34,290 bases of DNA from a virus. Below the pieces are notes generated by a model that was given only the letters and a program-made list of their open reading frames with translations, was not told where the DNA came from and made no database searches. The stretch lies in IMG/VR virus record IMGVR_UViG_3300045922_000607, positions 1-34,290 of that record; one strand, written 5' to 3'. Positions 1-34,290 of the stretch are shown here, piece after piece. Position 1 is the stretch's first letter. Each line of letters starts with the position of its first letter. A program made the position numbers and the translations under genes.

Positions 1-139
1 TCACCGCCGGCAGGGCCGGCAGCGCAGTTAGTTTGGGGCAGTGATGCAGATCGAGCAGCGTGACACGGCTAAAATCGCCGTTCAAGTTGCCCGCGCGAAG
101 CGCAATTCTAGCGCTATCGTTCGTGTGGACAACAGTCAT
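1..139 (-). CDS. LPX-type leucine-rich repeat protein, N-terminal part only (runs off window)
   Basis: This is the first 46 codons of a second LRR gene, cut by the window edge. The ATG is at 137-139 on the minus strand, behind a GAAAGG ribosome site. Its sequence is identical to the start of the neighbouring complete LRR gene: residues begin MTVVHTNDSARIALRAGNLN, a capping segment, followed by the first LRR (LLDLHHCPKL). It overlaps the last 26 bp of the upstream LRR gene (stop at 114-116), so the two are probably translated as a coupled tandem pair. Function is unknown; the 5' identity shows a recent duplication or unequal crossover. Confidence 0.7.
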   Translation of the reverse strand, partial: MTVVHTNDSARIALRAGNLNGDFSRVTLLDLHHCPKLTALPALPAV

Positions 140-152
140 TCTGATCCTTTCT
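1..152. repeat. Direct repeat copy 1 (identical to 962-1113)
   Basis: Bases 1-152 equal bases 962-1113 without mismatch. The repeat covers the ribosome site, start codon and first 46 codons of the two LRR genes. Because copy 1 begins at base 1, its true length may be greater and the contig edge may be an assembly break in this repeat. Confidence 0.95.
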
Positions 153-1100
153 ACTGTGTGAAGGAGCTTGGGTGGCGTCGCGCTTACAGCCACTAGCTGT
201 CTCTATCCTGCGCAGTTCTTCGGCGTGGATTGCTGCGCAGTATGCGTCGCCGCGTTCACGATCTGGGTAGTTGGGCGAGCCCCAGTGCGCGAGCGCAGAG
301 GCTGCGTCGGGGAAATGCCGGCAACCGGCAATGTAGACGCTTCCACCGCGGTAGAGGCTATAGTTGCGCTCGTCGGTGTAGAGCGCCCTTAGTCCGGAGC
401 AGCCAAAGAGGGCAAGCGACTTCACCACCGGGAAAGCCGGCAGGACAGTCACTTTGGGGCATTGAGACAAGATGAGCCATGTCACTGCCGGGAGATCCGG
501 CAGCGCAGTCAGTTGGGAGCAACGGAACAAGTCTAGCTTCGTCACCGCTGGGAGATCCGGCAGCAAAGTCACTCCGGGGCAGTTGTACAGAGCGAGTGTC
601 TTCACCGCCGGGAGGGCCGGCAGCGCAGTTAGTTTGGGGCAGTGGGAGAGAGCAAGCAACGTCACCGCCGGAAGGTCCGGCAGGGAAGTCACTTCGGGGC
701 AGTAAGACAAGATGAGCGTCTTCACCGCCGGGAGGGCCGGCAGGGAAGTCACTCCGGGGCAGCCGGACAAGTCAAGCTTAGTTACCGCCGGAAGGGCCGG
801 CAGCGCAGTTACTCCAGGGCAACAAGACAGGGTGAGCTTCGTCACCGCTGGGAGGGCCGGCAGAGCCGTAACTCCGGGGCAGTGGGAGAGGGCTAACGAC
901 GTCACCGCCGGGAGGGCCGGCAGCGCAGTTAGTTTGGGGCAGTGGGACAAGATGAGCCATGTCACCGCCGGCAGGGCCGGCAGCGCAGTTAGTTTGGGGC
1001 AGTGATGCAGATCGAGCAGCGTGACACGGCTAAAATCGCCGTTCAAGTTGCCCGCGCGAAGCGCAATTCTAGCGCTATCGTTCGTGTGGACAACAGTCAT
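114..1100 (-). CDS. LPX-type leucine-rich repeat protein with C-terminal GCRxF/HWGSP domain
   Basis: The protein has 328 residues. An N-terminal cap (residues 1-30) is followed by about ten 20-residue repeats of the form LPALPAVTxLxLSxCPxVTA, up to about residue 230. This is the LPX-like bacterial LRR spacing also seen in YopM/IpaH proteins, here with Cys at the usual Asn position. The C-terminus (about 235-310) carries AGCRHFPDAASALAHWGSP, YPDRERGDAYCAAIHAEE and related conserved-looking text that I associate with phage-encoded repeat proteins. There is no signal peptide. The start is an ATG at 1098-1100 with AAAGGA 5 bp upstream. The gene is much more G+C-rich than the structural genes. A role in protein or glycan binding is likely from the fold; the partner cannot be read. 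Confidence 0.75.
   Translation of the reverse strand: MTVVHTNDSARIALRAGNLNGDFSRVTLLDLHHCPKLTALPALPAVTWLILSHCPKLTALPALPAVTSLALSHCPGVTALPALPAVTKLTLSCCPGVTALPALPAVTKLDLSGCPGVTSLPALPAVKTLILSYCPEVTSLPDLPAVTLLALSHCPKLTALPALPAVKTLALYNCPGVTLLPDLPAVTKLDLFRCSQLTALPDLPAVTWLILSQCPKVTVLPAFPVVKSLALFGCSGLRALYTDERNYSLYRGGSVYIAGCRHFPDAASALAHWGSPNYPDRERGDAYCAAIHAEELRRIETASGCKRDATQAPSHSRKDQNDCCPHER
421..1020. repeat. 60-bp tandem repeat array coding for the LRRs
   Basis: Ten consecutive 60-bp units, each starting close to (g)tcaccgccgg and containing a ccggcag core, encode the 20-residue LRRs on the minus strand. Units differ mainly at the solvent-exposed codons. Such an array can expand or contract by slippage or recombination, and the array end lies inside the 152-bp direct repeat. 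Confidence 0.9.
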
Positions 1101-1113
1101 TCTGATCCTTTCT
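962..1113. repeat. Direct repeat copy 2 (identical to 1-152)
   Basis: This copy forms the 5' end of the complete LRR gene. Identity stops just upstream of the shared AAAGGATCAGA ribosome-binding region (base 153 is a, base 1114 is t), which places a recombination junction there. Confidence 0.95.
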
Positions 1114-1164
1114 TTTACGCGGGGTCAGACTGGTAATGAATTGGTCAGTACGGCGTTCAGTCAT
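1075..1164 (-). CDS. Possible 29-residue ORF overlapping the LRR gene start
   Basis: A short ORF (MTERRTDQFITSLTPRKRKD and onward) ends inside the LRR gene 25 bp past its start. Its last 12 residues (RKDQNDCCPHER) equal the C-terminus of the LRR protein encoded at 114-1100, because the same 5' region sits in front of both LRR genes. It could be a translationally coupled leader or simply an open frame created by the duplication. There is no clear Shine-Dalgarno. A further G+C-rich piece to about 1240 holds other short frames but nothing I can name. Confidence 0.25.
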   Translation of the reverse strand: MTERRTDQFITSLTPRKRKDQNDCCPHER

Positions 1165-1313
1165 TGGCGAAGCTGCGCCAGTTGTCACTCTTGTTCAGCC
1201 GCTCGATTGACCGCGGCGCGAGCTCGGACGGAGGCCCCGGTGACTTGTTTAGTACTCACGCTAATCTGCTACAAACGTTAAGACAGTGTTATTACTTTGT
1301 TATTTGAGTTCTG

Positions 1314-1796
1314 CTAGGGCCTCCACAGTGGAGGCCACGGTTGATCATCGTCTTCTACTGCAGTTTGATACTCTAGTCGAGTAGCTGTTAGCCGTCGCTG
1401 AGCTAGATCTAAGTTTCTCTTTGCTCCTGCTAGATCACCAAAGGCCACTAGAGCAGCAGCGATACGCAAGAAAGCTTCAGAGTCAGCTCGGGCTTCACAG
1501 CCCTCGTCTAACACTGTTCGAGTTATAGTGATTGAGCCTAGTATTCCTCCTATGGCTACAGCGCCGTCTCCAACAAAGCAGGATCCTTGAGCGGTCATAG
1601 CTGGAGGCGCTATTGCATCTGGATTTGTTCGAATTGTCTGGCGATTGTTTCCACTCCCGCTCCCTCCTACGATAGCAATCGCTTGAGATCCTGCTGTCGC
1701 ATCTAGAGTCTGGCTTTTAGCTCCTTGAAACCCTGACCAGAAGCTGGCAGCAAGAAAAATCAAGACTGCATACAAGAGTAGACGTTTGCAAGTCAT
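1314..1796 (-). CDS. Secreted phage protein of unknown function
   Basis: The protein has 160 residues. A signal peptide is clear: MTCKRLLLYAVLIFLAASFW followed by a likely cleavage near Ala26-Lys27. The mature part contains TNPDAIAPPAMTAQGSC, a Gly-rich stretch and DEGCEARADSEAF, then a helical region and a Pro/Trp-rich tail (PWPPLWRP). The pattern 'NPDA-x-PPA, C, Gly-rich, D-x-(G/N)C, Leu/Ala-rich helix' resembles small exported proteins common in Gram-negative phages, whose role is unknown. The ATG at 1794-1796 has AGAAGGA 7 bp upstream. It lies downstream of the tail spike, separated by a terminator-like hairpin. Confidence 0.7.
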   Translation of the reverse strand: MTCKRLLLYAVLIFLAASFWSGFQGAKSQTLDATAGSQAIAIVGGSGSGNNRQTIRTNPDAIAPPAMTAQGSCFVGDGAVAIGGILGSITITRTVLDEGCEARADSEAFLRIAAALVAFGDLAGAKRNLDLAQRRLTATRLEYQTAVEDDDQPWPPLWRP

Positions 1797-1930
1797 TCGG
1801 GTTTCCTTCTACAATCTGTGCTAGTTGTGTTTATTCTTGCTGAATTGATTAATGGAAAGCATCATCATAGCTGTAGTTAAGCTAATCCAGCAAAAAAGAG
1901 CTTAAGTATCGGTACAGAACCAACATAGTG

Positions 1931-1966
1931 AAACGATAGCCTTAGAGAGATAAGGCTATCGTTTTA
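1931..1966. terminator. Terminator hairpin downstream of the tail-spike gene
   Basis: The 14-bp arms aaacgatagcctta and taaggctatcgttt enclose a gagaga loop, a perfect long stem 70 bp past the spike stop codon. T-runs flank it on both strands (better on the plus side), so it can act in both directions. A second, weaker plus-strand hairpin (aagcc-tttatt-ggctt followed by T's) sits at about 1980-2000. Confidence 0.6.
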
Positions 1967-2032
1967 GCAGTTCTTAGTTAAGCCTTTATTGGCTTTTTTC
2001 AAAATCTAGCTAAGTAAGATAGTAATTAGAAG

Positions 2033-5000
2033 CTAGATAGTATTCAGGCGCAGCACGGCCACCGCGGCCGAGGCGTTGGAATTTGTTCCGCTTGCGGCGC
2101 TCGCGGCCGCGGTGGCCGCTGGCGTCGCCAGACGCAGCCCGACAAACTGCCCGGCGGTCGGGTTCAGGTCCGTCACCGCGATCAGCGCGTCGCCCGGCGT
2201 CAGCGTCGGGCTTTCGCCGTTGTTCCATGCCGCGGCGACGAGCATCGCGTCGGCTGCGGTAGGCGTCACCGAGACAGAACCGCCGGCCGTGCCCCACGTC
2301 GCGCCGTTCGAGGCGAAAGGCGACGACGCAAGCGACCAGCCCGTTGCCGGCGTCAGCACCGCGAAGGCCATGCGCACCGAGCCCGACCAGTTGTAGCTTA
2401 CGTCGATGCTCGCCGTCCCCGCCGGCAGCGTGACCTGATGGAAGGCGACGCGCACGAAGTCGGTCGCCGAGTGTATGCCGATCAGGCTGACCTGTCCGCC
2501 GGCAAGGGTCAGCGCGCTGCCGATGTTGTTGCCCGAGCCGTCCTTTGGCTGCACGCTGATGCTCGACAGGGTTCGCGAGCTTGCCCCGAGCCGCACCATC
2601 GCCGCCAGAACGACAAGACCCGCCGCAGCCGACATCGTGTCGGCCGTGTGCAGCGCCTTGCTGCCTGTCCCGGTTGCCGGAGAAAAGTAGCTCGACCGCA
2701 ACTCCATCGCCGCGCCGGAGCTCGCGACCGTCACCGCAGCGGACGTCGCCACCGCGCTTGCCTGCCCAAGATGGTCGACCTGCCGCCAATGCGCGTAGTA
2801 GGTTCCCGAGGGGATACCGGTCCGCTCGACGGTGCGCGTTCCGGGCGCAATCATGGCGTCGCCGCTGATGCTTCCCGCCGCCTCGCCGAGGACGCCAATG
2901 GAGCCGACAGCCGGCGGCGTCGCGCTCGTCGTCAGCGACCACGACAGCACGCCGCCCGCCTTGGCGTGCGTGACGCCGATCACAACCTCGCCCACCGCAT
3001 CGCTGACAGCGGTCGGGTCGCTCAGCGTCGGCGTCGCGCGGGTTTCGGCGATCAGCGCCCGCAGCCCCTCCGCGTCGTAGGTCTGCGTCGCGTGGTCGAT
3101 GAGGTCGGGTCTGCTGTGCGCGCCGAACCCCGCCAGCGGGCTGCCGGCCAGCGGTTTGAACGCCTGCATGAACTCGGCGTAGGTGTTGAAGGTCCCGCCC
3201 GTGGCGAAGTCGCCGAAGTTGGGATAGCGGACGAAGTTATCCTCGCACCACGCGGCATAGGCCGCCGGGTTGTTCATCACCGAGCCGGGGCGGTAGTTGT
3301 CGCCGGTGTCCACGCCGCCCGTAGTTGTGCCCGTCCCGATGGACTGCGTGATGTTGCGCGAGATCAGGATTTGCTTCGTCGGGTCGTAGGGGTTGCCGAT
3401 GCTGTCGGGTTGGTCGTTTATGATGATGGCGGAAGAAGACGAGCCGCCCGCCTTGCGAACAAACGCCGGGTCTTTCGGGTCGGGCAGGCAGGTGTTCAGA
3501 GCGATCAGCGCTTCCCAGCCGCGGCTCATCTTGAGCCCGTTTAAACCCGAAACGGACACGACGTTGCCGCAGAACAGCGCGTCTTTCCAGAAGGAGATCG
3601 GGTTAAAATTATCGTGCGTGCCGTTCAACGAACCGTTGTCGGCGCGGTCGCCGCCAGGAGTAAAGCCTACCGACACCATGATGTTGCCGATAACATGCGT
3701 GTCGATGCTGTCTACGTTGCGCACAGCTGAGCCGGGAGGCGCGTTGTTGTCAGGACTGACCGCGCTAGGCGAGTTGCGAACCTGCCACAGGTCCGCGTGC
3801 GCCGTGCTGGCTTGCAGGATCATGCCCGGCGTCTCAATCTCGCCCAGCGCAATCAGCGCATTGACGTTCACCGTCTCGGCGTCGTATTCCAGTTCGATCA
3901 GGTCGCCGCCAAGCCGGTAAATCCACCGGCTGTTGGCTTGCCAGTTGACCCAAGTCTGATAATCGTATTTGAGCTGATTGCGCTGTTTCGGGATGTTTTC
4001 CAGCGCCGCTTCCAGCCCGGCAGGCGCGCTGGGGACGAACAGGAAACCGAAGCGGCCATCGTAGTTGTCAAACTTACCTTGCCACAACGAAACGCCGCCC
4101 GCGGGCAGGGTCAGCACGATACGGCCCTTGCGCAAGTCGGGGCCGGGATTGCCGTTCGGGATGTCGACCCAGTCGTTCGGCCCGCGCTGCGTCGCGTCGG
4201 GACCGTAGAAGCGCACGCTCACGACCTCGGTGCGGCTCCCGATCTTGACGGACTTCTCGAACACGTTGAACAGCACGCGCGAGCCGGTGTGGTCGCCGCC
4301 GCCCTTCATCACGTCCTCGTAGGCGTCGCGGAAAATGCCCCGCTCGATCCGGCAGTTGGGACCGGGGATGTTCACCGCCGCGAAGCAGCCGCCCTCGACG
4401 CGGCACTCGATGTAAGCGCAGTTCGGCCAGGTTTCGTCAAAACGTATGGCGCTGGGCAACAGCTTGCCGTCCTCGGGCGAGGTGATGTCGAGGCCGGTGA
4501 CGGTGCAGCGCGTCAGCGTGACATTCCGCCCGGTGCGCGGCGACGGACAGCCCCAGAACACCGCCTTTTTCGCGCCCTTCATGCTGTTGTTGGGCGAGCA
4601 GAACCCGTTAAGGTCGCGCAGTTCGACGTGCTTCAGCCGGCCGAGGTTGAGTTGCCAGATGCGCGGGCTCGCGCCGTCATGCGGGCGGATCACGATGTCG
4701 CCGTCCGTCTCGGGGTCGCCGGCGTGCAGCGTCACGTTCGGGTCGTCCCAGTCCGGGCGGGACGCCCAGCCCAGCGAGATGGTCGTGTTCGCCAGATTGC
4801 GCGCGAACCCGTAGTCGCCGGTGCGCAAGAGGATGTGGTCGCCGTAGGCGGACGCCTGAAAGGCCGCCTGCATCTCCGCAACGCTGGCGACGGAGCGCGC
4901 GCCGGGGACGCTTGTGATCGCCGCTGGCACATCGCCGAGCGCGGTCGTACAGGTGGCGGTTGCCGCGACTACGGCTTCGTTCGCCTTTCGCACCAGCGCG

Positions 5001-5845
5001 CCACCAACTAACTCGATGCCGGTCGGCAGGCCCGTCGCGCTGATGATGTCCAGTTGACTGCCAGCGAGCGTTGGCCGCCAAGCGCCCGCGCCGCCAAGCG
5101 TCAGCGCGCCGAACGGAGCATTCTGCGTTCCGGCGGCCACGCCGACAGTCGGCGTAGCGGTTCGGTTTGCCTGGACCGGCGAACTATCGCCCACCGAGTT
5201 CCTAAACCGCAGGTTGCTGACAGTCGTCGGCGCGTCGTTTGCTAGGCCGGTGATCAGATAGTTTCCGGCGACAGTCGGCGTCACCGCCCGCTCGATGTCC
5301 GCGCCGCCGTTGATTCTGTATATTAAATGCGTGATGGGAGAGCCGCCAGACAGCGGTTCGGCGGTGATCGACAGCAGCAGTGCGCCACCCGTCACGGGGA
5401 GCGCCGCGTCGGTCAACGCGACGCGGGAATTGGGAATAGCTGACGGGCGGCGCACGCCGGACAGCGTGATTACTTTTGTGTCGCCCCACAGCCCATAACG
5501 GCTGGGCGAGAGCTCGACACCGGTGTCCGGATCTACGATGCGGTTTCGCACAGGCCTTAGGCGAAATCCTAGCGTTGCAAGTGGAGGTAGGGCCGTAATT
5601 AGGCGCGTCTGCACCGCCAGCGGAACTTCTCGCGGCGAGGCGCCAGACACATCAAGTTCAAAGTGGCTCCATTGGCCCAGCGCGTCAGCGGGCGGAGCGG
5701 GCAAGTCCGCCAGGTCGAGGATCGTCAGCATAGCTCGGTCCCACGCCTCCTGGTCCACAATAGACCAGGCGCTTGTAGGTAAGACGCCGGCTCTCGCCGC
5801 GCTGATCGCGCTCAACTTAGTAATTTTAATTCCGACGCCGATCAT
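2033..5845 (-). CDS. Tail spike / tail fibre with parallel beta-helix (polysaccharide lyase-like) domain
   Basis: The protein has 1270 residues. An N-terminal part (1-120), probably the virion-attachment region, is followed by an Ig/FN3-like segment (about 150-240). Then comes SVASVAEMQAAFQASAYGDH leading into ILLRTGDY at about residue 318. This is the entry motif seen in secreted parallel beta-helix lyases (pectate-lyase/chondroitinase-B-like), and it continues through short repeating turns to about residue 850 (LNGFCSPNNSMKG, RCTVTGLDI, YIECRVEGGC, NCRIERGIF). The C-terminal 300 residues look like beta-rich carbohydrate-binding modules. The ATG at 5843-5845 has GAAAGG 8 bp upstream. The gene is G+C-rich and transcribed against the other tail genes, which suggests horizontal exchange of a receptor-degrading module. 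The exact substrate cannot be deduced. Confidence 0.85.
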   Translation of the reverse strand: MIGVGIKITKLSAISAARAGVLPTSAWSIVDQEAWDRAMLTILDLADLPAPPADALGQWSHFELDVSGASPREVPLAVQTRLITALPPLATLGFRLRPVRNRIVDPDTGVELSPSRYGLWGDTKVITLSGVRRPSAIPNSRVALTDAALPVTGGALLLSITAEPLSGGSPITHLIYRINGGADIERAVTPTVAGNYLITGLANDAPTTVSNLRFRNSVGDSSPVQANRTATPTVGVAAGTQNAPFGALTLGGAGAWRPTLAGSQLDIISATGLPTGIELVGGALVRKANEAVVAATATCTTALGDVPAAITSVPGARSVASVAEMQAAFQASAYGDHILLRTGDYGFARNLANTTISLGWASRPDWDDPNVTLHAGDPETDGDIVIRPHDGASPRIWQLNLGRLKHVELRDLNGFCSPNNSMKGAKKAVFWGCPSPRTGRNVTLTRCTVTGLDITSPEDGKLLPSAIRFDETWPNCAYIECRVEGGCFAAVNIPGPNCRIERGIFRDAYEDVMKGGGDHTGSRVLFNVFEKSVKIGSRTEVVSVRFYGPDATQRGPNDWVDIPNGNPGPDLRKGRIVLTLPAGGVSLWQGKFDNYDGRFGFLFVPSAPAGLEAALENIPKQRNQLKYDYQTWVNWQANSRWIYRLGGDLIELEYDAETVNVNALIALGEIETPGMILQASTAHADLWQVRNSPSAVSPDNNAPPGSAVRNVDSIDTHVIGNIMVSVGFTPGGDRADNGSLNGTHDNFNPISFWKDALFCGNVVSVSGLNGLKMSRGWEALIALNTCLPDPKDPAFVRKAGGSSSSAIIINDQPDSIGNPYDPTKQILISRNITQSIGTGTTTGGVDTGDNYRPGSVMNNPAAYAAWCEDNFVRYPNFGDFATGGTFNTYAEFMQAFKPLAGSPLAGFGAHSRPDLIDHATQTYDAEGLRALIAETRATPTLSDPTAVSDAVGEVVIGVTHAKAGGVLSWSLTTSATPPAVGSIGVLGEAAGSISGDAMIAPGTRTVERTGIPSGTYYAHWRQVDHLGQASAVATSAAVTVASSGAAMELRSSYFSPATGTGSKALHTADTMSAAAGLVVLAAMVRLGASSRTLSSISVQPKDGSGNNIGSALTLAGGQVSLIGIHSATDFVRVAFHQVTLPAGTASIDVSYNWSGSVRMAFAVLTPATGWSLASSPFASNGATWGTAGGSVSVTPTAADAMLVAAAWNNGESPTLTPGDALIAVTDLNPTAGQFVGLRLATPAATAAASAASGTNSNASAAVAVLRLNTI
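3877..3932. repeat. Internal spike segment duplicated upstream of the gene
   Basis: This segment encodes RWIYRLGGDLIELEYDAE on the minus strand inside the spike. It aligns with 5859-5914 with six mismatches, three of which change residues (G/V, E/K, D/N). Confidence 0.85.
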
Positions 5846-5931
5846 TGCACACGCCTTTCAGCGTTGTATTCTAGTTTGATCAGGTCGCCGACGAGCCGGT
5901 AAATCCACCGGCTGACTCTGATTTTTATCAT
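5842..5931 (-). CDS. 29-residue leader ORF overlapping the tail-spike start (duplicated spike fragment)
   Basis: The ATG at 5929-5931, with AAAGG 7 bp upstream, encodes MIKIRVSRWIYRLVGDLIKL plus EYNAERRVQ. Its TGA overlaps the spike ATG (ATGA), a coupling arrangement. The body closely matches an internal spike segment (SRWIYRLGGDLIELEYDAE). The DNA at 5859-5914 and 3877-3932 agrees at 50 of 56 positions. It is either a translational-coupling leader created by partial duplication or a relic of an earlier spike gene end left by module exchange. Confidence 0.5.
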   Translation of the reverse strand: MIKIRVSRWIYRLVGDLIKLEYNAERRVQ

Positions 5932-5995
5932 TAAAAAACCTTTTGTTTTGTGTTGCGAAAGAATTGCTAAGAGTTTGTTCTAGTGTACAACTACA

Positions 5996-6030
5996 ATTAT
6001 ATTTAATAGCAAATCAAGTACTTAAGCTAG
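5996..6030 (-). promoter_or_regulatory. Probable promoter of leader ORF and tail spike
   Basis: A perfect TATAAT lies on the minus strand (plus 5996-6001), with TTAAGT 18 bp upstream as a weak -35. It is about 65 bp upstream of the 29-codon leader. No other clear element is seen in 5932-6099. Confidence 0.4.
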
Positions 6031-6099
6031 TAAAATTGGCTGTGTAAGTAGTCTTGTTATTTTTAGTGTTAATACAGGACATTTTATTATGATGTAGTT

Positions 6100-6125
6100 G
6101 CGGGTGACTAACAGCAGCCACCCGC
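6100..6125 (-). terminator. Hairpin downstream of the secreted-protein gene
   Basis: Arms gcgggtg and cacccgc enclose a 12-base loop, 14 bp past the stop of the 6139-6477 gene. No strong T-run follows on the minus strand, so termination may be partial. Confidence 0.4.
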
Positions 6126-6138
6126 GGTTTACTTTAGG

Positions 6139-6477
6139 TCAACGAGGCCCGAACTGACCAAAGGCTCGTCCTGTTCCAACCACGGTAGACAAACCTAGAA
6201 AGTTCCTGCCGAAGGCTTCAGTCACAGTGTTGCCCCAAGTTTGAGCACGATTTCGAGTCACTTCTGCGCCTGCGCTACTTTGATTTGCCAAGCCGAGTTC
6301 CCATGGCCCGACTTGACCAGGGTTAACCATACCAGACATCACAAACGAAGCAGCAGAACCCGCTGGTCTTAGTACTGTAGAGGAGGTAGCGTACGCTGGT
6401 GAGAAAAAACCAAGCATAAAGAAAGCAAGAACCGAAAGTAGGACAGGAATTGAGTTAGTTTGATTGAGAGTAGTCAT
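6139..6477 (-). CDS. Small secreted protein of unknown function
   Basis: I choose the ATG at 6475-6477 because AAGGAAAC lies 8 bp upstream; a longer reading from 6504 has no such site. The 112-residue product starts MTTLNQTNSIPVLLSVLAFF, a hydrophobic stretch ending at SPAYA, so signal peptidase I cleavage before Thr-Ser is likely. The mature part of about 80 residues is Gly/Asn-rich, without Cys, and ends TGRAFGQFGPR. I do not recognise a family. It is the second exported small protein of the leftward cluster, after 1314-1796; both flank the spike, which may point to surface or periplasmic action. Confidence 0.65.
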   Translation of the reverse strand: MTTLNQTNSIPVLLSVLAFFMLGFFSPAYATSSTVLRPAGSAASFVMSGMVNPGQVGPWELGLANQSSAGAEVTRNRAQTWGNTVTEAFGRNFLGLSTVVGTGRAFGQFGPR

Positions 6478-6509
6478 AAGTTGTTTCCTTGTTCGAGTTG
6501 TCAACGTAG

Positions 6510-6602
6510 CTAGGCTAAGATAATTATTACTAGGAGTATTAGCATTAAGGACAGCAAGGATGCTCTTGCTAAGCAGTCTAAAAAGTATTCAAAATTGTTC
6601 AT
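6510..6602 (-). CDS. Possible 30-residue single-pass membrane peptide
   Basis: The ORF MNNFEYFLDCLARASLLSLM continues with LILLVIIILA. About 18 uninterrupted hydrophobic residues at the C-terminus form a membrane helix. The start codon overlaps the end of the preceding tiny ORF, and AGAAAG lies a few bases upstream. It could be a small holin-like or regulatory membrane peptide, or chance; only the composition supports it. Confidence 0.3.
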   Translation of the reverse strand: MNNFEYFLDCLARASLLSLMLILLVIIILA

Positions 6603-6651
6603 TATACTTTCTGAGCTTGAAGGCTAACAAGATTAGAAGTGCTGTTGTCAT
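6589..6651 (-). CDS. Possible 20-residue hydrophobic peptide coupled to the Cys-cluster gene
   Basis: The ATG at 6649-6651 is one base past the stop of the 6653-6949 gene. It encodes MTTALLILLAFKLRKYNEQF: a short hydrophobic run, then basic residues. The tight stop/start spacing and the following overlapping membrane ORF suggest a chain of small coupled genes, but the length makes this weak. Confidence 0.22.
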   Translation of the reverse strand: MTTALLILLAFKLRKYNEQF

Positions 6652-6652
6652 T

Positions 6653-6949
6653 TTATTTATCTTGTTCTTCTTCTGAGTAGTCTTTACTATTAAAACGGTT
6701 TCGAGTGTTAAAAGGATTTTTTCCCATTCTGAGTAGCCAGAGAGGGCAAGTCACGGAAGTACACTTACGAACCTCAGACTCAACTCCGCCGCAGCAGTCT
6801 AAGCACTTTGACCGAACTAGTTTGATAGTTGAAGTGATCTTAGTAAGATCGGCTAATTCTTCTTTAGTCAATTCTTTTGGTAGTCTACCAATAAGACAAC
6901 CTTGGTCTGAGTTGTAAGGAGAAACTTCTAAGTAACGACTAGTATTCAA
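6653..6949 (-). CDS. Small Cys-cluster (zinc-binding-like) phage protein
   Basis: The protein has 98 residues. The central signature is C-L-D-C-C-G-G, then EVRKCTSVTCPLWLLRMGKN. The arrangement CxxCC...C....CPLWxxRMGxNP recurs in small phage and prophage proteins of unknown function and looks like a zinc-binding knuckle. The only start available is TTG at 6947-6949; no ATG is in frame before the Cys cluster. A TGC-TATAAT promoter lies so close that the transcript would be nearly leaderless, so start and promoter may need re-examination. It could bind nucleic acid (inference). Confidence 0.65.
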   Translation of the reverse strand: MNTSRYLEVSPYNSDQGCLIGRLPKELTKEELADLTKITSTIKLVRSKCLDCCGGVESEVRKCTSVTCPLWLLRMGKNPFNTRNRFNSKDYSEEEQDK

Positions 6950-7274
6950 GATTGTTTTTCCATTATAGCATCAAGACTAGGTTTTTTTTTTTTTTCGTAC
7001 TTCTTCAGCAGTACCAAAGACTATTACTCACTTAAATTGTCGTTCAATAATAAAACATACCGTATGTTAGATGTAACAAATCTCTTTTTAGTTCTAGAAT
7101 TCATTACAGCGTACTGATTCACTCTTTGAACATTTTTGTAGTAGATTTTGCAAAAAGTATACTTCACGACCCCCTAAACAATCGATAGGGTTAGGCATGG
7201 GTATTCAAGGGCCAAGATAATTTGTGTCTTCAAATCTCCAACTTTAAAGTATTTCTACTCTCTGGTTTAGACTC
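6950..7274. other. Non-coding A+T-rich gap
   Basis: Apart from the extended -10 near 6962 and a 15-base T-run, this gap holds a weak hairpin (cccta...taggg, about 7173-7189) beyond the 7275-7652 gene, which may end its transcript. An open frame of 47 residues starting at a GTG (7024-7167, minus) lacks a usable ribosome site and is not called. Confidence 0.5.
6962..6970 (-). promoter_or_regulatory. Extended -10 promoter
   Basis: The minus strand reads TGCTATAATGGA, a TGn extended -10 with perfect TATAAT, preceded by a long A-run (plus-strand T15 at about 6981-6995) that could act as an UP element. There is no -35 match. The TATAATGGA core is shared with the promoters at 17832 and 18275. Confidence 0.45.
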
Positions 7275-7652
7275 TTAGAAGTCAAAGTCGAAGGAAAGCT
7301 GTTGATTCTTTCCTAGAATAGTTTCTCGATTCTTTTCTAGAAAATCAGCTATCTCAGAAAAAGACAGCTTATCTCTATCGTTCATTTCTATCAAGCTTTT
7401 TACCCCTGATTCTAGGTTAGCTAAACCGTCTCTACTTAAACCTGGAAAAAACCTTTCAGGTAATAGTTTGCTGCTGTCACTGTAAAACCATTCTGAGTAA
7501 CTAGACCCCTTTTCGGACCTCAGTCCTGCTACTTCGCAGAGAACTCCTAAACAACAAAAACCGCGGTCTGTCTTGAGAAAGCCGTAGTCTTGCTGGTATC
7601 TTCCGCTGCGAAGAGCAGAAACCCAGGCATCAAACAGCTGATTTTCAGTCAT
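7275..7652 (-). CDS. Conserved phage protein of unknown function (CCLGVLC family)
   Basis: The product has 125 residues from the ATG at 7650-7652. The N-terminal pattern W-x2-ALRSGRYQQDYGFLK followed by GFCCLGVLCEVAGL is a recurrent signature in phage proteins of many hosts. The C-terminal half has MNDRDKLSFSEIADFLE, also typical. Function is unknown. It overlaps the end of the upstream gene by 8 bp (GATGACTGA), with AGGAG about 10 bp before the ATG, so the two are translated together. Confidence 0.75.
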   Translation of the reverse strand: MTENQLFDAWVSALRSGRYQQDYGFLKTDRGFCCLGVLCEVAGLRSEKGSSYSEWFYSDSSKLLPERFFPGLSRDGLANLESGVKSLIEMNDRDKLSFSEIADFLEKNRETILGKNQQLSFDFDF

Positions 7653-8103
7653 CAAAGCTAGTCTCCTCTGTAGGCTCTGGATAGAGTTCGTTTAAAATAT
7701 CTTGAACAATAGATTTAGATTTTTCTTTTGCTGCTTCCGCTAGTCTAACTCTAACTTCGTAGTTAAGCTTGTGGAGGTATTCCTCTTTTGCGTCTTTGAT
7801 GGCTTTAGGCGGCAAAGAAGGAAGATTGGAAAGCTGTTCTTCAAACCAGCTAAGAACAGCCGCTTGGCCTTTTTCTCTGATAAACTTAGTAACTTCACTT
7901 TGCCTTCCGTTGCAGTGATCTATCTCCCAATCACCCCAGTGATTAGAAAAACCAAGAGCCTTTAAGACCATCTCAGTAGCAGCGTCGTCGAGCCGTCTCT
8001 TGACCTCGTATTCTATGTTCAGATCGCTGAGCCTCTTGAGGAGCTCAGACTGAATCAAAGTCTTGAAGTCCTCAAGAGTCCTAGGTTGCTTTTTTGTAGC
8101 CAT
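7645..8103 (-). CDS. Charged, mostly helical phage protein of unknown function
   Basis: The protein has 152 residues and is rich in Lys and Glu. Two predicted helical arms, EDFKTLIQSELLKRLSDLN (N-terminal) and AKEEYLHKLNYEVRVRLAEA (C-terminal), flank a central loop ALGFSNHWGDWEIDHCNGRQ with Trp, His and Cys residues. I do not recognise the family. The ATG at 8101-8103 follows AGGA at 9 bp. It shares an operon with 7275-7652 by overlap. A small DNA-binding or structural helper role cannot be excluded. Confidence 0.65.
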   Translation of the reverse strand: MATKKQPRTLEDFKTLIQSELLKRLSDLNIEYEVKRRLDDAATEMVLKALGFSNHWGDWEIDHCNGRQSEVTKFIREKGQAAVLSWFEEQLSNLPSLPPKAIKDAKEEYLHKLNYEVRVRLAEAAKEKSKSIVQDILNELYPEPTEETSFDD

Positions 8104-8146
8104 TTAGTTTTCCTATAACAAAAATCTTAAATAAGTTGCAGTAGCG

Positions 8147-8169
8147 TTGCAGGGGCCACGATGACCCCT
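8147..8169 (-). terminator. G+C-rich hairpin between two small leftward genes
   Basis: Arms gcagggg and cccctgc enclose a 9-base loop. A second nested pair, ctaggc / gcctag, lies just to the right (about 8172-8197). The hairpin sits between the stop of the 8199-8360 gene and the start of the 8103 gene. No T-run follows, so it may be an attenuator. Confidence 0.35.
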
Positions 8170-8198
8170 GCCCTAGGCTAAGACCTGATAAGGCCTAG

Positions 8199-8360
8199 CT
8201 ACGACTTCTCAGGCTTCAGCCTGACAACCCAGCCATGTTCAGAATCCCACAGGTTATCGTAACTGCTGATGACAGACACGTTGTAAACGCGATTCCAGTA
8301 CTTCGAGATGAAAAGCATAGCATTCTTTTCGTCGTCGAAGAAGATCTCCTTGAAGTCCAT
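8199..8360 (-). CDS. 53-residue acidic-aromatic protein of unknown function
   Basis: The ATG at 8358-8360 has a good GGAAGGA site 6 bp upstream. The product begins MDFKEIFFDDEKNAMLFISK and continues YWNRVYNVSVISSYDNLW, ending with VVRLKPEKS. Synonymous choices match neighbouring genes. It is the first gene of the leftward cluster, fed by the promoter near 8553. A longer frame on the opposite strand (8235-8483) is its shadow. No family is recognised. Confidence 0.6.
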   Translation of the reverse strand: MDFKEIFFDDEKNAMLFISKYWNRVYNVSVISSYDNLWDSEHGWVVRLKPEKS

Positions 8361-8533
8361 GATGCATCCTTCCATGTTGTGACAGAGTGCTTAGGTTGGT
8401 ATCAGGAGTTATTACTTAATCAGCTTTGCTATTCTGAAATAGCAGCTGACATTGACGTAGTAAAGAGCAGGGAAGTTGTGTAATAACTTCTGGGTAGCTA
8501 GAACAACCTCTAACAAGGTTTCGAGTTAGCATG

Positions 8534-8583
8534 GGTGAGAACCTGTCTCTCCTTTATAGATACCTATAAATTCTCTCTTTCAA
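8534..8583 (-). promoter_or_regulatory. Leftward promoter P3 with start-site palindrome
   Basis: On the minus strand TTGAAA (plus 8578-8583) is followed by a 19-bp spacer and TATAAA (8553-8558). An imperfect palindrome GGAGAGA-n5-TCTCACC (8534-8552) directly abuts the -10 and covers the expected start. The same layout and spacing occur at 17814-17862 and 18257-18305, so one regulator may control all three. Confidence 0.45.
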
Positions 8584-8589
8584 AACAAT

Positions 8590-8619
8590 AAGTTACACCT
8601 GTCGACGTTAAAGAAGAGT
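8590..8619 (+). promoter_or_regulatory. Recurrent 30-bp element, copy 1 (candidate phage RNAP promoter)
   Basis: The element starts aagttacacctgtcgacgtt and ends aaagaagagt, identical to 8715-8744. Both copies also share a ttcaaaa-type upstream flank. It is oriented with the structural operon. The core acctgtcgacgttaaagaag recurs at 16717 and, with two changes, at 22103. Confidence 0.55.
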
Positions 8620-8714
8620 ACGGAGTTGATTCTACCTTACAAAAATAAGATAGCTCAGTACCTTCTTTAGGGTTAACAGGAAGATTAGCTGAAGATCTTT
8701 CTTTTCAAAATAGG

Positions 8715-8744
8715 AAGTTACACCTGTCGACGTTAAAGAAGAGT
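8715..8744 (+). promoter_or_regulatory. Recurrent 30-bp element, copy 2 (candidate phage RNAP promoter)
   Basis: This copy is identical to copy 1, 125 bp downstream and about 245 bp before the spanin start. Two exact 30-bp copies plus relatives upstream of other modules argue for a specific protein-binding site. The assignment to the fused RNA polymerase is inference. Confidence 0.55.
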
Positions 8745-8989
8745 TTAGGTTAGGGTTGACTCTAATCGTATTTTAAGGGGGAGGGGGGTTAACTAGATAT
8801 TATTAAATTAATTAGCTTTTTAAAGTTAACAGAAATATTACTTATTTAAAATTAAGTGATTATTATATAATTTATAGATAACTATATATAAATTAAAAAA
8901 TATATAAACTAGAAGTTTAAACTAGATCTACTTAACTAAAGATAAATCTAAAAAATTTCTTCAAAATAATAAGGTAGGAGGATTAAATC

Positions 8990-9313
8990 GTGATAGCTAC
9001 AACAACTTTAGTTAAACTAGTAGCTCCTTTATTGTTAACATCAGTAGCTCTGATTTTAGTAACCAGAGCTGTTTGGGTAAACGGTTACAGTACTGCCTCT
9101 AGAGATTGTATAACTAGGTTGGAAAACCTTAAATCAGAAGCTGAAACTAAGGCCACTGAACTGGAAAGTAAGCTAGCAGACTCTAATAGAAAGCTTAGAC
9201 AAAAGGAGAAAGAACTTAATGCTCAAGCATCTAAAGACCCTGATGCTAACCGCCCTGCTTTGTCTAGGACTGGTAGCCTGCGGCTCAACTCAATCCTTAC
9301 CGAAACTCCCTGA
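8990..9313 (+). CDS. Inner-membrane spanin (Rz-like)
   Basis: The protein has 107 residues. One N-terminal membrane helix (about 8-28, KLVAPLLLTSVALILVTRAV) is followed by a charged coiled-coil stem (about 40-85). This is the topology of an i-spanin, which with its lipoprotein partner spans the periplasm and disrupts the outer membrane in the last lysis step. The GTG start is set by a strong GGTAGGAGG site 8 bp upstream. The 3' end overlaps the o-spanin gene in another frame, the classic Rz/Rz1 layout. It is the first gene of the rightward operon; lysis genes here precede the portal gene, which is unusual. Confidence 0.8.
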   Translation: MIATTTLVKLVAPLLLTSVALILVTRAVWVNGYSTASRDCITRLENLKSEAETKATELESKLADSNRKLRQKEKELNAQASKDPDANRPALSRTGSLRLNSILTETP

Positions 9314-9479
9314 CGCCCCTAGAGTATCTCAGTCATTGTTAGAACCCTGCCAACCTCCTGTGACTCTACCTGACAAAGAACTCAGTCAAGAAGAAGTAGA
9401 GAAGTATTGGCTTACTGACAGACTAGAGTTGATATACTGTGCTCAAAAACATTTTTCTTTGAAAACTATTTTTTATTAA
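9219..9479 (+). CDS. Outer-membrane lipoprotein spanin (Rz1-like)
   Basis: The protein has 86 residues. The signal sequence MLKHLKTLMLTALLCLGLVA precedes a lipobox Cys (LVAC-GS) at residue 21, so it should be lipidated and sorted to the outer membrane. The mature part begins Pro-rich (SLPKLPDAPRVSQ), as in o-spanins. The gene starts 95 bp before the end of the i-spanin gene in a different frame, which together with the lipobox makes the assignment firm. The C-terminus is longer than in lambda Rz1. Spanins imply a Gram-negative host. Confidence 0.82.
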   Translation: MLKHLKTLMLTALLCLGLVACGSTQSLPKLPDAPRVSQSLLEPCQPPVTLPDKELSQEEVEKYWLTDRLELIYCAQKHFSLKTIFY

Positions 9480-9492
9480 AAGGAAACAATTA

Positions 9493-11037
9493 ATGCACGA
9501 GGCGCAAGCTACTGGAAAGGGAAAGGCAGTATCTCAGGGCTCGCCTCAGTACCTTTCAATGCTGCCGATCTGGAAAAAGTGTCGAGCAGTGCTAGAGGGA
9601 GAGCAAGCAGTCAAAGATCATGATCAATGGCTAGACACCGTGACCTTTGAAAACCTACTCATCCCTTTTTCTCCAACTATGACTCAAAAGCAATATCATT
9701 TTTATAAGGCTGAAGCTGAACTACCAGGTCTGGCTTCTCAGTACGCTAGGATCTTAAACGCTGGTTTGCTTCGTAAGGCTCCATCTATCTCCTTTCTTTC
9801 TGACAAGGTTACTGACGAGATGAAAGACTGGGTGACAAATGACTTTTGCTCTAATAAGGATTCTATTCACACTTATTTGTCTATGGTAGTCGAAGAAGAA
9901 CTTCAGACCTCTGCTGGTTGGACCTACGTAGATCTTCCAAACGCTGTAGAAGGGTATGAAGAGGAATATTTCCCCTACCCGGTGTTTCACAGGGCTGAAA
10001 ACGTTATCAACTACTACCTTGGCAAACATCCTAAAACTTGCAAAAACGTTCTGCTTCGTTTTGTCACTAGGTACTTTGTTGATGTCTTAGAAACCAATCA
10101 ATGGCATCCTGATCGAGTAGAAGAAGTCAGAGACCACTACCTCGACGAAGAAGGATACCTCGTTGTAGATGTCTACCGAGGAAAACGAGCCAGTAGCACG
10201 CTTAAGATATCGCAAGGATCAATTAAGAATGAATTCAACGAAGAGCTTACAGAATCTTTTGACCTTAAAGAAACTTACAGACCTTTAAAGCACGGAAAAC
10301 GTTTTGACTTCATCCCGGCTTTCCCTAACAACGGTTGGTATTCTTATCGTGACCCGACTCTTTTACCTATAGTTCTTCGAGAGATACACTTGTATAACAA
10401 GATGTCTCGAAGAAATCACTTAATGTACGGGGCAGCCACCTTCACTCCTTATATCACTGGCCCTATGGACGAAGACGCTTTCTCTCAGATCGTAAACTCA
10501 GGACTAGGGGCCTGGTTGCATTTACCCTCGTCAGATAATGCGTTAAAAGTATTAGAAACTCCTACTTCTGCTCTTTCTTCTATGGAAGAGTCTATTCGTA
10601 GCACTGTTGAAGATCTTCATCGTATGGGTATCAGGATTTTGAGTCCTGAGGGAGGTGAGTCAGGCATAGCTTTAGAAATTAGAAATGCTTCTCAGACAGT
10701 TCAGCTGTCTTCAATCAATACTAACATATCTAAGACTATGTCGAAGATAATTACTCTGATGCTGAATTGGAAGTACGATAAGCTTCAGCTGAAAGAGTCG
10801 GAAGTTCAGTTTCAGATGTCAACAGACTTTAACCCTTCACCGATTGGTCAAGAGTGGCTACGTCTTATTACTCATTGGTACGAGTCTCGCCACATCTCTA
10901 GATCAACGTTTATACGTATACTTCAGCAGAACGATATTTTACCTGCAGACCATAACGACGAACTAGAGCTTCAAGAGATTCAAAAAAGTCCTTTAGCAGG
11001 AATTGATTCTAATAATGTCGTACTAGAGGATTTATGA
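9493..11037 (+). CDS. Portal protein (DUF4055-type head-tail connector)
   Basis: The protein has 514 residues, a normal portal length. Features I associate with the DUF4055 portal family are QYLSMLPIWKKCRAVLEGE near the N-terminus, FSPTMTQKQYHFYKAEAELPG at about 57-77, and a C-terminal helical clip with IGQEWLRLITHWYESRHISR. The dodecameric portal forms the DNA channel of the capsid and binds the terminase, MuF protein and connectors. AAGGA lies 8 bp before the ATG. It precedes the MuF gene as in SPP1- and Mu-type heads, with three genes between them. The terminase is not in the window. Confidence 0.82.
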   Translation: MHEAQATGKGKAVSQGSPQYLSMLPIWKKCRAVLEGEQAVKDHDQWLDTVTFENLLIPFSPTMTQKQYHFYKAEAELPGLASQYARILNAGLLRKAPSISFLSDKVTDEMKDWVTNDFCSNKDSIHTYLSMVVEEELQTSAGWTYVDLPNAVEGYEEEYFPYPVFHRAENVINYYLGKHPKTCKNVLLRFVTRYFVDVLETNQWHPDRVEEVRDHYLDEEGYLVVDVYRGKRASSTLKISQGSIKNEFNEELTESFDLKETYRPLKHGKRFDFIPAFPNNGWYSYRDPTLLPIVLREIHLYNKMSRRNHLMYGAATFTPYITGPMDEDAFSQIVNSGLGAWLHLPSSDNALKVLETPTSALSSMEESIRSTVEDLHRMGIRILSPEGGESGIALEIRNASQTVQLSSINTNISKTMSKIITLMLNWKYDKLQLKESEVQFQMSTDFNPSPIGQEWLRLITHWYESRHISRSTFIRILQQNDILPADHNDELELQEIQKSPLAGIDSNNVVLEDL

Positions 11038-11594
11038 TTATGAATAGCTTTTTTACTTGGTTAAACAATTTTAAAAACGCTATCAGCGCCGTAGTATTTA
11101 TCATCGGATTGTTTGTCTCAGGTGTTAACTACCTTAATAAACGGATCATAGATCCTATAGATCAACTAATAAATAAAGTAGATTCTTTAACTTTACGAGT
11201 TTCTTTCTTAGAACCTAAAGACAAAGATGTTCTTATCTATGATATTCATCGCAGTTTCATAGAGCAATCCTGCTACGTTGGAGAAGACTGCGTTGCTGTA
11301 GTCACTGCTCGTCGTACTCAGTTTGGTGCAGCTTGTTTTAACCCTGTTGTCACTCTTCAGGTACTCAATTATGGAGGGTTTACTCATTCCGCAGAGTTGC
11401 TTCAGAAGTTAGGTAATATTGTTTCTACAGATGACTGGACAAGAGTAGAGTTGTCTTTTAGAGTACCGTCGGGAGTCAGGCAAGGTAGGGCATTGCTCAA
11501 GCTTTTTTTAGTTTACGACTGCCCTACCGGTAGAATAACCTCAGAAGCACCGCCCTTGCCTTTTATAGTAACTAAAAGAAAAGGAGATAATTAA
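11034..11594 (+). CDS. Single-pass membrane protein of unknown function
   Basis: The protein has 186 residues. A membrane helix at about 17-35 (ISAVVFIIGLFVSGVNYL) is followed by a short coiled region (RIIDPIDQLINKVDSLTLRV) and a beta-rich domain with four Cys residues (SCYVGEDC, AACF, YDCPT). The start codon overlaps the portal stop (ATGA), indicating coupling. The topology suits a periplasm-facing domain. Between portal and endolysin it might be a lysis accessory or a virion component that meets the cell envelope; neither is shown by sequence. Confidence 0.6.
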   Translation: MIMNSFFTWLNNFKNAISAVVFIIGLFVSGVNYLNKRIIDPIDQLINKVDSLTLRVSFLEPKDKDVLIYDIHRSFIEQSCYVGEDCVAVVTARRTQFGAACFNPVVTLQVLNYGGFTHSAELLQKLGNIVSTDDWTRVELSFRVPSGVRQGRALLKLFLVYDCPTGRITSEAPPLPFIVTKRKGDN

Positions 11595-11595
11595 A

Positions 11596-11877
11596 ATGCC
11601 GGTAGTAAACCCCTTTAATCCTAAAGACTCTACAGCCTTTCCGCCAATTGGCGGTCCGTGCAAGGGAATGATTGCTGCAACTCCTTCCGATACTGTCAAC
11701 GAAACCTTCGGGTTTGTAGCGATGCGAGTTGCGTCGGGAGGATCCTTATCTTTTTTAGATTACAACGACAACATTGTAGTGTTACCTGAGGTTGTTACCG
11801 GGGAAGTAATTCTCTGTGGTTGCAAGCGAGTAAATCAGACCGGTACTACTGCTACAGTTCACGGCTATGTTTATTAA
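11596..11877 (+). CDS. Small beta-rich virion protein, spike-base-like
   Basis: The protein has 93 residues. The layout PSDTVNETFGFVAMRVASGG, then LSFLDYNDNIVVLPEV, then GEVILCGCKRVNQTGTTATV matches, as I recall it, a widespread family of small phage and gene-transfer-agent proteins with the ending '(R)VxxTGTTAtxixaly'. One of these is the head-spike base protein of the Rhodobacter GTA. It may decorate the head or anchor fibres. AAGGAG precedes the ATG by 8 bp. The function is inferred from this similarity only. Confidence 0.5.
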   Translation: MPVVNPFNPKDSTAFPPIGGPCKGMIAATPSDTVNETFGFVAMRVASGGSLSFLDYNDNIVVLPEVVTGEVILCGCKRVNQTGTTATVHGYVY

Positions 11878-12066
11878 CAAGCTAGTTGTTGAGTCTTTTC
11901 TTGATTTGATAAGATACTGTTGAATCTCATTTGTCATAAAGACTGTCTTTAACTAAAACACTCAATTTTAACAGACTAAATTTTTCCAACTTATTGATTT
12001 AAAAAGATATAGAGTTTAGCTAGCCTGTTGCGACTTTAAAGACCGCTAGTTTGATTAGGAGAATAA
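11878..12066 (+). other. Intergenic gap before the endolysin gene
   Basis: This gap contains a short palindrome taaaga-ctg-tcttta (11937-11951), a possible weak promoter (TTGTTG, 18 bp, TAAGAT, about 11886-11915) and the degenerate copy of the recurrent element at 12023-12044. No gene is seen. Confidence 0.4.
12023..12044 (+). promoter_or_regulatory. Degenerate copy of the recurrent element
   Basis: gcctgttgcgactttaaaga matches acctgtcgacgttaaaga when a 2-base insertion (tg) is allowed. It is in the same orientation, 23 bp upstream of the endolysin start. It is a weaker match than the other four copies and could be chance. Confidence 0.3.
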
Positions 12067-13086
12067 ATGCAAAAAAAAGATTTAATTCATTCTTTTGCTA
12101 AAAAGTATAACTTAGACCCATTGGATCTAGAAGCTGTCATCGAAGTCGAAAGCGGTGGCAAACTCTACGCTTTTGATCCAACCGGCATTGTAGACCCTAG
12201 ACCTCTGATTCTCTTCGAGTATCATGTTTTCTACCGAGCCATTAAGGATCCTTCGATTAAAGAACTAGCAGTCTGTAAAAAGCTAGCCTCTAAGCGTTGG
12301 GGCCAGTTTCCCTATCCTAAAACTCAATTAGAGCGCTATAAGCTCTTAGAGGAAGCCAGCCAACTGGACTACGAGGCCGCCCACGCCGCTTGCTCGTGGG
12401 GTCTTGGTCAGGTACTAGGAGAGAGTTACAGTTTTCTAGGTTACTCTAAACCCTCCGACCTAGCTAAGCGGACCTGCAAAGGGCTCGAGGGTCAACTAGA
12501 AGTCTTCTTCAGGTTCATTCTGAGCAAACCAGGCTGTTTAGAGGCGCTGAAAGCTGGGGATTTCAAACGTTTTTTCAGACTCTACAACGGCCCAGGAAAA
12601 GTAGACGAGTACGCTAGGCGTTTTGAGGCTGCTAAGCTTAGGCTAGGAGGCGACCGCTCTTTCGTGACCCTTCGGTTGGGCTCCAGTGGCCCAGAGGTCA
12701 AAAGACTCCAAGAAAGTCTAGGAGAGAACCCGGACGGCTTTTTCGGGCCACGGACCGATCTTGCTGTGAAGCGGTTTCAGACTGAAAATGGACTAGTGGC
12801 TGACGGGGTAGTCGGAGTCGCTACCTGGAAGCGGTTGCAAGAGATAGCTAATCTCTTACCGCCTAGAGTGCCTACTGCGGCGGCTGAGAGGGCTGAGAAA
12901 GTCCGCCCTGTTGCGGATAGCCTTGCTCTAACTGTGGCTACTACCTCGACTACCGCCATAGTGAGCAATCCTGCTACAGCAAGAGAGTACTCTGAAACCC
13001 TTGGTATCCCAGTGCTTGCAGTAGTAGGTCTAGCTGTAGTCTTGTTAATCTTGTTGCCCAGACTAGTTCGTTACGTTTCTAACTAA
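12067..13086 (+). CDS. N-acetylmuramidase endolysin with PG-binding domain and C-terminal membrane anchor
   Basis: The protein has 339 residues. An N-acetylmuramidase (DUF3380-type) domain at about 5-190 shows the expected VIEVESGG (candidate catalytic Glu28), LILFEYHVFYR and AACSWGLGQVLGESY motifs. A peptidoglycan-binding domain follows (about 199-257, LRLGSSGPEVKRLQ and FFGPRTDLAVKRFQ). After a Pro/Ala/Thr linker there is a C-terminal membrane helix (about 313-333, IPVLAVVGLAVVLLILLPRL), which is unusual for endolysins. It degrades murein by cleaving glycan strands. TAGGAGAA precedes the ATG. It lies directly upstream of the MuF-polymerase gene, so a virion-associated hydrolase helping DNA or protein entry is an alternative to simple lysis. 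Confidence 0.83.
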   Translation: MQKKDLIHSFAKKYNLDPLDLEAVIEVESGGKLYAFDPTGIVDPRPLILFEYHVFYRAIKDPSIKELAVCKKLASKRWGQFPYPKTQLERYKLLEEASQLDYEAAHAACSWGLGQVLGESYSFLGYSKPSDLAKRTCKGLEGQLEVFFRFILSKPGCLEALKAGDFKRFFRLYNGPGKVDEYARRFEAAKLRLGGDRSFVTLRLGSSGPEVKRLQESLGENPDGFFGPRTDLAVKRFQTENGLVADGVVGVATWKRLQEIANLLPPRVPTAAAERAEKVRPVADSLALTVATTSTTAIVSNPATAREYSETLGIPVLAVVGLAVVLLILLPRLVRYVSN

Positions 13087-13100
13087 GGAAGAGTTCAACT

Positions 13101-16100
13101 ATGGGAGTAGCCAATAAGGAACTCCGTGATCGAATCGTTGCTCACCTTGTAGACACCCGTTTCTTTGAGGAAGAAGCCGATATCTATCTAGCCAGAGGGA
13201 TTAGTCGCCACAAAGAGCGGCTAGTCAAGCTTCTTGCTCAGGATCTCAAGGCTGACATCAAGCCCGAGGTCCGTCGAGCCGTTGCTGAACTTCACTCTAT
13301 TGGTAGGAATGCCGTTGAAGATTACGTAGGGGCAGAGGCAGATTTTCAGTCTAATAACTTAGCCAGAACAGTAGGGAGTTTTTACGACGTCAAACGCCCT
13401 TCTAAGGCTGACTTGACAAAACGGGTTTTATCAGCGCCAGTTCAGAATGCCTCGAACTTTTTAAAAGCTTTTGAGGCTATTGGCGAAAATGAAATTCTTC
13501 GCGTTCAAGACGTTATCAAGCGAGGCCTCCTTAACGGTACTGCTAAGAAGCAGCTACTAGAGGACGTGATTAAAACGACAGGAATCACTCAGACTCAGGC
13601 CGAGACTCTTCTTAGAACTACCATTACTCAAACCCAGGTTCTTGTGACCGACGAAGTAGTAGAACAGAATCGTAAGATCATAAAGGGTTACGAGTTTACT
13701 GCAGTGCTAGACAACAGGACTTCTTCTCTTTGTGGACGACTAGATGGCAAGGTCTTTCCTCTGGATGATAAACGCTACTTACCGCCGCTACATTGGAACT
13801 GTCGGTCTAGCTTGATTCCTGTTCTAAAGTCTAAAAAGGAACTTCTTGAAGAAGGCTACGACGGCGAGGTAGACCTAGAGGAGCTAGAGCAGCTAGATCC
13901 AGAGTACTTAGACGGAGAACCGCCGATTCGGGAAACCTACGAGCAGTGGTTGCTAAACCAGCCTATAGAAACCAAGTTACGACTGCTAGGCAGTGAAGAA
14001 GCCGTAGCGCTGTTTGAAGCCGGTTCGGCTCCACTCAGTTCTTTTGTGACTCCTAGAGGAAAAGCTTTCTCTATCGGAGTACTTCGCAAACTAGACAATT
14101 TTCGCACTATACTGTTTCCGGTCTTTAGTCGGCCTAACCTACCTGAGGTTTCTGTATCGGTCACTAAGCCCTACGATCTTATCAGGTCTTCCGCTGCTCA
14201 AGAGCAACTACGTTTGTTGTTGATAAACGACTCTCTAGACACGCGCCAGAGTTTATCGCTGATAGACTACCGTGGTACAACGCTTGCTGGTAAGCGGTCA
14301 GTGCGAGAACGAGCTAATAACGTCTTTGACGAACGCAATGTTTCTTTCGACCCCTTCACAGGAGAAGCTAGAAGCACTCTTTACTATGATCCTGATTTTC
14401 AGGTTTATCAAGAACGGTTAGACTTTTTAGAGGCTTCTAAGCTACTAACCAGTGAACAAAAAGCTTTTATCAAGCAGTTTTCAGAATCACTAGAAGAACA
14501 ACTTTCAGTAAATCAGCAGACAGCCGTAGTAGAATCCTTGCGAGTAACCTTTGAACGATACAACAAGAAAAAAGAACCCTGGGATAACTTTGCTAACGTA
14601 CTCAGAGCTGAGAACAACTACGCTGTCACTAACGTGTCTAGGATTCTAGACCGACGGTCTAGGGCTCGGTCAAACCTTTTTGGAAGCTACAGTTCTGATC
14701 CCGACGTTGCTCAGGTTCAGATTGCTGGACGTTGGAGAACGTTTGATGATCTTTCTGAAGACTTGCTTAAGAATCAAAACTATATAGACAACTGGCGTAA
14801 GAACTACGGTGAAGCCTTAGCGGCTAAGTTGATTCTGACCGGACGAGTGCCGTTGCGTACTATACTGTTTGAACCGTTTAAAAAGCCTGAAAATTGGAGT
14901 AAAAAACTTGATAATTTTCTTAAAAAGAATAACACTATTTACAAGTGGATTCGAGAGATTAATAATTCAAAAGACCTTAGATTCTGGGAACCCTCCCGGT
15001 GGATTCAAGATGGAAAAGAGCAGATTCGTAAAATCTTAGACTACGAGGTTGACATACTAACTTCCGCTGAAGAGTATGCAAAAAATCTTTTAGACCAACC
15101 GCTTAAGTACGGGGCTCAAGGCTTGGTTACAAACCCGAAAGCCATAAACTTGATTACTAATGTTATCAAAACTGTAGCTGACGGCAAAACTACTGACTAC
15201 GACGCTCTAGCTATCAACATCGGGAAGTATTTTCACAAAAATTGGTATCCAGAGTACTTTCCTGGACTTCGAAAGCCAACCTTAGAAGAACTTCATTCTG
15301 ACGGCTCTAGGCTCTTAGAGGCTTTTCGAGCCAACGGGTTGCTTAAGGTTCAGTCTCGTGGTGTAACTCGGCGGTCTGTAATAGATTTAGACACCGGGCG
15401 TCCCTCTGGTGCCTTTAAGGATACTGTCTCTAGAGAGGTCATTATATTAGATCCTGAGATGCTAAAGCTGCAGACAGCAATTCGAGAAGTGAACATTGCT
15501 CAGCGTATTGGTATTGTAAGAGACCGAGACAGACTTTACGTTAGACCAGGCGCAAAGGTTTACTTCGATGCTCGGGGTAAGAAGACCGGTAAGTCTATTA
15601 TCACTCAGTCCGCTGCTGCTGACTTTGATGAAGATCAAATTGATCGTGATTTTGCTAACATGCTTAATCACACAATGAACGTCAAATACGAAGTCGATTC
15701 TGACTTTGCTGACTTCATGGATAACTTAGTCCGCTTTAGAGATCCTCGGGGTGAAACTAAGAAGTACGACGAGTTGAACTCCTTTCGTCACTTAATTCTA
15801 GAGCGTGGTGACGAAGGGTTTGGTATGATGCAGACTATAAAGTGGCATCGTCAGCGGGGTAAACCCTTTAGCGTACTTGCCCGAATTGACGCTCGGGGCC
15901 GTGTTTACTACGAAGGCTACTTGACCCCTACTGGTGGAGAAGTTGCAAGACCCTTTTTAAACTCTTCAAAGGCTTTACCAATGAACGCCTCTTCTCTGAA
16001 AGAGCTCAAGATTCAAATAGGAGCCTCCCTAGGACCAGCAACAGAAGCCTTAACAACAGACGGTAGACTAGCTATCTTTGAAAGAAACAAGAAAGCTTTG

Positions 16101-17534
16101 ATAGAGTTAGGTGAAACGATACTCAGTCCTACTCAACGAGATCGCCGACTTCGGTTTTTCTTAGAGCATCCTATAGTAAGGTCTTTAGATGGAGAGGAAG
16201 TACCAAAGTTAGCTCGGATGGCTCTAGAGCTTGCTAGATTGAACCGTCATAGTGGAGGTAACATCGACGACTTAGAAAAGGTTAAAACCTTTAAAACTAA
16301 GCTTATGATGGAGAATGATGCCTCGGCTTCAGGAGCTCAGATCATAGCCTTAGCCACTAGAGACCGTACTTTAGCTCTAGCCTCTAACGTACTACCTACA
16401 ACTAAAAAGAACCGGCTCTACGACACCATCGCTATGGACACGATGGCTGATCCGGCGTTTCATTCTTTAGAGGCCTTCAAAGACCTTGGGTTGACTTGGG
16501 AAGAACTTGCCAAGGGAGCTAAACAAGCTAACATGGTAGCTTTTTACGGTGCAGGAGCCACAGGACAGGCCAGCGCTGTTGAAGCTAAACTAGCTTCGGT
16601 TCTTTCGAAAAAAGGCATTCAGGTCATTACACGTCCAGAGGTGTTAGCCTTTAACAAAGAGCTAGACAAAGCTATCAAGCTAGCTAAGAAGCTAGACGCA
16701 GAAAATACAGTACAAGACCTGTCGACGTTAAAGAAGGAGGTAGGGAAGATACTCAGCAACCGAGAGGTTGATATTGCAGATCGTATTCTCCAGTATGCAG
16801 AGGAAGTTCACCCTAAGTCAGCGGATTTCATCCGTAGACTGACTAATCAGCGGTCTGGACTAGTAACAGCAAAAGACTTCCGTGCCTTAGCCTCTATCAT
16901 GTCTAAACACTTAGAGTCTCGAGCTCCTATTACTGGGGAGTACATGAAGTTCTGGAAAGAGGCTGCAGACCGCTTTGTTCGAGAAACTGGAAAAGTAGAC
17001 CTACCCTTTCGTACTTTTGACAGGAAGAAACTAACTCTGAAGTTCAGACCTAAGGAGCAGTTTGAAGTCCGATTCAGAGACCCCCAGTCAGGCCGCTACG
17101 TTCGTAACATTTATCAGTCTACTGAGACCGATGGAAAGCTGAAGGGCAAGGTGTCTATTGGTTGGGCTCGAACAGGTTTTGGAGTGTCAATGAACCATGG
17201 TAACGACGCCACTATAGTTCGCCAGTTTCATCTCTGGGGTAGAGAGAATTCTATAGACACTGCTACCATTCACGACGCTTTCTTTACTCACATCACTCAG
17301 GCTGAAAAATCTAAAGAAGCACTTAGGAAAATCTATGCTGAGGCCTTAAACGGTGATGTAGTAAAAGAAACTTTAAAGGAGTTTCGTAGGTCCGGGCTTT
17401 CTTACGATAGCTATCAAGAGCTGCTTAATCGAGCTGTAGAACGGGGCCTCGTTGATAATCCTGACGGTATTCGAAAAGAAGAAGTGCTCAGGCCTTTAAG
17501 ACCAGGAGAAGACCTCTACGGTATCGGACCTTAA
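13101..17534 (+). CDS. MuF head protein fused to a single-subunit (T7/N4-like) RNA polymerase
   Basis: The protein has 1477 residues. The N-terminal MuF domain (about 100-245) has VLDNRTSSLCGRLDGKVF (202-219) and LPPLHWNCRS (227-236), the signature of Mu gpF/SPP1 gp7 head proteins bound at the portal. About 450 unrecognised residues follow. The C-terminal half (about 850-1460) is a single-subunit RNA polymerase. It has DARGRVYYEGYLTPTGGEVA (DxxGR, D930-R934; T7 D421-R425). Motif A is ENDASASGAQ with D1073 (T7 D537). Motif B is K1141...Y1149-G1150, with the same K-to-Y spacing of 8 as T7 K631-Y639. Motif C is TIHDAFFTH with H1391 and D1392 (T7 H811/D812). The T7 Arg627 position is Ala1137 here, with Lys next to it. 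A role as a packaged, ejected polymerase is inference. Confidence 0.88.
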   Translation: MGVANKELRDRIVAHLVDTRFFEEEADIYLARGISRHKERLVKLLAQDLKADIKPEVRRAVAELHSIGRNAVEDYVGAEADFQSNNLARTVGSFYDVKRPSKADLTKRVLSAPVQNASNFLKAFEAIGENEILRVQDVIKRGLLNGTAKKQLLEDVIKTTGITQTQAETLLRTTITQTQVLVTDEVVEQNRKIIKGYEFTAVLDNRTSSLCGRLDGKVFPLDDKRYLPPLHWNCRSSLIPVLKSKKELLEEGYDGEVDLEELEQLDPEYLDGEPPIRETYEQWLLNQPIETKLRLLGSEEAVALFEAGSAPLSSFVTPRGKAFSIGVLRKLDNFRTILFPVFSRPNLPEVSVSVTKPYDLIRSSAAQEQLRLLLINDSLDTRQSLSLIDYRGTTLAGKRSVRERANNVFDERNVSFDPFTGEARSTLYYDPDFQVYQERLDFLEASKLLTSEQKAFIKQFSESLEEQLSVNQQTAVVESLRVTFERYNKKKEPWDNFANVLRAENNYAVTNVSRILDRRSRARSNLFGSYSSDPDVAQVQIAGRWRTFDDLSEDLLKNQNYIDNWRKNYGEALAAKLILTGRVPLRTILFEPFKKPENWSKKLDNFLKKNNTIYKWIREINNSKDLRFWEPSRWIQDGKEQIRKILDYEVDILTSAEEYAKNLLDQPLKYGAQGLVTNPKAINLITNVIKTVADGKTTDYDALAINIGKYFHKNWYPEYFPGLRKPTLEELHSDGSRLLEAFRANGLLKVQSRGVTRRSVIDLDTGRPSGAFKDTVSREVIILDPEMLKLQTAIREVNIAQRIGIVRDRDRLYVRPGAKVYFDARGKKTGKSIITQSAAADFDEDQIDRDFANMLNHTMNVKYEVDSDFADFMDNLVRFRDPRGETKKYDELNSFRHLILERGDEGFGMMQTIKWHRQRGKPFSVLARIDARGRVYYEGYLTPTGGEVARPFLNSSKALPMNASSLKELKIQIGASLGPATEALTTDGRLAIFERNKKALIELGETILSPTQRDRRLRFFLEHPIVRSLDGEEVPKLARMALELARLNRHSGGNIDDLEKVKTFKTKLMMENDASASGAQIIALATRDRTLALASNVLPTTKKNRLYDTIAMDTMADPAFHSLEAFKDLGLTWEELAKGAKQANMVAFYGAGATGQASAVEAKLASVLSKKGIQVITRPEVLAFNKELDKAIKLAKKLDAENTVQDLSTLKKEVGKILSNREVDIADRILQYAEEVHPKSADFIRRLTNQRSGLVTAKDFRALASIMSKHLESRAPITGEYMKFWKEAADRFVRETGKVDLPFRTFDRKKLTLKFRPKEQFEVRFRDPQSGRYVRNIYQSTETDGKLKGKVSIGWARTGFGVSMNHGNDATIVRQFHLWGRENSIDTATIHDAFFTHITQAEKSKEALRKIYAEALNGDVVKETLKEFRRSGLSYDSYQELLNRAVERGLVDNPDGIRKEEVLRPLRPGEDLYGIGP
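16717..16736 (+). promoter_or_regulatory. Recurrent 20-bp element inside the polymerase coding sequence
   Basis: acctgtcgacgttaaagaag is identical over 20 bases to the core of the elements at 8597 and 8722. Here it is read as codons for DLSTLKKE within the polymerase gene, in the rightward direction, about 1.7 kb upstream of the scaffold and capsid genes. A 20-base exact match in unrelated coding context is very unlikely by chance. Confidence 0.5.
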
Positions 17535-17568
17535 GCTTAGATAGAAAATCAAAAAAAAAAAAAAAGAG

Positions 17569-17586
17569 AGAGGCCCGTAGGCCTCT
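17569..17586 (-). terminator. Intrinsic terminator of moron gene 1
   Basis: A 7-bp stem agaggcc / ggcctct encloses a 4-base loop, read on the minus strand as UACG closed by C-G (an ultra-stable UNCG tetraloop). It is followed on the minus strand by a long T-run (plus-strand A-run 17551-17565). It is nearly identical to the terminator at 17947. Confidence 0.8.
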
Positions 17587-17596
17587 ACTTTTCTAG

Positions 17597-17794
17597 TTAT
17601 TCGAAATACAACTCCTTCTCGGGTTCCAGCTCGAACTGGGACTCATCGTGATCAGGCAACTCGCAAGCCGTTACCGCAAAGCTCTCATGGTTTTTGAATA
17701 GAGACTGTGCAACCTTGAGAGCTTTTTCGATACCTTCATCTTCGATGAAGATCACGGGTTTACCCTTAGTGGGTTGTATGCAGTAGCTCTTCAT
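17597..17794 (-). CDS. Moron-like 65-residue acidic protein
   Basis: The ATG at 17792-17794 follows AGAAGGA by 7 bp. The product starts MKSYCIQPTKGKPVIFIEDE, has a helix-forming middle (GIEKALKVAQSLFKNHESF) and a very acidic tail. No family is recognised; the shape suggests a small alpha/beta fold. It is transcribed against the structural operon with its own promoter, start-site palindrome and terminator, the definition of a moron unit. Morons often alter host behaviour during infection or lysogeny (known), but nothing in this sequence tells which function applies. Confidence 0.65.
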   Translation of the reverse strand: MKSYCIQPTKGKPVIFIEDEGIEKALKVAQSLFKNHESFAVTACELPDHDESQFELEPEKELYFE

Positions 17795-17812
17795 TATTGC
17801 TTCCTTCTCTCA

Positions 17813-17862
17813 TGGAAGAACCATTTCTTCCATTATAGATACATAGTTTTTCTAATTCTCAA
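17813..17862 (-). promoter_or_regulatory. Promoter P1 with operator-like palindrome
   Basis: On the minus strand TTGAGA (plus 17857-17862), a 19-bp spacer and TATAAT (17832-17837) are followed at once by the perfect palindrome GGAAGAA-n4-TTCTTCC (17814-17831), which would cover the start site. A 41-bp block (17813-17853) is identical to 18256-18296. The position suggests a repressor operator. Confidence 0.65.
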
Positions 17863-17946
17863 GGTCTGTCTTTTACTTTTCTTTTTATTGAAGTTTTAGT
17901 CTACTCTAGCTTTAGACTTAGACTTAAGTCTGAAAAAAAAAAATTA

Positions 17947-17968
17947 AAAGAGGCCCGTAGGCCTCTTT
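17947..17968 (-). terminator. Intrinsic terminator of moron gene 2
   Basis: A 9-bp stem aaagaggcc / ggcctcttt has the same UACG loop as the terminator at 17569. A T-run follows on the minus strand (plus A-run 17933-17943). It serves the 18008-18238 gene. Confidence 0.8.
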
Positions 17969-18007
17969 CCTTTCTCTTTTTAGCAGGCTGTTAACTTGCC
18001 TAGAACG

Positions 18008-18238
18008 TCACTTAGAACCGTTCCAGAGTCGGTAGAACCGAATTCCAGCCATGACTCCCAAGAAGAGGGAGATCATGTAGACGGCGTTTAAACCGACTAA
18101 CATCGACATAGGACTCATGGAGCCTCCGGCCAGCTTCATGAGCTCCAGGACGAGGAGGAACGACAGGGACAAGACTGAAGTAGCGAAGAACGCCACTCCG
18201 CCCGCGAGGGCAATAGTAAACAGCCAGCGGTCATTCAT
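18008..18238 (-). CDS. Moron-like small membrane protein (76 residues, two helices)
   Basis: I choose the ATG at 18236-18238 because GGAGG lies 5 bp upstream; longer frames run through the promoter. Two hydrophobic segments, WLFTIALAGGVAFFATSVLS with its continuation (about 5-33) and MLVGLNAVYMISLFLGVMAG (about 46-65), are joined by a Gly/Ser/Met loop. The C-terminus (RFYRLWNGSK) is basic. Size and topology fit a small two-helix inner-membrane protein. A holin or superinfection-exclusion role is possible but unproven. It shares promoter, palindrome and terminator design with the neighbouring 65-residue gene, so both were probably acquired or copied as expression cassettes. Confidence 0.65.
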   Translation of the reverse strand: MNDRWLFTIALAGGVAFFATSVLSLSFLLVLELMKLAGGSMSPMSMLVGLNAVYMISLFLGVMAGIRFYRLWNGSK

Positions 18239-18255
18239 AGCAGCCTCCATGGCTT

Positions 18256-18305
18256 TGGAAGAACCATTTCTTCCATTATAGATACATAGTTTTTCTCGCT
18301 TTCTA
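18256..18305 (-). promoter_or_regulatory. Promoter P2 with operator-like palindrome
   Basis: TATAAT (plus 18275-18280) abuts the palindrome GGAAGAA-n4-TTCTTCC (18257-18274). The 41-bp block 18256-18296 is identical to 17813-17853. The -35 candidate TAGAAA at 19 bp is weaker than in P1. Confidence 0.6.
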
Positions 18306-18355
18306 AAGCCTAGTTTTTTCTTATTTTCTTTTTCTGGTGAGGTTGTACCTTTACC

Positions 18356-18361
18356 TATAAT
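18356..18361 (+). promoter_or_regulatory. Possible -10 box upstream of the scaffold gene
   Basis: TATAAT lies 34 bp before the scaffold ATG on the plus strand. No convincing -35 is present at 16-19 bp, so this may only be chance in A+T-rich DNA. Confidence 0.25.
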
Positions 18362-18394
18362 CAACAAAGAGCTGTGCTCGAAAGGATCTACACA

Positions 18395-19078
18395 ATGTCT
18401 AATGAAACCACAGACGAAGACCGGTTCTCTGACAAGAACAGCAACGGCGGTGCCAGTGCCTATTCTAGTGTTGAGGACAAAGACTTCGATGCTATTGTCG
18501 CTGCGCGAGTTGCTGAAGAGCTTGCTAAAGAAAAAGCAGCCTTTAAGGCCAAGCAAGATGCTCTCGACTCTCGCTTGAAAGAGGAAACCCGTAAGCGGGT
18601 AGAGCTCGAAGAAAAGCTCCGCAAAGAGCAACTAGAGACTCTAGAAAAGGAAGGCAAGCACAAAGAAGTTCTTGAACTAAAGCTTGCAGAAGTAACCGAA
18701 CGACTTCGAATCGCCGAAGAGCGCAACCTAGAGTACACTCGTAACGCCCAAGTTTCTGCGTTAATCGCCGACTTCGACTTTAGAACCCCTCGCGCTAAAG
18801 AAATTGCTACTCGTATGATCATCGACGAGCTAGTAGCAGGCGAGGATGGTGTTTGGACACATCGTTCTGGTGCTCCGCTTAAGGATTTTGTGACAAAGTT
18901 TCAGTCAGACGAAGAGAACTCTTTCCTCTTTAAGCCTAAGGACAATTCTGGTAGCGGTGCAGACACCCCTGCCTCAGGAAGTCCTAGGACTAAACCGCTT
19001 AAAAAGCTCTCAGAGATGACCAGCTTAGAAGCCTTTGAAGCTGCTAAGCGTGGTCTGCTTCCTAACCAGAGAAGGTAA
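18395..19078 (+). CDS. Capsid scaffolding protein
   Basis: I choose the ATG at 18395 because AAAGGA lies 8 bp upstream; an in-frame GTG at 18374 lacks a site. The 227-residue product is highly charged. It has an acidic, disordered N-terminus (SNETTDEDRF), a long coiled coil (about 30-115, with EELAKEKAAFKAKQDALDSR), a compact segment and a low-complexity, basic C-terminus (GSPRTKPLKKLSE). This architecture, directly before the major capsid gene, is typical of scaffolds that guide procapsid assembly and are then lost. No protease triad is apparent. Confidence 0.78.
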   Translation: MSNETTDEDRFSDKNSNGGASAYSSVEDKDFDAIVAARVAEELAKEKAAFKAKQDALDSRLKEETRKRVELEEKLRKEQLETLEKEGKHKEVLELKLAEVTERLRIAEERNLEYTRNAQVSALIADFDFRTPRAKEIATRMIIDELVAGEDGVWTHRSGAPLKDFVTKFQSDEENSFLFKPKDNSGSGADTPASGSPRTKPLKKLSEMTSLEAFEAAKRGLLPNQRR

Positions 19079-19084
19079 CAAACT

Positions 19085-20197
19085 ATGCCTGTTTCTCCTG
19101 TAATTACTACCGTAGACTTTCAGATTCTTGATACCGCAATCTCAGCCTACGCTGATGAGGCCTACACCTCGGCTCGAAAGCTGAACGACACCGGTATCGT
19201 CGGTACTGACAACCAGATTGACGCCTCAGGCGAAGGCTACGCGGGTCAGTTTCGGTGGTTTAAGACCATGAACCCCGTTATCAACACTCCTGACCTTGAC
19301 GATGCTACTCCCGGAACCTTTACCGGTGTTGCAACTGATGTTGCTAGCTTTATCAAAGCTGTTCGTTCCTACGGCGCTTCTCAAGTCAACCTCCAGTCGC
19401 TTATTACCCGAGCAGACGGCCTAGCTAAGGTAGCTCGAGACTTTGTTGAGCACCGTGCTCAAGAAGAGTCAGACGCCATCTTGGCTGTTCTAAAGGGAGT
19501 TGCAGCGGCTGAAGCGGCTCGAGCCTCAACCTCGGGTATTTTAAACTTCGACACTGACCCTGATTCTGCTGGGGTTGGCTTCCTAGTTGACATCAACGCT
19601 AACAGCGAGTTTGGTGCTGCTGCTACTTCAGCAGCTACCACCCGAAAGCTTTTTGACGCTTCGGCCTCAGGTGCTGCTCGGGGTGAACGACTGTTCCGAG
19701 CCATCGGAATGGCCTGGAAGGATCTCGAAGCGCCTTACTACTACATGATCACTTCGCCTTCTGACTACGCTGAACTACGTGCCGCAAACCTTATCGACGA
19801 CACTACAGTCACCGAGGGTAACCTTGAATTCCAGACTATCTTCAACGGCAAGTTCCGTCTGATTCTGACTCGTCTCAACACTGGCTCTCTAGCTAGCTCA
19901 AGTAACGTTAACAACTACTCTACTAAGACAACCTTCGTGATTCGCCCTGGTACGTTGGCTTGGCAAGGACTAAACATTGACATGCCTGTTGAGACTGACC
20001 GCGATCCTCGTTCCTTTAAAGGCTCGGGCTCTTCGCAGATTTGGTACCGCTGGGGTTACGTTGTTCATCCTCGTGGTTACGACTGGAGCGGTCCGGTCAA
20101 CGGCTTTGCTACCCACTCGCTTTACGGCACTGCATCCTCGTGGACTCGAAAGATGAAGGCGCTGAATCTTGGTATTTTGCCTATTCTTCATGGTTAA
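19085..20197 (+). CDS. Major capsid protein (likely HK97 fold)
   Basis: The protein has 370 residues. The assignment rests on position after the scaffold gene, length, a codon usage richer in C-ending codons than its neighbours (as in highly expressed genes), and composition. It starts MPVSPVITTVDFQILDTAIS, has Ala/Asp-rich helical regions (VARDFVEHRAQEESDAILAV) and a C-terminal beta-rich domain (KTTFVIRPGTLAWQGLNIDM, HPRGYDWSG). The motif WYRWGYVVHPRGYDWSG near the end resembles Mu-type and DUF2184-like coat proteins, which place the same kind of 'HPxGY' text there. AGAAGG precedes the ATG. It forms the icosahedral shell. Confidence 0.78.
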   Translation: MPVSPVITTVDFQILDTAISAYADEAYTSARKLNDTGIVGTDNQIDASGEGYAGQFRWFKTMNPVINTPDLDDATPGTFTGVATDVASFIKAVRSYGASQVNLQSLITRADGLAKVARDFVEHRAQEESDAILAVLKGVAAAEAARASTSGILNFDTDPDSAGVGFLVDINANSEFGAAATSAATTRKLFDASASGAARGERLFRAIGMAWKDLEAPYYYMITSPSDYAELRAANLIDDTTVTEGNLEFQTIFNGKFRLILTRLNTGSLASSSNVNNYSTKTTFVIRPGTLAWQGLNIDMPVETDRDPRSFKGSGSSQIWYRWGYVVHPRGYDWSGPVNGFATHSLYGTASSWTRKMKALNLGILPILHG

Positions 20198-20226
20198 TTC
20201 TTAATTATACTTGTTTAATGCCGAGA

Positions 20227-20252
20227 ACCGTGGTGAAAACTCTCATCACGGT
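20227..20252 (+). terminator. Terminator/attenuator after the capsid gene
   Basis: Arms accgtggtga and tcatcacggt (one G-T pair) enclose aaactc, 30 bp past the capsid stop. Only a short T-run follows (ctttag), so it likely reduces rather than ends transcription, favouring capsid over downstream genes. Confidence 0.6.
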
Positions 20253-20308
20253 CTTTAGAACAGACTCCGGATAAACTTTATCTCATAGGCAGCCTAAGGA
20301 TTCAAAGA

Positions 20309-20809
20309 ATGCCCCTAGTTCCCGCTGAAAACACTTATGCTACCTTAGAACAGGCCGACGCCTACTTTTCGCTCAGAGTAGGTGCAGAAGGCTGGGGCGC
20401 TCTCTCTGTTTTTGCTAAAGAAGCTTTACTTGCTACATCTACTATCATAGTAGATGAGAGAGAATGGATAGGACAAGTTGCTAATGATGAGCAATCCCTT
20501 TCCTGGCCTCGTAAAAACGCTTGTTACTACGATCCTAAACGAGGCAAAACTATAGTACTGTCTGATACTGAGATTCCTGACCGTGTAGTCAAGGCTACCC
20601 TAGAGCAAGCACTTCATTTGCTGATCAACGATAACCCCGAGGTTTATTCTAGAAACAAAAACTACGAAACAATCAAGATAGGGCCAATTGAACTCACTGA
20701 TAATACAGACGAGCGGAGAACTCCTCGTACTCCGTCGGCTCGTCTAGCTGCTTTGTTAGGCCCTCTGACTGTTTTTGGAGGGTCTAACACTTGGTTTGTG
20801 AGAAACTGA
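20309..20809 (+). CDS. Head-tail adaptor (DnaT-like/gp6-type connector)
   Basis: The protein has 166 residues. The pattern ENTYATLEQADAYFSLRVGA, W-x-AL, AKEALLATSTIIVDEREWIG, QSLSWPRKNA, then IPDRVVKATLEQALHLL is what databases label 'DnaT-like ssDNA-binding' in phages. It is regarded as a head-tail connector because it always follows the capsid gene. It should form a ring below the portal. AAGGA lies 8 bp before the ATG. There is no sign that it binds single-stranded DNA here. Confidence 0.72.
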   Translation: MPLVPAENTYATLEQADAYFSLRVGAEGWGALSVFAKEALLATSTIIVDEREWIGQVANDEQSLSWPRKNACYYDPKRGKTIVLSDTEIPDRVVKATLEQALHLLINDNPEVYSRNKNYETIKIGPIELTDNTDERRTPRTPSARLAALLGPLTVFGGSNTWFVRN

Positions 20810-21162
20810 TGGGGCTACCAGAAACTATAGCTGCCGCTGTTTCTGACGCTTTTAAAGCTCTAGACGAGCTAGCGTTAGATGCTGTGTTAAAGCGTCAGCA
20901 CTCTTCTTTTGACGTTGTTACCGGTGAAGTAGTTGTATCAGAACAAGAGGAAGTTTTTAGAGTGCTGAAGGTAACTGAGTTAGTTTACGTAAACTCCGTA
21001 CCACAAACCGTAACCAAGGTGTATCTCAAGCCTAGGCCCAACCCTCCTAGCAGAGGAGACAAACTTGTTTTTGCTAACAGCGAGTGGGTTGTGATAGAAG
21101 TACAAGATGATACTTTCTTGGTAACCCTGACGGTAACTAAGAGCAACGATCAAGATGTTTAA
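20809..21162 (+). CDS. Putative head completion / stopper protein
   Basis: The ATG at 20809 overlaps the upstream TGA (TGATG), so I prefer it to an in-frame ATG at 20791 inside the upstream gene. The 117-residue protein has an N-terminal helix (LPETIAAAVSDAFKALDELA) and a beta-barrel-like remainder (FRVLKVTELVYVN, KVYLKPRPNPPSRGDKLVFA, WVVIEVQDDTFLVTL). Size, fold type and place between the adaptor and tail terminator match head-closure or stopper proteins; sequence alone does not prove it. Confidence 0.55.
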   Translation: MGLPETIAAAVSDAFKALDELALDAVLKRQHSSFDVVTGEVVVSEQEEVFRVLKVTELVYVNSVPQTVTKVYLKPRPNPPSRGDKLVFANSEWVVIEVQDDTFLVTLTVTKSNDQDV

Positions 21163-21541
21163 TAAAGTCTATCTAGCCGTGCTTTCAGCCTTACAAAACC
21201 TAGGCTTACCTTTTTATCCAGACGATTTTCAAGCTCCGGTAGCAGATAGTCTAGAGTTCGTAAAGTTTAGTATTCTGACGCTAAGAGGCTCTCAATCTTC
21301 CTACGGCAAGAACTTCAAGAAAGAGTGCGTTTTGATTGTCAGAATCTTTACAGCTACTGGCTCCGGGCCTAAGCGAGCTCAGGCTATCTCAGAACAACTA
21401 GATTCCCTTCTTCAGCTAAGAGTTCTCTCTTTAGGAGTTTACACTGGAGTTTCGACTTTGGCCTACCGAGGTATAGACCCGGCTAACCGTTCTTTGATCA
21501 TGCATGAGTACGCAATTCCAATTCTTTACTACGGAGATTAG
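21155..21541 (+). CDS. Tail terminator-like protein
   Basis: The protein has 128 residues and starts 8 bp inside the preceding gene. It has an N-terminal helix (MFNKVYLAVLSALQNLGLPF), a beta strand pair around EFVKFSILTLRGSQSSYGK and ECVLIVRIFT, a helix (PKRAQAISEQLDSLLQL) and a final strand with YAIPILYYGD. This alpha/beta layout and the position immediately before the tail tube gene match DUF4128/gpU-like tail terminators, which cap the tube and join it to the head. Confidence 0.65.
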   Translation: MFNKVYLAVLSALQNLGLPFYPDDFQAPVADSLEFVKFSILTLRGSQSSYGKNFKKECVLIVRIFTATGSGPKRAQAISEQLDSLLQLRVLSLGVYTGVSTLAYRGIDPANRSLIMHEYAIPILYYGD

Positions 21542-21545
21542 ATAA

Positions 21546-22079
21546 ATGGCTTTTTCTACTACCCCTGGCGCATCCCGCTTTACTCGTATGGCGGTTTATA
21601 CTGGCTCTACTGATCTTGACACTATTGACACCGAAGCGGAGTTTAAAGCAGCTTTTGCTTCTGCTACTAACTTTGTCGAAATTAAGAACATTCGAGAGTT
21701 TCCTGCTCTAGGTGTTCCCCCTAACATCGTTAACGTCCCTGTTTATGGTCGAGCGACAAGCCTTCAGATTCAGGGTCAGTCTGATGCTCCTAACTTTGAA
21801 CTCTCTTTGAACTACGTTGGCACGCAGTTTGCAGCAGGTTCTACGCTAGGTAACATGGTCAACTCTGGTGTTCAGCGCTTGTTCTTGGTCTCTGTTTCCG
21901 ACGAAGAGACCGGTTCAATGGAAGTTACTACGGGAGGACTTGGTTCTAAGCCTAACGCCTTATTCTTTTTCTTTGGTAAGATTGAGGCTAAGCTAGTAAC
22001 TCCTAGCCTGACCGATGCCACTATTGAGACCATCACTATCTCAGTTCAAAGAGGCCCTTTCGGAGCCTATACCATCTAA
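21546..22079 (+). CDS. Major tail tube protein
   Basis: The protein has 177 residues, mostly beta: MAFSTTPGASRFTRMAVYTG, FVEIKNIREFPALGVPPNIV, VPVYGRATSLQIQGQSDAPN, FELSLNYVGTQF, and a C-terminal strand ETITISVQRGPFGAY. The segment 'v-x-v-P-x-Y-G-x-...-Q-x-x-Q-x-D-x-P-x-F-x-L-x-x-x-Y' is usual for long-tailed phage tube subunits. It stacks as hexameric rings around the tape measure. GGAG lies 9 bp before the ATG. No sheath gene is present, which supports a non-contractile tail. Confidence 0.78.
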   Translation: MAFSTTPGASRFTRMAVYTGSTDLDTIDTEAEFKAAFASATNFVEIKNIREFPALGVPPNIVNVPVYGRATSLQIQGQSDAPNFELSLNYVGTQFAAGSTLGNMVNSGVQRLFLVSVSDEETGSMEVTTGGLGSKPNALFFFFGKIEAKLVTPSLTDATIETITISVQRGPFGAYTI

Positions 22080-22102
22080 TTTAGCTAAAAATTCTGAGAG
22101 TT

Positions 22103-22122
22103 ACCTGTTAACGTTAAAGAAA
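22103..22122 (+). promoter_or_regulatory. Recurrent element upstream of the tail module
   Basis: acctgttaacgttaaagaaa matches the core acctgtcgacgttaaagaag with three changes over 20 bases (18 of the first 19 up to the two central changes, ca/ta and the last base). It is also preceded by gtt as in the other intergenic copies. It lies in the gap after the tail tube gene, rightward. Confidence 0.45.
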
Positions 22123-22124
22123 GA

Positions 22125-22169
22125 ACCCCGGTCCTATTAGGTCCGGTTTGGTCTACTATGATCCGGGGT
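22125..22169 (+). terminator. Large hairpin after the tail tube gene
   Basis: accccgg and ccggggt form a 7-bp G+C stem around a 31-base loop, immediately downstream of the recurrent element. There is no T-run. It could be an attenuator or an RNA-processing or protection hairpin. The rest of the gap to 22303 holds only a small aagg/cctt stem near 22219. Confidence 0.4.
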
Positions 22170-22303
22170 CTCAGTCATCCGTTAGCAAAAAAACTATCCC
22201 TAGTTTAACTAAGTTATCTAAGGTTAGTAGCCTTGACTCCACAGCAATTATCTGAAGTTAGTTAAACAATAGCCATAACAACCCTTGACCGAGGATTTTT
22301 GTA

Positions 22304-22531
22304 ATGAGTAATACCCCCTTTGATCTGGGATTTGTGATGTCTCGAACTGCAGAAAACATGCTTCGAGCTATAGATGTTTCTTCAAATAAAACTATTGTAA
22401 GAATCTCCGATTTTGAACCTGGCCATCCTAAGCACCAAGAAATCTTAATGACTTTATCAGCGCTTTCTACCCTTAGAAAGCTAGTGAAAGATTTCCAGTA
22501 TCATAACCCTCTACTATTCGAAAAGGAATAA
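22304..22531 (+). CDS. Small protein of unknown function in the tail module
   Basis: The protein has 75 residues, beginning MSNTPFDLGFVMSRTAENML and with a helical C-terminal half (HQEILMTLSALSTLRKLVKD). GAGGA precedes the ATG. Placed between the tube protein and the tail chaperones, it may take part in tail assembly. No family is recognised and no special motif is visible. Confidence 0.55.
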   Translation: MSNTPFDLGFVMSRTAENMLRAIDVSSNKTIVRISDFEPGHPKHQEILMTLSALSTLRKLVKDFQYHNPLLFEKE

Positions 22532-22535
22532 CTCA

Positions 22536-22859
22536 ATGGCTGTTAAGAAAACCTCAGGCTTTGGCGCTCGTGCTTCCTCTGTTACTAAGACCGTTCCCTT
22601 TTTAGATGGTGAAGTAACGCTGAGAAAGCTTTCGACGCGACAAGCCCGTGAGCTTGAAAAGCTCTCTAAGGAAGTTCAAGCCAAGTCTGCTGACGATCCT
22701 AACGCTGCCCTAACAACCCTAGTCTACGTTGTGACTAACGGCGTTCTAGAAGCTGCTGACGCAACTACTGAGGAGCTAGAAGAGTTTTCCATCGGTGACC
22801 TGAAGGAGCTCGTAGACATGGTTCTTGAGTACTCAGGACTAAGTGACTCGGGAAACTAA
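22536..22859 (+). CDS. Tail assembly chaperone, short (pre-frameshift) product
   Basis: The protein has 107 residues. It has a small beta N-terminus (VPFLDGEVTLRKLSTRQARE), then acidic helices (LEEFSIGDLKELVDMVLEYS), as in lambda gpG-like chaperones that bind the tape measure before tube polymerisation. AAGGA lies 8 bp before the ATG. It ends SDSGN-stop, and the last two sense codons form part of a G-GGA-AAC slippery heptamer, so a share of ribosomes should continue in the -1 frame. Confidence 0.75.
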   Translation: MAVKKTSGFGARASSVTKTVPFLDGEVTLRKLSTRQARELEKLSKEVQAKSADDPNAALTTLVYVVTNGVLEAADATTEELEEFSIGDLKELVDMVLEYSGLSDSGN

Positions 22860-23179
22860 CAGAGGAAGAGCTAACCCTCTACGAGCTAGCTTTCAGACTA
22901 GGCAAGACTGTAGCAGAGATAGAGGAAATGCCTTACAGCGAGTTTAAGGGTTGGTTAGAGTATTTTGATAAAAGACCCGTTGGTTGGCAAGAAGACAACA
23001 GATTCTATATGATTCTTAGAGTGCTTGGAGTAAAGCAGAAGGCATCAGAGCTTTTTCCAAGCCTTGCTGCTGTTCAGGCTAGCTCTAAGAGTAAGAAGAA
23101 CAGTTTTGAAGAAATACTGCCATTTCTTAATCAGGCAACCGGTGGTGTTAAGCTGTGTTCTTTAGAGGCCTACCAGTGA
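22536..23179 (+). CDS. Tail assembly chaperone, -1 frameshift fusion product (G-T type)
   Basis: Joined frame 22536-22856 plus 22856-23179 gives 214 residues. After the slip the product continues LTEEELTLYELAFRLGKTVA, then EIEEMPYSEFKGWLEYFDKR. The text 'LTLYELAFRLGKTVAEIEEMPYSEFxxW' is the usual gpT-like second chaperone domain. The -1 frame has no start with a ribosome site, and it is open from just after the TGA at 22844-22846. The arrangement and order (tube, chaperones, tape measure) match the conserved programmed frameshift of long-tailed phages. Confidence 0.8.
22850..22856 (+). promoter_or_regulatory. Programmed -1 ribosomal frameshift site GGGAAAC
   Basis: The zero-frame codons TCG-GGA-AAC-TAA contain the X-XXY-YYZ heptamer GGGAAAC directly before the stop codon (lambda uses GGGAAAG). 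A small hairpin (agagg...cctct, 22861-22880) lies 4 bp downstream and may help. Confidence 0.8.
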
Positions 23180-23508
23180 TTCGTATTTCCTTAAAAAATC
23201 TAGACTCTGAAATCAGTAGTTTTAAAAGAAAGCTAGTTAGAGAGGCTGATTCAAGTACTGAAGAACAGATTGTTCAGCCTATGCTTTTAGCTATGAAGTC
23301 AGCTACTCCGGTAGATACTGGAGAGGCCCAGGCTAGTTGGTCTTATATAAGTACTCCTGACTCGATGTCAGTTGGTTACTTACTAAACGACACTGACTAC
23401 ATTAAGTACTTGAATCAAGGCTCTTCCGATCAAGCTCCTGCTTACTTTATTGAAACCGTAGCTGCCTACTTTGGGCAGCTTGTTTTTCCTGTTGTGGAAG
23501 ACCTATAA
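23176..23508 (+). CDS. HK97 gp10-like tail/head-tail completion protein
   Basis: I choose the GTG at 23176, overlapping the chaperone TGA, because AGAGG lies 7 bp upstream; a frame from 23155 has none. The 110-residue product has MKSATPVDTGEAQASWSYIS, the 'PVDTGxxxxSW' signature of HK97 gp10-type proteins, plus DTDYIKYLNQGSSDQAPAYF, the matching 'Y-x-x-x-(L/I)-(N/E)-x-G...(A/P)-x-x-F' pair. Members act in neck or tail completion. Its position after the chaperones rather than before the tube is less common. Confidence 0.65.
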   Translation: MIRISLKNLDSEISSFKRKLVREADSSTEEQIVQPMLLAMKSATPVDTGEAQASWSYISTPDSMSVGYLLNDTDYIKYLNQGSSDQAPAYFIETVAAYFGQLVFPVVEDL

Positions 23509-23512
23509 CCCC

Positions 23513-23555
23513 GGCCCAGTGATGGCGAGTCAGCCACTACTGGGCCATTTTATTT
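23513..23555 (+). terminator. Strong terminator/attenuator before the tape measure gene
   Basis: ggcccagt / actgggcc (8 bp) stacks on tggc / gcca with loop gagtca and is followed by attttattt. It is the best rightward terminator in the window. It lies 11 bp before the tape-measure ATG, so it probably lowers expression of the giant downstream gene. Confidence 0.75.
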
Positions 23556-23565
23556 AGGAGAAATC

Positions 23566-26500
23566 ATGGCTGTAAAAATTGAAATTCAGTCTGATACCAC
23601 ACAGGCTGAACGGGCTGTTTCTAAACTACGTGGCACACTAGCTTCTGTTTCTGAAGTTGCTGCTAATAGCGCAAAAAGCATAGACAATATTTCGTCTAGT
23701 CGTATAAATATCAATACTGACTTAGCTCTGGCTTCTTTAGAAAGAGTTGAAGACTCTTTGAGGTCTATAGAAAAAAATTCTAAAAGAGCAGCTAGCAGAT
23801 TACGTGACAACATTAAATTCATTGTCGATTCCTTTTCGCTACTCCCTGTACGCACGGGTGCAACCTTTGCTGTTAGAACAGCAGCAACCTTTGAGACCTT
23901 ATTGTCTCGACTCAAGATTGCTACAGGATCAGCCGAGGCTGCAGGAGCGGCTTTTGCTGAAATCAAGGTCTTGGCTGCTCAGACTCCCTTTGCGGTTAGT
24001 CAGATTACAGACGGCTACTCTCGCCTGATTCAGTCAGGCTCAGCACTGGTAGATTCTCAAGAAGAAATAATTCGAGGTTTGAAAGGCATTGCTAACGCTG
24101 TAGCCTCGGTAGGTGGAAATGACGCTACCTTTGCAGACCTTACTTCTGCTCTTTCAAAGATTGCTTCTCAAGGTAAAGTAACCTTAGAAAAATTAGAGCC
24201 TATTGTCAGTTCTGGTATCTCTCTTAGAGCCATTGCTTCAAAGATCGGTTTTGATGGAGCAGACGGCATGGAGCGGTTTTTTGAGGCTATTACCGCTGGT
24301 GAAATCAAGTTTGAACGTTTTTATCAAGGCTTTTTAGAGTATGTAGAGCTAGACCTTGGTGGGGCAGCAGCTGATCAGGTAAATACCTTAAACGGTGCTT
24401 TTTCTAACTTTAATGATGCTATAGCTGAACTAGGAGACGCTGTAGTAAGACAGTCTGGTCTTTCCGGTATCATCGTTAGAGCTATTCAGAGTGTAAATAG
24501 CTTTATAAACAACCTAGCTGCTAAAGCGGGCCCTGCTGTAGCCGAGCTTATTACAGAATTAGTTATTAGCTACTCTCAACTCCGACGAGTCCTTTCAAAC
24601 TCTGAGACAGCTTTAGATAACTTTGTTTACAGCGTTCTTTTAGCTTCTCAAATCACTTTTCAGCCTATTATCGATCAGTTAAACCTCTTAAAAGATAAGT
24701 TTAAAGAGCTTCGGGCAGAAGCTGATTACACTGGAAGAACTTTCTTAGATGCTTTTGCTGGCTCTATTAGTCAAGACGCAGACAAGTTTGATCAAGAGTT
24801 AGAAAAGTTCAAGAAACAATTTAAAGAACTTTATCAAACTTTAGAGTATCAAAACAACCGAATAAGAGAACTAAATCTGACTTCTGTTGTTGAATCATTT
24901 AGAGAAGCTGTAGAAAATTTTGTAGCAGTCTTTGTAGATTTTCCTAATAATTTTGAAAGAGCGGAAGCAGCTTACCTAAGTTTTTCTAGTACTCTGTCTA
25001 AGTCTGTTTTCTTATTTGAAGAACTGAAAGATTCTATAAATCAAACTTTAGAAACGTTTAAAAATTTTTCTTTAAGTATACCTTTTCTTCCAAGGTTGTT
25101 ATCAGCAGTTCGGTTTGCTGTATTACCGATTTTAGAACTATTCAGTTCTTCATCTGAAGTCAGTTTGTTTGAACAGTATAAAAACACAGTAAAACTGTTT
25201 TTCTCTGATTTGTTTTCCGGTACACAGTTAGAGCAGTTTACTAAGCTAGGCGATAACCTGGCCAGAGTTTTACTCGCTATTGTTCTTCCTGTTCAAAATT
25301 TTAATGAGCTACTAGGGTCAGAAGGCAATAAGGCTGGCGCAGCTGTTTCTGCGTTCCTGCTCGAAATAAGAAAAATCAGCAAGATCATTCTTCCAGATTT
25401 CTTGAATCCCTTAACTAATACAACAGATATAAAAGAATTTAAGTTTGATTACATTGAAAAGCTTTCTGAATTCTTTGAATACTTACTATCAATACTCAGT
25501 AAAATAGAATTTTTGAAACCAGTCTTAGGACTTTTTGCATCGTTAAATGAGTATATAGCGTTTCTGATAGAAAAACTAATAGATGGCAAGGAACTACTAG
25601 ATATTATTAATTCTAAACTAGAGTCTTTTGTTAAATCAATCATAGATATCAAAAAATCAAGTGATTTTAATTTTATCTTTGGTGGGTTTAATCAAAGAGA
25701 TTTAAATAATTTCATTGTTGCTGTTAACAACCTATTCGGAGCAATAATAGCTGGTCCAGAAGAATTTCTTTCTTCGCAAGGAACACTTTTAGAAAAAATA
25801 GAGTACAGGTTAAAATTTTTTGTAAAAAGTGTTCTTGATTTGTTTGAGTCAGCTAAGAAATCAATAATCGAATTTTTCAACTCGATAAAAACTTATCTTT
25901 CTGATTTCTCTGTTTTTGAACCGCTGTCATTAGCAATTTCTTCAAATAAAGAAATACTTGGAGAATCCAACTCTGATTCTTTATTAGATCTATTAAATTC
26001 AATTCGTTCTTTCTTAAAAGACTTCTATGATGCTTTGATTTTTCCAGACGATGCTAACCTAGTAAACATTGCAGCAGTTTATATAGATGCTTTTTCTAAA
26101 GAAATTTCTAGATTTAAAATTTTTCTAAAGAAAGAATACGATAGTCTTTCTGATTATCTTTCAGAACTCTACAATACTTTGTTTGTAGAAGATACTATGC
26201 AGAAGCCAAAGTTGGCTGGATTTTATGCTTTTGAAATTCCAGACATAAATCCACCAGACACTTTGCGTCAGCGTGTACTTAATGCTTGGTATAGTTTTAG
26301 AAACAGTTTACGAAGTCTTTATAACAGTGTAATAGAGTTCTTCTACGGAAAAGATCAGTCTATCATAGAAGATCTTGTAAAAAGTGAAAAACCTACTGGT
26401 TTTCAGAGGTTAGTCAAAAACATCGCTAAGGCTTGGGATGGTGTTGTAGCAACCTTTCGTTACATAGCAGAGAATAGCAGCGCTATAGGGTCTTATGTTC

Positions 26501-29500
26501 AAGATACAGCTAAGTCGATTTTCAGCTATGTTTATGATTTACTGTCCTTGGATACCGTGTTCGAAAACTTATTTGGAAATAACGATGATAATCAAGGGAA
26601 AAAATCTATAGGTTTTCTTCAAAGAAATTTCGGTATCTACGGCCAAGCTATACGCGGTTCTTACAAGCTTCTTAGCGATGCTATTTTAGAGTCGGCTAAT
26701 CTATTCTTTGAGTCTAAACCGGCAGAAGCCTTTAATAAAATACAAACTGACGTTGCGAATTCTATTGTAATCTTCTTTAAAGTAATTAAAGCTTCTCTGA
26801 TCAAAGGAATAGATTTTCTTAGATCTGAAGACTTCTCTGCTAGGTTTTATAACTTTTTCGAAACAGTATTTGGCAAGGTTTTTGAAAATTTTTCTACAGA
26901 TACCGACAAGATTATCGCTTCATTGTTACTTTCTATTTTTCTCGTTTTTCGAAAAGTTAGAACTTCTATAAGACTCTTTAATTTAGCCTTAACTATTCCT
27001 ATAATAATAGATATTCCTTTAGTAAAAGAAACTCTTAGAAAAGCATTTTTAGGAAGCGGTAAACTTGTAGGAGGTATATTTAAGAGTGAATCTGAAGACA
27101 TTCAAGACGGGATTCAAAAGGCTATCTTTGGAGATTCCGATGACTCGTTAGTAAAGAAAACCTTAGCAAACTTCAGGCTTTTCTTTGAAGCTTTTGTCCA
27201 GGGTATTGTTACTGAGATTTTAGGGTCTGAAGAAAATTCTGAGATTGCAAAAGCTGCTTCTGAGCTAGGTAATTCTATTGGTGTTGCTATTGGAGTAGGG
27301 TTGCTGCTTTACTTCAACAAATCTTTCAAAGAACTGTTGTTTGGTACTAATAATAAAGGTAAAAAGGGCAAAAAAGGAGGAGGGTTACTACCTGGTGGTG
27401 TTATAGGACTGATAACAGGAGCCTTTGGCTCATTGTTTTCAGCTATATCTTTTGCTATTACAGGAAGGATGGCCTCTACTGCTCAGTTAGCTACAAGCAA
27501 GCTTGGAATTCTTGCTGAAAAACTAAAGCAGTTTTCTTTCTTTTCAGTAGGTCTAGCCCTCGGTAGTACTCTTCTAAAGGGTATTTCTGATTCTCTGGAA
27601 AATGCTGCAACTATCCTGAATGCTAAAGAGCAAACAGTAACTGGCTCAATTGCTGAACTCGGTGCTTTTGGCACTGCAATAGCGTCAGAGGCTGCAGAGT
27701 TTGCAATCTACGGTGCTGCTATAGCGTCTGTTATTCCAGGTATAGGTACTCTATCAGGAGCCGTAGCAGGTGCTCTAGCAGGGGCTATTTTTGGTGCGTT
27801 TGATCAGCTTCAAGAGCGCGGACCTCAAATAGGTGAATCGCTAAGTAAACTTTATTCTGTAATCAAAGAAAAGATCGAAGAACACATTATTAGTCCTTTA
27901 AATAGCTTCAAAGATACAGTATTTAACTTTATTGTAAGTATTCTTACTTTTGATAAAGTATTACTTCAAAAGTTGACTGATGCTCTTGATGAGAGCCTAG
28001 CCGATATCGGGAAGATAATAACTGATTTTATATTTGGTAAAGCAACCGAAAATTTGAGTGACTACGAAGCAATCGGCAAGGTTATTGGTGATTCTATTTC
28101 TGATGGCGTCAAAAAATCTTCGTTATCAAACTCAATAAAAGATTTTTTTACGAGTGAGAATTTCAATAGATCAATACGTGGAGTAAGACCAGAATTTTAT
28201 ATTTTTGACTACTTTTTAGGCTCTGAGAAAAAGGCTTCAGGTGGTTTTGTTTCAGGCCCCGGCACTAGTACTTCAGACTCTATTCCTGCTTTGCTTTCTA
28301 ACGGCGAGTTTGTTGTAAACGCTAAATCTACTTCAAGATATCGTTCAGTGCTAGAAGCGATGAATCGCAACAGATTTTCCGCCGGGGGTTTTGTTGGCTC
28401 TGCCTCAGGGTTAACTCCAGAGCAAACAGTTCAGCTAGAGACTTACAAAAGGCTTCTAGATAAACTGAACAACGAGTTAGCCACCATCGAAGCCTCGGGT
28501 GGTGCCGGTGCGAGAAAAGAAATCGAAGGTCAGATGGATGTTATCTCTAGAAATATAGCGTCTTTGCTGACTAAGGGCGAAGCCAATTCTGATAAAGAAA
28601 ACTCTTTTAATCTTTCTAAGATTAACTCGGTTGCTGGAGAAGCTGCTGAAAAGAAAATTTCAGAAGCAGAACAGGAAGCTTCTAGCTTTGCTAAGAGCCT
28701 TTCTGAAGCCTTTCTAAAAACCTTTATTGATGCCTTTGAAAACTACCAGCTAGACCGAGACGCCGTACTCTTTGCTCGTAGAATTCAAGAAGGAATCAAT
28801 TCAAATCTTTCTGGTGCAATAATAAGCACAGTGTCTGAGTCTTTCTTTAGTGGTCCTCTAGATAAAGCTAGAAAGGCAGCGGAAAAGTACTCGTTAACTA
28901 TTCAGTCTCTAGGATCAGATTCTAAAGAGTCTGAAGCTGCAATGCAAGCAATGATTGATGAGTTCTTTAACTTACAATCTTCAGTTGACGAGCTTACTCC
29001 TAAGCTGCTAGAGCTAGCCAACCGTTTTGTTTTAATAGTTCCTGACGACAGATTCAGAAAGTCAGGAGAAACAGCAGCTAAGGCTATTCAAACAAGTTTT
29101 CAGACAGCCTTTAAGGATCTTATATCAAGCGGGAAAGTTAAAGACTTCTTCTATGTTCTAGCTGACACCTTTACAAACCAGATTTTAGAAACCTTCACTG
29201 AGTCTCTAACTGAATCTCTTTTCAATAAAGACGGTCCACTAGGTAAGCTGATTAACAAAGGCTTAGAAGATTTGTTCGCAGGGGTAGCCGAGTTAGGATC
29301 TAACCTAGTTAGTAAGCTAGCTGAAAGTCTTCCTGCTGCCTTTGGAGTAGCTAGCAAAGGAGCTAGCGGGGTAGGAGGAAACTCTCTTAGTGGACTGGCT
29401 AGCTTGGTTTCTTTCCTACCAAGAATTTTAGGGTTCGATACAGGAGGAGTAGTACCGGGCCGACTTGGCGATCCTAAGCTGGTACTAGCTCACGCCGGAG

Positions 29501-29673
29501 AAACTATTCTTCCAACTCACCGGTCTGATTTTGAAACCGGTAGTGTTCATCAAACTTTCAACATCTCTATTACTGGCGACGTATCTCGTCAAACTCGTAA
29601 AGAAATTTTGAGCATGTTACCCGAGATAGCTTCGGGTGTAAACTCTGTCAACAAAGAGAGAGGATTTCGTTAA
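23566..29673 (+). CDS. Tape measure protein
   Basis: The protein has 2035 residues. The tape-measure domain lies at about 88-265 (TFETLLSRLKIATGSAEAAG, AQTPFAVSQITDGYSRLIQS, SALSKIASQGKVTLEKLEPI). A very long Phe/Ile/Leu/Lys-rich helical rod occupies 300-1550. Hydrophobic stretches at about 1120-1150, 1239-1250, 1277-1300 and 1382-1410 could enter the host membrane. Two Gly-rich motifs follow: GGFVSGPGTSTSDSIPALLS (about 1557) and TGGVVPGRLGDPKLVLAHAG (about 1957). Both motifs are common near tape-measure ends. It sets tail length and forms part of the DNA channel. At about 1.5 angstrom per residue it predicts a tail near 300 nm. TAGGAG precedes the ATG. Confidence 0.9.
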   Translation: MAVKIEIQSDTTQAERAVSKLRGTLASVSEVAANSAKSIDNISSSRININTDLALASLERVEDSLRSIEKNSKRAASRLRDNIKFIVDSFSLLPVRTGATFAVRTAATFETLLSRLKIATGSAEAAGAAFAEIKVLAAQTPFAVSQITDGYSRLIQSGSALVDSQEEIIRGLKGIANAVASVGGNDATFADLTSALSKIASQGKVTLEKLEPIVSSGISLRAIASKIGFDGADGMERFFEAITAGEIKFERFYQGFLEYVELDLGGAAADQVNTLNGAFSNFNDAIAELGDAVVRQSGLSGIIVRAIQSVNSFINNLAAKAGPAVAELITELVISYSQLRRVLSNSETALDNFVYSVLLASQITFQPIIDQLNLLKDKFKELRAEADYTGRTFLDAFAGSISQDADKFDQELEKFKKQFKELYQTLEYQNNRIRELNLTSVVESFREAVENFVAVFVDFPNNFERAEAAYLSFSSTLSKSVFLFEELKDSINQTLETFKNFSLSIPFLPRLLSAVRFAVLPILELFSSSSEVSLFEQYKNTVKLFFSDLFSGTQLEQFTKLGDNLARVLLAIVLPVQNFNELLGSEGNKAGAAVSAFLLEIRKISKIILPDFLNPLTNTTDIKEFKFDYIEKLSEFFEYLLSILSKIEFLKPVLGLFASLNEYIAFLIEKLIDGKELLDIINSKLESFVKSIIDIKKSSDFNFIFGGFNQRDLNNFIVAVNNLFGAIIAGPEEFLSSQGTLLEKIEYRLKFFVKSVLDLFESAKKSIIEFFNSIKTYLSDFSVFEPLSLAISSNKEILGESNSDSLLDLLNSIRSFLKDFYDALIFPDDANLVNIAAVYIDAFSKEISRFKIFLKKEYDSLSDYLSELYNTLFVEDTMQKPKLAGFYAFEIPDINPPDTLRQRVLNAWYSFRNSLRSLYNSVIEFFYGKDQSIIEDLVKSEKPTGFQRLVKNIAKAWDGVVATFRYIAENSSAIGSYVQDTAKSIFSYVYDLLSLDTVFENLFGNNDDNQGKKSIGFLQRNFGIYGQAIRGSYKLLSDAILESANLFFESKPAEAFNKIQTDVANSIVIFFKVIKASLIKGIDFLRSEDFSARFYNFFETVFGKVFENFSTDTDKIIASLLLSIFLVFRKVRTSIRLFNLALTIPIIIDIPLVKETLRKAFLGSGKLVGGIFKSESEDIQDGIQKAIFGDSDDSLVKKTLANFRLFFEAFVQGIVTEILGSEENSEIAKAASELGNSIGVAIGVGLLLYFNKSFKELLFGTNNKGKKGKKGGGLLPGGVIGLITGAFGSLFSAISFAITGRMASTAQLATSKLGILAEKLKQFSFFSVGLALGSTLLKGISDSLENAATILNAKEQTVTGSIAELGAFGTAIASEAAEFAIYGAAIASVIPGIGTLSGAVAGALAGAIFGAFDQLQERGPQIGESLSKLYSVIKEKIEEHIISPLNSFKDTVFNFIVSILTFDKVLLQKLTDALDESLADIGKIITDFIFGKATENLSDYEAIGKVIGDSISDGVKKSSLSNSIKDFFTSENFNRSIRGVRPEFYIFDYFLGSEKKASGGFVSGPGTSTSDSIPALLSNGEFVVNAKSTSRYRSVLEAMNRNRFSAGGFVGSASGLTPEQTVQLETYKRLLDKLNNELATIEASGGAGARKEIEGQMDVISRNIASLLTKGEANSDKENSFNLSKINSVAGEAAEKKISEAEQEASSFAKSLSEAFLKTFIDAFENYQLDRDAVLFARRIQEGINSNLSGAIISTVSESFFSGPLDKARKAAEKYSLTIQSLGSDSKESEAAMQAMIDEFFNLQSSVDELTPKLLELANRFVLIVPDDRFRKSGETAAKAIQTSFQTAFKDLISSGKVKDFFYVLADTFTNQILETFTESLTESLFNKDGPLGKLINKGLEDLFAGVAELGSNLVSKLAESLPAAFGVASKGASGVGGNSLSGLASLVSFLPRILGFDTGGVVPGRLGDPKLVLAHAGETILPTHRSDFETGSVHQTFNISITGDVSRQTRKEILSMLPEIASGVNSVNKERGFR

Positions 29674-30254
29674 TGTCATACTATGACTTTAAGGGGAGCC
29701 CTATTGTGGTTCCCCTTACTATTTTCAATGTAACTAAGGGTTACTTCTCTGAGACTCTAAATCTGAAAACTATTGCTACTAGACTTCCAGGACAGAAGTT
29801 TAAGTTTCGATTTAGAGTAGCCCCAGGAAATAATTCAGCGTACTTTGTTTCTTCTATGATTGATCAGTACAGCTCCTTTGACTTCAAAGTTCCTCAGCTT
29901 TACATTCCAGGCCAGACTCTAGGCTCGCCTAACGTGGGTTCTGTTACCTCAACTGCTAGTGCTGGTGCTGCTACCGTGACTTTTACAGCAGCTAACCCGA
30001 TTCAGCTAGGAAGATTCATAAGGTTTAATAATCACCATAAGCTCTACGTTGTAACCGTTTCTCGGTCTTCAGGAACTCAAGTTACTAGCATTTTTCCTAA
30101 TCTAGTGGCGTCAGTACCCGCCGGTACTTTGGTTTACTATCAAGATGATGTTGTCGGAAAGTTTGAATATGATACCTCTTTGCTGTCTGGTATAATCTAC
30201 GTAGATGGAGTTCTGTCAGACCCTGGAGATATAACCGTAGTGGAGAAACTCTAA
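29673..30254 (+). CDS. Minor tail protein (distal tail region)
   Basis: The protein has 193 residues, beta-rich, with FKFRFRVAPGNNSAYFVSSM near the N-terminus and a Gly/Ala/Thr segment (GSVTSTASAGAATVTFTAAN) that may be an inserted beta domain. It starts at TAATG overlapping the tape-measure stop and is followed by another overlapping gene, so the three are coupled. The place after the tape measure corresponds to distal tail or adaptor proteins (lambda M/L region). No specific family was recognised. Confidence 0.6.
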   Translation: MSYYDFKGSPIVVPLTIFNVTKGYFSETLNLKTIATRLPGQKFKFRFRVAPGNNSAYFVSSMIDQYSSFDFKVPQLYIPGQTLGSPNVGSVTSTASAGAATVTFTAANPIQLGRFIRFNNHHKLYVVTVSRSSGTQVTSIFPNLVASVPAGTLVYYQDDVVGKFEYDTSLLSGIIYVDGVLSDPGDITVVEKL

Positions 30255-30814
30255 TGATAGCAGTGGGAACTGTCTTTCTTAACGCTATTAATTCAGACAC
30301 TACCAAGTTTTTTGGCCTTCTAGAAATTTTGACTCCAACTCCTATCAGACTTACTTCTGCCGAAAGAGATCTGGTCTTTCAGGGTAACAACTATTCTTCT
30401 CAAAACGGAATAGTAGGAATTTCTCCTCCTAACGAGAACTCTTTAACTGACAGGAGTCTCTTCACTATCACGCTGGCGGACAACAACCAGCAGTACGAAG
30501 CACAGCTTTTCAACTCTGGAGTTGGAACCCGCATAAACATCTGGTTGGGAGTCTACCAAAACGAAGTCCCGGTTCTTTCTGAAGAAAACGTTATAATGAT
30601 CTACTCAGGGTTCAGGGACTCTTTCTTAGTTAACGATGACGATGGCCAACGGTTAGTAGAGTTATCCTGCTCTAACCCTATGCAGTCTCTAGAAACAGTA
30701 AACAGCGTTTTTACTTCTAAGGATTACGCAAAGAGTATCAATCCTTCAGATACTTCATACGATCACGTAAGTACTATCGACAAGAACATAGAAATAAAAT
30801 GGGGTAAGGCATAA
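30254..30814 (+). CDS. Minor tail / hub protein (DUF2163- or DUF1833-like)
   Basis: The protein has 186 residues. The text VFLNAINSDTTKFFGLLEIL, IRLTSAERDLVFQGNNYSSQ, NSLTDRSLFTITLADNNQQY and IMIYSGFRDSFLVNDDDGQR resembles the small hub-associated tail proteins found immediately before J-like tip proteins. These proteins describe a field as 'x-R-x-T-(S/T)-x-x-x-D-(L/I)-x-(F/Y)-x-G-x-x-Y'. It starts at TAATG overlapping the previous stop and ends overlapping the next start. It probably connects the tail tip to the tube. Confidence 0.6.
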   Translation: MIAVGTVFLNAINSDTTKFFGLLEILTPTPIRLTSAERDLVFQGNNYSSQNGIVGISPPNENSLTDRSLFTITLADNNQQYEAQLFNSGVGTRINIWLGVYQNEVPVLSEENVIMIYSGFRDSFLVNDDDGQRLVELSCSNPMQSLETVNSVFTSKDYAKSINPSDTSYDHVSTIDKNIEIKWGKA

Positions 30815-33800
30815 TGGAAACTCTTTCGCTACTGCTCTTCGGCTCTATCCCCGTGAAGGCCGGTTTCTTCAATTTTATTTTTAATGCTATTCTTGTAATA
30901 GCAAGCGTAGCGTTTCAGCAAGTTCAAGCCCGAAAAGCTCGAAAAAGAGCTCGTCAGCGGCAAGACGAGCTTAGAGGCTTAGAGGTTCCAATCAGCGGAG
31001 AAACTACACCCCTTAAAATTGTCTATGGGCGCAACAGAATAGCTGGGAACCGTGTTTTTCATCAAACTTCCAACAGTTTGATTTTGAGAGACCGTGGCAA
31101 CATTGACGTTCCGAATCGTCAGATGTTTTACCCGGCTAACCCGACCTGGAATGCCTCTTGGGACTACTACACTGCCTATAAAACAACTAGCGAAATGAGC
31201 AAGGTTACGCTCGGTCCCACTGGGACCGAAACGGTGCCAGGCGGGATACCATTCTGGAGACGACTTGGCTCAAAGAACGAATATCTTTTTGTTCAGCAAG
31301 CAATTGCTGCTAACGGTATTTCTAGGGTACTGTCAGCTACAGTGAACGGAGGTACTCTCTATCAAAAAGAGTTTACTGAGCTACAAGCCATGTTTGTTTC
31401 TTTGGAGGGCAACAAGGCTTGCGAAGTAGCTACCGATAACCAGCGTTACTGGCCTGAGGCTGTTAGGGACCGCGGTTCTGCAGTGTTTACAAATGTTGCT
31501 TACGCAACCATGGTCTTCCGGCTCAACCGGGATAACCCTCAGTACTCTGGCGTGCCAGAAGTTTCTTTCATAGTCGAAGGTCGGAAAGTAAGACCTATCA
31601 CCTTTAACGGTAGTAGTTACAGTCTCAGTTCGACCTACGTCTACTCAAACAATCCAGCTTACTGCTTGCTAGACTATCTGCTTTTGTCTAAGAAAGTTAC
31701 AGTAGACCAAATTGATTTGGCTAGTTTTTACGCAGCAGCTCAGGTTTGTGATACTATTGTCAAGACTAATGCAGTAAGAACTAGTTACGGGTCTGCTTTT
31801 CTTTCTAGCCTTCCTGAGGATCCCGATCAGACCTTGAACTTTCAGACTCAATCTAACGTCAAGCTTTACGAGTGTAACATTGCTTTACCTACAGACGCTG
31901 ACGTTAGGACTAACATTGATTCTATCTTAGACACAATGAATGACGCTCGCTTGAACTGGTCAGGCGGTAAGTATAAGCTGGTTTGTAACTACCCAACTAG
32001 CCAAAGTGCTCTGAATAGTCTAGTTGTAGCAACCTTGACAGCCTCAGACTTGATTGATAGTCTAGTTAAGATCGAGTATCTAGGTTTAGAGGATCGTATT
32101 AATCAAGCCGTAGTTAATTACAAAAACGAGAACGAGGGGTTTGAGAATGCTACTGCAACTTGGCCACCCTCTTACAGTGCTGTTTACAACACTTACTTGT
32201 CTCAAGACAACGGTGTTCTTTCTTCCAGAGAGTTTAACGAACCGGGTATTTCAGATCCCTATCACGCTCTGGCTAAAGCTGAGTGGAGGGTTCGTTCTTC
32301 TAGGTTAAGCGACCGGTATGAGTTTGTTGTCAAGAAAAAGGCCCTAGTGTTAGAACCCGGTGACTTCATCAAGCTAAACATTCCTGAAAGAGGTCTCAAT
32401 AACTTAATTCTTGTAATTGATGAAAAAAAGCCTGTAGACGAAAGTTTAAACTACAAGCTCAATTGCTCTTACTTTGATGTTCAGAGTCTTGCTTGGAATG
32501 TTGAAGATGATAAACCCGGAACACCTCGAACCTTGACTAGTTTTTCTCCGCAGGAGGTTACTAACGTAAGTTTTGAATTTAATCAAAACCTGGGATTGTC
32601 TTTTTCTAACGGCGTGCTAACTTGGAGTCCAGCCGACAACTCCTATGGCTACACTGTAGAAATATCTAGAGACAACATCAACTTCAGCTTCTACGGTCAA
32701 ACTAGAAACGAGTTTCTTCCAGTAAGCGGCTTGAAGCCAGGAACTTGGTACTTTAGGGTTTACTCTAAGGATTACTCTGGAGGCCGGTCTGGACCAGCCA
32801 ACTTTGAGCTTCTAGTGCCATCTCCTGCCTCTTCTAGCACGCTGACTGTAGTTGCCGTTGCTGACATTCTTGCAGACGGGTCTACTGACCCTTACCTGAG
32901 GTGCTCTTGGTCTGCTTCTCCAGGAGCTGTTAGCTACAACCTGCAGTGGTTTGTCGGCTCTGAATTGCGTGGAGAAACTAACTTATCAGGTTTTCTTTAC
33001 AAGATCCGCAATCTAGCTAACGATGAGCTAGTCACAGTGAAACTACGTTCTCGAGATGCTAATGGTGAGCTATCTGCCCCGGTGACTGTTTCAGGGGTGC
33101 AATTCAAGAACGATCTAACTCCACCTGCTCCTCCTCTGTCTGTTTCTCTGACTCCTCAGTTTCAGAGCGTAGTTTTCGAGGTTGGTCTTCCTACTGACAA
33201 AGACTTAGCAGCCATTGCTCTGCATGAAGGGGCGCCGGGAGCCTCTTTTGCTAGTTGTCCTGAGTTTCAACGAGTAGCAACGGGTCCAGGACCAGGTTTT
33301 GTCAAGTTTTCTCGATCGAATCTACAGCCTGACGTTACTAGGCGTTGGTGGTTAGTTTCAGTAGACCGATCGGGAAACAAGTCTTCGCCCAACGGTCCCT
33401 ACCAAGCCGCAGCTACTAAGATCACACAAGAAAATATTCAGAGCATCATTATTAACACTGCTAACTTTGCTCAGGATATAGAGCCAGTTTCTCTGATTTC
33501 TACCTTGCCTAATCCTTCAGTTTACACCGGGCCGAAGATTGTATTCAATACAACAGACGGAAAGCTTTACCGTTTTGTAAATAATAACTGGTCCTCTGAA
33601 GTTAGCGCGCAAGACGTAACTGGTAAACTAGATTACAATCTTATAGACAATAAGGATTTTACTAACTTAATTGCTAACCCTGGTCTTCGAGGAAACAATC
33701 CTGGTTGGAATTTAGTAAACTTTGTAACAACTGCGGCTAGTAGTGAGTGGGGTGGGGTTGATAAAATCTTTTTCGCATCTTCAGTGAGCGGTTCAGCTAC

Positions 33801-34290
33801 CGACAGTATTCCTTTCGTTGTTACTCCTGGCTTGCAGTTGTCGGTGAGCACTCTGGTTAAAGCTGGAACAGGCACTTTAGTTTACGAAGTTCAATTTTCA
33901 GAGGTAGAAAACTTTTCTAGTGTTTTAGCCGGAACCTTTAGTCAAACTACTGACCTTGCCACTATACCACCGTCTTCGACACCTGTTAGACTGCAGATCA
34001 ACGTTAATGCGCCAGCGCTAGCACGTTATGGTAGGTTTCGTTATCGAAGCTCAGGAATTTTGAATGGCTACTTTGGAAATCCGTGGGTTCGTATTATTAT
34101 AGACGAGAATCTTATCAAGTTTGGTGCTATTACCGAGTCTAAACTAGCTCCTGGTTCTGTAGTCGGATCAAAGATTCAAGATGCTGCTGTATCTTTAGCT
34201 AAGCTAGCTTCAAACTCAGTTGACGGATCAAAGATTCAAGATGCTGCTGTATCTTTAGCTAAGCTAGCTTCAAACTCAGTTGACGGATCA
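30814..34290 (+). CDS. J-like tail tip attachment protein (host specificity), 3' end missing
   Basis: The frame is open from the ATG (TAATG overlap) to the window edge, 1159 codons. The N-terminus has hydrophobic text (FFNFIFNAILVIASVAFQQV) and a basic helix, then GETTPLKIVYGRNRIAGNRV, as in lambda J relatives. Next come FTNVAYATMVFRLNRDNPQY and VPEVSFIVEGRKVRPIT, a hub domain, and fibronectin-III modules from about 590 (LTWSPADNSYGYTVEISRDN, LKPGTWYFRVYSKDYSGG). After these comes a DIEPVSLISTLPNPS and GKLYRFVNNNWSS segment. The visible end enters 20-residue repeats (KIQDAAVSLAKLASNSVDGS). It should sit at the tail tip and contact the receptor. Confidence 0.85.
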   Translation, partial: METLSLLLFGSIPVKAGFFNFIFNAILVIASVAFQQVQARKARKRARQRQDELRGLEVPISGETTPLKIVYGRNRIAGNRVFHQTSNSLILRDRGNIDVPNRQMFYPANPTWNASWDYYTAYKTTSEMSKVTLGPTGTETVPGGIPFWRRLGSKNEYLFVQQAIAANGISRVLSATVNGGTLYQKEFTELQAMFVSLEGNKACEVATDNQRYWPEAVRDRGSAVFTNVAYATMVFRLNRDNPQYSGVPEVSFIVEGRKVRPITFNGSSYSLSSTYVYSNNPAYCLLDYLLLSKKVTVDQIDLASFYAAAQVCDTIVKTNAVRTSYGSAFLSSLPEDPDQTLNFQTQSNVKLYECNIALPTDADVRTNIDSILDTMNDARLNWSGGKYKLVCNYPTSQSALNSLVVATLTASDLIDSLVKIEYLGLEDRINQAVVNYKNENEGFENATATWPPSYSAVYNTYLSQDNGVLSSREFNEPGISDPYHALAKAEWRVRSSRLSDRYEFVVKKKALVLEPGDFIKLNIPERGLNNLILVIDEKKPVDESLNYKLNCSYFDVQSLAWNVEDDKPGTPRTLTSFSPQEVTNVSFEFNQNLGLSFSNGVLTWSPADNSYGYTVEISRDNINFSFYGQTRNEFLPVSGLKPGTWYFRVYSKDYSGGRSGPANFELLVPSPASSSTLTVVAVADILADGSTDPYLRCSWSASPGAVSYNLQWFVGSELRGETNLSGFLYKIRNLANDELVTVKLRSRDANGELSAPVTVSGVQFKNDLTPPAPPLSVSLTPQFQSVVFEVGLPTDKDLAAIALHEGAPGASFASCPEFQRVATGPGPGFVKFSRSNLQPDVTRRWWLVSVDRSGNKSSPNGPYQAAATKITQENIQSIIINTANFAQDIEPVSLISTLPNPSVYTGPKIVFNTTDGKLYRFVNNNWSSEVSAQDVTGKLDYNLIDNKDFTNLIANPGLRGNNPGWNLVNFVTTAASSEWGGVDKIFFASSVSGSATDSIPFVVTPGLQLSVSTLVKAGTGTLVYEVQFSEVENFSSVLAGTFSQTTDLATIPPSSTPVRLQINVNAPALARYGRFRYRSSGILNGYFGNPWVRIIIDENLIKFGAITESKLAPGSVVGSKIQDAAVSLAKLASNSVDGSKIQDAAVSLAKLASNSVDGS
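34165..34290. repeat. 60-bp tandem repeats in the tail tip gene, running off the window
   Basis: Two full identical 60-bp units plus the start of a third (each beginning ggatcaaagattcaagatgc) encode a 20-residue repeat with AAVSLAKLAS. The sequence stops in the array, so the copy number is unknown and the contig edge is probably a repeat-induced break. Confidence 0.9.

Follow-up and report, generated by a model that had tools for sequence, protein, structure and literature searches.

A MuF head protein fused to a T7-type RNA polymerase in long-tailed phages: a candidate virion-packaged enzyme for early transcription

Introduction

In phage SPP1, the portal carries a few copies of gp7, the prototype of the MuF proteins, into the procapsid (PMC6316719), and fusions to MuF have been proposed to bring enzymes into the cell upon infection (PMC5512222, PMC6316719). 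A linear IMG/VR virus record of 34,290 bp (hereafter the window, meaning the whole stretch of DNA that was analyzed) encodes a protein in which a MuF domain is followed by an RNA polymerase domain, raising the question of what a polymerase would do on a head protein. The reading we favor, with a probability of about 0.84 and on the basis of sequence analysis, is that the T7-type polymerase is packaged, enters the cell with the DNA, reads a class of promoters that we call class E and drives early transcription, including that of a second polymerase gene, whose product would then make the virion genes.

The Fusion Gene and Its Neighborhood

The fusion gene lies at 13101-17534 on the plus strand and encodes 1,477 aa. 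A preliminary description of this DNA had claimed a single frame of 1477 codons carrying MuF and polymerase signatures. The frame is indeed open throughout, and all quoted residues are in place, namely RTSSLCGRLDG (aa 206-216), LPPLHWNCRS (aa 227-236), DARGR (aa 930-934), D1073 followed by ASASG, K1141 with Y1149-G1150, and H1391-D1392. Both domain assignments score above the curated Pfam cut-offs, with PHROGs in agreement. The MuF (Phage_Mu_F) domain spans aa 135-239 (13503-13817, plus strand; PF04233, E 2.9e-13, 51 bits against a cut-off of 29.6), within a longer region (aa 70-333) that matches the head morphogenesis family PHROG 241 (E 2.6e-47). The RNA_pol domain PF00940 covers aa 1057-1431 (E 7.4e-10, 38.7 bits against a cut-off of 22), and the protein also matches an RNA polymerase in PHROGs (E 5.6e-22). 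These are the only two Pfam domains in the fusion.

The gene is located between the portal gene (9493-11037; PHROG 145, E 3.5e-46) and the genes of the head scaffolding protein (18374-19078; PHROG 206, E 5.1e-15) and the major capsid protein (19085-20197; PHROG 247, E 7.9e-24), all on the plus strand, an order that is the same in roseophage DSS3_VP1. Downstream follow the genes of a tail tape measure protein of 2,035 aa (23566-29673, plus strand; PF20155, E 2.1e-24) and of a tail tip or central fiber J-like protein, which is cut by the end of the window (30814-34290, plus strand; PHROG 31, E 1.8e-52). Since a tape measure, a distal tail protein and fiber J are encoded, the phage is long-tailed, as had been proposed. 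An N-acetylmuramidase with a peptidoglycan-binding domain (12067-13086, plus strand; PF11860, E 4.1e-36, and PF01471) is encoded within the head module, directly 5' of the fusion, and its best PHROG match is filed under head and packaging.

Distribution of the Fusion

Two scans of IMG/VR for relatives of the fusion returned at least 495 and at least 558 matching stretches. The search for the same fusion in metagenomes, already suggested in the preliminary description, revealed MuF and polymerase domains within one frame in 153 of the 160 loci inspected, the remaining seven being cut by the contig end. Full-length homologues (46% identity) are found in the Naomviridae roseophages DSS3_VP1 and DSS3_PM1, whose records name them only minor head protein-like or head morphogenesis protein and do not recognize the polymerase. 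The DSS3_VP1 protein (QGH74596) is about 1,463 aa long. EBPR siphovirus 1 encodes another full-length homologue. The family falls into two clades, with the window and the DSS3 phages in clade 1 and the EBPR-like sequences in clade 2. In all 13 records in which this was tested, no MuF protein other than the fusion is encoded. The scan found no relatives in contigs of cellular genomes. A large and apparently undescribed group of long-tailed phages carries a T7-type polymerase on a head protein.

Chance motifs and a chimeric assembly are both ruled out because hundreds of contigs bear the same fusion; with two isolated and sequenced phages also encoding it, we consider the probability that the gene is an assembly or frame artifact to be practically nil. 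An odd base composition does occur in the window, yet it is confined to the first 6 kb, and the fusion lies outside of it. This left-hand region (1-5900) has a GC content of 60-68% (48% at 1-2 kb) versus about 43% elsewhere, and contains a leucine-rich-repeat protein (114-1100, minus strand), a repeated AGGGCCGGCAGCGCAGTTAG element and a minus-strand open reading frame of 1,270 aa without a family match.

Across the 160 loci, the fusion is split only by introns or insertions. Group I introns (Rfam RF00028, 66-92 bits in six loci) are inserted into clade-2 fusion genes at the position of polymerase motif B; the loci concerned are L003 (22933-23159), L094, L100, L108, L122, L148, and L158. EBPR siphovirus 1 has an RF00028 match of 40.5 bits, which is below the gathering score, together with an HNH gene, and further clade-2 copies are broken into up to five pieces. 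Some clade-2 fusions (L140, 9005-14338, and similar ones) are enlarged to 1,778 aa in total by about 230 extra in-frame residues in the fingers, in which Pfam detects no intein domain. In loci L055 and L067, about 130 additional residues separate the MuF domain from the polymerase.

The Polymerase Part

The region assigned to the polymerase by an AlphaFold model, Foldseek and hhalign comprises aa 321-1477 (14061-17531, plus strand). Searching the PDB sequences by plain phmmer with the window protein gave nothing useful. A profile of 55 relatives had T7 RNA polymerase as its best match among PDB sequences, with a modest E-value (0.0011), and aligning this profile with T7 RNA polymerase in hhalign gave a probability of 96% and an E-value of 3.4e-9. 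For aa 321-1477, AlphaFold gave a model with a mean pLDDT of 80.6 and a pTM of 0.75. The 50 matches listed by Foldseek against PDB are T7 and mitochondrial RNA polymerases, T7 RNA polymerase being the best (E 2.6e-19), with a global TM of about 0.5 by target length. The T7 relationship claimed from motif order is therefore upheld by both profile and fold comparison; judged by sequence and model, the C-terminal region of the fusion belongs to the T7 superfamily and has a predicted T7-like fold.

The catalytic motifs are found in the corresponding places. The DxxGR motif (DARGR, aa 930-934; 15888-15902) is aligned by hhalign to DWRGRVY of T7 RNA polymerase, the putative catalytic D1073 of motif A (16317-16319) to T7 D537, and H1391-D1392 of motif C (17271-17276) to T7 H811-D812. 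Motif B in the fingers (K1141-x7-Y1149-G1150; 16521-16550) was left unaligned to T7 by hhalign and is assigned by its spacing and a predicted helix. In the model, motif A closes a strand, H1391-D1392 lies between two strands, and a helix at 813-827 (model numbering) holds K821 (K1141 of the full protein), with Y829 (Y1149) just past it. Divergence from T7 RNA polymerase is considerable (12-15% identity in structural alignments), which could speak for a polymerase domain that is inactive and has a structural role only. Yet the six core catalytic residues (D1073, K1141, Y1149, G1150, H1391, and D1392) show no variation among 55 diverse homologues, down to 31% identity with the window protein, and we regard loss of activity as highly improbable.

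Comparison with the N4 mini-vRNAP had also been proposed. Here the sequence fits T7-type polymerases and not the N4 enzyme: hhalign finds no match between mini-vRNAP and the fusion family (E 0.32, probability 0.2%), and a recognizable relationship to N4 vRNAP was rejected on that ground. The fusion protein has only a weak match to PHROG 2166 (E 3.3e-5) and weaker structural matches to annotated virion RNA polymerases. The N4-type arrangement, with a metallopeptidase fused into a giant podoviral protein, is not what this phage encodes, as Pfam finds MuF and RNA_pol only and the phage has a tape measure.

A Second Polymerase and the Late Promoter Motif

Phage DSS3_VP1 encodes a second RNA polymerase, a conventional T7-like enzyme of 732 aa at 42.4-44.6 kb. 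Such a gene is also present in five of eight clade-1 IMG/VR records (33-77 kb), in each of the 13 clade-2 records measuring 66-82 kb (with interruptions in some of these genes), and in 32 of 34 records that were chosen by the early promoter motif alone (see below). The 34-kb window contains no second polymerase gene. There is no close relationship between the fusion polymerase and the second polymerase.

DSS3_VP1 has 13 strong sites of a motif that we call class L (ATAGGKTRCGTTAAAGARGGGG), all on one strand. These sites precede replication and virion genes, with portal and MuF-polymerase among them, and none is found at 29.4-45.9 kb, the region that holds the second polymerase gene. The core of the motif is similar to SP6 and T7 promoters. 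No class L motif was found in the window. Some class L motifs of DSS3_VP1 (e.g., at positions 2333 and 45926) are followed by GGGG...CCCC sequences, which could form hairpins at the 5' end of the RNA.

The location of the fusion gene in a late head operon, in DSS3_VP1 behind class L promoters, would also be expected of a polymerase that is produced late and works within the cell to transcribe late or replication genes, its fusion to MuF being a passive evolutionary accident. Against this, late genes would have a conventional polymerase and a promoter class of their own, no other MuF protein accompanies the fusion, and in the 160 loci nothing but introns or insertions splits it. We consider such a late role very unlikely.

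The Early Promoter Motif

The class E motif consists of about 32 bp at fixed spacing. Its clade-1 form is AAAAAGTGAGAAAA-N5-GYATCTATAATGA and its clade-2 form is GCGGAAAA-N4-GTATCTTATATGA, with the same spacing as in clade 1, so that two forms of the motif track the two clades of the fusion. In DSS3_VP1, where class E sites lie at 35.8, 36.2 and 67.8 kb, the motif opens the early module, just past a terminator-like site 3' of the tape measure gene. Most clade-1 phages for which early sequence is available have two to four copies. In clade 2, 11 of 12 early regions together hold 22 exact sites and the twelfth has a variant, and 1.04 Mb of loci surrounding the fusion gene contain none. Class E sites are on the strand of the second polymerase gene in 59 of 59 cases and within 10 kb upstream of it in 50 of 59, mostly at 2-10 kb. 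Hairpins at the 5' end of the predicted transcripts are frequent, with 66% and 50% of the sites below -3 kcal/mol versus 4% and 7% of shuffles.

Searching IMG/VR with the motif first returned 86 and 100 stretches, and 34 long records among them were tested. The fusion is encoded in 28 of these; the other six also have no portal match, and are therefore fragments or too divergent at that place. Motif matches in two further, very large records without the fusion (G056 and G057) were judged to be chance, the sites having no A-tract. Pelagibacter phage Kolga has a related MuF protein of 633 aa without a polymerase and a single T7-like RNA polymerase, and the class E motif is absent from its genome.

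In the window, the best class E site is at 18273-18304 on the minus strand. It scores 30.5 bits with a PWM built without the window (maximum of 100 shuffles, 13.2) and 28.4 bits with an independent PWM (maximum of 20 shuffles, 5.3). A second minus-strand site at 17830-17861 scores 14.3 and 11.0 bits, respectively, and has the same 5' hairpin as the first (GGAAGAA-ATGG-TTCTTCC). Read from the sequence, each site is followed by one small minus-strand gene, of 76 aa (18008-18238) and 65 aa (17597-17794), respectively, and then by a hairpin with a T-run. The stretch 17597-18238 thus appears as two single-gene units, each with a class E promoter and a terminator, on the strand opposite to the head genes between which they lie. 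As a counterpoint to the proposed function, these two best sites of the window precede small genes between head genes and not a polymerase gene. A weak class E-like site at 8551-8582 (minus strand; 12.2 bits, within the shuffle range with its maximum of 13.2) is located upstream of small minus-strand open reading frames, from 8375 down to about 6139.

Candidate Readers of the Early Promoters

Class E co-occurs with the second polymerase as well as with the fusion, and co-occurrence alone therefore cannot name the polymerase that reads it. TATAAT is the sigma70 -10 consensus, and since the clade-1 motif contains it, the host RNA polymerase could use this form. The host enzyme might then read class E and make the second polymerase, with the packaged MuF-polymerase serving otherwise, for example by pulling the genome in by transcription, as T7 RNA polymerase does when it transcribes the entering T7 genome. 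The absence of the fusion from some phages with a T7-like RNA polymerase, such as Kolga, would suit this explanation too. However, the motif conserves about 32 bp with constant spacing and lacks TTGACA at -35, clade 2 has TTATAT in place of TATAAT, the two motif forms track the two fusion clades, Kolga has no class E motif, and sigma70-like matches in the early region of DSS3_VP1 occur at chance level only. Host transcription of class E consequently strikes us as unlikely, although it retains a small share of the probability.

We prefer reading of class E by the MuF-polymerase. This function is supported by the presence of the second polymerase and by a class E motif that co-occurs with the fusion, sits upstream of the second polymerase gene, differs by clade and is absent from Kolga. 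In the proposed sequence of events, the MuF part would bind the portal and put a few polymerase copies inside the procapsid, and upon ejection the MuF-polymerase would enter the cell together with the DNA. There, as a presumably active enzyme, it would recognize class E promoters and transcribe the early genes, including that of the second T7-like polymerase. The latter would read class L promoters and transcribe the replication and virion genes, portal and MuF-polymerase included, thereby closing the loop. More tentatively, a large, unrecognized division of siphoviruses may rely at the start of infection on a T7-type polymerase that is anchored to the portal and has a promoter class of its own. 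This enzyme may even transcribe while still attached to the end of the DNA that is coming in, so that early transcription and genome entry would be coupled; we regard this wider picture as possible rather than probable.

If packaging is confirmed, the few phage polymerases that are packaged in virions would gain a member with a new type of carrier, a head protein, and with a T7-type enzyme whose sequence is not recognizably N4-like. The group that encodes it comprises hundreds of phages from metagenomes and two that have been cultivated. Some of these long-tailed phages have modified DNA, and a packaged polymerase would explain how transcription could begin without help from the host enzyme. 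The predicted promoters are testable with DSS3_VP1 on Ruegeria pomeroyi DSS-3, and the fusion polymerase and class E form a candidate orthogonal polymerase-promoter pair.

Comparison With Known Phage Systems

The open-access literature that was searched contains no description of a MuF-polymerase fusion, so the novelty claimed in the preliminary description stands for this particular fusion. It does not extend to the principle of a structural protein bearing a virion polymerase, which has a precedent in Thermus phage P23-45 (PMC10770324). In this siphovirus, gp96 is a virion RNA polymerase fused to the tape measure, which transcribes the gene of a second, non-virion RNA polymerase from AT-rich early promoters, and these promoters are missing in relatives without the fusion (PMC10770324). 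P23-45 is the nearest precedent, with the N4 virion polymerase also among the closest systems. P23-45 and the phages described here have in common a virion RNA polymerase on a structural protein (presumably packaged in our case), a second RNA polymerase and two promoter classes, of which the early one is rich in AT and missing from relatives that lack the fusion. They differ in that the P23-45 enzyme is of the two-barrel (cellular) type and on the tape measure, whereas the enzyme described here belongs to the T7 superfamily and is on a MuF head protein.

N4 gp50 is a T7-superfamily virion polymerase that is injected to transcribe early genes, as has been shown for N4 and would apply here, and in both systems a second T7-like polymerase comes later. 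In contrast, N4 is a podovirus, and its mini-vRNAP has no hhalign match to the MuF-polymerase family. The promoters of N4 vRNAP are hairpins, whereas class E is a linear element of 32 bp with the hairpin downstream of the motif. The RNA polymerases of T7 and other Autographiviridae share the catalytic motifs and the predicted fold, but are made in the cell, are not packaged, have no MuF domain and are about 880 aa long versus about 1,150 aa here. Finally, the MuF effector fusions (polymorphic MuF toxins, with Mu gpF and SPP1 gp7 as related MuF proteins) resemble our fusion in that MuF is a portal-linked carrier of a C-terminal enzyme for which delivery has been proposed (PMC5512222, PMC6316719). 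The cargos named in these two papers are toxins and other effectors, and we did not find a polymerase described as MuF cargo.
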